A DNA stretch of 41,066 nt. It comes from a virus. The stretch's first letter is position 1. Each line of letters opens with the position of its first letter. A program made the translations under genes and the position numbers. The notes under the pieces are model-generated. The model searched no databases. It was given only the letters and a program-made list of their open reading frames with translations, and was not told the origin of the DNA. This document shows, piece by piece, positions 1 through 41,066 of this stretch. The stretch lies in IMG/VR virus record IMGVR_UViG_3300050190_000059, positions 64,001 to 105,066 of that record; one strand, 5' to 3'.

Positions 1-562
1 ACGAAGGAATTACAGAGGCCACGCCGCTCGTTGTTGTAACAATGGTGCCGAGAGACGTCGCACTTCCACCATTGGTCCCGAAGGACGCGTCGAAACCGCC
101 CGCGTTTGCAGGAGGCCCGGAGAATACAGTCAGAGCGGGTTCTGCCGCCCATCCGAGAACCAACGGCCCCGGGAGAGTGACTGTCTGCGTTGGGGGAGTA
201 AGTTCCGGTGGGACGTTCAGTGTGATTTGATCTGAGTCACTACCACCGCCTGAACCGGACCCGCCAGAGCTAGTACCGCCGCCAGCCTTAGTAACCACGG
301 AGGCGCTCTTCGTTGCCGCGTTCACTGACGCAACAGCCGCAGGAGGAGGTGGCATCAATGAGAAATTTGGAATACGGTGCGAACCAGTTGCGGTGCTTAC
401 AAAGCTAGTGTCGTGCTGCAACCCCGGGGCGATTGAGCCTACAAAGAGTGGCGGCGAATCGTGGGGAAGAGGCGCAGACGGGCCAGCGGCAGGTAACGGG
501 GACTCCGCTGGTTCCCAGTTGTCCGGAACCTCTCCCTCTTTAATCAGGTTGTTGTTTGCCAT
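1..562 (-). CDS. Tail/fibre-region protein, N-terminal part (runs off window)
   Basis: An open frame of 187 codons starts at ATG 562-560 and reaches the window edge without a stop, so the C-terminus is missing. It overlaps the stop of the upstream gene as TAATG, a usual sign of translational coupling in this block. The visible part is rich in Pro, Gly and Ser: a Pro-rich N-terminus, a PPPP run, a long Gly/Ser linker, then a beta-rich stretch of Thr/Val/Pro. This fits a virion or tail-associated protein, but I recognise no named domain. Function is inferred only from its position after the nozzle-like gene. Confidence 0.75.
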   Translation of the reverse strand, partial: MANNNLIKEGEVPDNWEPAESPLPAAGPSAPLPHDSPPLFVGSIAPGLQHDTSFVSTATGSHRIPNFSLMPPPPAAVASVNAATKSASVVTKAGGGTSSGGSGSGGGSDSDQITLNVPPELTPPTQTVTLPGPLVLGWAAEPALTVFSGPPANAGGFDASFGTNGGSATSLGTIVTTTSGVASVIPS

Positions 563-3500
563 TAGATTTCAATTACTAGTCGCCCGAATATTGTCAGGTT
601 GAAAAGTTCATCGGGGTTAGCTGTCACGCCCATATCCACTTTTAGCTGCAAGTGTCTGCAACGTGCCAACGAGCCTGTGGTGTCAAAGTAATAACGGTTC
701 GGACTATAGCTGGTCGGTGAGATCGTGTCGCCGTACAATGACGGCGGGTCGAACTGCGGCACGCCTAGCGCACCATTTATGAACGACGTGAAGGTGCCGT
801 TTAGTTCGTTCAACAGATAACTCACGGTCGGCTGATAACCGATGCCCGCGAAATCCATCTCGAAGAATCTTAGCAACGCAATCGCTCCCGGCTTCGCCAA
901 CATTATACTGCCCATCGTAAAGTTTGCATCATACGGAGTGCCGTTGTCAGTGAAGACCGTCAAATCACGAGTGGATAGAACTGCGGGCGACGTTGGGCCA
1001 CCGATTAGCAAACGATGAATGCCCGGTGCTGTCTCCACGCTCTGAACCAACTTGCAGCCGCCCGTAATTGCTGCGAACGGAGACCAAATCGGTTCCGGGC
1101 CTTGAGAACCGCCCGGTACTTGACGTGGGTTTAGACGGTACCACCCAGTTGAACCGTCGGATACGAAGATACAGTTATCAGTTCCGTTTCGAAGAATCGA
1201 TACATAAATATTCTTTGGATTCCACGTGGCATCGCCAATTCCGAACGACGGTTGATTTGCAAACTGGTCCCCCAGCGCATATCCATAAGTAGACACGTTC
1301 AACGAGGGGGTAATGACATTGAATGAGTTATCCGCTGCAAAGAAATATATTTCTCCCGCGAACACGTCACACGCGTTGAAACTTAGTAGACCGATTCCCG
1401 GTGCCATCGTGTACGAAAAGAACGTTCCTGTTGCAGGTCCGCCGCCAATCATCTCGATGCTGTCGGTTAAGAATGTCACAATGCCTTGCGACGTTCTGAT
1501 TAAACGTATAGCTGGCGCAAGGAAAGGAAGTTCGTCCGCTGCATTGAAGGCCTCGTTTGGATTCCCGACGTTGGTGTCTGGACCGCCTGAGAACGGAACG
1601 CTCTGACCGTTTATCATATTTACACCCCAGATGCGGGTGTAGTTATATGTCATTGGCAGGTAGCTGTTCAACGGTGGGTCGTTCACGCCGTTAATCGGAG
1701 CAGGTAGAAGAACGTTTAATCCCGGAAAGGTTCCTGTGGCTACGCTCGGTAAGAAATCTTTGAAAGTCCATCCCTTACCACCGTAGATTGGTGCTTGAGA
1801 CGGGATGTTAGGAATTTCTGTTAACTCGAACATGTTGGCAGAACCGCTCGCGCTGTCTGCGGAACGATAAATCACGATAGTGTCGACTTGCGGGTCCGGG
1901 CTATAGTCACCGCTGATAGTGTTTATCGCGCCCGTGTTCGCACCGATGATCTGATTTACAGGAGACGCAGACGAGATTGCATTTGTTTGAGAACCAAACG
2001 GTGGCTGAAGAAAGGCCTTTCCGCCCGGAGGGGTTGCCCCACCGCCTATTGGTCCTACTGAATAAAAGTCGTCCAAAGGTCGCGCCTTATAACTGTATGC
2101 GTATGCTAAACCGAACGACCAAGCAATTGATTGCGACGAGGCGGCGGATGCAGCCTGCCACGTAATTGTGTCGTCCGTGGTAGTCGGAGGCGACGACAAT
2201 ATAGTAGACCACGACGGCACTGAGCCGCCCGACGTGCCAGACGAAATCACGGCCTGCACGTTACCGCTCCCGATGACCTCGGAACCGCCGAAGGGTTCAG
2301 ACGGACCCGGTGGCTGAAATCCTTGTGTCGGTAAATTCCAAGTTTGAAGTGCAGCCCAAGGGACGTTGGGTCCAACGCAGGTCCATATGATGCCACCGTC
2401 GGTTGTGGTCGACATGTAGCCCGTACTAAACGTTGGTACGGTGCCGCCGCTGAGTCCTGTACCGCCCGCGACCAAACTGGTGCAGACTTGAAAAGTTGAA
2501 CTTACAGTATCAAAAATAACACCAAAGGTGCTCCCTTGTGCAGACCAAGGGACGTAGGCGAAATTAGCCTGCCATGCGGAAGGGCCTAGATTTAACCACT
2601 GAACCTCTCCGTCGCCTTGTACAAAACCGATAGGCGATGCAGGAGGAAACGGCTGGTAGCCCGTTCCTGATGTCCCGGCTGTTGTCGGAACGAACAGATA
2701 AACTGTGGTACCCGGCGCAGCCGGAAGATTGCCAGTTAGAACGATATCTGAGTTCGTCGCATTAATTGTCGCAGGACTTCCAGTGGTGTGCCACAACGCG
2801 TACGAGTGAGACGGGTGCCAACGCATCAAGGCCATACCCGCAGGGGTTGCATAACTTCCGATTGCAAACCAGTGCAAGCCAACGTTGCCTGTATTGTTTA
2901 TGTCTGGGTAGCCGCCGCTGGGTCCCGGATACGCACCGTTGAACTTCGGTTCGTTATTCGGAGTGTTCGCTTGGCCGAGGCCGCCCGAGTTCTTGTAGTT
3001 ACCGTAAACCGCCGACTGCGTAGTCGGGCCTGCGATTGCTCCCGGCTTCGCGTATGACTCGCCACCAACGCCAGCGGACCCGAGGTCAGTATAAAAACCG
3101 CCCGGTACATAATCTGCGAGCGCACCCATGTTAGTCCACACCACACCGTTATCGTTTACAGTCCCGCCCTCGTTGGTCGGCCAAGTCGGCTCACCGTTTC
3201 CAGTGGTGCCGAACTGAGGGGTGGTCGTGTTCAATCCGTTTGCGTTCACGCCAATGACTTGCCAAATCTGTGAAGGCGAGTTGGTGTCGAGTGTAAGACC
3301 CATTGTCGAGAAGACAGTTGCAGCCTGCCACACAGATGCGCCTGCGCCTGATGGACTGATGCTAACCCCGGGCTGCTTAGTGGGGGCTATGATGCCCCAA
3401 TTCCAAACAGAAACTGAACTTCCCGCAGGAGTGCTAGGGAAATTAATATTCAGCGGGGTATACTTATGGGTAGTGATTCCATCACCCGCGAACAACACGC

Positions 3501-4875
3501 CCGCTACAGCGACAAAGTATGTCTGACCTGCGATGCCGAATAGCGTCCCGTTCGCGCCCACGCCCCCGGGCCACTTCGCCCAAAGTAGAACCTTAGTGCC
3601 ATTCTGGTTATCAAGATAGACACCGCCTGCTGTAATTCCGGTTGCTCCGATTGTTTCAGCAACACCGATTGCATTTTTCAATGTCACGGTTGTTGTGGTC
3701 GACGCAGTGATAACGAAGGTGCCGTTGTTTTGAATGTTGGCTATGAATCCAGCTACTGCCATGTACAAACCAGCGTAGCCGTTGTTTGCACCGCCCGGGA
3801 AAGTGCCCGTGTAAACAGTTGTTCCAGCCGACGCGTTAGCTGCACTCGTAACAACCATCGGACCACTAGTTCCGGTGTCGATGATTAACTGGATTGTTCC
3901 ATTTGCAAGTTGGAAAGAGAACGCGCGATCTGGTGGTGTCGGATATACTGCACTCACATGGACGCCGTTCGCCCCAGAGACTGTTGGAACACTGATGTTG
4001 GTCGCAGATGAGATAGTGACTGGACCTGTGGTAACTAACGCACGACCCGTAAGAGTTCCGCCGTTGAGCGTTATGGCTGACGTTGCGAGGATATCTCCCG
4101 AGAAGACGTGGGTGTGTGCATCGAATGTCGCCGCACTTCCGACTACCCAAATAACATTGTCGGCGATTGCGCCGTTAATCAAACTGATTGTGGTCGCAGC
4201 GGTGTCGACATTAAGTGCCGAACCGACTTGGAAAACGAACACGGGGTTCACAAGACCCGCACCGTCTAGCGTGATGGTGCCGCCTGTGAAGTGCAGCGTC
4301 GATGACGCCGCGCCCACGAAACCGGGGCTGCCGTTGTAGCCTGTAGCCGTTGCGGTAAAAGTCTGATTAGCGTAGGTGCCAAGGATAGCGACCGGAGTCA
4401 AACCATTAAAGAACGTGAAGGCCGTCGTTAGATCAACTTGGTTCTGTGCAGTGGCTGTGACCACCGATGCCGGAGGAGTGAAATTCGCACTCGTAAATCC
4501 AGTGATAGAACTTGTTGGGAAAGAGCCAACGTTACCACCAGTTATCAACGTCGCGCCCGTATTAGTTACGCCCGCAGAAGCGAGAGCCGCGTACAAAGCG
4601 GCGGTCCCAAGCTGCACTTCTACGACTCCGCTGGTCCCCATCAAGGTAGAGCCGGGACGGCGCATCAAGGTTAGCCGATTGGTCAACTCAATGTTGCGAC
4701 CGCCTAGAAGAGCATCAGGACGACCGCCATAATAGTGTTTCTGCGCAGGGTCAGACGGGTCGTGCAGTACCGCACGCTGCGTGTACAAACCCGTGAAGGC
4801 ATCGTCCATGAAGAGCGCAGTATACTTTGGCTGCTTATTCGGCTGTGCTCCTGCTGCTTCAAATGCAGTGGTCAT
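562..4875 (-). CDS. Large virion protein: nozzle/beta-propeller-like with inserted DUF3494 (ice-binding-type) domain
   Basis: 1437 residues. The N-terminus (about 15-80, ending in RRPGS) and the C-terminal half (about 990-1437, with repeated beta segments such as FLTDSIEMIGGG and EIYFFAADNSF) resemble the stabilisation/nozzle proteins of short-tailed phages (P22 gp10, T7 gp12), which form a beta-propeller below the adaptor ring. Between them, about 91-300, sits a DUF3494 domain: AGVTNTG, GGNVGSFP, NGAIADNVIWVVGS and ILATSAITLNGGTLTGRAL are hallmark segments of this beta-solenoid fold. An Ig-like Thr/Gly module (about 340-412) also occurs in the two upstream genes. It is TAATG-coupled on both sides. 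The DUF3494 call is firm; the nozzle role is inference from position and fold-like features. Confidence 0.85.
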   Translation of the reverse strand: MTTAFEAAGAQPNKQPKYTALFMDDAFTGLYTQRAVLHDPSDPAQKHYYGGRPDALLGGRNIELTNRLTLMRRPGSTLMGTSGVVEVQLGTAALYAALASAGVTNTGATLITGGNVGSFPTSSITGFTSANFTPPASVVTATAQNQVDLTTAFTFFNGLTPVAILGTYANQTFTATATGYNGSPGFVGAASSTLHFTGGTITLDGAGLVNPVFVFQVGSALNVDTAATTISLINGAIADNVIWVVGSAATFDAHTHVFSGDILATSAITLNGGTLTGRALVTTGPVTISSATNISVPTVSGANGVHVSAVYPTPPDRAFSFQLANGTIQLIIDTGTSGPMVVTSAANASAGTTVYTGTFPGGANNGYAGLYMAVAGFIANIQNNGTFVITASTTTTVTLKNAIGVAETIGATGITAGGVYLDNQNGTKVLLWAKWPGGVGANGTLFGIAGQTYFVAVAGVLFAGDGITTHKYTPLNINFPSTPAGSSVSVWNWGIIAPTKQPGVSISPSGAGASVWQAATVFSTMGLTLDTNSPSQIWQVIGVNANGLNTTTPQFGTTGNGEPTWPTNEGGTVNDNGVVWTNMGALADYVPGGFYTDLGSAGVGGESYAKPGAIAGPTTQSAVYGNYKNSGGLGQANTPNNEPKFNGAYPGPSGGYPDINNTGNVGLHWFAIGSYATPAGMALMRWHPSHSYALWHTTGSPATINATNSDIVLTGNLPAAPGTTVYLFVPTTAGTSGTGYQPFPPASPIGFVQGDGEVQWLNLGPSAWQANFAYVPWSAQGSTFGVIFDTVSSTFQVCTSLVAGGTGLSGGTVPTFSTGYMSTTTDGGIIWTCVGPNVPWAALQTWNLPTQGFQPPGPSEPFGGSEVIGSGNVQAVISSGTSGGSVPSWSTILSSPPTTTDDTITWQAASAASSQSIAWSFGLAYAYSYKARPLDDFYSVGPIGGGATPPGGKAFLQPPFGSQTNAISSASPVNQIIGANTGAINTISGDYSPDPQVDTIVIYRSADSASGSANMFELTEIPNIPSQAPIYGGKGWTFKDFLPSVATGTFPGLNVLLPAPINGVNDPPLNSYLPMTYNYTRIWGVNMINGQSVPFSGGPDTNVGNPNEAFNAADELPFLAPAIRLIRTSQGIVTFLTDSIEMIGGGPATGTFFSYTMAPGIGLLSFNACDVFAGEIYFFAADNSFNVITPSLNVSTYGYALGDQFANQPSFGIGDATWNPKNIYVSILRNGTDNCIFVSDGSTGWYRLNPRQVPGGSQGPEPIWSPFAAITGGCKLVQSVETAPGIHRLLIGGPTSPAVLSTRDLTVFTDNGTPYDANFTMGSIMLAKPGAIALLRFFEMDFAGIGYQPTVSYLLNELNGTFTSFINGALGVPQFDPPSLYGDTISPTSYSPNRYYFDTTGSLARCRHLQLKVDMGVTANPDELFNLTIFGRLVIEI

Positions 4876-6020
4876 TACATCCCTCTACCTGTACTTCCGG
4901 TTTGAGTTATAGCAGTCGTTGACTGACGTTCTACATCATGAGCAATCCACTGTTGAATGAACGCGTTCTTCTGCGTCTCGGTTAATCCTGTTGCCTTTGC
5001 CAAAAACGCTGCGATGCCGCGCTGTCTATACAGTTGTGCGCGCCCGTCATCAACAACCGCGAGTGCTTCTGAGAGGAACAAATTGTTGAACACGTCGGAG
5101 AACTGATCGGGAATCGGTGCCCAACTCAGGTTGTTCACAAAACCTGCTTGAGCAGCATTCGCCACGCCAGCGTGAGTTTCGTTAACTTGCGTTGTAGTTG
5201 TACCTACTAAGGTCGTGGATGTGGAAGAGGTCACTGTGAATGCAACATCGTTGCCAACGTTAGTAAAACCAGTCATCGTGAAGATCATACCAGCGTACGC
5301 GTTCGCTGCACCGCCAGTAATAGTTCCCGTGTATGTGGTGGTGGCACCAGAGACCGTAACTTGTGTCAAAACCAAAGACGACACACCATTGGGATTCGCT
5401 ACGACCAATGATGTCGCGCTGCTGCTCACAACTGTGAACGAACCACTGTTTATTAACCCCATCCCGGTTATGACCGCTGTCGAACCTGCGGGGAATGATG
5501 CAGGATTGAAAACACCAGTGTACGTTGTATTTCCGGCAGACGCATTAGCAACTGCGGTAATGAAGAACGGCCCGAACTGAGCGGCAGTCTTCTGGTACGT
5601 AACTGTGACCGTATAAATCTTATCGGGGACGCCGAGGAAACGGAACACGCATCCCGCTACTGAGTCTGAGGACTGTACCGACATCGAGTTCGGGCGCTGT
5701 TGAAAAGCAGAAACGGCCAACGACGCGGTGTTAAGGAGGTCTTTTATCTCCCAGATATTACCTTGGTCGTCCGTAAGAGAGACCTTCTCCACGAACGCTA
5801 GGTCAACGACGGCTGCTCGGGTGTAATCTTGAGTCCCTACTACAGTCGAAAACGTTATCTCGGCGCGATTCCAATACCAAGTCAACGGCGGATTCATCAT
5901 CGTGTTGCGAATCATTGAAGCGATTGAAACCGCAGGTTCGTTTCCACTTCCCGCTGTCAAAGGGCTGTACTGAATATACGGACGAGCGAAATTAATTGTG
6001 TTTTGAAGTGTGAATGACAT
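4875..6020 (-). CDS. Head-tail adaptor-like protein with two inserted Ig-like modules
   Basis: 381 residues. Its ends look like the adaptor/tail-accessory family (P22 gp4, T7 gp11 type): an N-terminal helical part followed by WYWNRAEITF and a GTQDYTRA strand, and a C-terminal helical part with NNLFLSEALAVVDDGRAQLYRQRG. The middle (about 155-290) contains two copies of a Thr-Tyr-Thr-Gly beta module with NxGxFTV and an LxxxNxxGV ending. Its stop is TAATG-coupled to the large downstream protein. The neighbour at 6024-7607 shares the same layout, so the two are probably distant paralogues. The adaptor role is inference. Confidence 0.75.
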   Translation of the reverse strand: MSFTLQNTINFARPYIQYSPLTAGSGNEPAVSIASMIRNTMMNPPLTWYWNRAEITFSTVVGTQDYTRAAVVDLAFVEKVSLTDDQGNIWEIKDLLNTASLAVSAFQQRPNSMSVQSSDSVAGCVFRFLGVPDKIYTVTVTYQKTAAQFGPFFITAVANASAGNTTYTGVFNPASFPAGSTAVITGMGLINSGSFTVVSSSATSLVVANPNGVSSLVLTQVTVSGATTTYTGTITGGAANAYAGMIFTMTGFTNVGNDVAFTVTSSTSTTLVGTTTTQVNETHAGVANAAQAGFVNNLSWAPIPDQFSDVFNNLFLSEALAVVDDGRAQLYRQRGIAAFLAKATGLTETQKNAFIQQWIAHDVERQSTTAITQTGSTGRGM

Positions 6021-6023
6021 ATT

Positions 6024-7607
6024 TTATGGGCGTGGATAATTGTACGGCCACGCGCCCCCTTGGAAGTTGTTACGGCTACGGGCTGCTCCGAATACGGTAC
6101 GCTGTGGAACGAACTTGTTCTCTTCCAACTCGCGATCTTCTTTCACGCGAAGGGCTAATAGTGCCTTTTCCCACAACGCCCACTCGGGTTGGAACTTCGC
6201 GAATACGGCCTTCTCTGGGGAGCGGCGGTAAAGTTGCGCAACGAAGCCGTCGCGGAAGTGCTGCTCTAACTCATCTGGCAGCGGTGCTAGTGTCTGGTTC
6301 AAGTCAACGAAGCGGACTGGCTTCATTTGTGATACTATATTAAACTCCCACTGCGCACCTGTCTGCGACGGTACCGGAGTGAAACGGAATCCCCACCCGT
6401 TCGGGTCCAACACGGTCCACTGGGTCGATGCGCCTGTGCCGCTGACGGTCGTACCGGGAACTGCGTTACGTGCCGCGACTGGTGGTGTGGTCCCTTCGAT
6501 GCCGTATGTAGTCAACAACAAAAAGTTACCGTTCGAATCTCTAATCTGTGTGATCGGATTCTTCGGCTGACTATTGTTAGCTGAGTTGTTCACGTAGCCG
6601 CCTGACTCGTATGTGCCGGGGTTCACGGCCATCGTGACAGTTATAACTGGTGCGATCTTCACTGTGTCGTTGATGTTGGTAACAACCCAGTCGCCGTTAT
6701 ACGCTGCTGGATACGCACTCGCGATGTTCATCGTCTGCCCGAGGATGATAGTCGGGAGGATGCTCGTTATCTGGAAGGTTGCAGAACCGCCTGCCCATGC
6801 TGCCGCAGTTACGACTGAGCCTGTCGGCTGAAGGTAGACCGAACCGGGTTGCGGGTTGTTGCCAATGGTCGGGCCGCCTACGTTCGCTTGTCCCCACACT
6901 CCGTAATACAACGTACGGTTCGGGAACCAGTTGCACTTGAAACCGGGATTCCCTAAACCTATACGAGCACCGCCTGAGTAAGCCGCTGTCAGTTGCGGTA
7001 GTTGACGGCCAACTTCGACGGTCGTGTATGGTTTCGGAATTGATGAGTTGTTGATGTCGAATGCGATGCCACGCTCCAACCACGATAGGTTCAACAGCGG
7101 GCCGCCTGCTGAGACAGCGGTAGCCGCGTGTGTTTCCACCACACCGCCTGCGTTTCTTAATACCAGCGCGCCCGCTGATGAGGCTACGCACATGAACGTG
7201 CCGTTGTTGCCTGCCTGTACAAAACCTGCGATTACAAACGGTATGCCGACGTAACCGCCGAACGCTCCGTCAGGCATCGTGCCTGCATAAGTTGTGTAGC
7301 CTTGAGAGGCCGAAACCAGAGTAACCGCAGTGAGCGTCAACGTGCCACTCAAGCCTGCTGCATTCACTACAGCGTAGTCCTGCTGAAAGCTGTTGCTAAA
7401 AATCGGAGGGACGTTGAACTCATTCCACTTGAACGGAAAGGGAACGGCGCAGATCGCAGTCATAACCTTATTGGCGATGGACAGTGCGACTACCTGTGTA
7501 AATCCCGCAGCGTTGATGACTGGCTCTAGATCGCCGTACGTCTGAGCATCGTCGATCAGGTTTTGAAGCGTGACCGTCGACTGGTTCGAAGTGTTATAGA
7601 TTGACAT
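6024..7607 (-). CDS. Adaptor-like virion protein, paralogue of the next gene
   Basis: 527 residues. The N-terminus has a short helical part and FPFKWNEFNVPPIF...QQDYAV, matching WYWNRAEITF...TQDY of the downstream gene. The C-terminus (about 430-527) is helical and charged, with LPDELEQHFRDGFVAQLYRRSPEKA. One Thr/Gly Ig-like module lies at about 88-168. It is separated by three bases from the next gene, in the structural operon. It is probably part of the connector or a second adaptor ring. No enzymatic motif is visible. The start ATG at 7607 lies back-to-back with the plus-strand promoter of the moron gene. Confidence 0.75.
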   Translation of the reverse strand: MSIYNTSNQSTVTLQNLIDDAQTYGDLEPVINAAGFTQVVALSIANKVMTAICAVPFPFKWNEFNVPPIFSNSFQQDYAVVNAAGLSGTLTLTAVTLVSASQGYTTYAGTMPDGAFGGYVGIPFVIAGFVQAGNNGTFMCVASSAGALVLRNAGGVVETHAATAVSAGGPLLNLSWLERGIAFDINNSSIPKPYTTVEVGRQLPQLTAAYSGGARIGLGNPGFKCNWFPNRTLYYGVWGQANVGGPTIGNNPQPGSVYLQPTGSVVTAAAWAGGSATFQITSILPTIILGQTMNIASAYPAAYNGDWVVTNINDTVKIAPVITVTMAVNPGTYESGGYVNNSANNSQPKNPITQIRDSNGNFLLLTTYGIEGTTPPVAARNAVPGTTVSGTGASTQWTVLDPNGWGFRFTPVPSQTGAQWEFNIVSQMKPVRFVDLNQTLAPLPDELEQHFRDGFVAQLYRRSPEKAVFAKFQPEWALWEKALLALRVKEDRELEENKFVPQRTVFGAARSRNNFQGGAWPYNYPRP

Positions 7608-7627
7608 GCGTCACCTTAAAATAGTGC

Positions 7628-7656
7628 TTGACAACCCCAATGGAGTATGAGATGAT
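7628..7656 (+). promoter_or_regulatory. Sigma70-type promoter of the plus-strand gene
   Basis: TTGACA at 7628-7633, a 17-base spacer, then GATGAT at 7651-7656 (4 of 6 matches). It lies between the divergent structural gene and the 196-residue plus-strand gene, followed by GGAGG at 7663-7667 and ATG at 7675. Confidence 0.7.
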
Positions 7657-7674
7657 GTCTTTGGAGGATTTTCT

Positions 7675-8265
7675 ATGGAAAATATAGTTCCGCTTATTAG
7701 TGTATGCAGCAAAATTGGTGCTGGTACCCAACACGCCGACTCTTTCGTTGCCTACGTGAAAGGGACGGAATCATTCAAATCAGCTAAAATCTGGAAAGCT
7801 AAATTTAACGGGCTGGGGCACAGGGTTTGGCTTACAGAAGCGTCTCTGGCAACGTCTTTGTACAACGATTGGAGAAGCGGTACAACCGGAACACCCCCGC
7901 CTCGAATCAACTTAGGAACAACGCCCAAGGGTACCCAACTGTTGGGGGACATAATAAACTTCCGTGGCTTGGTCTTCGCGCCAACGAACGAGGAAGAGGT
8001 TAAGTTTCTATTCGCTACGCTCGCGACAGATTTAGGGTTCCGCATCGAGGCTATCGGGACGATATTCCCCGACTGTCTGGCACACCAAAAGGTTAACGGG
8101 GGATGGTTACCTGTTCGAATTGAATTCGAATTCAAAAGCAAGAACTTCCTCACCCACGAACATCCTTTAGACGGGTGCGACATGATAGTTTGTTGGCATA
8201 ACAACTGGGCTGATTGCCCCGTCAAGGTTATTGAACTCAGTAAAGAGAAATTAATTATTTCTTAA
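7675..8265 (+). CDS. Moron gene: possible PD-(D/E)XK-type nuclease
   Basis: 196 residues, the only convincing plus-strand gene in the window. It has its own near-consensus promoter and a GGAGG ribosome site seven bases before the ATG. The central part reads FPDC, then about 15 residues later RIEFEFKS, an arrangement like the PD...(D/E)xK active site of restriction-like nucleases, followed by a His/Cys-rich tail (HEHPLDGCD, CWHNNWADCP). Family and substrate are not certain. The opposite orientation, private promoter and position in a tail operon are typical of a moron that could act in exclusion or defence. Its 3' end overlaps the convergent collagen-like gene by 15 bases. Confidence 0.8.
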   Translation: MENIVPLISVCSKIGAGTQHADSFVAYVKGTESFKSAKIWKAKFNGLGHRVWLTEASLATSLYNDWRSGTTGTPPPRINLGTTPKGTQLLGDIINFRGLVFAPTNEEEVKFLFATLATDLGFRIEAIGTIFPDCLAHQKVNGGWLPVRIEFEFKSKNFLTHEHPLDGCDMIVCWHNNWADCPVKVIELSKEKLIIS

Positions 8266-8925
8266 CCCGAGTTCAACCAGTAGTTCAGCTTTGAACTTTG
8301 CGAGTTCCTCTGCGAGAAGTGCACGACAATTTTGAAGTGCGGCAGTAATATCGCCAGCAGGTCCGCGAACCGTGCTAGGACTTCCGGCAGGCCCGGTTTC
8401 CCCGCGCTCGCCGCGTACTGACTCCCCGCGCTCGCCACGGGGTCCGGGGACAACAGAATCTTTTCCGTCTCGACCGTCTCTGCCAGCAGGTCCGGGCACA
8501 ACAGAATCTTTTCCGTCTCTGCCAGCAGGTCCGGGCACAACAGAATCTTTTCCGTCTCTGCCAGCAGGTCCGGTGATAGAATCACCCTTCTCGCCGCGAG
8601 GACCGGGGGCAACAGAATCTTTTCCATCACGTCCCGCAGGTCCGGTGATAGAACGTCCGTCGGTTCCATCGGCTCCATCGCGGCCTGCGGGTCCGGTGAT
8701 AGACTCCCCACGCTCGCCGCGAGGTCCGGGCACAACAGAATCTTTTCCGTCTCTGCCCGCAGGACCTATGACAGAATCGCCCTTCTCACCACGTGGGCCA
8801 GCGGGTCCGGGGACAGTGCTGTTCGCCCCTACGTCGCCTTTCTCGCCGCGCGCACCTTCGACTCCGCGACGGCTGGTGTGTTGGCTCTCTAGAACCGCAA
8901 GACGTTCTTCAGTTGACTTTAGCAT
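8251..8925 (-). CDS. Collagen-like Gly-X-Y repeat protein
   Basis: 224 residues. After a short helical N-terminus (about 1-20, likely a trimerisation or attachment segment), residues about 24-185 are Gly-X-Y triplets, mainly GPAGRDG, KDSVVPGP and GPRGEKGDS blocks. The end (about 186-224) is helical, with AALQNCRALLAEELAKFKAE. Phage collagen-like proteins form trimeric fibre shafts; this is the established role, and fibre use here is inferred from position. The DNA is correspondingly repetitive between 8400 and 8850. AAAGGAA lies six bases before the ATG. Confidence 0.9.
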   Translation of the reverse strand: MLKSTEERLAVLESQHTSRRGVEGARGEKGDVGANSTVPGPAGPRGEKGDSVIGPAGRDGKDSVVPGPRGERGESITGPAGRDGADGTDGRSITGPAGRDGKDSVAPGPRGEKGDSITGPAGRDGKDSVVPGPAGRDGKDSVVPGPAGRDGRDGKDSVVPGPRGERGESVRGERGETGPAGSPSTVRGPAGDITAALQNCRALLAEELAKFKAELLVELGLRNN

Positions 8926-8940
8926 ATTCTTTCCTTTGAA

Positions 8941-9633
8941 TTACCACATTACTCCGCTAAATACGGCTACAGAAATTCCTCCGGGAGTTGCGGCGAAGAA
9001 CGCCGAAGTGAATCCTTCCCACTGAACGCCCGCTGACCCGTAATTGACAGACGGCGTGTACGAACCATAGTTAGGCGTGTTCTGGTAGTCCACCAGCATA
9101 AGATTGATCGACGAGTTAAGCCGTGTCGTGAAGCCGTTCAGCGCCGTGACGGTTCCCGTCACGCCAAAGTTTTCGTTGGCGGCGAAATAGACCACCAAGG
9201 AGCCTGCGGGAGCTATCACGGAATTTCCCGCCTGAGCATTCTGGCCCGTTCCCGTGGCTATCGCGCTGGCCGTGACGACGGCGTTTTTGACGGCGATGCC
9301 GCTGTACTCAAATATCGCAAGGTCGCCTGCGGCGAACGTCACTCCGCTGAACGCTGTTAGCGTCACCGTGTTCGCGCCCGCTATGGCGTTCGCGGCGTAC
9401 CACAGTTGGACGTAGACGCTCGCGCTCGGGCTGTACGACTGAAGTTTTATCCACGTGTTGCCCGCGCTGTCGGTGATGGTAGGTGAACCAACAGCCGCTA
9501 AGGCGTTCGCTATCCGAAGGATGGCGATCAGGAGGCTGCCTGCGGCGTTGTTGCTTCCGTACGCGAGAGTCTTGGTAGAACCGGAATTGAAGTTCGTGGG
9601 AACCTGCACGCTCTGCAAGAGTGATATGCTCAT
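8941..9633 (-). CDS. Beta-rich virion or fibre protein
   Basis: 230 residues, rich in Ala, Gly, Ser and Thr. The pattern (GSLLIAILRI, then TDSAGNTW, then VQLWYAANAIAGANTVTL, then DLAIFEYSGI) resembles beta-sandwich domains common in environmental phage tail or decoration proteins, but I cannot name a family. No signal peptide or membrane segment is convincing. It sits five bases after the 608-residue fibre-like gene and before the collagen-like gene, so it probably belongs to the same appendage. Confidence 0.75.
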   Translation of the reverse strand: MSISLLQSVQVPTNFNSGSTKTLAYGSNNAAGSLLIAILRIANALAAVGSPTITDSAGNTWIKLQSYSPSASVYVQLWYAANAIAGANTVTLTAFSGVTFAAGDLAIFEYSGIAVKNAVVTASAIATGTGQNAQAGNSVIAPAGSLVVYFAANENFGVTGTVTALNGFTTRLNSSINLMLVDYQNTPNYGSYTPSVNYGSAGVQWEGFTSAFFAATPGGISVAVFSGVMW

Positions 9634-9638
9634 AGGAT

Positions 9639-11465
9639 TTAGTACTCGTACCCGAAGACCGCGAAGCGTACGCCGCCATCGAGAGTGAGTGTCCCGGTCG
9701 AACCATATCCCGCGAGCGTGAAACCAACTCCCGAACCTGCGGGAATCTCGAAGCCTTCTGGAAAATCTCCTGTCTCAGTGGTGACTGTGCCCGCCAATGT
9801 GTTCGAGGTGTTGGCCGCTGTGCCCGCACCAGCCTCGAATGACCAAGCGAGCGGCGAAGCTAGGACCGCGACTCCACCCGTGTTGACTCTGAGTCTTACT
9901 ACGGCGTAGCCGGGGTTAGAAATTGCCTGATGCTGAATTTTCCATGACGTGAGACGGAGCGTCTTGCCTGCGGGCACGACCGCTGGCTGCGTTGTCCCCG
10001 CGACGGCTGCATTCCCGTACCATTGCACTACTGATACGAGTGCCTCCGTGGCGGTAGCCACTGTAATTGCGTCCAACATGAAAGCGCGGCTGTTGCGCCC
10101 CGCATCATGCAAGGCTTGAACGCTGAATCCGTTTGCGCCCTGTGTATCCTTCGTAAGAGTAGGGGCGGTGACCGCTACCGTGCCAGTAATCGTGGTCGAA
10201 ACAAGGGTCACGACTTGTGAAGCAGGAAAGTTTGAAACAGCGACTGTGGAACCTGTGTCAGTGATAACGTGACCGATCACCGCCGAAGACGCGTCGTTGA
10301 TGACGTGACCTATGACGTTCGTTCCGGCAGGTAGAGCGTTCGTGATGGCCGTTACCGCAGTAAGGGTTCCACTATCTACGACCGTGTGAAGATTTGTCCC
10401 GGTCGCTTGCGTTACAGTGACCGTCGTCAGCGGCGTCAGCGTAGCAATTTGCGCAGCCGTTAGAACAATTGGCAGAGACGCAGCGGCCAACTGCTGGCCT
10501 AATGCGAAGGTCGCACCACCGACCTGAGTTAGATTCTCAGCTACAGTGTTCGTAACCGTTGTGGACGCCAAACTGACAACCCAAGGACTTGTCGACTGCG
10601 TAACCGCTACGGTGCCCGTTATGGTTGTGGACGCCAGAGTAACAACTTGAGAAGCTGGGAAGTTCGAGACCGCTACCGTCCCGCTTACGGGCTGAGTAGC
10701 TGGGAAATTCGAAACGGAAACCGTTTGCAGCGCAGTAAGTTGTGCAGCCGTTAGAACAACAGGCAATGATGCAGCCGCCAGTTGCTGGCCTAGTGCGAAG
10801 GCCACGCCACCAACCTGAGTCAAGTTCTCCGATACGGTATTCGTGACTGTGGTCGACGCAACCGTGACCGCGCCACTGATTACCCAAGGCGACGTGCTTT
10901 GCGTAACAGCTACGGTCGACAGCGGGGTCAACGTGGTAAGTTGTGCAGCCGTTAGAACAACTGGCACTGAGGCCGCAGCCAACTGCTGGCCTAATGTTGT
11001 GATCGATGCTTGAACCGCGAACGTGCCTGAGTTGCTGACCGAAACCTTACCGCCTGAAACTGCACCCGCAATCGTAGAGAGAGACGCTTCCGAAGAGGCG
11101 TCTTGAACCGCGAAGGTTCCTGCGTTGGTCACTGCTACAGGTCCTGAGATCGTCGTGGCTCCCGTCACGACCCAAGGAGTGGTGGCTTGCAAGACAGAGA
11201 TCGCGGGCAATGTTTGGAAATATCCGTTCGTTATATTCACTTCGACTGAAATTAATCCAGTGAAAGGGTTGTTGAACGTGAGCACCACATTGTTGCCGGA
11301 GATTCCGACCGAAAAGATGTTCCCCGACGCATCGGTGCCGTCAGAGTTAAAAGCGTTCACCAACGCTACCGCTGTAGGAGGAGGCGCAAAAGTTACCGAG
11401 GCCGTGGTAGATACACCATCTCCTAAGATGCTCATCAGTGCCGGGAATGATGTTATGTTTGCCAT
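9639..11465 (-). CDS. Repetitive tail-fibre-like protein
   Basis: 608 residues. The N-terminus (about 1-80: LGDGVSTTASVTF...VVLTFNNPFTGLISVEV) is a divergent copy of the whole 95-residue protein encoded just upstream. The middle (about 100-450) has repeats combining TQVGG, ALGQQLAAASLPVVLTAAQ, VAVTQSTSPWVVS and SNFPASQVV. The last ~150 residues are a non-repetitive beta domain ending in RFAVFGYEY. Such repeats usually form extended shafts. The start codon overlaps the upstream stop as TAATG. The receptor-binding role is inferred. Confidence 0.8.
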   Translation of the reverse strand: MANITSFPALMSILGDGVSTTASVTFAPPPTAVALVNAFNSDGTDASGNIFSVGISGNNVVLTFNNPFTGLISVEVNITNGYFQTLPAISVLQATTPWVVTGATTISGPVAVTNAGTFAVQDASSEASLSTIAGAVSGGKVSVSNSGTFAVQASITTLGQQLAAASVPVVLTAAQLTTLTPLSTVAVTQSTSPWVISGAVTVASTTVTNTVSENLTQVGGVAFALGQQLAAASLPVVLTAAQLTALQTVSVSNFPATQPVSGTVAVSNFPASQVVTLASTTITGTVAVTQSTSPWVVSLASTTVTNTVAENLTQVGGATFALGQQLAAASLPIVLTAAQIATLTPLTTVTVTQATGTNLHTVVDSGTLTAVTAITNALPAGTNVIGHVINDASSAVIGHVITDTGSTVAVSNFPASQVVTLVSTTITGTVAVTAPTLTKDTQGANGFSVQALHDAGRNSRAFMLDAITVATATEALVSVVQWYGNAAVAGTTQPAVVPAGKTLRLTSWKIQHQAISNPGYAVVRLRVNTGGVAVLASPLAWSFEAGAGTAANTSNTLAGTVTTETGDFPEGFEIPAGSGVGFTLAGYGSTGTLTLDGGVRFAVFGYEY

Positions 11466-11752
11466 TATACGTTATACCCTAAGTCCATCGTCACGGTAAC
11501 TCGTCCCGTGAACGCGCTTGAAAAAGTTATCAAAACCTGTTTGCCGTTCTTCGACAATGTCGCCGTTGCAGGAACTGAGTTGCCGAGAGCGTCTCGAATT
11601 TGAACCAAAGAGAGGGACGCGGGCGTGGGGGAGAAATTCTTGACATTGACGTCCACATAGATCGGCGTGGCATCTAAGATGATCGTCGCAGTTAGGCTCG
11701 AACCGTCACCAATCAGTGTCGTCTTAATCGTTGTGTATGCTTGGTTTGCCAT
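11465..11752 (-). CDS. Small virion-region protein duplicated as a domain of the next gene
   Basis: 95 residues: LIGDGSSLTATIILDATPIY, a short linker, then ATLSKNGKQVLITFSSAFTGRVTVTMDLGY. The same order of motifs forms the N-terminal domain of the 608-residue protein that follows, so one arose from the other by duplication. No catalytic residues are visible. It lies four bases after the stop of the 555-residue gene and is TAATG-coupled downstream. Probably a structural element of the tail appendage. Confidence 0.7.
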   Translation of the reverse strand: MANQAYTTIKTTLIGDGSSLTATIILDATPIYVDVNVKNFSPTPASLSLVQIRDALGNSVPATATLSKNGKQVLITFSSAFTGRVTVTMDLGYNV

Positions 11753-11756
11753 AATT

Positions 11757-13424
11757 TTATGAAGCCGTCTGCAAGATCGCCGTCACGTCAATGTAGACCG
11801 TGGGCGTCGCGCTGCTCAACGTGAGTGTCCACACGGTAGCAGCCGTGGTTGCAGGCTTTGCCGCAGGCCATGAGATCACTAACGGGGTAGGAACACCTAC
11901 AGCCGTCGCAAGAGCACCTGTGTCCAATGAATAGATCGTTGACTTTGTGCCGTCTGAAAGAGTCGCGGTAAACGCCGTATCGGTGGTAGCTCCGGGGACA
12001 ACCGAGATCGTAAGTTGTGTCAGATCGGCAAAGATGCCCGCCGCCTGCGCTGCGAGAATTGTGGTCGGCGAAGTAGAAGCCGAAATCGTGGTGCTCTGGG
12101 TAACCGTCTGGGAGCGGCGGAAGGGCTTGATGAACAGGCTGCCTACAAAGTCCGACTGCAACGGAACGGTGGCACCGTTTGCAGGTGCGGGTGCGGACTG
12201 GTTAGCCACAGCACCGAACGAACCGCTGATGGTGCCCGCGATGTTGTGAATCTGAGGAAGAGACTTTACGTTGTGCCCAACGATTAAGGTGCCGCTGCCC
12301 ACGATTGCGGTGCTAAGTCTGACGCGGAAATACGGCGTCGGGACCGTGAAGAGATAGATGACGTACGCAATGGTCAGCGTGTAAGTCGAAGGGATGATGA
12401 CGCCCGTGTTCGGGTCGACGCCCTCGACTGGGTACCAGTTGGTATTGTCGTTCGAAATTTCGAACGTCAAGGCACCAGCGGTGAGCGTTCCCGTCTGGTT
12501 GAGCGTGATCGCAATCGAAGAGTAACCTTCGATGTTGGAGACCAGCGTGACAGCGGTGTTGATGGAGGTCGCCGAGGTCCACGTAGCATCGGTCGTCGCG
12601 TTCGTCCCGTAGTTGCCCACAGGGATGAGACCAGCGACTCCATCCGTAACAACAGGACTGCCAGCGTAAGCCTGCAAATCTTGGTTCAGCGCGCCGTGTA
12701 AGTCTGTGACAGGAAGAACTTGGTTGCCTGTCGTGTAGGTAGCGGTGGCGTACGCAGTCTCGGCGATGGCCGGAAGCACGCCGAGGTTCGTAGTCGTAGG
12801 CGCAGCGTTGTTGTTCGTGAGAGTACCCGGCTGTCCGATAGACGAGCCGTTCGTGATGAACGCGTTCACCGCTGGGACGTTTACCGCTGCGGGAGTCGAA
12901 CCGTATGCAACTACTGCTGTAGCCCCCAGCGTAACTCCGGCTGCCTGAGTGACATTAACTACCCAAGGCGAGGTGCTCTGAGTCACGGCCACAGTTGACA
13001 GCGGGGTCAACGTAGCGATCTGGGCCGCAGTTAAAACAACAGGTAGACTCGCGGCGGCCAGTGCCTGACCTAACGAAATCGCTGCGCCACCTACTTGAAT
13101 AAGATTGACGTTCGGGCTGCCACCACCACTGATGACGTTAACACTCAGCGGGTTCCCTGCTGTGCCGACTGCGTTTGTTCCATCGCTTAATTCTACGGGC
13201 AGAGGGTTGGTAAGGGCCGGAGGAATTCCGTTGATATCTGCGATATTTACGTTACTTGTGGCACCGCTGCCAGCGACAGCGACAAGCAATTTTCCGTTAA
13301 CGTCAGTTTGAAGCGATACAGCCTGACCATCTTGCAGCACTGGCGGTACTGCGTTATAAGTGCCGCCTACAATCTCTGCCGTTGTCGGCTTCGCGCTGTT
13401 AGGGTTGCCAGCATTTACTGACAT
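11757..13424 (-). CDS. Tail/fibre structural protein
   Basis: 555 residues, Ala/Val/Thr-rich. Residues about 105-160 carry the ALGQ-LAAASLPVVLTAAQ / TVAVTQSTSPWVV module that recurs in the 608-residue gene two positions downstream. A beta-sandwich-like stretch follows (about 285-375: GYSSIAITLNQTGTL, LTFEISNDNTNWYPVEGV, TPYFRVRLSTA), which resembles carbohydrate-binding or discoidin-like folds often found in fibres. AGAGGT precedes the ATG. It is the first gene of the fibre block, after a terminator-like hairpin at 13539-13556. Confidence 0.8.
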   Translation of the reverse strand: MSVNAGNPNSAKPTTAEIVGGTYNAVPPVLQDGQAVSLQTDVNGKLLVAVAGSGATSNVNIADINGIPPALTNPLPVELSDGTNAVGTAGNPLSVNVISGGGSPNVNLIQVGGAAISLGQALAAASLPVVLTAAQIATLTPLSTVAVTQSTSPWVVNVTQAAGVTLGATAVVAYGSTPAAVNVPAVNAFITNGSSIGQPGTLTNNNAAPTTTNLGVLPAIAETAYATATYTTGNQVLPVTDLHGALNQDLQAYAGSPVVTDGVAGLIPVGNYGTNATTDATWTSATSINTAVTLVSNIEGYSSIAITLNQTGTLTAGALTFEISNDNTNWYPVEGVDPNTGVIIPSTYTLTIAYVIYLFTVPTPYFRVRLSTAIVGSGTLIVGHNVKSLPQIHNIAGTISGSFGAVANQSAPAPANGATVPLQSDFVGSLFIKPFRRSQTVTQSTTISASTSPTTILAAQAAGIFADLTQLTISVVPGATTDTAFTATLSDGTKSTIYSLDTGALATAVGVPTPLVISWPAAKPATTAATVWTLTLSSATPTVYIDVTAILQTAS

Positions 13425-13538
13425 GAAAATACCTCTCGCGCAGACAGGGGAGCGCGAAGATTAAAAATTCCGAATGTGGTGGATTGGGACGTCTGGGTGG
13501 TTGCTACGGTGGTCATCTTGGTCCCTGAGAAAGGAATA

Positions 13539-13556
13539 GGGCGGGAACCGCCGCCC
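13539..13556 (-). terminator. Terminator-like hairpin after the zinc-motif gene
   Basis: On the minus strand GGGCGG-CGGTTC-CCGCCC is followed by TATTCCTTTCT. Its T-tract is imperfect. It separates the head block from the fibre block. Confidence 0.5.
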
Positions 13557-13584
13557 TTCGGGGCCTTGTGGCCGTTGGTGAAAC

Positions 13585-14136
13585 TTAAATCTGTAGGTTC
13601 GGTACTTCCAAGCCTTCGGCAGACTTCGGCAAAGGACTCGTTGTCATTGTGGCGAAGCGTTCTGATGATGACATCTTGTTGCTAGAATCTTCTGCCATCT
13701 CCCACGCTCTGCGCCAACCGATGTTGGTCCAGTTCGGAATCTTACTTCCGTTACGAGTCAAGTACTCGTCTGTGTCGCCCGGGAGCCAACGTGCGCTGCA
13801 CAAGGTGCACTTAATGACCTGAGTGCGGTCGGTGAAGATGTGAAAGTAAACTGCGGGGTCCTTCGCTTGCGCGCGCTGACGGGTGCTACCACCCTTCATG
13901 TGCTTGCAATTCTTCTGGGCCTCGATCTTTGCGATTGTGTAGTTCTCGCTGTCTCTACGGCGTTGCTGGTCGCGGGCTTGTAACGCCACTTCCAACGCGG
14001 CTTCTTTCTCAGCGACACGAACTTCCTTCGCCATCATGATGCTTAACAGCGCGGAGAAATCTGCGTCCGAGATATTGCCTTTTGATGCCTTCGTCAAAAT
14101 GCTGTTCACATTTGGCGGGGTCTGTTGATCTGACAT
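13585..14136 (-). CDS. Small protein with CKHMKGG...H...CxxC putative zinc site
   Basis: 183 residues. An N-terminal helical region, partly coiled coil (about 20-75), is followed by NCKHMKGGSTRQ, then YFHIFTDRTQVIKCTLC, giving a Cys-x-His...His...Cys-x2-Cys set suited to bind zinc. The gene at 18367-18837 has the same motif order (CKHLKGG...MHTFSDGTVKIWC), and both end in a Ser-rich SSSER segment, so they are paralogues. Related small proteins occur beside packaging genes in environmental phages, but their function is not known to me. AAGGTG precedes the ATG. Confidence 0.75.
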   Translation of the reverse strand: MSDQQTPPNVNSILTKASKGNISDADFSALLSIMMAKEVRVAEKEAALEVALQARDQQRRRDSENYTIAKIEAQKNCKHMKGGSTRQRAQAKDPAVYFHIFTDRTQVIKCTLCSARWLPGDTDEYLTRNGSKIPNWTNIGWRRAWEMAEDSSNKMSSSERFATMTTSPLPKSAEGLEVPNLQI

Positions 14137-14210
14137 ATTACACCTTGAAAGGTTGGCAAGTGAATCTTCAACCGCCCTGTTTTGGCCCGGGGTCAGGCAG
14201 ATTGTGCGGC

Positions 14211-14909
14211 CTATACGCTGGCGTTATAGCTTGCGACAGGGTCCGATTGTCCGAGAGCCTCTTGGTCTTCGATGTCAACGTAACGCGTAGCGTTGCGCTT
14301 CTCCCAAAGACTGCGGAAGTATCTCGCGGAGATTACGTTCGGCGATGGTACGCCGAAGATTTTGTGGCACTGCTCTTCTGTGATAATCTCTTTCTCAACT
14401 AACTGAACTGCAACCGTGCGCCAGCCTCGGAAGGCCTCGCCGTTCGGGATGCCGTGGGCGTCCAACTTCAACACGGACCACTCGTACATCGCCGGAACTT
14501 GAATGAAACAGACATAGCGGAGTTTATCGTGGCGGTACGGCGGGGTCGCCCAAAGACCGAGGGTGCCTCTCAAACCGTTGTCCATCACGATTGCCTTGAT
14601 TCCGCCTTCTTTCAACTTCGCCATAAAATCGATAGTGGAGATCGGATTGATCTTGCGCGCGACCTCGTTGGTCAACTGCTCCTGATCGTCCCACTTGTAC
14701 GCCGCTGCCATCTTGTTCGAGATTTCTTTCTCAGCGGCGAACGACTCTCTCGCAAACTCTTTATACTCTTCTGGGTGCGAAACCCACTTGGGCGTCCCGC
14801 CCGCGAGCATCTTTTGAATGCTCTCTTGCGTAGCGTTCACATCGTGGTGCTCATTGTACGGCTCTGCGTCGATACCCTTGATGAACGGCTGATCTGGCTG
14901 ATGAATCAT
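14211..14909 (-). CDS. Unknown protein of the head block
   Basis: 232 residues, soluble, charged. Recognisable stretches include an N-terminal polar region, DNGLRGTLGLWATPP about the middle, and a helical C-terminus with ARYFRSLWEKRNATRY. I do not recognise the family and see no signal, membrane or catalytic motif. AAGGAAA lies before the ATG, which overlaps the stop of the GIY-YIG gene as ATGA. Before that gene inserted, it probably followed the capsid gene directly. Confidence 0.7.
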   Translation of the reverse strand: MIHQPDQPFIKGIDAEPYNEHHDVNATQESIQKMLAGGTPKWVSHPEEYKEFARESFAAEKEISNKMAAAYKWDDQEQLTNEVARKINPISTIDFMAKLKEGGIKAIVMDNGLRGTLGLWATPPYRHDKLRYVCFIQVPAMYEWSVLKLDAHGIPNGEAFRGWRTVAVQLVEKEIITEEQCHKIFGVPSPNVISARYFRSLWEKRNATRYVDIEDQEALGQSDPVASYNASV

Positions 14910-15505
14910 TGTTTTCCTTCGCGACGACGCTGTTGGGCGAGCCGCATTCTTTGTTTCGTTTCTTCTGAAAGTTTCTTGCCTAAATGTGACTGACGCATTC
15001 GTTCTCTTGCTTCGTCGCTACGCTTTGCACCAACGTGGGCAGCCATCAATTTCTCGTGATTCTCTTTGGTCATCTTTCTGCCGAGAGCGTACTTATTTCC
15101 CATACTACGCTCGGATAATTTCTGGCGATGGCTCTCCGGCATTACCAAACCAGTTCTTGACTCGGACATCTTAGCACGAGTCTCGGCGCTCATCTTGACG
15201 CCGAGAGAGCCGTATCCGCCGTGTGTGATGTTATATCCTTTTTCGGGATTCGTGGTATCCCACATCCTGATTAAGGCAATCTCGTAATAGTCCATCTCTT
15301 GCTTCGTACCGACGATAACAAGAGTTTTAACGTCAAAACCATCTAAGCCGTATTTACGAATGGCTCTGTACAGGGCGCGCTTACCTTGATAGCCTGACTC
15401 GGCTAACCAGACATTTCTGTCCCAATAAACTTTAAGATCATCACCAGCGTGTTGACCAACATACATTTTTCCGTTTGCTTTGTTCGTTATTAAATAAACT
15501 ATCAT
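14906..15505 (-). CDS. GIY-YIG homing endonuclease with NUMOD3 repeats
   Basis: 199 residues. The GIY-YIG catalytic fold is at the N-terminus (VYL at 3-5, YVG at 15-17, a conserved Arg in ALYRAIRKYG, and a Glu in MDYYEIALI). From about residue 105 there are several NUMOD3 DNA-binding motifs (SAETRAKMSESRTG, MPESHRQKLSERS, MTKENHEKLMAAH, SDEARERMRQSHLGKKLSEET). This is the standard build of free-standing phage homing endonucleases (Seg type). It sits alone between the capsid gene and an unknown gene, with its own promoter and a 5' leader hairpin, consistent with a mobile insertion. Confidence 0.93.
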   Translation of the reverse strand: MIVYLITNKANGKMYVGQHAGDDLKVYWDRNVWLAESGYQGKRALYRAIRKYGLDGFDVKTLVIVGTKQEMDYYEIALIRMWDTTNPEKGYNITHGGYGSLGVKMSAETRAKMSESRTGLVMPESHRQKLSERSMGNKYALGRKMTKENHEKLMAAHVGAKRSDEARERMRQSHLGKKLSEETKQRMRLAQQRRREGKQ

Positions 15506-15531
15506 GATACTCTCCTCAAAAGAGCGGATTA

Positions 15532-15558
15532 GGAGAGCCTGTTTGAGGCAGACTCTCC
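15532..15558 (-). promoter_or_regulatory. 5' leader hairpin of the GIY-YIG gene
   Basis: On the minus strand GGAGAGTCTG pairs with CAGGCTCTCC (ten pairs, one U-G) around a seven-base loop. It would lie at the very start of the transcript made from the promoter at 15567-15595. The 3' strand (CTCTCC) is also complementary to the Shine-Dalgarno GGAGAG at 15510-15515, so two folds compete. Confidence 0.6.
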
Positions 15559-15566
15559 CATCCTTA

Positions 15567-15595
15567 ATCCTAACACGAGTTGCAACTCATGTCAA
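15567..15595 (-). promoter_or_regulatory. Promoter with palindromic spacer (GIY-YIG gene)
   Basis: Minus-strand TTGACA at 15595-15590, 17-base spacer, TAGGAT at 15572-15567. The spacer contains the perfect 12-base palindrome GAGTTGCAACTC (15577-15588), placed where a repressor would block polymerase. Confidence 0.75.
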
Positions 15596-15610
15596 GAGAA
15601 AATTGTTAAA

Positions 15611-15635
15611 GGTAGTAACTTGTTAGTTAATTACC
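15611..15635 (-). terminator. Terminator-like hairpin after the capsid gene
   Basis: Minus-strand GGTAATTAAC and GTTACTACC form an imperfect stem directly after the capsid stop codon, followed by TTTAACAATTTT. The T-run is broken, so strength is uncertain. Confidence 0.5.
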
Positions 15636-16661
15636 TTATTGTATAGCAGGAACCGAATCCAAAAATCTGATTCTTTGGGTGTTGACTCCGGTAGCTGGCG
15701 GAAGGGTAACTGTCTGGTGAAATTTATAACTGCACCACCCCCCAATTGTTGAGACCGGGTCAAAGCTGGAAGCAGGAGCATCGGTCACAACTCTGCAATC
15801 GATGGTCTTCCAATCGCCCTCGTCCAAGTCAGTGTCGCCCGGAACCTGCAACCATACACCGATCATCGCGTAGTTACCGAATACGTAGGTGCGGTATCCG
15901 ATCTTACCCGTGCCGAGGTAGTTGGCCGTCGTGGTTACGAACGGGGTCTGCATGAAGCCTATGTTCGTGCCCGGTAGGACGATGACCTTGTTCTGGTCGC
16001 TGCCCGCCATTGCGTCGAACTTCTCCATGTTCTCGTACTTCCACAAGTCAACGATGCTGTTGTTCACAGTCGTTGCGTTGTAGATGTCGCCCAACACGTT
16101 CGGGCTGATTGCGCCCAAGAACATGCCACGCTTGCAAGGCAATACGTTCTTTGAAACAAGCTGCTGCTTCAATTCACGAATTGTGCCTAGGTCCAGCGTG
16201 TACGGAGATGCTAGCAACGTGTTCTGGTTGACCTGTGAGTCTACACCAGATGCGCTGTCAGCAACTGCGCTGTACAACTCGCTGATGGACTGCCCAGCTT
16301 GGTAGCCGAGTTCCACTGCGCTGTTGCCCACCAACTCGTCGATTGCGGCTGCGATTGCAAACGAACTGAAGTTGGCGTAGTTGTTCCACTCACCAATCTG
16401 GGCGGGTGAAGACAACTGAGTGATGACTTCCGGGTTTCCCACAGCGCCGTCAGCACTCTGTACAATGTCGCCCGTGAGCGTGTTGTACTGGAAAAACGTA
16501 CGGTTTACGCCCATGTGAAGACCTTGTACACGTCGTTCTGCTGCTCCAACGAATGCGTTGGTGTTGCCCTTAAGGTTCGGAATCAATTCCTTATCGAAAA
16601 TGATTGCCTGTGCCGTTAGGACGTTTGATACGTTTGACCCCGAAGGGTTTGGACCGCTCAT
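15636..16661 (-). CDS. Major capsid protein
   Basis: 341 residues. Gene order (TerL, portal, scaffold, this gene) and composition support the call: an N-terminal segment with LTAQAIIFDKELIPNLKGN, a central region with helices and a beta-rich C-terminal half (GYRTYVFGNYAMIGVWLQVPG). It looks like the HK97-fold coat proteins of short-tailed phages, possibly near the N4 gp56 family, though I cannot assign the family precisely. No obvious proteolytic delta-domain is seen; assembly is more likely helped by the separate scaffold. The GIY-YIG gene lies immediately downstream. Confidence 0.85.
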   Translation of the reverse strand: MSGPNPSGSNVSNVLTAQAIIFDKELIPNLKGNTNAFVGAAERRVQGLHMGVNRTFFQYNTLTGDIVQSADGAVGNPEVITQLSSPAQIGEWNNYANFSSFAIAAAIDELVGNSAVELGYQAGQSISELYSAVADSASGVDSQVNQNTLLASPYTLDLGTIRELKQQLVSKNVLPCKRGMFLGAISPNVLGDIYNATTVNNSIVDLWKYENMEKFDAMAGSDQNKVIVLPGTNIGFMQTPFVTTTANYLGTGKIGYRTYVFGNYAMIGVWLQVPGDTDLDEGDWKTIDCRVVTDAPASSFDPVSTIGGWCSYKFHQTVTLPPATGVNTQRIRFLDSVPAIQ

Positions 16662-16684
16662 GGTGTTGCCATAGTCTGGGTCTC

Positions 16685-16696
16685 GGCGCGAACGCC
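16685..16696 (-). promoter_or_regulatory. UUCG tetraloop hairpin between scaffold and capsid genes
   Basis: Minus-strand GGCG-TTCG-CGCC, a very stable mini-hairpin in the 45-base gap before the capsid ATG. It may stabilise or mark processing of the capsid mRNA. No T-tract follows, so it is not a terminator. Confidence 0.4.
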
Positions 16697-16706
16697 GGGA
16701 AGATTG

Positions 16707-17999
16707 TTACTTGACAGGGATGCCGTAAGACGCAAGCTGCTTAACGAACTGAGGGTCGTTCTTCAGCTTTGCCTTCATTACCTTCGGGTCCATGTCTCGA
16801 ACTGTCTTCAAAAATTCCTTTCTCGCGAGTGCTGGGTCTGGTAGCCCCGGGCGTTGTGCGCTTAATGAACCCGGTGCTATACTCCCACCTACTCCCGGAC
16901 GACGGGCCGCTGGTTGCGCATTGTGCGCGGCGGCAGACGTCGGAGCCGTTGCTTCAACCACAGGAGTGACTACTGCCTGTGGAGGGGCTTGTGTTTCTAG
17001 TGCTGGCACTGTTGCTGCCGTTTCCGCTACTACCGGGATTGCCGGGGTCACGGGCGTTGCTACAGCGGCTGGTGCAACCGGATTAGCGGCTACAACAGCG
17101 GGTACGGTTGCCGAAGGTTCTACCTTGGCAAGTTTGTTTCCCTGTTCCTTAAGGTCTTGGAATGCGGCCTCAAGGTTGTCCAGAGTAAATTCTAGGTTGT
17201 GGTCTCGGAAGTACTCGTCGATAGCTACCGAGTTAGCTGTGCACGGAACATAGTCGTGCAAGTGACGGCGCATGAATTCGTTGGAGATCGCGCGCCCGTT
17301 TTCCTGTTGTATCTTGGCGCGAAGTTTGTCTTCGCGTTCCTTATACGAAGTCTCGATCACCTCATGAATAACATCGGTGACCTTAGCCGTGTCCTTCGAT
17401 TCTAGAGCGATGCGCGCGGCTTCCGCGATCTCTTCTGGCGTCAAGAGAGTCTTCTCTTTGAAGGTCAACTTCTGTTTCTTTAGACGGTGAAATGCGCGTG
17501 TCGCATTCTCGTGCGCGTCGCGCTTCTTGATCGCCAACTCCGGGAGCGTGCGTGCCTCCAAGTGAGTCGGGCGTCCGATAGGTGTTCCGTCTTCGTCGCG
17601 AACCTGATACTCTTCAACGTAGCGCGTGGCCTTGCCGCTCGCGTCGCGGGTAATGGTAACGCCTGCGCCCTTCCACTCTGCGTCTTCCTCTTCGTAGGAC
17701 TTAGCAACAGGAACTACTTGTGTTGGCACAACAGCATCGACTTGCGCTGGCACGGCGGCCATCTCGGTCGCCTGTGCTGCAAGTTCCTCTGTCGAAGGGG
17801 GGACGACGCGATCTAACTGCGCGTCTAACTCCTCTTCCTTCTGTTTTGCTTCTAGCATCAGCGCGCTAATGCGCGTTGCGACGCCGCTTCCGCGCGTTCC
17901 CATCAACTTCTGCATATCAGCAGATGTCTCTGGATTTTTGATAGCTAGTAAGATAGACTTCAAGTCCATCTTCAGAACTTGTTCAAGAGTTATTGACAT
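16707..17999 (-). CDS. Scaffolding protein (probable)
   Basis: 430 residues, highly charged and helical with Ala/Pro/Val-rich linkers (about 90-115 and 290-375). Segments such as LEAKQKEEELDAQLDRVV and EREDKLRAKIQQENGRAISNE are coiled-coil-like. The C-terminus is basic and helical (DPKVMKAKLKNDPQFVKQLASYG), as in scaffolds that bind the coat through a short C-terminal helix. Its position directly upstream of the capsid gene is the strongest support. There is no membrane segment or protease motif. AAGGA precedes the ATG. Confidence 0.7.
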   Translation of the reverse strand: MSITLEQVLKMDLKSILLAIKNPETSADMQKLMGTRGSGVATRISALMLEAKQKEEELDAQLDRVVPPSTEELAAQATEMAAVPAQVDAVVPTQVVPVAKSYEEEDAEWKGAGVTITRDASGKATRYVEEYQVRDEDGTPIGRPTHLEARTLPELAIKKRDAHENATRAFHRLKKQKLTFKEKTLLTPEEIAEAARIALESKDTAKVTDVIHEVIETSYKEREDKLRAKIQQENGRAISNEFMRRHLHDYVPCTANSVAIDEYFRDHNLEFTLDNLEAAFQDLKEQGNKLAKVEPSATVPAVVAANPVAPAAVATPVTPAIPVVAETAATVPALETQAPPQAVVTPVVEATAPTSAAAHNAQPAARRPGVGGSIAPGSLSAQRPGLPDPALARKEFLKTVRDMDPKVMKAKLKNDPQFVKQLASYGIPVK

Positions 18000-18011
18000 G
18001 TGGCATCCTTA

Positions 18012-18380
18012 TTAATTCTGTTTCGGTTCCTTTGCAGGAGATTCGATTGGCATGCGAAAACGCGCGGGCGGTTCGAAAACAGCCGTTGGACTTTCGCGCT
18101 GCTGTGCTTCTAGTACGGCGTTGCGTTGGTGCAACTTCACCGAGTCAAGTACCTCGGCTGAAAACTTGTTCATAGCGTGTGCCGTGGTCTGAAGACCCGT
18201 GAGCACCTCGCTGTAACGTTCCTGTGTTGGCTTCAACTTGATGACTTCCTGCGTCGCGGTGCGGCAGGCCTCGGCCATCAGCTTCACGAGAATTTTCCAA
18301 CCCGGTTGATTCACGAGTTGCGCCAGTGCCAATCTCTCTTCGAAGGGCAGTCCGTCGCCTAATAGTTTACGATCTGACAT
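18012..18380 (-). CDS. Small helical head-region protein
   Basis: 122 residues from ATG 18380. This start is preferred over one eight codons upstream because GGAGAGGACCCA lies directly before it. The protein is helical (FEERLALAQLVNQPGWKILVKLMAEA...) with a Pro-rich tail. The spacing GWKIL and a run of Glu/Arg-rich helices resemble small proteins often found between portal and scaffold genes, but there is no named function. It overlaps the zinc-motif gene by 14 bases. Confidence 0.65.
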   Translation of the reverse strand: MSDRKLLGDGLPFEERLALAQLVNQPGWKILVKLMAEACRTATQEVIKLKPTQERYSEVLTGLQTTAHAMNKFSAEVLDSVKLHQRNAVLEAQQRESPTAVFEPPARFRMPIESPAKEPKQN

Positions 18381-18837
18381 TGGGTCCTCTCCAGAAGGCT
18401 GCACTGCCGCCGCGTTCTGACGATGACGGGCGATTGGTGGACGACGCTAACAGATTCTTTGCGGTGAGCCAGTTCTCATCCTTGGGACCACGACTCACGA
18501 ATCCGCAGTTCAACAGGCACCAGATTTTAACCGTGCCATCGGAGAACGTGTGCATCGCCATATTATAATCTTTGAAGACACCTTGGACGCTGGTGCCGCC
18601 CTTTAAATGCTTGCAGAACGGATTGGGCGGGTCTGGATTTCTCGGTACGAGCTTGAACCCTTTGTAGCTCTCGCGACTTCTAAACTCCCGAAGGAACTCG
18701 TCCGCTAATCGGACTTGTTCGGCTTGCGCGGCCTTGCGCGCGTCTTGTTCGAGTTGCTGTACGAACGGCGCGAACTTCCCGTTCACAAATGTGAGTATGT
18801 GAAGCCAGAGGTTCCACATCCAGAGTTTAATTTTCAT
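18367..18837 (-). CDS. Small membrane-associated protein with CKHLKGG zinc-like motif
   Basis: 156 residues. The N-terminus is hydrophobic (WMWNLWLHILTFV, about 6-18) and could anchor it in a membrane. A helical stretch follows (about 25-50), then FCKHLKGGTS, MHTFSDGTVKIWC and a further Cys, giving the same Cys-x-His...His...Cys-x3-Cys set as the gene at 13585-14136. The tail carries SSSERGG. The paralogue lacks the hydrophobic N-terminus. Role unknown; it lies between portal and scaffold. Confidence 0.7.
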   Translation of the reverse strand: MKIKLWMWNLWLHILTFVNGKFAPFVQQLEQDARKAAQAEQVRLADEFLREFRSRESYKGFKLVPRNPDPPNPFCKHLKGGTSVQGVFKDYNMAMHTFSDGTVKIWCLLNCGFVSRGPKDENWLTAKNLLASSTNRPSSSERGGSAAFWRGPNVRS

Positions 18838-18871
18838 TGTATTGTTCCTTTCCCTTTCGGGTATTGTGGTA

Positions 18872-18887
18872 GGGGCGTTTCCGCCCC
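18872..18887 (-). other. GNRA-type hairpin after the portal gene
   Basis: Minus-strand GGGGCG-GAAA-CGCCCC is a perfect six-pair stem with a GAAA loop, a few bases after the portal stop. No T-run follows, so mRNA stabilisation or processing is likelier than termination. Confidence 0.45.
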
Positions 18888-18894
18888 CACTGAA

Positions 18895-20991
18895 TTATAA
18901 AGCTGTTGTTGCGCCGAAGCCTTGCGTCTGGTCGCCGCCTACGCCCATTGCGGGCTGCGTAGACTTTTCGATAGAAGCGCGGAAGGCCTCGTTGCCAGCC
19001 TTGCCGAGTTGCTTCTGATTCTCTGTTACTTGTTCCTGTTGGAACTTCTGCTGCTGCATATCCATCGCGTTCTTCTGCTGCGCGGCCTGCAATGCGGCAG
19101 GGCTGTTCGCTTGATGTCTCGCCTTCTCTGGGTCCGTCATCATGCGTAGGAAGGCCTGACTGAACTTCCATCCGGCTGCGTCAACGAATGCTTGGAAGAT
19201 GGCTGGTGCATCGAACTGGTACCCGGCGTCGTTCGCGTTGGCGACGAACGTTGGGTTGTTCAAAAGCTGAATCATGATTGGGAGGGCCTGCGCCATTTCT
19301 TTCTTGGCACCTAGGCTTGAACCCGCGAGAACTTCGTACTCGACCTTGGCGTTGCGCAGCTTAACGTGGTCGACCTTGAAGTCGTTGCCGATCTTCTCAC
19401 CGAGGATGTCACGGATGACGCTCGTCGGAAGTAGGTCGTTGTCTAGATCGTCCATCTGGAAGAGCCACGGCACAAAGACCTGTCTCACGAAGCGTCCGGT
19501 TGGGCCGTCTAGACGGGCCGCGTTGGCCCCGATGACTGCCGCCGCACCTGTGGCATTCCTCATGCCCGTTGTGGCGATGCCCGCGTGACCCGCGCCCTGC
19601 ATGACCTGCTCGTTCGCGCCGGAGGTTGCTGCACCTGCCGACTGCGACTGCTGGATGAACTCAAACGCCTGCGGTGGTACCGGAGGCATCTGTAGGAACT
19701 TGAAGGCCTTCTCGACGTCCTCTTCAACGTCGATGATGCCGCCTTGCTCCCAGCGCGTGTTCTGCGTGACCGCATTAAAGCCTTTCTTGCGAAGAGCGAC
19801 TGGCTGCAAACAGTATGCCAGCAAATCAAGAGCAAGGTTAGTTACGCCCTGCTCAACAATTTGCTCGCTACCGATAAGCAGGCCTAATCCCTGCCCATAA
19901 AAATTGTCTGGGATGTTGCGCCAGTTGGCTGAGAAGAACGGAATCTTCCCGAACGGGTTTGCCTCGTTGCGGATTAGAATGTTGTGGCCGTTGAAGAGCA
20001 GGACCACGATAACCTTCTCGTCGTCCCAGTGCTCCAAGATTTCTAGCGGTGCTCTGTTCGGGTCCGCTGACGTTGCCACGTTGCGCGGGCGCGCGTGCTG
20101 CAAATAGCCCATCATCCCTTCCGGGATGGTCATCGTGATGTTGTCCGGCCCACCTGAAGTCGCCTTCGAGAATATCTCGCGTAGGACAGACTCCTCCGGG
20201 ATGTTATAACCCTCGGTGCCGCGCAGGCGGTCCAAGTCTTGGTACGTCGCGTAGTCGCGGTAGACAACCCACTTCGCTGCGCGGATATCTCCAACGCGGC
20301 AAGAGGGGTCAACAAGAACGGTGCGGATGTCGCAGAACTTTAACCACGGGTGAGATACTTTCTTCTTATAAAACTCGATCTCGAAATCGTCTGAGTCGGG
20401 CGTGTCGATTGGTGCGGTCTCCAAACCATCTGGGACGTCGACCTTCGGTGCGTAACGCTTGTACTTCTTTTCGGTCTTTTCGTACTCGACGTAGCCCCAC
20501 TTCCAGATCGCGGTGCCTAGCAATGCCATCTGCTCCAACCCGCGTTCGACCTCTTCCTCGAAGCGCATCGCCTTCAGTTGGAAGGTGAACAACGCGGTCT
20601 TGGCTTGGATGAGTTCCTGATCTGTGCCCGGGCTGGGACGAAGTAGGAAACAAGGGTCCTCATAGAAAATGCCCTGCATGATCTTCGGGATGATAGAACT
20701 GATGTGGTTCGACACCATGAACTTCGGTACTGCTGAGTTGGCGGCGTTGCCGTCGCTGTTGGATGAGATCGGCGACTGGTACAGCAAGTCGCTCATCGTC
20801 CAGCCGCTGGCCCACTGATTAATGTTTACGAAGTTGTCCGCCGTCTCGGTATCTGTTAAGACCAACTTGATCGCAGCCGTGTCGTTGAACTGAATAGTCC
20901 CGGTCTCTGAGTCCACGTAGGTATTTTCTAACGTGATCTCGTTTGCTGGAATCTGCTCTAGGTCTGCAACCTGTTGGTCGATATCGCTCAT
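18895..20991 (-). CDS. Portal protein
   Basis: 698 residues from ATG 20991, which overlaps the terminase stop as ATGA; GGAG lies just upstream. An alternative GTG three codons earlier is less likely. The layout matches portals of short-tailed phages: N-terminal region, a wing with GTAIWKWGYVEYEKTEKKYKRY, a clip/stem region with NPFGKIPFFSANWRNIPDNFYGQG and the helix around SEQIVEQGVTNLALDLL, and a Gln/Ala-rich C-terminal tail (QKNAMDMQQQKFQQEQVTE), like the barrel part. It forms the dodecameric DNA entry ring that binds TerL. Confidence 0.92.
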   Translation of the reverse strand: MSDIDQQVADLEQIPANEITLENTYVDSETGTIQFNDTAAIKLVLTDTETADNFVNINQWASGWTMSDLLYQSPISSNSDGNAANSAVPKFMVSNHISSIIPKIMQGIFYEDPCFLLRPSPGTDQELIQAKTALFTFQLKAMRFEEEVERGLEQMALLGTAIWKWGYVEYEKTEKKYKRYAPKVDVPDGLETAPIDTPDSDDFEIEFYKKKVSHPWLKFCDIRTVLVDPSCRVGDIRAAKWVVYRDYATYQDLDRLRGTEGYNIPEESVLREIFSKATSGGPDNITMTIPEGMMGYLQHARPRNVATSADPNRAPLEILEHWDDEKVIVVLLFNGHNILIRNEANPFGKIPFFSANWRNIPDNFYGQGLGLLIGSEQIVEQGVTNLALDLLAYCLQPVALRKKGFNAVTQNTRWEQGGIIDVEEDVEKAFKFLQMPPVPPQAFEFIQQSQSAGAATSGANEQVMQGAGHAGIATTGMRNATGAAAVIGANAARLDGPTGRFVRQVFVPWLFQMDDLDNDLLPTSVIRDILGEKIGNDFKVDHVKLRNAKVEYEVLAGSSLGAKKEMAQALPIMIQLLNNPTFVANANDAGYQFDAPAIFQAFVDAAGWKFSQAFLRMMTDPEKARHQANSPAALQAAQQKNAMDMQQQKFQQEQVTENQKQLGKAGNEAFRASIEKSTQPAMGVGGDQTQGFGATTAL

Positions 20992-23222
20992 ATTCTCCAC
21001 GGCCCTTTATTGCCGAAGACTCTCATCCTCGGGTCCTGCGGCGTTGGCGGTGCGACCTCAATTATGGTCGGTCCTGCCTCTGTTCGCGTTTGAAGCTGCT
21101 GTCCGAAGTAGCGGTCGTATTGTTGCTGCTTGCGGAAATGCTTCGCTTGCTCTTCCTCTAACCGTCTCTCTTCTCCCGGGTCCGGCAGTGCGCCACCTGT
21201 AGGTCTTGAACCTGCGGGAAGAATGTAGATGAGGTAAGAGATCGCATCTGGAATATCGTCTTTGCGGCCTTTGTTCTTTTTCTCGCCTGTGTACTGAATG
21301 AACTGTTTGAAGGTCTCATCAATCCAAGGACCCATGACGAAGTGTAGGCGGTGCTCACTGAGAAGAATTTCTACGCTCTTGATTCGGTTGCGCTTCGCGT
21401 TCTCTTCTCTCGATGGCTGTCTGGGGAAAATGTATGGCTGGTAGCCGAACTTGTTGCCGACACGAGTGATCTCGTCTCGTAACATCTCGTAGCCGTTCGA
21501 CTGCTCGATCATCGTAACCTTCGGCCCCCACTTCTTTGAGAGGGATATGATCTGGAAGGCTAACTCCGAATACTTCCACTTATCGTAGATGATCTCAAGG
21601 ATGACGAAGGACCACTCACCTGCGTCGTTCTTGTACAAGCGTGCGACCACTCCTACTGAGTAGTCTGATGTCTTCTTATCTGACAATGCCCAGTCCCAGA
21701 CGATGTAGATGTCGCCGGACTTTGGCGCGGCCTCGCGCTGGTACATGTGCGAACGAAGATCGGCCTCGGTGAAGCTGATTCTGAATCCGCTGTCTTCGGC
21801 GGCGTCGGTCGGCTCGTTCAACTGCTGGTTGCGGAAATACTTCTCGCCCTTCTTGAGAAGGATGCCGCGTAACTTTTTGAAGGTAGAAATCTGAGGGAAG
21901 GTCAGAGTGACCATTTCTTCGGTCAGATGGAATATGTTTACTTCCGCGTACTCTGGCTTGACTGTCCAGCATCCGCGCGCGTGGTACTTAATAGGCGCGA
22001 TTTCGCCTGTCTCCGCATTCGGACCAAGGCGAGTTCCGTACCAGTCATCGGTGAAGTAGCGGGTACCGATGTGATCTATGAATCCGACGAACGGCTCCAA
22101 ATAGTCGTCTGTGCCGTCGTACTTGACTTTGATCTTGGCGCGGCCCTCTTCGTTGTTCGAGTTTTCGTCGGTGACGATATCGTCGCCCTTCTTAACGTCG
22201 CAGTGCCAACCTGAAAGGTTAGCGACAATCGAGTTAACCCACAGCGAGCCTTCCTTCTGATTGTGTAGGCGGGCGGGGCAGAACAACGGTTCTTTCGAGG
22301 TTCCGTCAACACCGCGCAGAACGTACTCGGGGAACAGCAAGTGAAACGCTGTCGGTTCTGCTCCGGCTGACAAGTTAAAGTAACCTTTGATTTCCTGCGC
22401 AAAGGACACGGCGAGTTTATACTCACCTGTGATAATAAAGATTCTGATGTCGGGACAATTCAGCAACCACTGAGCGGCATCAACTCCGTTGATCGTGCTC
22501 TTGTAGTATCCGCGACTGTCCAACAGCATCATCTCGCGCTCGCGCCACTGGTGCTGGTCGTCGACCATGTCGTGAAAGTCGTCGAGGGTATAGCCTTCGA
22601 AATACATAGGCTCCACAGCCGGACGGCTGCGGTCTACGGTGCCGTCTTGATTCAGCCACGGGCCGCCGAAATTCTTCGGAACGAACTGGTCGCAGGTAAC
22701 TTGGTGCACGGTGCGGTATAAACCCTTGCCAAGCAAACGAGAGAGCCAAAACAAATCTTTGCGCGCGCGATCTCTTAAATCGAGCCAACGCCAGAAAGAC
22801 ACGACGTCATTAACTTCGTAACTGATATCTTCGGTGGTACGGTGACCACGTCCCTTCTTTTTCTGGGCGGGGTCGACCTCGGAACTCTGGATTCGAATGG
22901 CCGTCTCGGAAGGGTTGGGACGTTTCGGACCCTTCTTGGTCGCCTTGATAGCGGTGGCCTCATCGTCGTCTTCGTCGGCATCTCCGTTCTCCGGTTGACC
23001 GTAAAATAGACGCACGAGTTGTGTATAGCTACGAGCCTCGCTCTTAAATCTTTTGCCCGCCTTGTCGTGAGCGGCTACCTCTTCCAAAAGCCGAGTCATT
23101 GCAAGTTCTTTCTCAGCGAGTGCTGCTTGTGTTGCCTTTACGACTTCCGCGTTGTACGGTTCCGGTAGACCCTTATCACGCGCTCTTTTATTGGCTTGCT
23201 TCTGCTGGGATGTTAATGCCAC
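20988..23222 (-). CDS. terL: Terminase large subunit (TerL)
   Basis: 744 residues, starting at GTG 23222 with AGGAG before it. The ATPase part holds a Walker A-like SRGYYKST (about 236-243) and the following helix; FIDHIGTRYFTDDWYG (about 381-396) resembles the coupling region. The RNase H-like nuclease part shows IVWDWALSDKKTSDYS (Asp about 510), MIEQSNGYE (Glu about 573) and KDDIPDAIS (Asp about 655-659), the three acidic positions expected. The N-terminal ~130 residues are an extra charged region with an acidic/basic linker, longer than in many TerL proteins. It cuts and pumps DNA into the prohead through the portal encoded next. Confidence 0.92.
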   Translation of the reverse strand: MALTSQQKQANKRARDKGLPEPYNAEVVKATQAALAEKELAMTRLLEEVAAHDKAGKRFKSEARSYTQLVRLFYGQPENGDADEDDDEATAIKATKKGPKRPNPSETAIRIQSSEVDPAQKKKGRGHRTTEDISYEVNDVVSFWRWLDLRDRARKDLFWLSRLLGKGLYRTVHQVTCDQFVPKNFGGPWLNQDGTVDRSRPAVEPMYFEGYTLDDFHDMVDDQHQWREREMMLLDSRGYYKSTINGVDAAQWLLNCPDIRIFIITGEYKLAVSFAQEIKGYFNLSAGAEPTAFHLLFPEYVLRGVDGTSKEPLFCPARLHNQKEGSLWVNSIVANLSGWHCDVKKGDDIVTDENSNNEEGRAKIKVKYDGTDDYLEPFVGFIDHIGTRYFTDDWYGTRLGPNAETGEIAPIKYHARGCWTVKPEYAEVNIFHLTEEMVTLTFPQISTFKKLRGILLKKGEKYFRNQQLNEPTDAAEDSGFRISFTEADLRSHMYQREAAPKSGDIYIVWDWALSDKKTSDYSVGVVARLYKNDAGEWSFVILEIIYDKWKYSELAFQIISLSKKWGPKVTMIEQSNGYEMLRDEITRVGNKFGYQPYIFPRQPSREENAKRNRIKSVEILLSEHRLHFVMGPWIDETFKQFIQYTGEKKNKGRKDDIPDAISYLIYILPAGSRPTGGALPDPGEERRLEEEQAKHFRKQQQYDRYFGQQLQTRTEAGPTIIEVAPPTPQDPRMRVFGNKGPWRI

Positions 23223-23239
23223 GGCGTACTCCTATTGGT

Positions 23240-23500
23240 TTACTGCGATGATGCGTCTGTGACTTCCTTCACTTGGCGAGCCTTCGCGGCTAATTCGTCC
23301 CCGGTAGTCGTGGGAGCAGCAGCGGCGGCCTTTCGAGCATTATGTGCATGAGCGTAATCGGATGTTGGTGCGAGGGCTTTCTTGGGTGCGGTCGGGTCTA
23401 CTTTATTCCCGGCCTGATGTGTTACGCTGGACGACAAGTTGTTTGAGTCATCAAGTGCTTTTTGTGCGCTCGCGAGCGCGGATGTTATAGGGTTGCCCAT
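23240..23500 (-). CDS. Small polar protein of unknown function
   Basis: 86 residues, Ala-rich, no Cys, mostly disordered or helical. AGAGGAGA precedes the ATG, which supports a real gene. It lies 17 bases before TerL. It is in the place where a small terminase subunit might be expected, but I see no helix-turn-helix and do not make that call. Confidence 0.6.
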   Translation of the reverse strand: MGNPITSALASAQKALDDSNNLSSSVTHQAGNKVDPTAPKKALAPTSDYAHAHNARKAAAAAPTTTGDELAAKARQVKEVTDASSQ

Positions 23501-23509
23501 GTTCTCCTC

Positions 23510-23980
23510 TTACTGCGCCTGTGCGCGGCTATCTGGGGCTGGTGCGTCGCTATCTTGAGTGGCGTTTAAGTCTCGACAAACCTTCACTTCTACGTTCGCG
23601 TTTTTCGCTAGCTGGGTGCCATCGGCTGCGACGCCATAAACAATCGCAACTACCTCGTCGCCGTTCAAAAACACACCAGAGATTTTCCCTTTGCCAGCCT
23701 CTTTTATTACCAGCACGAGGTCGTTGTGGCCGTAATGCTTTCCGTTCTTATCGGTGGACGTGTACTCGTAAACAACTGGCTTCGCGGGCTTCATGTTGGT
23801 ATCCGGCCCGGTCTGGAATTCGGTAAAGGTGACGCTCTTTCCGTCTCGGTATATGAGGTGAGCCGCGACGAACTTACCCGGCGAACATGCGCCGATGTCG
23901 TAACCAACTGCCCTGTTAAGAAGTCCGCAACCGGAGAACAACAGGGTTGCCGCGAGCACTGCGGTGCAAAGAGCCTTCAT
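23510..23980 (-). CDS. Phage-encoded lipoprotein
   Basis: 156 residues. A signal peptide (MKALCTAVLAATLLFSG) ends in the lipobox LFSGC with Cys at 18, so it should be lipidated and membrane-anchored on the periplasmic side. The mature part is beta-rich with two further Cys. Phage lipoproteins of this sort can act in superinfection exclusion or lysis; no motif decides between them. GGAGA precedes the ATG. It lies next to a small membrane protein gene, as in lysis/exclusion cassettes. Confidence 0.8.
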   Translation of the reverse strand: MKALCTAVLAATLLFSGCGLLNRAVGYDIGACSPGKFVAAHLIYRDGKSVTFTEFQTGPDTNMKPAKPVVYEYTSTDKNGKHYGHNDLVLVIKEAGKGKISGVFLNGDEVVAIVYGVAADGTQLAKNANVEVKVCRDLNATQDSDAPAPDSRAQAQ

Positions 23981-23992
23981 GGTGTGTCTCCG

Positions 23993-24262
23993 TCACTTCT
24001 GAATATTGATGTCGTTTACGATGGTCGTGTTCTGGTTCTGGCGGGTGTGCATGTCGTCGAGAGCGTCGTGAGCACAAAGCAAGCCTTGGATGGCCGTGAC
24101 GGCCAACGCAAAATTCCCGTCGAGTTTGCCTCTGAATGCTAAGACTATACAGGACGCGCCGAATACGACGGCCCAGAATTCGCTGAGACCGCCGAAGAAA
24201 CGATACACAGGCGTGAATGCGCCCGCGTGAATAATTTGTGAGGCCTTGTCCTTCCAGCCCAT
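23993..24262 (-). CDS. Small membrane protein, holin candidate
   Basis: 89 residues with two short hydrophobic segments (about 29-45, FWAVVFGASCIVLAF; about 50-64, FALAVTAIQGLLCA) joined by a GKLDGN turn and followed by a polar tail. The size and hairpin topology fit a holin, but no lysin is found beside it, so this is a candidate only. It starts one base after the stop of the previous gene and precedes the lipoprotein gene. Confidence 0.6.
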   Translation of the reverse strand: MGWKDKASQIIHAGAFTPVYRFFGGLSEFWAVVFGASCIVLAFRGKLDGNFALAVTAIQGLLCAHDALDDMHTRQNQNTTIVNDINIQK

Positions 24263-24263
24263 A

Positions 24264-24668
24264 TTACTTCCCGCGCATCGAGTGCAACTTCGCCATCGCT
24301 GCTACGTGTGAGTTGTCTGACTTGTGAGCAGACTCCAGCTTATCCGCTGGGATGTCTTCGCCTTGAGGGATGCCGACCGCGTCGTGAAGCCCACCCTTGC
24401 GCAGGTGATGCATCGCGCGATAAAGTGATACGTTTTTCTTTGCCACGGGTTTATCCTTGGGAATTACTTTCTCCCCGCCTTGAAGATTATAGACGCCGTC
24501 CTTCGGTACAACACCGCCTGTGTGCATGCTGGGGACGGCAGGCGTGCGGTCGGTCGCGTCAAACGTTGGGTGCTTCTGGCCCATTATAGACTTGCTAACG
24601 GCTGTCGCCATCTGTCCTATGCGTTCGAGACCAGAGGGTTCCTGTTTGTCCTTGTCGTCGTCAGCCAT
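24264..24668 (-). CDS. Small conserved-type phage protein with GGVVPKDGVYNLQGGEKVIP motif
   Basis: 134 residues from ATG 24668 (MADDDKDK). An upstream in-frame extension would run deep into the His-rich gene and is rejected. The motif GGVVPKDGVYNLQGGEKVIP resembles Gly-rich motifs near tape-measure or virion proteins in many phages. The C-terminal part (RKGGLHDAVGIPQGEDIPADKL...) is also a recurring phage element. Biochemical role unknown. It lies one base after the His-rich gene, so they are co-translated. Confidence 0.7.
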   Translation of the reverse strand: MADDDKDKQEPSGLERIGQMATAVSKSIMGQKHPTFDATDRTPAVPSMHTGGVVPKDGVYNLQGGEKVIPKDKPVAKKNVSLYRAMHHLRKGGLHDAVGIPQGEDIPADKLESAHKSDNSHVAAMAKLHSMRGK

Positions 24669-24669
24669 A

Positions 24670-24924
24670 TTAGGCCTGTGCTGGTGCGCCCGCCATCGGC
24701 GGTGCCGCTGCTGCTGGCGCGCCCGCGCCCGGAGCCGCTTGCTCTGGCTCACCCGGATTCGGTGCCGAAGTGTGGTCCATCATGTTATCCATTAAAGAAT
24801 CGTGGTCGCCGACCGCACTTTTGTGGTCCTTATGCGGTCCATCTTTGTGGACGTGGTGGACGGTGTGGCTTCCGTCTTCATGGTGCTCCACATGGGAGTG
24901 AGTGTAGGGGTGCTTTTTCTTCAT
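24670..24924 (-). CDS. His-rich small protein
   Basis: 84 residues. The first half is rich in His (HSHVEHHEDGSHTVHHVHKDGPHKDHK), which could bind metal; the second half is Met/Asp then Ala/Pro/Gly-rich. GGAGT lies six bases before the ATG. Its first 47 bases overlap the end of the endonuclease VII-like gene, which suggests that gene inserted here and trimmed or extended the boundary. Function unknown. Confidence 0.65.
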   Translation of the reverse strand: MKKKHPYTHSHVEHHEDGSHTVHHVHKDGPHKDHKSAVGDHDSLMDNMMDHTSAPNPGEPEQAAPGAGAPAAAAPPMAGAPAQA

Positions 24925-25351
24925 AAGGTACTCCGTGTTTCTTTAGATACTCGATGGCTCTTTCAAAAACCGCAATCCTGTCTTTGCTATTTCCAAGTAG
25001 AAGATTACAAAATCTACAAAGTAGTTCTCGGTTCTTTCCTGTTACGTGGTCGTGGTCGATGCAGGGCGTCTTCGTAAAAACATCAAGACAAATAGCGCAA
25101 CGATTATTCTGCACCACTTTCATTCCCTGAAACTCTGCTTCAAGCACCCCGTACTTGCTCTTTCGTATCGCAGCACGACCTTTTTCTGGGTCGAGTTCTC
25201 TGCTTTCCCTAGACCACTTGAGAGAAAGTTGTCTGTGCTTTTCTCGATTAGCTTCTCGCCAACGCTTAGTCGCCGCCCTGTTTCGCTCCGGATGATTCTT
25301 TCTATACTTTCGGGAAGCGGCGTTATTTCTTTCTCGTAAACTTTCAACCAT
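24878..25351 (-). CDS. Endonuclease VII-like HNH homing endonuclease
   Basis: 157 residues. A basic helical N-terminus (about 1-70) is followed by NNRCAICLDVF, CIDHDHVTGKNRELLCRFCN and ERAIEYLKKHG, the zinc-binding Cys pairs and DHDH catalytic core of the T4 endonuclease VII / recombination endonuclease VII family. In phages such free-standing genes are often homing elements. GGAGAA precedes the ATG. A hairpin at 25378-25398 lies in its leader. Its 3' end invades the start of the His-rich gene. Confidence 0.9.
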   Translation of the reverse strand: MVESLRERNNAASRKYRKNHPERNRAATKRWREANREKHRQLSLKWSRESRELDPEKGRAAIRKSKYGVLEAEFQGMKVVQNNRCAICLDVFTKTPCIDHDHVTGKNRELLCRFCNLLLGNSKDRIAVFERAIEYLKKHGVPYEEKAPLHSLPCGAP

Positions 25352-25377
25352 TTTGTTCTCCTATTAAGAACGACAAA

Positions 25378-25398
25378 GAGGGTGTAATAGGCACCCTC
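25378..25398 (-). terminator. Hairpin with T-rich tail before the endonuclease VII-like gene
   Basis: Minus-strand GAGGGTG-CCTATTA-CACCCTC, then TTTGTCGTTCTT. This looks like an intrinsic terminator after the histidine phosphatase gene, or an attenuator that keeps the endonuclease low. Confidence 0.6.
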
Positions 25399-25433
25399 CA
25401 AGTCTAGCCCCGGGAGCAACCCCGAAGAATCTT

Positions 25434-26063
25434 TTAACTCATCAAACTATCGTGTGTGGTGCTCTCGTTCAATAAAGCCGCTGCGTAATAACTGCCAGAG
25501 GGACGCTTGTAAACTCCGACGACGCCGCCCGGGCTAACCTTAACCGCGTTGTGGTCGTGGTGAAACAAGTGGCTCACTTCGTGAATCGTTGAACTGTGGG
25601 CGAAGACAATCGATGGGCGGCCTGAACGCTCACCCTCCGCGAGTGCCATCTTAATCTCTGGGTCCGTTCTTTCGCGGAAATCGTTGATGCGTTCCCCGCC
25701 CGGAATCTTCTGCTCCGGATACTTCTGGTAGTGGGTAATTTCTTTCATGTTCTCGTCGGTCTTTTTCTGACCGGAGAACTTGCCGACATTCAGCGCGTCG
25801 AAGTTCTTAACGACCTTGGCTTTGTGTGGACCTAATACTAGATCGGCGGTCTCGCGCGTGCGGTCCTTGCTGCTGCGAAACGCCGCGCCGAGTTGCTGGT
25901 CGCCGAGGTGGCTCGCCAAGAACCCGCGAACGTCCAAAGCCTGCTGGCGGCCTGTGCTGTCGAGAGGAACTTCCATCTGGCCGCGAAAACGCTTTTCCTT
26001 ATTCATCTCCGTCTGGCCGTGGCGGACGAAGAGCGCGACAAGTTTAGGGGCTTGTTCGGTCAT
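25434..26063 (-). CDS. Histidine phosphatase (phosphoglycerate mutase-like) superfamily protein
   Basis: 209 residues. The catalytic RHG motif is at 14-16 (VRHGQTEMN), followed by RFRGQMEVPLDSTGRQQA, the Arg in SSKDRTRETA (about 64-71), Glu in GGERINDF (about 124) and the second catalytic His in VFAHSSTIHE (about 156). All active-site residues of branch 1 are present, so it should dephosphorylate a small substrate or phosphoprotein; the substrate is not known. It follows the stop of a small gene by two bases. Such genes recur in environmental phages as possible auxiliary metabolic genes. Confidence 0.88.
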   Translation of the reverse strand: MTEQAPKLVALFVRHGQTEMNKEKRFRGQMEVPLDSTGRQQALDVRGFLASHLGDQQLGAAFRSSKDRTRETADLVLGPHKAKVVKNFDALNVGKFSGQKKTDENMKEITHYQKYPEQKIPGGERINDFRERTDPEIKMALAEGERSGRPSIVFAHSSTIHEVSHLFHHDHNAVKVSPGGVVGVYKRPSGSYYAAALLNESTTHDSLMS

Positions 26064-26065
26064 TA

Positions 26066-26239
26066 CTAGCTCTCTTTGCGTGCCTCGCGCGCCTGCTTGT
26101 ATGAGGGTTTCTTAACGTGCTCCGGAAGACTTTTATACTTCCCCTTCGTCGCTTCGTCCCACTCGTGCAGACCCTTCTCACCTAGAATCTCTGGGTGAGC
26201 ATGCATGTAACCTTGCTGGGCCTTGCTATCGAAGGGCAT
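26066..26239 (-). CDS. Small basic protein with KAQQGYMHAHP motif
   Basis: 57 residues from ATG 26239, which overlaps the upstream stop as TAATG. A longer in-frame extension is rejected because it would overlap the upstream gene in full. The sequence FDSKAQQGYMHAHPEILGEKG...SLPEHVKK resembles a small recurrent phage family (SKAQQ, then LPEHV) whose function I do not know. Confidence 0.65.
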   Translation of the reverse strand: MPFDSKAQQGYMHAHPEILGEKGLHEWDEATKGKYKSLPEHVKKPSYKQAREARKES

Positions 26240-26469
26240 TACTTTATCAGGTGGTAGTGCTGCGCGATTTGGTGTAACGCGCCTACAACGGGGATGACGC
26301 AGACCATTTGAATCTTCTGCCAAAGAGAGGCACTCTTCGCGTCGTCTTCCAGCGACTTGACCTTAGTATCTGTCACGCCGCGATGTTCGCGAAATTCACC
26401 GTGGTACGTCTCGACAACCTTGGTCAGTTCGTTGATAGCCTTCAATACTTCAGCGGTGTCATCAGTCAT
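26239..26469 (-). CDS. Small coiled-coil protein with C-terminal membrane segment
   Basis: 76 residues. Residues 1-50 are helical and charged (LKAINELTKVVETYHGEFREH...VKSLEDDAKSA); about 53-68 (MVCVIPVVGALHQIA) is a membrane segment. This build resembles XhlA-type haemolysin/holin accessory proteins. A similar build, a coiled coil followed by a C-terminal membrane segment, is seen in the gene at 39206-39604. Role in lysis is inference. It is TAATG-coupled to the next gene. Confidence 0.6.
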   Translation of the reverse strand: MTDDTAEVLKAINELTKVVETYHGEFREHRGVTDTKVKSLEDDAKSASLWQKIQMVCVIPVVGALHQIAQHYHLIK

Positions 26470-26571
26470 AAAATTAATGGTAGGCTTTTACTACCTGTGC
26501 TCGGGGGTTCCACCCGATAGCCCGTAGTGATCGCCATTTTAAACGGCGCATCAGCCAACGGAGAAAATTGA

Positions 26572-26591
26572 GGGGAGCCTCTCGACTCCCC
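26572..26591 (-). terminator. Intrinsic terminator
   Basis: Minus-strand GGGGAG-TCGAGAGG-CTCCCC followed by TCAATTTTC, a few bases after the stop of the 201-residue gene. Confidence 0.7.
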
Positions 26592-26598
26592 GAGGGGT

Positions 26599-27204
26599 TT
26601 AGCTTTCGATTGTGAATTCGTTCATGCCAGCCTTGTTAGTTGCGTCCGTGGTTCCGAACGTCACACCAACAACGAAGCCAAGAACTGCGCCTTGTGCCAA
26701 CAGCGGATTACCCAAGTTGAAGTCCAACCCGGAAACGACGGTGGTCACGATGGTTGGAGCAATCACGGACGCGCGAATCGATGACTGATAACTACCAACT
26801 AGTAATCCGTTGGCTCCAGCAATTGACGCGCCGACGAGTGCTGCGTTGATGGCCCACGGCTCAACCGTGAAAAACGGAGTGATCGCGCCAGTGGTAGCAA
26901 TCGATGTGTAAACCGGAGCCGATACGCTGCCAGTCACCACATACAACTGCACGGTCGCGGTGCCAGAAGGGTCGCCGCTGTCATTACCGATGCTGCCGCT
27001 CGCCATCACGTTAAACTGCTGACCGTTGAACACATTGGCTGCCGGGAGAAGCAACGCACCAACCGCGCTAGATGCAGACGGGGTTGTCGGTGCTACGCCG
27101 ATGGACGGGCCAAGCGGGCGAGGGAAATACTTGACGGTGGTGCCGAGTCCGCCGACCTTAGAACTGAACTGGCCGTTGACTCCGAAATCTAATACGTTAC
27201 TCAT
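26599..27204 (-). CDS. Virion decoration-like protein
   Basis: 201 residues from ATG 27204 (AAGGAAAA before it). Beta-rich, no Cys, with NVFNGQQFNVMASGSIGNDSGDPSGTATVQLYVV and a C-terminal LGFVVGVTFGTTDA. The pattern is like jelly-roll or beta-sandwich decoration proteins of phage capsids or tails; no family can be named. It is followed by a terminator, so this is the end of the DUF3494 block. Confidence 0.7.
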   Translation of the reverse strand: MSNVLDFGVNGQFSSKVGGLGTTVKYFPRPLGPSIGVAPTTPSASSAVGALLLPAANVFNGQQFNVMASGSIGNDSGDPSGTATVQLYVVTGSVSAPVYTSIATTGAITPFFTVEPWAINAALVGASIAGANGLLVGSYQSSIRASVIAPTIVTTVVSGLDFNLGNPLLAQGAVLGFVVGVTFGTTDATNKAGMNEFTIES

Positions 27205-27320
27205 TGGTGTTTTCCTTTTAGTGTACGCCGCCACAACGGGAAACCGCCGTGGTGACGCTTTTATGGGAAGCCGTTCTTAGATCGTGCTGAACGGATTGCC
27301 AAAACTTTTACTTCAAAAAT

Positions 27321-28247
27321 TTAACTTGCTGACCTAATGTTTGATGAGTTAGGCAACGATGCTGGTAAGTTCGTATCTGTAGCATCTACGAGAGGCGCGC
27401 GAACGTAGTCAGCTTGACGGTAAACATGCACACCAGTCGGGTCTGATGCTATGACTGTAAAGCTGCCGATGCCAGTCGGAGCTACGAAGTTATAGTTCCC
27501 TGCGGCATCGCTGGTCGTGAATCGAGGCCACGATGAGTCAGCACTGTTGTAACGATGAGGCACAAGCTGGAGTAATATGCCCGGAAAAACAACATTTCCA
27601 AAGATGTTGACAAATCCTGCGGGGGCGGGCTGTAATTCTGACGGGGCCGTGATTGCGGTTGCCGCCGAGATTGTGACCGCGCCTGATGACGTAACCACGC
27701 CAGCGAACGCGCGACCGTTCAAAATTCCGCCGCCAAGTGTGATGCTTGTGTTGGCGAGAATGTTGCCGACCATTGTGGACGTTGCGACGGTCGTGAGAGA
27801 ACTTCCGACCAGCCAGTAAACGTTGGCGGCAGTAGCCCCGTTGGTCAAAGTTATCGCCTGACCGGAAGCCAAGTTGATTGTGGACGAACCTTTGAAAACG
27901 TAGACGCCCGCGCCGTTCAGGACGAGGCCGAGACTGCACGTGGCTGCGCCGAAACTGTAGTTGCCCGGTGTGACCACGTTGCTGCCGGAGAAAGCAGTTG
28001 ACAAGTCGAGCGCGCCACCCAAGGACGTGAACGTCAAGGCCGATAGCGCGTTGTAAAGTACCAACGCATCGGTGAGTGCGCCTTGTGCGTCAGCGTTATC
28101 TTGAGATGCTTGACCCGGAGGAAAGCCTGTGATCGACGTAGTTGGAAACGAGCCGATGACGCCGCCACTGATGACGGAACCTCCGGTGTTGGTAATGCCC
28201 GCCGCAGCAAGTACGGCGTAAGCGGAACTACGTCCGAAGTTTGCCAT
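27321..28247 (-). CDS. DUF3494 (ice-binding-type) protein with C-terminal CNA-B-like domain
   Basis: 308 residues. About 8-205 form a DUF3494 domain (AAGITNTGGSVISGGVIGSFP, NGATAANVYWLVGSS, ILANTSITLGGGILNGRAF, GAVTISAATAI). About 210-308 look like a carboxypeptidase-regulatory or CNA-B beta-sandwich (GNVVFPGILLQLVP, SDAAGNYNFVAPTGIGSFTV). No signal peptide, so unlike secreted bacterial ice-binding proteins it is probably built into the virion. It lies five bases after the sister gene. Confidence 0.88.
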   Translation of the reverse strand: MANFGRSSAYAVLAAAGITNTGGSVISGGVIGSFPTTSITGFPPGQASQDNADAQGALTDALVLYNALSALTFTSLGGALDLSTAFSGSNVVTPGNYSFGAATCSLGLVLNGAGVYVFKGSSTINLASGQAITLTNGATAANVYWLVGSSLTTVATSTMVGNILANTSITLGGGILNGRAFAGVVTSSGAVTISAATAITAPSELQPAPAGFVNIFGNVVFPGILLQLVPHRYNSADSSWPRFTTSDAAGNYNFVAPTGIGSFTVIASDPTGVHVYRQADYVRAPLVDATDTNLPASLPNSSNIRSAS

Positions 28248-28252
28248 GTTCG

Positions 28253-29305
28253 TTAAGACCCGTGAGCTACGAGAACGTAGTCAAGCCAATAAGAAATGTT
28301 CCCACCGATGTTGATGACCTGAATGATGTCTTCCTGCGCCGGATTGTTGGTCCAAGTGTCGAGTGACAACGCAGCTAGGGTTGCTGATGAATTTAGTCTG
28401 GTGAAGTACTGGCCTAGACGGACTCCGTTGGTTGGAGCGACTGCTGGGTAGTGAACCACCCCAGCGTTGTCTACGTTCAAAAGAACTACGCCGCCAAAAT
28501 CCACAATCTGAATCAGGTCCAAGAACTGCTTGGTGCCGTTGTTACCCGTGACTTGCGGCCACGCGGTGAGAACCGACGAGCCTAGGTTACGAGAGATGAG
28601 GCAGTTTTGTGAAGGAGCAGTGGTGCCGCCTGCTGTGGGAACTGTGATAGTTTCTGCGGCAGCGATTGTGATCGCACCGCTTGAGGTAAACAGTCCAGCG
28701 AGCGCGCGACCGTTGAGGGTGCCGCCGCCGAGGGTGATAGACGTGTCAGCGAGGATGTTGCCCTGAGTAAGCGCGCCGGGTCCGATGCTCGTCCACGAAC
28801 TACCGACAACCCAGATGACGTTGTTAGCTTGCGCACCGTTGATAAGATTAATAGTTCCGGCGATGGCTTGGGTAATGGTAGAAGCGGTGGCGTAGAAAAT
28901 GAAGAGGGCGTTCGAGTTTCCTTGTGCGTCGAGGGTGACTGCGGTGGTGATAGCGATTGAACTAGGGCTGACGTACGCGCCTGCATACCAAGTCCCGTTT
29001 GGAGCACCCGCGCTATGCTGGGTGCCGGACGCGCCGATATCTGCGGTCGTGATAGCGATACCCGCTGCGCCTAATGCCTTGTAAAACAAGTAGGCCGCGT
29101 GACCGTCGGTCTGCGCCTGTGATGCGTTGCCGTTATCAATGGCTGCGGGGGAAACAAAGTTCGCGCCCGTGAACCCTGTCTGGGTTGCTGTCGGGAAGGA
29201 CCCGACGTTACCGCCCGCGATTAGAGTTGCACCAGTATTCGTTTCGCCAGCAGCCGCGAGTAACGCATAATTCGCAGCGGTCAAAAGTTGTGAATTCACC
29301 GACAT
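28253..29305 (-). CDS. DUF3494 (ice-binding-type) protein with fibre-like C-terminus
   Basis: 350 residues. DUF3494 domain at about 10-225: AGETNTGATLIAGGNVGSFP, NSNALFIFY, NGAQANNVIWVVGSS, ILADTSITLGGGTLNGRAL, GAITIAAAETI. The C-terminal part (about 230-350) is a beta domain with two similar segments, KQFLDLIQIVDFGGVVLLNV and EDIIQVINIGGNISYWLDY. No signal peptide. It is the first of two adjacent DUF3494 genes, and its domain is closest to that in the large nozzle-like protein. A structural/adhesion role is inferred. Confidence 0.88.
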   Translation of the reverse strand: MSVNSQLLTAANYALLAAAGETNTGATLIAGGNVGSFPTATQTGFTGANFVSPAAIDNGNASQAQTDGHAAYLFYKALGAAGIAITTADIGASGTQHSAGAPNGTWYAGAYVSPSSIAITTAVTLDAQGNSNALFIFYATASTITQAIAGTINLINGAQANNVIWVVGSSWTSIGPGALTQGNILADTSITLGGGTLNGRALAGLFTSSGAITIAAAETITVPTAGGTTAPSQNCLISRNLGSSVLTAWPQVTGNNGTKQFLDLIQIVDFGGVVLLNVDNAGVVHYPAVAPTNGVRLGQYFTRLNSSATLAALSLDTWTNNPAQEDIIQVINIGGNISYWLDYVLVAHGS

Positions 29306-29341
29306 GTTTATTCCCTCTGTGCCGCCGAGGCGGCTAAAAAG

Positions 29342-29485
29342 TTACGCCTTAGTGGCGGGTGCTACTGGCGTTGGAGTGAGCGACTTAACCTGCGCTTCCA
29401 ACTGAGCGATGTAAGCTACGTGCTGCTGAATCTGGATGTGCAGACGACCGATCTCTTCGAAAATCTTTTCTATTGTGGTGTTCAT
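29342..29485 (-). CDS. 47-residue coiled-coil protein
   Basis: ATG at 29485 with AGGGGA seven bases upstream; TAA at 29342. The product has a helix with heptad-like spacing (IEKIFEEIGRLHIQIQQHV) and an Ala/Pro-rich tail. It lies between tRNA-Gln(CTG) and the DUF3494 genes. Function unknown; the good ribosome site argues that it is real. Confidence 0.55.
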   Translation of the reverse strand: MNTTIEKIFEEIGRLHIQIQQHVAYIAQLEAQVKSLTPTPVAPATKA

Positions 29486-29517
29486 TGTGGTTCCCCTTTT
29501 ATTCTATCTTAAATTGG

Positions 29518-29589
29518 CTGCCCAAAAAGGACTCGAACCTTTATGCGCGGCTTCAGAGACCGCTATCCTACCGATTAGATGATCGGGCA
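29518..29589 (-). tRNA. tRNA-Gln(CTG)
   Basis: Cloverleaf with acceptor TGCCCGA/TTGGGCA, T-loop TTCGAGT, anticodon loop CTCTGAA, discriminator G and encoded CCA (to 29515). It is the last tRNA of the array in transcription order. Confidence 0.93.
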
Positions 29590-29596
29590 GTTGAAA

Positions 29597-30052
29597 TTAT
29601 GTGAATGACGCCATCAAGTTCTGGCTCTTAACGTACCACACGCCTTGATAAGCGTAGAACGTAAAACTCGAACCCGGGTGCGCGCCGAACGTGGCCGTCG
29701 TGACTCCCGCTGCGCCGGAGCGCAACGTGCCGCCTGAGAAAGTGCCTGTGTGTGAAGCCGATGACCCGTTCGTGATTGTGATTATCACGCCATCGTCTGT
29801 GGTGACCGTTGGTGCTGCGATGGTCATTGAGTCCACGCCAGCGGTCGTGACTATGTAGGTCGCCGAGACGTGCGGATTGATTGCATCCGTGCCACCAGAA
29901 AGTACAACAGGAATCTGAGAACTAGAATTCGCGAGCACGAAAGCTGTCGTCGCAATCTGCGTCGTGTTGGTTCCGGGTACGGCTGTCGGCGCGGTCGGAA
30001 CACCAGTGAATGCTGGTGAGGAGAGCGAGGCACCGTTTATAATTGTGCTCAT
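29597..30052 (-). CDS. Beta-rich phage structural protein
   Basis: 151 residues. The N-terminus SSPAFTGVPTAPTAVPGTNTTQIATTAFV is the SPxFTGxPTAPTA...GTNTxQIATTAFV motif found at the start or within many phage tail-fibre proteins. The C-terminus is a beta domain with a turn GSSFTFYAYQGVWYVKSQN typical of fibre heads. The motif is recognisable; receptor binding is inferred. It follows the 104-residue gene by three bases. Confidence 0.8.
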   Translation of the reverse strand: MSTIINGASLSSPAFTGVPTAPTAVPGTNTTQIATTAFVLANSSSQIPVVLSGGTDAINPHVSATYIVTTAGVDSMTIAAPTVTTDDGVIITITNGSSASHTGTFSGGTLRSGAAGVTTATFGAHPGSSFTFYAYQGVWYVKSQNLMASFT

Positions 30053-30055
30053 GGC

Positions 30056-30370
30056 TTACTCCTGCTTGTAATAAATTTCGCCGCTAACCTGCACGGCGGC
30101 GGAACTGTTGATAATAAAATTCGCGGGAGTAGCAAACCACAACATGGTGTTGGTCTCGTCTAGAACAATCGCGCCACCCGCCGACATCGGCAGAGCACCT
30201 GAAAACAACAGACCATTGCCATCTTTGAATGTCAGGTTAGTCGCGCCACCGACAACCAAATACAGGCCGACAACCTCTATCTCTTTTGCCGCAACGGCTG
30301 ATATGATGACGTTGTCGCCGGACCCAGAAAAGTTTATCGGGGTGTTTCTGATCTGACTGTTGTTTGACAT
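30056..30370 (-). CDS. Small beta-rich virion-region protein
   Basis: 104 residues, ending in VSGEIYYKQE. Hydrophobic beta pattern (IEVVGLYLVVGGATNLTFKDGNGLLFSG), no Cys, no membrane span. It lies three bases before the next gene (29597-30052) and just after tRNA-Gln(TTG). Many tail or capsid accessory proteins look like this. I cannot name a family. Confidence 0.65.
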   Translation of the reverse strand: MSNNSQIRNTPINFSGSGDNVIISAVAAKEIEVVGLYLVVGGATNLTFKDGNGLLFSGALPMSAGGAIVLDETNTMLWFATPANFIINSSAAVQVSGEIYYKQE

Positions 30371-30393
30371 GCCTATCCCTATACGAAGTTGGT

Positions 30394-30464
30394 TGGAGGA
30401 GCAGGATTCGAACCTACACAGACTGATTCAAAGTCAGCCGTGCTACCAGTTACACTATCGTCCA
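30394..30464 (-). tRNA. tRNA-Gln(TTG)
   Basis: Anticodon loop CTTTGAA on stem GCTGA/TCAGT, T-loop TTCGAAT, discriminator A, encoded CCA at 30391-30393. One C-C mismatch in the acceptor stem. Confidence 0.92.
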
Positions 30465-30472
30465 ACAGAAAA

Positions 30473-30664
30473 TTAAGTTTGTTTCTCGGGGTCCAAAGGC
30501 CCCTTCAAAATACCTTTTTGAATCATGCCCTCTGGCGTGTACGTATTCGGGTCGAAATGATTCTCGTGATGCAACAAAAAGTCCGGCTTCACCGACTCAC
30601 CTTTGGACGGCGGGAGGGCGGCATCCTTTCGCGCGGTGCGCGCTACCTTGTAATCGTTCGGCAT
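30473..30664 (-). CDS. Small LLHH-motif protein
   Basis: 63 residues beginning MPNDYKVARTARKD and containing VKPDFLLHHENHFDPN. The gene at 38761-38991 begins MPDDYALVRGERA and has LTPDYLLHHQNTFDKN, so the two are paralogues. Polar and probably soluble. Function unknown. Placed between tRNA-Gln(TTG) and tRNA-Phe. Confidence 0.65.
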   Translation of the reverse strand: MPNDYKVARTARKDAALPPSKGESVKPDFLLHHENHFDPNTYTPEGMIQKGILKGPLDPEKQT

Positions 30665-30672
30665 AAGATTGG

Positions 30673-30743
30673 TCCTAAGTCGTGGAGTCGAACCACGTCG
30701 ACACCGTTTTCAGCGGTGGATGCAACCGTTACATCTACAAAGG
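30673..30743 (-). tRNA. tRNA-Phe(GAA)
   Basis: Anticodon loop CTGAAAA on stem CACCG/CGGTG, T-arm CGTGG/CCACG, discriminator A and encoded CCA. The acceptor stem has two T-T mismatches, so the 5' end may be off by a base. Confidence 0.85.
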
Positions 30744-30842
30744 ATGTCGCCCCAATTTTATACTGTTAGCGACGGTGCTCAGTCCCCATCTAAGGGTGTG
30801 TCTACAACACGCGGCATTTCAGCCAGCGGACGTAGAATATGG

Positions 30843-30926
30843 CGGATAGCCAAGGAGTCGAACCCTGTCACGCGTGAGCGTGTCTCTGTTTTCAAGACAG
30901 TTAAGCACCGTTGCTAGCTGCCATCC
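30843..30926 (-). tRNA. tRNA-Ser(TGA)
   Basis: Class II tRNA: long variable arm with ACACGC/GCGTG pairing, anticodon loop CTTGAAA, acceptor GGATGGC/GCTATCC, discriminator G, encoded CCA. Confidence 0.92.
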
Positions 30927-30948
30927 GTAAAATGTGGTCGTGAACACC

Positions 30949-31137
30949 CTACTCTTTATGGGGCTGTTCTTTGTTCTGCCGACCAGCAGAGTCTTGACCG
31001 AGACTAGAATCGTCTCGGTAATCTTTATCAGGAACGGCGACGCCCCAATTCTTAGTGGGGTCGATCAGCCCGTTCACAACCATGTTCTCGTAACCTTGCT
31101 CGCGGGACTGTTCCATCGTGGAACCTACCTCTGACAT
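30949..31137 (-). CDS. Small polar protein of unknown function
   Basis: 62 residues, hydrophilic, no Cys, beginning MSEVGSTMEQSREQGYEN and ending in a charged Gln/Lys-rich tail. GGGAGG lies a few bases before the ATG, so translation is likely. It sits between two tRNA-Ser genes. Family not recognised. Confidence 0.55.
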   Translation of the reverse strand: MSEVGSTMEQSREQGYENMVVNGLIDPTKNWGVAVPDKDYRDDSSLGQDSAGRQNKEQPHKE

Positions 31138-31155
31138 GGTGCCTCCCGAAAATGG

Positions 31156-31240
31156 CGGATGATGTGAGATTCGAACTCACTCGCGCTTTCACGCGCTGGT
31201 TTAGCAAACCAGTACGACACTCCGGCTTCGCCGACCATCC
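31156..31240 (-). tRNA. tRNA-Ser(GCT)
   Basis: Class II, variable arm GCGCG-TGAAAG-CGCG, anticodon loop TTGCTAA on stem CTGGT/ACCAG, acceptor GGATGGT/ATCATCC, discriminator G, encoded CCA. Confidence 0.93.
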
Positions 31241-31250
31241 GTAAAATTGG

Positions 31251-31322
31251 CATGAGAGGATGGACTCGAACCACCGTAGTCGGGTTTGGAGTCCGACGTC
31301 CTAGCCGCTGAACGACTCTCAT
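31251..31322 (-). tRNA. tRNA-Trp(CCA)
   Basis: Anticodon loop CTCCAAA, acceptor ATGAGAG/CTCTCAT, discriminator G, encoded CCA. The last pair of the anticodon stem (31-39) is an A-C mismatch. Confidence 0.92.
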
Positions 31323-31332
31323 GTAGAAAACT

Positions 31333-31418
31333 TTCGCTTAGTGGGATTCGAACCCACACGCGGACACGATGGACGTATGCTGTCTAGGTCAGCACGTGCG
31401 GACTATGCCGCCTTCGTA
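31333..31418 (-). pseudogene. Degenerate class II tRNA-like element with CTA triplet
   Basis: T-arm GTGGG/CCCAC with TTCGAAT and an anticodon-like hairpin TGCTG-ACCTAGA-CAGCA are intact, but the expected acceptor strands do not pair, there is no CCA, and position 33 is C. The triplet CTA would read the amber codon UAG. Probably a decayed Leu-type tRNA. Confidence 0.45.
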
Positions 31419-31470
31419 TCTACCTCGTACTAGATGCGCCTTGCCGTTCGGCGTCATAAGTCGAAACTGG

Positions 31471-31555
31471 TGGATAGTGAACGACTCGAACGTTCGAAGC
31501 CCACAAGGGGCATCTGGTTTACAGCCAGAGGCAATTGCCGCTATGCGAACCATCC
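31471..31555 (-). tRNA. tRNA-Tyr(GTA)
   Basis: Class II with variable arm GCCC-CTTGT-GGGC, anticodon loop CTGTAAA on stem TCTGG/CCAGA, acceptor GGATGGT/ACTATCC, discriminator A, encoded CCA. Confidence 0.93.
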
Positions 31556-31590
31556 ATAAAGTGTCCCGTCGAGTTAACGACGGGGGATAA

Positions 31591-31806
31591 TTAAGCTGCT
31601 GGTGCTGCCGGGGCCGCTGGTGCGGCTGGTGCCAACGCTGCTACGACGGTTGCGTCGAGTGCGTCTACCATTGTTGCGTCCGCTGCGTCCTTCACTGCGA
31701 CGGCTGCGGATACGGCTGATGCTACTGCCGCTGCGGAACCGTTGTCCGCCGCGATCAAGTTTGCTACGTCGACTTGCAACTTTGCGATGCTATCTGCGAA
31801 TGCCAT
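31591..31806 (-). CDS. Ala-rich small protein
   Basis: 71 residues from ATG 31806 (GGGAG seven bases upstream); a longer form starting 18 codons earlier lacks such a site. A helical N-terminus (ADSIAKLQVDVANLIAAD) is followed by an Ala/Val-rich stretch and an APAAP tail. It could be a small coiled-coil or linker protein. No function assigned. Lies between tRNA-Tyr and tRNA-Thr(CGT). Confidence 0.5.
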   Translation of the reverse strand: MAFADSIAKLQVDVANLIAADNGSAAAVASAVSAAVAVKDAADATMVDALDATVVAALAPAAPAAPAAPAA

Positions 31807-31889
31807 CAGTATCTCCCTTAGCTCGTAAGTAGTATTTAGTCGTGCTATTCTGTTCTTCATTGGGCCTCTCTTCGAGGATTTGAAACTGG

Positions 31890-31960
31890 AGCAGAGTCTC
31901 TGGATTGAACAGAGGCTTCGACCTTACGAGGGGCGCGTCATGCCACTAGACCAACCCTGC
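31890..31960 (-). tRNA. tRNA-Thr(CGT)
   Basis: Acceptor GCAGGGT/ACTCTGC, discriminator T, encoded CCA, anticodon loop CTCGTAA. The stem CGCCC/GGTCG has one mismatch. T-loop TTCAATC. Confidence 0.85.
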
Positions 31961-31971
31961 TCTGAAAATGG

Positions 31972-32042
31972 AGCGACGTACCGTAATCGAAACGGTGCCT
32001 GAATCTTGGCAAGATTCCGTGCTACCACTATACCAACATCGC
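31972..32042 (-). tRNA. tRNA-Gly(GCC)
   Basis: Acceptor GCGATGT/ACGTCGC, anticodon loop TTGCCAA on stem GAATC/GATTC, discriminator T, encoded CCA. Confidence 0.94.
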
Positions 32043-32054
32043 TCAGAAACTTGG

Positions 32055-32125
32055 AGCCGAGTGACTTAATCGAAAAGTCGCCTGTGAGGTACAAGCTCAC
32101 CGTTCTACCACTAAACTAACCGGGC
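32055..32125 (-). tRNA. tRNA-Thr(TGT)
   Basis: Anticodon loop CTTGTAC on stem GTGAG/CTCAC, acceptor GCCCGGT/ACTCGGC with one C-C mismatch, discriminator T, encoded CCA. Confidence 0.92.
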
Positions 32126-32136
32126 TTTGAAACTGG

Positions 32137-32207
32137 AGCTTCGTGTTGGTACTGACCCAACGCTTCACCCTTACCAAGGGCGCGGACTACCTTTATCCGA
32201 ACAAAGC
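32137..32207 (-). tRNA. tRNA-Thr(GGT)
   Basis: Acceptor GCTTTGT/ACGAAGC, anticodon loop TTGGTAA on stem CGCCC/GGGTG, discriminator T, encoded CCA. The T-loop region (TCAGTAC) is unusual, lacking TTC. Confidence 0.88.
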
Positions 32208-32216
32208 ATAAATTGG

Positions 32217-32289
32217 AGCGAAGCAGGCGATTCGAACGCCCTCGTTCTGCTTGGAAGGCAGACATGCTAGCCGTTAACATCAGCCTCGC
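32217..32289 (-). tRNA. tRNA-Gly(TCC)
   Basis: Acceptor GCGAGGC/GCTTCGC, anticodon loop CTTCCAA on stem TCTGC/GCAGA, T-loop TTCGAAT, discriminator T, encoded CCA. Confidence 0.94.
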
Positions 32290-32300
32290 TTTGAACTTGG

Positions 32301-32385
32301 TTGCGCAGGTGGGAGTCGAACCCACGAGTCCCTTTCGGGATGAGGCTTATGAGACCTCTGACATCGGCCACTAGTCGACCGCGCA
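32301..32385 (-). tRNA. Class II tRNA with CAT anticodon (identity uncertain)
   Basis: Acceptor TGCGCGG/CTGCGCA, T-arm GTGGG/CCCAC, encoded CCA, anticodon loop CTCATAA on stem GAGGT/GCCTC. It carries a 16-base variable arm with stem TCCC-GAAA-GGGA, normal only for Leu, Ser and Tyr tRNAs. Discriminator A. A Leu-type tRNA whose CAA anticodon became CAT would look like this. Confidence 0.85.
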
Positions 32386-32396
32386 ATTGAAATTGG

Positions 32397-32467
32397 TATC
32401 TAACCGTGGATTCGAACCACGATAACGCCCCTATCAAGGGCGAGTCCTACCGTTGGACGAGTCAGAT
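32397..32467 (-). tRNA. tRNA-Ile(GAT)
   Basis: Acceptor ATCTGAC/GTTAGAT, anticodon loop TTGATAG on stem CGCCC/GGGCG, T-loop TTCGAAT, discriminator A, encoded CCA. Confidence 0.93.
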
Positions 32468-32472
32468 ATTGG

Positions 32473-32544
32473 TGGACGGTGGCGGATTCGGACCCCCACT
32501 TCATCGGTGCAAGCGACGCGTGCTCCCATTAACACTAACTGCCC
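32473..32544 (-). tRNA. tRNA-Ala(TGC)
   Basis: Anticodon loop CTTGCAC on stem CGTCG/CGATG, acceptor GGGCAGT/ACCGTCC with one mismatch, T-loop TCCGAAT, discriminator A, encoded CCA. Confidence 0.87.
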
Positions 32545-32557
32545 ACTGTAAAATTGG

Positions 32558-32628
32558 TACCGCTACAGGGACTCAAACCCTGTCTACGAGGTTGAAAGCC
32601 TCGTTGCCTATCCATAGCAGATAGCGGC
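32558..32628 (-). tRNA. tRNA-Glu(TTC)
   Basis: Acceptor GCCGCTA/TAGCGGT, anticodon loop CTTTCAA on stem CGAGG/CCTCG, discriminator A, encoded CCA. Confidence 0.93.
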
Positions 32629-32641
32629 ATTGAAAATTTGG

Positions 32642-32712
32642 CACGGCTGCGGAGAATCGAACTCCGGCCACGCGCCTGAGAAGCGCATGTTCTGCCACTA
32701 AACTACAACCGC
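32642..32712 (-). tRNA. tRNA-Glu(CTC)
   Basis: Acceptor GCGGTTG/CAGCCGT, anticodon loop TTCTCAG, T-loop TTCGATT, discriminator G, encoded CCA. Confidence 0.92.
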
Positions 32713-32721
32713 ACTGAAAAT

Positions 32722-32765
32722 TGGCGGGTCCCACCGAACCGAAGTCCGTATTTTCCCCATTGAAA
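32722..32765 (-). pseudogene. Possible tRNA 3'-end remnant
   Basis: About 44 bases between two tRNAs, ending on the minus strand in GGTTCGGTGGGACCCGCCA, like the T-arm and CCA end of a tRNA, with the rest missing. Too short to be a tRNA. Confidence 0.3.
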
Positions 32766-32770
32766 ATTGG

Positions 32771-32843
32771 TAGGCAATAAGAGAATCGAACTCTTCCGCT
32801 CTGGGTGTAGGCCAGATGTATACGACCAGTTTACTAATCGCCT
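32771..32843 (-). tRNA. tRNA-Val(TAC) with C at position 33
   Basis: Acceptor AGGCGAT/ATTGCCT, anticodon stem TCTGG/CCAGA, loop CCTACAC. The normally invariant U33 is C. Discriminator A, encoded CCA. Its 5' end overlaps the stop codon (TAG) of the HNH gene. Confidence 0.87.
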
Positions 32844-33252
32844 ATCTATCCAATCGAGACTCCCTACAATAGTGCGCTAATCCTGTCCAGCGACCCCTAT
32901 CTACTGTAAAGTTTTCAATTGGTTCAAACTTTTTACATCCAACGCACCACGACATACCGTCTGGTGCAATCTTACGCTTGGCGACGCCGCCATGAAACGT
33001 GTGCGGCTTATTACATCTCATGTGAGAGAACGCCACATTATCTAAATCCCAAAACAAGTCAGCGGAGAGACCTTCCCACGGCTTGACGTGCTCAATGCTT
33101 AATTCGTCGATGTTCTCTATTTTCTCGCTGCATCGAACACAGACATTGTCGTCGTACTTCGCAAGTTGACGAAACAAGACCATCTTACGAAGCCTGCTGC
33201 ACGCTGCGCCGTGAGACATACCTAAAGTTTCTACTGCCCGTTTGTTTGACAT
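32842..33252 (-). CDS. HNH homing endonuclease (first copy)
   Basis: 136 residues. Zinc-binding CVRC, the HNH core (SIEHVKPWEGL...DNVAFSHMRCNKPH) and a second Cys pair (CVGCKKF) in the C-terminal part; the N-terminus has LGMSHGAACSRLRK. The gene at 34496-34924 is a clear paralogue along its whole length. It lies 41 bases after the CCA of tRNA-Lys(CTT) and its stop overlaps tRNA-Val, so it is an insertion in the tRNA array. Its Shine-Dalgarno AAGGA sits in a hairpin loop (33260-33272). Confidence 0.9.
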   Translation of the reverse strand: MSNKRAVETLGMSHGAACSRLRKMVLFRQLAKYDDNVCVRCSEKIENIDELSIEHVKPWEGLSADLFWDLDNVAFSHMRCNKPHTFHGGVAKRKIAPDGMSWCVGCKKFEPIENFTVDRGRWTGLAHYCRESRLDR

Positions 33253-33259
33253 AATCGTT

Positions 33260-33272
33260 GGTCTCCTTGACC
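33260..33272 (-). promoter_or_regulatory. Hairpin presenting the Shine-Dalgarno of the first HNH gene
   Basis: Minus-strand GGTC-AAGGA-GACC; the loop is the Shine-Dalgarno, seven bases before ATG 33252. The second HNH gene has the same structure with the stem bases swapped. Confidence 0.65.
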
Positions 33273-33296
33273 GTTGATTGATGTGCAGAAAATTGG

Positions 33297-33369
33297 TGGA
33301 CCCAGAAGGAATCGAACCTTCATCCCTCGCTTTAAGAGAGCGGTACTCTAGCCATTGAGCTACGAGTCC
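33297..33369 (-). tRNA. tRNA-Lys(CTT)
   Basis: Acceptor GGACTCG/TGGGTCC, anticodon loop CTCTTAA on stem CGCT/AGCG, T-loop TTCGATT, discriminator A, encoded CCA. Confidence 0.92.
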
Positions 33370-33380
33370 ATAAAACTTGG

Positions 33381-33452
33381 TGCGCCGCCCGAGGCTCGAA
33401 CTCGGACATTGGGCTTAAAAGGCCCCATTGCTGCCGCTCGCATCCGCAGCGC
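33381..33452 (-). tRNA. tRNA-Lys(TTT)
   Basis: Acceptor GCGCTGC/GCGGCGC, anticodon loop CTTTTAA, T-loop TTCGAGC, discriminator A, encoded CCA. First tRNA after the RNase P RNA in transcription order. Confidence 0.92.
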
Positions 33453-33470
33453 ATATTTAATAAAAGTGCC

Positions 33471-33493
33471 ATATTTACACATGCTGTAAATAT
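33471..33493 (-). terminator. AT-rich hairpin after the RNase P RNA
   Basis: Minus-strand ATATTTACA-GCATG-TGTAAATAT, nine perfect pairs, then GGCACTTTTATT. It may terminate, or mark processing of, the RNase P transcript. Confidence 0.5.
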
Positions 33494-33500
33494 TGAATCT

Positions 33501-33803
33501 TGGTCGCGCGATACCCCGGCTTCTGTCGAGGACGAACATTCCTCTAAGCCTGCTACCCGACTCTCATCGCGCTCAACAAGCGCTCAAGTCCTATTTGCAG
33601 TTGCACCCGTGTGGAGTACCTTCGCTCGAATGGCGAGTAGTTTGCTTATCAGGCAAACAACTCAGCACGAAGCCTTACCCGTACGCTTGCGCGTCCCGCA
33701 ACTTCCACGGCACGATGTTGAGATGTGGCCGGAAGTTCCTCGACCTACGGGGAGGCTGTCGCCTGATTCCCGAAATGGCAGGCCGCGTTCGTCTACGCTA
33801 CCA
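33501..33803 (-). ncRNA. rnpB: RNase P RNA (bacterial A-type-like), phage-encoded
   Basis: About 303 bases. In order on the minus strand: P1 5' strand TGGTAGCGT (pairs with GCGCGACCA at the 3' end); P2 GACGAAC/GTTCGTC; the conserved GAGGAACTTCCGGCC; a P12-like hairpin ACGC-GCAA-GCGT; GGTAAGG; P13-like GTTTGC/AGCAAAC; P14-like CTCG/CGAG; GGTACTCCACACGGGTGCAA; TGCAAATAGG; GGGTAGCAGGCTTAGAGGAATG; and GACAGAAGCCGGGGTATCG. These match the conserved blocks of bacterial RNase P RNA (E. coli M1: GAGGAAAGUCCGGGC, GGUAAGG, CAAAUAGG, ACAGAACCCGGCUUA). P4 changes are compensatory and the bulged U is kept. It is shorter than M1 (377 nt), mainly in the P7-P11 part. It lies between tRNA-Cys and tRNA-Lys(TTT). 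Established role: the catalytic RNA removing tRNA 5' leaders; here presumably with host RnpA. Confidence 0.93.
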
Positions 33804-33830
33804 AAAATTAAAACCGATTTTCGTTATCGG
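33804..33830 (-). terminator. Terminator-like hairpin just before the RNase P RNA
   Basis: Minus-strand CCGAT-AACGAAA-ATCGG followed by TTTTAATTTTT, the last T's adjoining the RNase P 5' end. It may lower read-through from tRNA-Cys or help set the 5' end. Confidence 0.5.
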
Positions 33831-33900
33831 GAGTAAACGGTTCGATTTAATCAACCTAGCTGCTAGCACATGGACTGGTTGACGAACCGACGAAACTTGG

Positions 33901-33971
33901 ACCACCGTGTAGGAGTCGAACCTACGGTTGCCGTTTTGCAGGCGGCTGACTTGCCACTTGTCGAACGGTGG
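33901..33971 (-). tRNA. tRNA-Cys(GCA)
   Basis: Acceptor CCACCGT/ACGGTGG (perfect), anticodon loop CTGCAAA, C-A mismatch at 31-39, discriminator T (expected for Cys), encoded CCA. Confidence 0.93.
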
Positions 33972-33985
33972 AAACTTTAGTAGAC

Positions 33986-34051
33986 ACCCTACCGCTGTCG
34001 TCGCAACCCTGTCTTTATGCCTTTATGGACGGGGCGGCTATTTCGATAGGT
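33986..34051 (-). ncRNA. Unexplained long hairpin in tRNA array
   Basis: Minus strand: nested pairings ACCTA/TAGGGT, CCGC/GCGG and CCCGTC/GACAGGG around a loop of about 14 bases. It fills a 90-base gap between tRNA-Cys and tRNA-Leu(TAA) that has no ORF. No T-arm consensus, so not a tRNA. Confidence 0.3.
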
Positions 34052-34061
34052 ACAAGATTGG

Positions 34062-34142
34062 TAGGCATGGAGGGAGTCGGACCCTCAAGCATTTCTGCGG
34101 TGCGTTTTAAGTGCACTGCGTTTGCCCTTTCGCCACACGCCT
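34062..34142 (-). tRNA. tRNA-Leu(TAA)
   Basis: Class II: variable arm GCA-GAAA-TGC, anticodon loop CTTAAAA, acceptor AGGCGTG/CATGCCT, discriminator A, encoded CCA. A-C mismatch at 31-39. Confidence 0.92.
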
Positions 34143-34150
34143 AAACTTGG

Positions 34151-34236
34151 TTGTCGACGATGGTGTCGAACCATCCTGCAAGCCTGATCTAGGCCAAGGG
34201 TTTATAAGACCCTGCCGCGAGCCGTCGCAGTCGACA
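34151..34236 (-). tRNA. Class II tRNA with TAT anticodon (identity uncertain)
   Basis: Perfect acceptor TGTCGAC/GTCGACA, anticodon loop CTTATAA on stem AGGGT/ACCCT, T-loop TTCGACA, discriminator A, encoded CCA. A long variable arm (GCCT-AGATC-AGGC) is wrong for tRNA-Ile. The D-arm is short (GCGA-CGGC-TCGC). A Leu-type tRNA with TAA changed to TAT fits. Confidence 0.85.
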
Positions 34237-34248
34237 ATTGAAACTTGG

Positions 34249-34332
34249 TCGCCAACCAGAGACTCGAACTCTGACGCCCTTTCGGGCACCGGGTTTTGAA
34301 TCCGGCGTGTCTGCCAATTCCACCAGCAGGCG
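34249..34332 (-). tRNA. tRNA-Leu(CAA)
   Basis: Class II with variable arm GCCC-GAAA-GGGC, anticodon loop TTCAAAA, A-C mismatch at 31-39, acceptor CGCCTGC/GTTGGCG, discriminator A, encoded CCA. Confidence 0.92.
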
Positions 34333-34342
34333 ATAAACTTGG

Positions 34343-34414
34343 AGGACCGCTTCGGACTTGCACCGAAATTTCGTGGTTCGTAGCCACGCGACGTGTCTAT
34401 TGGTCTAACAGTCC
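34343..34414 (-). tRNA. tRNA-Arg(ACG)
   Basis: Anticodon loop CTACGAA on stem CGTGG/CCACG, acceptor GGACTGT/GCGGTCC, T-loop TGCAAGT, discriminator T, encoded CCA. Confidence 0.91.
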
Positions 34415-34422
34415 AAAACTGG

Positions 34423-34494
34423 AGCACCCACTCGGATTCCAACCGAGGTCATCACGGTAGAAACGTGAGGTCCTGTGCGCTGAACGACAGGTGC
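34423..34494 (-). tRNA. tRNA-Arg(TCT)
   Basis: Anticodon loop TTTCTAC on stem TCACG/CGTGA, acceptor GCACCTG/TGGGTGC, T-loop TTGGAAT, discriminator T, encoded CCA. The second HNH gene ends two bases from its 5' end. Confidence 0.91.
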
Positions 34495-34495
34495 A

Positions 34496-34924
34496 TTATC
34501 TATTTTCGTGCTTCGTTTCCTTGCAATACTTTTGCAAGCCATTATTTCTCGAAGCATCTTTCCAAAAATTTTCAACGGGTTCGGCTTTCTTACAACCTGA
34601 ACACCATGCCATTCCTGCTTCAACATCTACTTTATTATGTCCGCCACCGGGATATGAGTGCGGGCGGTTGCACGTGATGTGCGAAAAAGCGATGTTGTCG
34701 ATGTTCCAGAACAGTTCAGAAGATTTATTCTCCCACGGTTCCTTGTGCTCGATACTTACATCATCGGCTTTAAAAATTGCTTCACCACATTTAAAACAGT
34801 AATTCTCATTCAGGCGAACTAGAAAGTGAAACAATAGATGCTTTCTCAAACGGCCAACTGCCGCACCGTGAGACATTCCCAGTTGCGCCGCTCTACGAGC
34901 AGCCTTTGCTTCGTCATGTCGCAT
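34496..34924 (-). CDS. HNH homing endonuclease (second copy)
   Basis: 142 residues, paralogous to the 32842-33252 gene: LGMSHGAAVGRLRKHLLF, zinc pair CFKC, HNH core SIEHKEPWENK...DNIAFSHITCNRPHS, second pair CSGCKKAEPVENF. It starts 37 bases after the CCA of tRNA-Leu(TAG) and ends one base from the 5' end of tRNA-Arg(TCT), the same boundaries as the first copy. The Shine-Dalgarno GAGGA lies in a hairpin loop (34929-34941). Confidence 0.9.
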   Translation of the reverse strand: MRHDEAKAARRAAQLGMSHGAAVGRLRKHLLFHFLVRLNENYCFKCGEAIFKADDVSIEHKEPWENKSSELFWNIDNIAFSHITCNRPHSYPGGGHNKVDVEAGMAWCSGCKKAEPVENFWKDASRNNGLQKYCKETKHENR

Positions 34925-34928
34925 CGTT

Positions 34929-34941
34929 GACCTCCTCGGTC
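34929..34941 (-). promoter_or_regulatory. Hairpin presenting the Shine-Dalgarno of the second HNH gene
   Basis: Minus-strand GACC-GAGGA-GGTC before ATG 34924. Compared with the first copy (GGTC/GACC) the stem is swapped but still pairs. Confidence 0.65.
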
Positions 34942-34964
34942 GTTGACACGTTCTTTTAAATTGG

Positions 34965-35046
34965 TACCCCGCATAGGATTCGAACCTACACGCCTTGCGG
35001 CATCCGGGTCTAAGCCGGAAGCGTCTCCCAATTCCGCCAACAGGGC
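34965..35046 (-). tRNA. tRNA-Leu(TAG)
   Basis: Class II with variable arm GCC-GCAA-GGC, anticodon loop CTTAGAC on stem TCCGG/CCGGA, acceptor GCCCTGT/GCGGGGT, discriminator A, encoded CCA. Confidence 0.93.
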
Positions 35047-35114
35047 ACAGAAACTCGGGTGGTATTTAATCAACGCGCGCCACCTGATCGCGCTTTGGGT
35101 GATTTTTAATCACC

Positions 35115-35182
35115 GAGAGTACTAACCCCTCAACCAGTGCACGAGGCCGCGTATGGGAGCTACCCATCTGCGTTTGACTCTC
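35115..35182 (-). ncRNA. Unexplained three-way-junction RNA in tRNA array
   Basis: Minus strand: GAGAGT and ACTCTC close two hairpins, ATGGG-TAGCT-CCCAT and CCTC-(11 bases)-GAGG. A further hairpin GGTGATT/AATCACC (35098-35114) follows. Fills most of a 157-base gap without ORF. Not a tRNA. Confidence 0.3.
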
Positions 35183-35206
35183 TGTTGCAACTTCGTATAA
35201 AATTGG

Positions 35207-35278
35207 CTGAGGCCAAAGGATTCGAACCTTCATCGTAGGCATTAACAGTGCCCCGTCTTACCGTTAGACGAAACCTCA
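35207..35278 (-). tRNA. tRNA-Asn(GTT)
   Basis: Anticodon loop CTGTTAA on stem GGGCA/TGCCT, acceptor TGAGGTT/GGCCTCA, discriminator G, encoded CCA. Confidence 0.93.
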
Positions 35279-35293
35279 GTAGAAAATTTGGGC

Positions 35294-35384
35294 CTCTCGA
35301 AGTCAACAGACTTGGCTTCTCACCAAGCGACCCTTGTTGACCGCCTCACGTTTGTCCGGCACGGACAGTGCCCCGTGATTAGAG
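35294..35384 (-). ncRNA. Unexplained structured RNA in tRNA array
   Basis: Plus-strand coordinates: CTCT 35294-35297 pairs AGAG 35381-35384; GTCAACA 35302-35308 pairs TGTTGAC 35335-35341 enclosing CTTGG/CCAAG; CACG/CGTG encloses TGTCCG/CGGACA. A compact junction of about 90 bases, tRNA-sized but without a T-arm consensus. Confidence 0.35.
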
Positions 35385-35389
35385 ATTGG

Positions 35390-35465
35390 TCGGGAAAACA
35401 GGATTCGAACCTGTGCTCTCTTCATTCCGAATGAAGCGGGAACAACCAGACTTCCCTACTTCCCG
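35390..35465 (-). tRNA. tRNA-Pro(CGG)
   Basis: Anticodon loop TTCGGAA on stem CTTCA/TGAAG, acceptor CGGGAAG/TTTCCCG, T-loop TTCGAAT, discriminator A, encoded CCA. Confidence 0.93.
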
Positions 35466-35476
35466 ATAAAAATTGG

Positions 35477-35547
35477 CGCGGGTACCGGGAATCGAACCCG
35501 GCCTACCACAGTGACAGTGTGGCGTCATGCCGACAGACCCTACCTGC
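35477..35547 (-). tRNA. tRNA-Asp(GTC)
   Basis: Anticodon loop CTGTCAC on stem CCACA/TGTGG, acceptor GCAGGTA/TACCCGC (one mismatch), T-loop TTCGATT, discriminator G, encoded CCA. Confidence 0.93.
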
Positions 35548-35560
35548 GTCGTAAACTTGG

Positions 35561-35631
35561 TCGAAAGTGCTGGAGTCGAACCAACGCCACATGCTTCCAA
35601 AGCACGCATGCTACCGTAACACTTACTCTCG
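35561..35631 (-). tRNA. tRNA-Pro(TGG)
   Basis: Anticodon loop TTTGGAA on stem CGTGC/GCATG, acceptor CGAGAGT/ACTTTCG, T-loop TTCGACT, discriminator A, encoded CCA. Confidence 0.92.
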
Positions 35632-35636
35632 ACAAA

Positions 35637-35706
35637 AATGTTAAGACTGACGGGATTCGAACCCGCGACCTTCCGGCTATGCCGGACGCTCTACCACTGA
35701 GCTACA
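35637..35706 (-). tRNA. Degenerate tRNA-Met(CAT)-like gene
   Basis: Canonical D-arm (GCTC-AGTGGTA-GAGC), T-arm with TTCGAAT and paired acceptor GAGGCTG/CAGTCTT. The anticodon stem TCCGG/CCGGA encloses only five bases (CATAG), as if positions 32-33 were lost from a Met tRNA, and the 3' end reads ACA instead of CCA. May be inactive. Confidence 0.6.
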
Positions 35707-35784
35707 GCCTCGGATGTCTGACATGGGATTCTATCCCTGTGCTCGCTTGCGCAAGCTAGCCATCCATCTTGCAAGACTAAACTT

Positions 35785-36138
35785 TTACTTCTTAACTGCC
35801 TTCAACTTGCGCATCAAAAGCAAGTTGTGAATATTTACTCCGGTCAAACCAGCCGCTGGAACCCAGAAAACGAAGGAACCAAGGGTGTTGTAAAAACCGT
35901 GATGCGCTAACACCATCGCGAGGAACCCGGTGCCGATCAACTTCGCGCCACCGAACAAGAACGCACCGAACGCGCTCTTCAAAAGAAAATCAGATACCTT
36001 TTTCGGAAGATGCTTGTAAAGAGGATTCTCTTCCACGAAGCCGTCGACCGTGATGCCGTAGCACGTTATGACCGAATCAAGTCCCGCCGTGAAACCGCAA
36101 GCAAGTGCGCTTAATGCATAAATTACGTCGACGCTCAT
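35785..36138 (-). CDS. Small integral membrane protein
   Basis: 117 residues, with three or four hydrophobic segments (about 5-27, 55-75, 85-105), a short polar loop with EENPLYKHLPKK and a basic C-terminus (MRKLKAVKK). The NPLY motif in a polytopic small protein recalls the DUF5658 group, but this is not certain. First protein gene downstream of 36157-36459; its product would be in the host inner membrane. Confidence 0.65.
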   Translation of the reverse strand: MSVDVIYALSALACGFTAGLDSVITCYGITVDGFVEENPLYKHLPKKVSDFLLKSAFGAFLFGGAKLIGTGFLAMVLAHHGFYNTLGSFVFWVPAAGLTGVNIHNLLLMRKLKAVKK

Positions 36139-36156
36139 CCTTTCTCCGTACTGCGA

Positions 36157-36459
36157 TTAGTTAGTAGCCAACGCGAACAACTCTTCTGCGCTCTCTTTTG
36201 GCCGAGTCACGTGAATAGGTCCGTTTGTGATCTCGGACACCACGTACGCGGAGGTAAGGGCCGCCGATGTTAGATGCTGGGCACGCTCTTGAAAGCGGGC
36301 AACAACCTCTTCGGTGCTCTCCTCCACGACCTCGATCTCCGGTTCGGGCGTCGGGATGGCTAACTCCCTGCTACGGTCGAAGGCGGCCATGATGCGACCA
36401 CGTGTATCTGAAAGACCTTTGCCGCTTAAGATTGGCGCGCCGTTGCTTGAGTATTCCAT
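36157..36459 (-). CDS. Small protein of unknown function
   Basis: 100 residues, acidic middle (EPEIEVVEESTEEVVARFQERAQ), mostly helical. AAAGGAA lies before the ATG. The sigma70-type promoter at 36490-36519 lies 31 bases upstream, so this is a promoter-proximal, probably early, gene. Family not recognised. Confidence 0.65.
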   Translation of the reverse strand: MEYSSNGAPILSGKGLSDTRGRIMAAFDRSRELAIPTPEPEIEVVEESTEEVVARFQERAQHLTSAALTSAYVVSEITNGPIHVTRPKESAEELFALATN

Positions 36460-36489
36460 TTTGTTCCTTTCGAGTACCAGACTGAAACC

Positions 36490-36519
36490 ATCTTAGCACA
36501 ACGGGGAACAACTTGTCAA
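36490..36519 (-). promoter_or_regulatory. Sigma70-type promoter of the 36157-36459 gene
   Basis: Minus-strand TTGACA at 36519-36514, 18-base spacer, TAAGAT at 36495-36490 (5 of 6). The next 90 bases upstream, to 36605, contain no gene. Confidence 0.8.
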
Positions 36520-36605
36520 GCACTATTTTCAACTTTCTTTGGCCCCCATGATTTATGACCTTTGGGTGTTAGTAGCCGGAACGGTCAAGCGGCTCTGCCA
36601 AAACT

Positions 36606-36848
36606 TTACTCGTCGCTGCGCTGCGGCTGGGCTGGTGATGCCTCGCCCTTAACGGAGCCGTCCTTGCTCAAGCCCATGCTATTCGACTTACCCTCTGCTA
36701 GGGCTGATGCGTCTTGAGATGCCTCAACTACCTTAGAGGTTGCCGGAAGCGGGCGGCCCGGGTAGCTACGTGCCTGCGATGGCTCGTCGCCGTATACTTT
36801 CTCAGGCGGGAATGCTTTGGATGCTACCGTTGTGTTTTCCTTCGACAT
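36606..36848 (-). CDS. Small disordered protein with YPGRPLP motif
   Basis: 80 residues, polar, Ser/Ala-rich, probably disordered. It shares YPGR-x-LP and a following Ala/Glu-rich segment with the 115-residue gene at 37216-37563, which suggests a distant family link. AAGAGA precedes the ATG. Function unknown. Confidence 0.55.
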   Translation of the reverse strand: MSKENTTVASKAFPPEKVYGDEPSQARSYPGRPLPATSKVVEASQDASALAEGKSNSMGLSKDGSVKGEASPAQPQRSDE

Positions 36849-36870
36849 GATGTTCTCTTAAAAATTTTGG

Positions 36871-36942
36871 GGTGACCACTTGGATTCGAACCAAGCCTGA
36901 GAGATTCACAGTCTCCCGTGCTAACCGCTACACCACAGCCAC
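36871..36942 (-). tRNA. tRNA-His(GTG)
   Basis: Anticodon loop CTGTGAA on stem GGAGA/TCTCT, acceptor GTGGCTG/TGGTCAC, discriminator C (His identity), encoded CCA. The base before the acceptor is C, so the usual G-1 is not encoded. First tRNA after the promoter at 36954-36982. Confidence 0.92.
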
Positions 36943-36953
36943 GCCGTAAAATA

Positions 36954-36982
36954 AATGTACCACAAAAACCAAATGCTGTCAA
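36954..36982 (-). promoter_or_regulatory. Promoter of the tRNA array
   Basis: Minus-strand TTGACA at 36982-36977, 17-base spacer, TACATT at 36959-36954. The -35 overlaps the stop codon of the 36979-37200 gene. The predicted start is a few bases before tRNA-His. Confidence 0.8.
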
Positions 36983-37200
36983 GCCCCTTTCGTGGCCTTC
37001 GCCATCTCGGCCAGCAACAATTGGAACTGGCGGTCGTATAATTTTTCTAACTCTGGAAACTTCTCAAACGTGTCTCGAATCACTTCCGTCGCGGTCACTA
37101 ACCTTTCAAGTTGGTCGATAGCTGGGTCGATTATTTCCGTTTTCGTTTCTGTAACCGGAGAACTCACGTCATCCGGAAGAATCATCCACGGCACACTCAT
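36979..37200 (-). CDS. Small helical protein
   Basis: 73 residues. After a short N-terminus (WMILPDDVSSP) the rest is an amphipathic helix (IDQLERLVTATEVIRDTFEKFPELEKLYDRQFQLLLAEMAK). The Shine-Dalgarno is weak. The stop TGA forms part of the -35 box of the tRNA promoter. Function unknown. Confidence 0.55.
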   Translation of the reverse strand: MSVPWMILPDDVSSPVTETKTEIIDPAIDQLERLVTATEVIRDTFEKFPELEKLYDRQFQLLLAEMAKATKGA

Positions 37201-37215
37201 GTGAACACCCGCGTG

Positions 37216-37563
37216 TTAGTTGTTCGGGCCGTGCGTCTTGTGCTTCTCTTCGTGCTCGTTGATCGGGTAGCGGTTCAAGCCCGTCTGCTTCTTTCGAAGT
37301 GCGATGGCGGTGCCGAGTTCGGCCTTTGCGTTTGGCACGTTGTTGTCGACCGGGGGAAGTGCGCGACCGGGATACTCGTACTGGCACGGTTGTTCTCGAA
37401 GAATGCCCATCTTCGCGCCGAAGCGCGGTTCCTTTTGAAGGGCCACGTCATTCGCCGCAGTCACCTTGGGGTCGCCGTATGTCGGCTTGTAGTCGTTCGG
37501 GTCGCCGTCCGCGCCGTAGTTAAACTCAGGGGCGGTTTCGGGCGTGCTCTTCTTATCTACCAT
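37216..37563 (-). CDS. Small protein with YPGRALP motif
   Basis: 115 residues from ATG 37563 (AGAGG upstream); an upstream in-frame extension overlaps the previous gene and is rejected. Polar, with CQYEYPGRALPPVDNNVPNAKAELGTAI and a basic His-rich tail. Shares the YPGR-x-LP motif with 36606-36848. Function unknown. Confidence 0.6.
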   Translation of the reverse strand: MVDKKSTPETAPEFNYGADGDPNDYKPTYGDPKVTAANDVALQKEPRFGAKMGILREQPCQYEYPGRALPPVDNNVPNAKAELGTAIALRKKQTGLNRYPINEHEEKHKTHGPNN

Positions 37564-37570
37564 AAAACCT

Positions 37571-37801
37571 CTAAGACTGCGACTGCGTATTTCCGTAGGT
37601 GATCTTAAACTCGCTAGGTGCTGAACGGCCACAGTGGTTGCAACGGCCACAGCCGGGGCAAACTGCTGGCGGTGCCGGAATGTTGGACGGCGACGGATAC
37701 ACATACGGCATCGGTATCGCGGGCGTTGTGGTGGTCGACGGAACGTACGTGTTGTCGTTGATGTACGGCCCGTGCACGAAACCGCTGTTATTTGAATTCA
37801 T
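37571..37801 (-). CDS. Small Pro/Thr-rich protein with CxxCxxCxxC zinc-like site
   Basis: 76 residues. A Pro/Thr/Asn-rich N-terminal half (PSTTTTPAIPMPYVYP) is followed by CPGCGRCNHCGR, four Cys at three-residue spacing that could bind zinc. It ends 7 bases before the next ATG and its start overlaps the upstream gene by 14 bases. Function unknown. Confidence 0.6.
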   Translation of the reverse strand: MNSNNSGFVHGPYINDNTYVPSTTTTPAIPMPYVYPSPSNIPAPPAVCPGCGRCNHCGRSAPSEFKITYGNTQSQS

Positions 37802-37979
37802 GGTTTTGATGCTCCACGAGCCTTCCGCCTTGGAGTGACGCCGGGTCCTTGCCGCGCATGATAGCGCGCATGGATGCGCCTCGATAATCGTAAACTCGGT
37901 GACCGTCAGGATTCTCGAAGGTGACGCGGACGGTGTTGTTGTCGATCTTCTCTTTCGAGAGGATGTTCTTTTTGCTCAT
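37788..37979 (-). CDS. Small protein of unknown function
   Basis: 63 residues, basic N-terminus and a beta pattern (DNNTVRVTFENPDGHRVYDYRG) followed by a helix. It overlaps the upstream stop as ATGA and the downstream gene by 14 bases, a compact early-gene arrangement. No family recognised. Confidence 0.6.
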   Translation of the reverse strand: MSKKNILSKEKIDNNTVRVTFENPDGHRVYDYRGASMRAIMRGKDPASLQGGRLVEHQNHEFK

Positions 37980-38257
37980 TCTTTAATCCACGGGTAGCGA
38001 CCTGTGTAGTCAGATAGAACACAGCGGTCATGCCAGTGCGTCATCCACGGTGAATCTTGACTCGGCATCTTAATCGTCAACTGCGCGTCGGGTTCGACAA
38101 GCTGGAACCAGTCGTCGGTGAAGAGTGCGACCGGGTGAGTGCCGTGGTTCTTGAATTCGTAGTCCAGTTGATAGTCCCGTGTGTTCATCGTAATCAAACA
38201 CGAGACACCCAACTCGGTGCAAAGGTCGTTGAAGTCGTCTAGAATATATTTAGGCAT
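37976..38257 (-). CDS. Small protein of unknown function
   Basis: 93 residues, mixed alpha/beta, with two Trp-rich patches (DDWFQLVEP, SPWMTHWHDRC). Two Cys. Coupled to the next gene as ATGA (37976-37979). It overlaps the start of the upstream gene's last codons at 38250-38257. No function assigned. Confidence 0.6.
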   Translation of the reverse strand: MPKYILDDFNDLCTELGVSCLITMNTRDYQLDYEFKNHGTHPVALFTDDWFQLVEPDAQLTIKMPSQDSPWMTHWHDRCVLSDYTGRYPWIKE

Positions 38258-38717
38258 CTTGTCTGTTCCACGAACTGGAAACGCCTTGCTCCGCGCCCCT
38301 CAAGGATTCGATACTCGCGGGCGACGTCACCTGATTCACGATAGCTCGCAGGTTGTTCTTAAACGTAAGTGCCTCGTGCGCGTTCTCCGAAACAGCTGAC
38401 AAACGGGATTCCAGTTGGCTGACGCGTTCGTTCAGTTTTTGGTTCAACTTCATCATGGCGTCGAAGTCTTGATGAATCTTTGCCCAGCCATCGATCATCG
38501 CCTTCTTTGTGTCGGCGTTTTCTTTGGCGGCCAGTTGGGCGCGGGAGAGGTTCAACTTGCTTTCTCGCTCCGCGTCATAGCCCAGAGCGATGGTGCGCTC
38601 TTCCAATGCCTCGACGGCGATGGCGGCCTCGTGGGCGACGCGACCTAGTCGATCTTGAAGCTTCACGAGCACTTCCGCGAGCCTGCTGTTCACACTTCCG
38701 GTTTTCTTCGTTGCCAT
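38250..38717 (-). CDS. Coiled-coil protein
   Basis: 155 residues from ATG 38717 (AAGGATGGACCCA upstream); a longer in-frame N-terminus lacks a ribosome site. Almost wholly helical with heptad-like leucines (LAEVLVKLQDRLGRVAHE, MKLNQKLNERVSQLESRLS). No catalytic motif. Possibly a structural or regulatory early protein. Confidence 0.6.
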   Translation of the reverse strand: MATKKTGSVNSRLAEVLVKLQDRLGRVAHEAAIAVEALEERTIALGYDAERESKLNLSRAQLAAKENADTKKAMIDGWAKIHQDFDAMMKLNQKLNERVSQLESRLSAVSENAHEALTFKNNLRAIVNQVTSPASIESLRGAEQGVSSSWNRQDA

Positions 38718-38760
38718 TGGGTCCATCCTTGTATCCAGACATATATGTCCGGTATTGGGT

Positions 38761-38991
38761 TTAAGTCTTTTTGACTTCCGAGTCCTGACTGTGGTCCATG
38801 ATCTCTTGGTCGTCAAATCGATTCTTGTCAAAGGTGTTCTGGTGATGCAGAAGATAGTCCGGGGTGAGCGTGTGGCTGTCCCCGGCTGGCTTCGGCTGCG
38901 AATCCGTCTTCACGGTGTTTCGAGCCTCGCCCTTCGGCATATTGTATTTGTGGGCACGTTCCCCACGTACTAGCGCGTAGTCGTCAGGCAT
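38761..38991 (-). CDS. Small LLHH-motif protein, paralogue of 30473-30664
   Basis: 76 residues: MPDDYALVRGERAHK, then LTPDYLLHHQNTFDKNRFDD. The motif pair MP(D/N)DY...LLHH-x-N-x-FD is shared with the 63-residue protein in the tRNA array. The ATG overlaps an in-frame stop of the preceding reading frame as TAATG, which helps identify the frameshifted gene upstream. Function unknown. Confidence 0.65.
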   Translation of the reverse strand: MPDDYALVRGERAHKYNMPKGEARNTVKTDSQPKPAGDSHTLTPDYLLHHQNTFDKNRFDDQEIMDHSQDSEVKKT

Positions 38992-39156
38992 TAGCCGGGT
39001 CCGTGGTACGTGTCTCCTAATTTTGCTTCCGCCTTAATCTTAGCGGCGGCCACCAGCGCATCGGCCAGCACCAAAGCGGCGGCGAGCGTTGCTGTTCACG
39101 TTGGCGGCCTTCGCCTTTGTTTTAGGCTTGGGGTATAAATTGTACTTTACGGTCAT
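38991..39156 (-). CDS. Small gene with apparent frameshift
   Basis: ATG at 39156 (GGAAGGACCC upstream) opens a 38-codon frame beginning MTVKYNLYPKPKTKAKAANVNS and stopping at 39040. A second frame (+1) from about 39090 reads LAAALVLADALVAAAKIKAEAKLGDTYHG and ends as TAATG coupled to the next gene, the usual pattern here. Joining the frames gives a sensible ~55-residue protein. Either a sequencing or real indel, or a programmed shift. Confidence 0.5.
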
Positions 39157-39205
39157 TGGGTCCTTCCTCGTCCGGCGAACCGGGATTGGTGTTACTCGAA
39201 ACTCT

Positions 39206-39604
39206 TTAGTGGCGGAACGTCTGGTAAGCGTACAAGAGGAACATCGCCACGGCCACGACCCATCCGTACATGTCGCGCATGCCCTTTCCGCTTCCGGAGT
39301 TCTGGGCCTGATTTTCCTTCAACCGGGTAACGTCGTTGGTTAGAGCAGAAATCAGGCGGTTGCTTTCCTTCTGGGCCTCTTCAGTCTTTCCGATGGCCGA
39401 CTGAGACGCGTTGAAGGCGACAGAGACCGTGCGCTCTTGGTCGAGTTTCGCGACCGAGATGGCAGTCAGCGCGGCGTCAACCGAGGTCTTCGAGATCGCG
39501 ACTTGGTCGCGCAACCCTTGTGCAACGTTGGCGATGCGTTCGGCCAGCACGTCCACAGAGATGCTGCTGCCGTTGCCGTTCAGTGATACAGGTGACGTTG
39601 CCAT
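39206..39604 (-). CDS. Coiled-coil protein with C-terminal membrane anchor
   Basis: 132 residues. About 20-100 are helical with Ala/Gln/Ser-rich heptads (LAERIANVAQGLRDQVAISK); about 112-128 (MYGWVVAVAMFLLYAYQ) is a membrane segment. Build similar to the 76-residue gene at 26239-26469, so a holin-accessory or spanin-like role is possible. First protein gene after the control region; its ribosome site is weak. Confidence 0.6.
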   Translation of the reverse strand: MATSPVSLNGNGSSISVDVLAERIANVAQGLRDQVAISKTSVDAALTAISVAKLDQERTVSVAFNASQSAIGKTEEAQKESNRLISALTNDVTRLKENQAQNSGSGKGMRDMYGWVVAVAMFLLYAYQTFRH

Positions 39605-39638
39605 AATGTCCGTACTGCGCCGTTCGACGGCGGGTTCT

Positions 39639-39672
39639 TACCGTTCGCTGTCCGTACTCTACCGTTCGCTGT
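39639..39672. repeat. Direct repeat upstream of the first gene
   Basis: TACCGTTCGCTGT occurs at 39639-39651 and 39660-39672 (21-base period). A second pair, GCGGGGGACCC, lies at 39710-39720 and 39723-39733. Possible operator sites for the leftward transcript. Confidence 0.5.
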
Positions 39673-39871
39673 AATCAGCGGGTACGGTAGGTCCGGTTAC
39701 CGCGCGGTGGCGGGGGACCCAAGCGGGGGACCCTAAAAGTGTAAACACCCGGGTGGTGACAGGCCGGGGGGTACGCGGGGTGTTGCCACGAAAACGTCGG
39801 CGGCACGGCGAAGGGGCCTTGGGGCGGATACGACCCGGCAGTCCCCCGGGGATGGTCAAACGGACCCAGAC

Positions 39872-40108
39872 GTGCTGGGGGAGCAACTCAGATACCAAAC
39901 TAAGTGCTTTGAAATCAACACGATACAACGGCCAGTCGCGTGCTAGGGGAGCAAGTCACGAACCAATCGTTGCGCGATTCATTGCGCGGATGGTCAGGCT
40001 TGCCATTAACACCAATAATAGCATATTAACCGCAACACGGCTCGAAACGCGCTAACTCGCTGATAACACAGCATTTAGGGTTTGGCACGTGGCGTGCTAG
40101 GGGAGCAA
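39872..40108. repeat. Three dispersed 15-mers GTGCT(A/G)GGGGAGCAA
   Basis: Copies at 39872-39886, 39940-39954 and 40094-40108. Each has inverted ends TGCT/AGCA around GGGG. The region has no gene. Confidence 0.65.
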
Positions 40109-40157
40109 TTGCCTTGCCAAAGTCGTAAAGCGTTGAAAACGCTCGACTTATTCGGTG

Positions 40158-40181
40158 AAAAAGTCGCGTAGCGATTTTTCT
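40158..40181. terminator. Terminator-like hairpin in the gene-free end
   Basis: TCGC-GTA-GCGA flanked by A- and T-runs, so it could terminate on either strand. A second hairpin AGCGTT-GAA-AACGCT lies at about 40127-40141. Confidence 0.45.
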
Positions 40182-40495
40182 GACAATCAGCCACGTAATC
40201 CAGATGATCGTGCGTTGATGATAAACCATTTGTTTTGTTCAGCTTAGGAGGGCTTGACATCGGTGTTTCTTTTGTGGTTGGTCGACTGACCGTCACCGCG
40301 TCCATTTGCCTAAATAAGGTGCCCAAAGGTGTCTCGCTGGTGTCATTGATTTATTTGAAACGATTAAGTCTTTTGTTCTCAGCACACTAAACTGATTTGT
40401 GCTCAATACACAGAGCGTGTGTAGCGTGCGCGTCAACTTTATCGTCCTCGATTGTCAACCTTGCGACACCGGGTCACCGCGCTGCGCGCCAAATG

Positions 40496-40848
40496 GTGTC
40501 ATAATTGTGTCATAAAGGCTGTTATGACACTATTTTCGCGTGCAAGTCTATTGATTTGTTTATCTTACGGCGATTGTGTCATACGAATATGCCTCCGGGA
40601 CAGAGAGAGATGCGCGCAAAGTGATATCAGTTTACATAATCTTAGGTTACTCTTATATACATGAAACCTTTTTGTGTACTAATTAGTAACTAAAGCCTGA
40701 CATCGCATGAGAAGTGATATCACTTGCACATAGCGTTACTCTGTCCCGGAGCCTTATTCATATGACACAATCCCGCTAACCTCATCAATTCAATGGTTTT
40801 ACACACAAAAATAGTGTCATAAACGTGGTTATGACACAATTATGACAC
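40496..40848. repeat. ~353-bp imperfect palindrome with TTGTGTCATAA sites
   Basis: Left arm from 40496 and right arm ending 40848 are imperfect inverted copies centred near 40672. Paired blocks, outside to inside: GTGTCATAATTGTGTCATAA, TTATGACACTATTTT, GATTGTGTCATA, CTCCGGGACAGAG, GTGATATCA and a GTTACT block. At least eight TTGTGTCATAA-type half sites in both orientations are present. No convincing ORF. Consistent with a replication origin or a large operator. Confidence 0.8.
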
Positions 40849-40907
40849 AATGTCCGGCCACGAGTGTGTTTACTGATTCTAAAGGACTTAGCAATTATGG
40901 TTTGTGC

Positions 40908-41066
40908 AAGTGATATCACTTTGCAGGCAAACTGTGTGACAAGTGATATCACTTTGCAGGCAAACTGTGTGACAAGTGATATCACTTTGCAGGCAAACTG
41001 TGTGACAAGTGATATCACTTTGCAGGCAAACTGTGTGACAAGTGATATCACTTTGCAGGCAAACTG
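40908..41066. repeat. Five tandem 33-bp units with palindrome AAGTGATATCACTT
   Basis: Units start at 40908, 40941, 40974, 41007 and 41040; the last is cut by the window end after 27 bases. Each contains the perfect 14-base palindrome AAGTGATATCACTT. A further perfect copy at 40712-40725 and a one-mismatch copy at 40619-40632 lie in the palindrome. The window may end here because the repeat could not be assembled. Confidence 0.9.

Follow-up and report, generated by a model that had tools for sequence, protein, structure and literature searches.

DUF3494 domains as a probable mobile surface module of podovirus particles, inserted in the tail nozzle and carried by two adjacent accessory genes

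The DNA examined here is a window of 41,066 nucleotides that forms the end part (positions 64001–105066) of the 105-kb IMG/VR virus record IMGVR_UViG_3300050190_000059. Within this window, two open reading frames lie next to each other on the minus strand with 5 bp between them. P1 (27321–28247; 308 aa) is comprised of a DUF3494 domain (residues ~4–200; 27648–28238, as delimited by an in-house HMM and the Pfam boundaries) and a carboxypeptidase-regulatory-like C-terminal module (27324–27617). P2 (28253–29305; 350 aa) consists of a DUF3494 domain (residues ~6–223; 28637–29290, based upon profile boundaries and structure comparison) and a C-terminal module of a second type (28256–28612). All of these features are on the minus strand, and the two C-terminal parts are unrelated to each other by sequence comparison, in agreement with the original prediction, which had been made from the sequence alone. 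The two genes are located between packaging genes and a gene for a protein with a tail-fibre motif (29597–30052, minus strand; phrog_454 tail fiber protein, E 1.1e-10), which adjoins P2. A gene of the histidine phosphatase superfamily (25434–26063) adjoins the packaging genes, and elsewhere in the window a homing-endonuclease-like gene (14906–15505; phrog_314) neighbours the putative major capsid gene. The region 29515–36942 is densely packed with 31 predicted tRNAs and a tmRNA gene (33294–33591; tag AADASGSNGAF), which is overlapped by one tRNA-Lys prediction.

Both ORFs had been predicted to hold a full DUF3494 domain, and this is borne out by their scores against the PF11999 profile, which are far above its gathering score (the curated Pfam cut-off) of 28.7 bits. 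P1 matches positions 1–204 of the 208 profile positions with 91.7 bits (E 6.7e-26) and P2 matches positions 2–203 with 102.8 bits (E 2.6e-29); in 14 control genomes the same profile had zero matches. Sequence matches to solved ice-binding proteins in the PDB were also observed for both proteins. In the AlphaFold2 model of P2, the first 220 residues mostly have pLDDT values above 90 and a helix (residues 61–80) lies beside the solenoid strands, corresponding to the discontinuous beta-solenoid and long alpha-helix of DUF3494. The best structural match of this model is AnpIBP (7bwy), with a Z-score of 30.5 and an rmsd of 1.6 Å over 199 aligned residues, and it superposes on about 25 other DUF3494 structures with Z-scores of 27–30. 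Structure prediction, which had been proposed as a check on the solenoid fold, thus confirms it for P2, while the fold of P1 and of the nozzle copy described below is assigned by sequence. A similar beta-solenoid is present in the Thermus pilin ComZ (6qvi; Z 13.3 to the P2 model, 11% identity), a pilus protein that presumably has no role connected with ice, as it comes from a thermophile.

A search of the whole record revealed a third DUF3494 domain, which is absent from the original prediction. This domain (3985–4614, minus strand; PF11999 101.9 bits, E 5e-29) is part of a 1437 aa protein (562–4875, minus strand), where it lies between ...NRLTLMRRPGS and SAVYPTPPDRAF... as one block of ~225 extra residues, exactly the DUF3494 domain, near the N-terminus. 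The orthologues of this protein in Tunturi_3 (gp19) and in the genomes G018 and G007 all run across the insertion site without DUF3494 (3/3), and the G002 protein is 99% identical to it. A scan of IMG/VR identified 58 distinct full-length homologues (771–1812 aa), of which six, including the near-identical G002 copy, contain DUF3494. A second insertion site, near residue 1295 of P0001, is common to L099, L152, and L158.

Neither a PDB sequence search nor a PHROGs scan yielded a nozzle match for the 1437 aa protein, and hence a compact homologue of 815 aa (L116) was folded with 38 sequences (pLDDT 73.8, pTM 0.72). The top 30 PDB matches of this model in Foldseek were all podovirus-type tail proteins, mostly nozzles, and they included T7 gp12, the SU10 nozzle, and P22 gp10, with an E-value of 4.9e-14 to podovirus tail chains. 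In the comparisons with these matches the whole-chain rmsd was large and the TM-scores were mostly 0.3–0.5, which indicates that the domains are alike and that their arrangement is not closely reproduced. Based upon this model, the 1437 aa protein is taken to be a podovirus tail nozzle of the T7 gp12/SU10 type. Its family shares the core of these known nozzles, from which it differs in the 225-residue DUF3494 insert near the N-terminus (near the C-terminus in other homologues). The annotation of Tunturi_3 gp19 (L004, 18182–21592) as a head decoration protein is probably wrong, since the family folds as a nozzle. The phage is a podovirus with a T7/SU10-type nozzle and an SU10-type portal, and the Acidobacteriota phage Tunturi_3 is a distant relative. 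The gene next to that for the nozzle (4875–6020, minus strand) encodes an adaptor-like structural protein, named so from gene order alone, which has an insert other than DUF3494.

The same domain recurs in several other classes of structural proteins. In G007, whose nozzle is without DUF3494, the domain is found between the conserved ends of the neighbouring adaptor-like protein, and in L013 and L014 it lies within a large protein of the baseplate (Baseplate_J in L013, of which the L014 protein is a close homologue). Six tail sheath proteins (L018–L021, L075, and L076; sheath assignment by phrog_279 for the two that were scanned) carry a circularly permuted form in which profile positions 37–206, the C-terminal part of the solenoid, precede the N-terminal part. 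DUF3494 was also observed together with Ig (He_PIG), fn3, and DUF2793 tail-fibre domains. A profile scan of IMG/VR, with relatives sampled through short peptide patterns, gave 201 encoding stretches; 80 loci were retained and 89 distinct DUF3494 proteins, including eight from bacteria, were examined. Large contigs contain up to six copies. In a tree of the domains the nozzle copies are scattered, requiring six label changes, at least five of which are forced by well-supported branches, and the domain of one small standalone protein is 72–73% identical to the nozzle copies of L162 and L155. Such a pattern is the behaviour of a domain that moves among virion genes. In tblastn searches of 50,697 phage records, P1, P2, and two of their relatives gave no DUF3494 match, and the sole match of the nozzle protein was Tunturi_3, which itself lacks the domain. 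As the same domain sits in nozzle, baseplate, and sheath proteins, the idea that P1 and P2 carry a virion-borne module now stands in a much firmer context. As standalone genes, P1 and P2 could also encode proteins that are cytoplasmic or freed at lysis.

The C-terminal modules of P1 and P2 occur in other combinations as well. Two more proteins with the P1-type module are encoded by the same phage outside the window (50219–53779 of the record), namely an 863 aa GH43-like/PASTA protein and a 324 aa protein whose counterpart in G002 has a ConA-type Laminin_G_3 domain. At the locus of P1, G002 has a 102 aa ORF that corresponds to the P1-type module alone and is followed by the same downstream sequence. 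The P2-type module is uninterrupted in some relatives and split in others by inserts, which are Ig-like or, in L009, L202, L203, and L210, DUF3494 itself; in G018 it is present without DUF3494. Neither module has a confident structure, the C-terminal domain of P2 being modelled mostly with pLDDT values below 50. From these combinations we infer a docking function for the modules, with DUF3494 as one of several exchangeable binding heads. The pairing of the P1-type module with lectin and glycosidase-like domains points to glycans.

The positions of the ice-binding site of AnpIBP (PMC7277481) were used to map the corresponding B-face in the phage domains. Ala, Gly, Ser, and Thr make up 96% of these positions in P1, 100% in P2, and 81% in the nozzle copy, compared with 74% in AnpIBP itself. 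In P1 and P2 the face is 65–67% Ser/Thr and bears no charge, and the remainder of the domain has 49% Ala/Gly/Ser/Thr and 15–19% Ser/Thr. The ice-site columns are also more conserved than the remaining columns (permutation p 0.015). Judging by this composition, binding of ice by the DUF3494 domains in the window is possible. Particles of a cold-soil phage with several such domains on nozzle, sheath, and fibres might gather at ice–water interfaces where hosts concentrate, a suggestion that we make tentatively and consider rather unlikely. In the same way, the domains might anchor or concentrate virions together with their hosts at ice–brine interfaces in frozen soil, or protect the particles from freezing. 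This is consistent with a fold that is the same as in proven ice-binding proteins, with the uncharged and conserved ice-site positions of P1 and P2, and with the origin of the nearest cultured relative from Finnish tundra soil (PMC11924767). However, bacterial DUF3494 homologues have the same B-face composition, and the face is therefore a family feature that gives no discrimination between ice and other ligands; moreover, the partners of the P1-type module are lectin and glycosidase-like domains. Ice-binding virions are thus a minority reading, to which we assign a low probability.

The phage domains resemble DUF3494/PF11999 proteins such as AnpIBP, EfcIBP, FfIBP, and SfIBP_1 in fold, length, B-face make-up, and Pfam score, but they lack a signal peptide, are part of structural or accessory proteins, and include the permuted variant of the sheath. 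Signal-peptide-like N-termini were detected in 8/8 bacterial and in two of ~78 phage DUF3494 proteins (Fisher p 8e-10), using a home-made heuristic for which one bacterial case was exactly at the threshold. No signal peptide was apparent by this heuristic in P1 and P2, as had been predicted for both, or in the nozzle protein. The two viral contigs with signal-peptide-like starts (L240 and L245) are candidates for encoding secreted auxiliary proteins, or else are misassigned contigs. These results bear upon the proposal that PF11999 genes in Central Arctic viral contigs are auxiliary metabolic genes (AMGs) for host cryoprotection (PMC11515562); no match to PF11999 was obtained for the Synechococcus phage S-SKS1, which is mentioned there in relation to homologues. 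If the genes in our window likewise guarded the infected host from freezing, this would accord with the published reading of the same Pfam family and with the starts of the L240 and L245 proteins. However, P1, P2, and the nozzle protein have no such starts, and the copies in nozzle and sheath are built into proteins of the particle. In view of the distribution of signal-peptide-like starts, a secreted role is not in keeping with the proteins of the window, and host cryoprotection, which does not fit at least this group, is highly improbable here.

Based upon these results, we propose, with a probability of about two in three, that DUF3494 functions as a mobile and exchangeable module on the surface of the virus particle, present as the nozzle insert and as the heads of P1 and P2, and that it most likely serves in low-specificity adhesion. 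One copy would be displayed from a loop of the tail nozzle, and in P1 and P2 the domain would form the N-terminal head of accessory fibre-like proteins, which their C-terminal modules probably dock to the particle. The presumably flat, Ser/Thr/Ala-rich B-face may then stick to polysaccharides of the cell surface or matrix, or to other solid surfaces, and adhesion of this kind would raise the chance of meeting a host. Among the roles originally suggested for these domains, attachment to surfaces or glycans fits best, because the C-terminal module of P1 is also found in the ConA-type lectin and in the GH43/PASTA protein. The role of a stiff spacer is a poor fit, since DUF3494 is often a side branch with both of its ends at one point, or is terminal; an end-to-end spacer within a fibre is not favoured, as side-branch insertions speak against it. 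A more general alternative is a domain without a ligand that acts as an inert spacer or has a solubility or mechanical role, and that is tolerated at any permissive loop. Insertion at many unrelated sites, presence or absence between orthologues, and the existence of a circularly permuted form could all be accommodated by such a domain. However, the retention of the Ser/Thr-rich and presumably flat face, the position of DUF3494 as a terminal head in P1 and P2, and the lectin-type heads borne by the P1-type module make an inert domain quite improbable.

The nearest precedent for the use proposed here may be the Ig-like decoration domains on structural proteins of tailed phages (Fraser et al., 2006, reviewed in PMC9022992), the likeness being of use only. 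Like these, DUF3494 is promiscuous, present or absent between orthologues, found in fibre, baseplate, and tail proteins, and would be surface-exposed; unlike them, it is a beta-solenoid of ~200 aa without an immunoglobulin fold, and it also occurs in nozzle and sheath proteins. In the open-licence literature, the coverage of which is partial so that no claim of priority is made, no paper was found that joins DUF3494 with phage or ice-binding with the tail sheath, and none of the titles seen there on ice-binding, phage, and virion suggests such a report. With its presence in several classes of structural proteins, DUF3494 would extend the set of promiscuous display modules of tailed phages by a further fold. 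A second consequence is that "ice-binding" matches in viromes should not be taken automatically for host-protecting AMGs, and the findings raise a question that is directly testable, namely whether there is a virus that binds ice.
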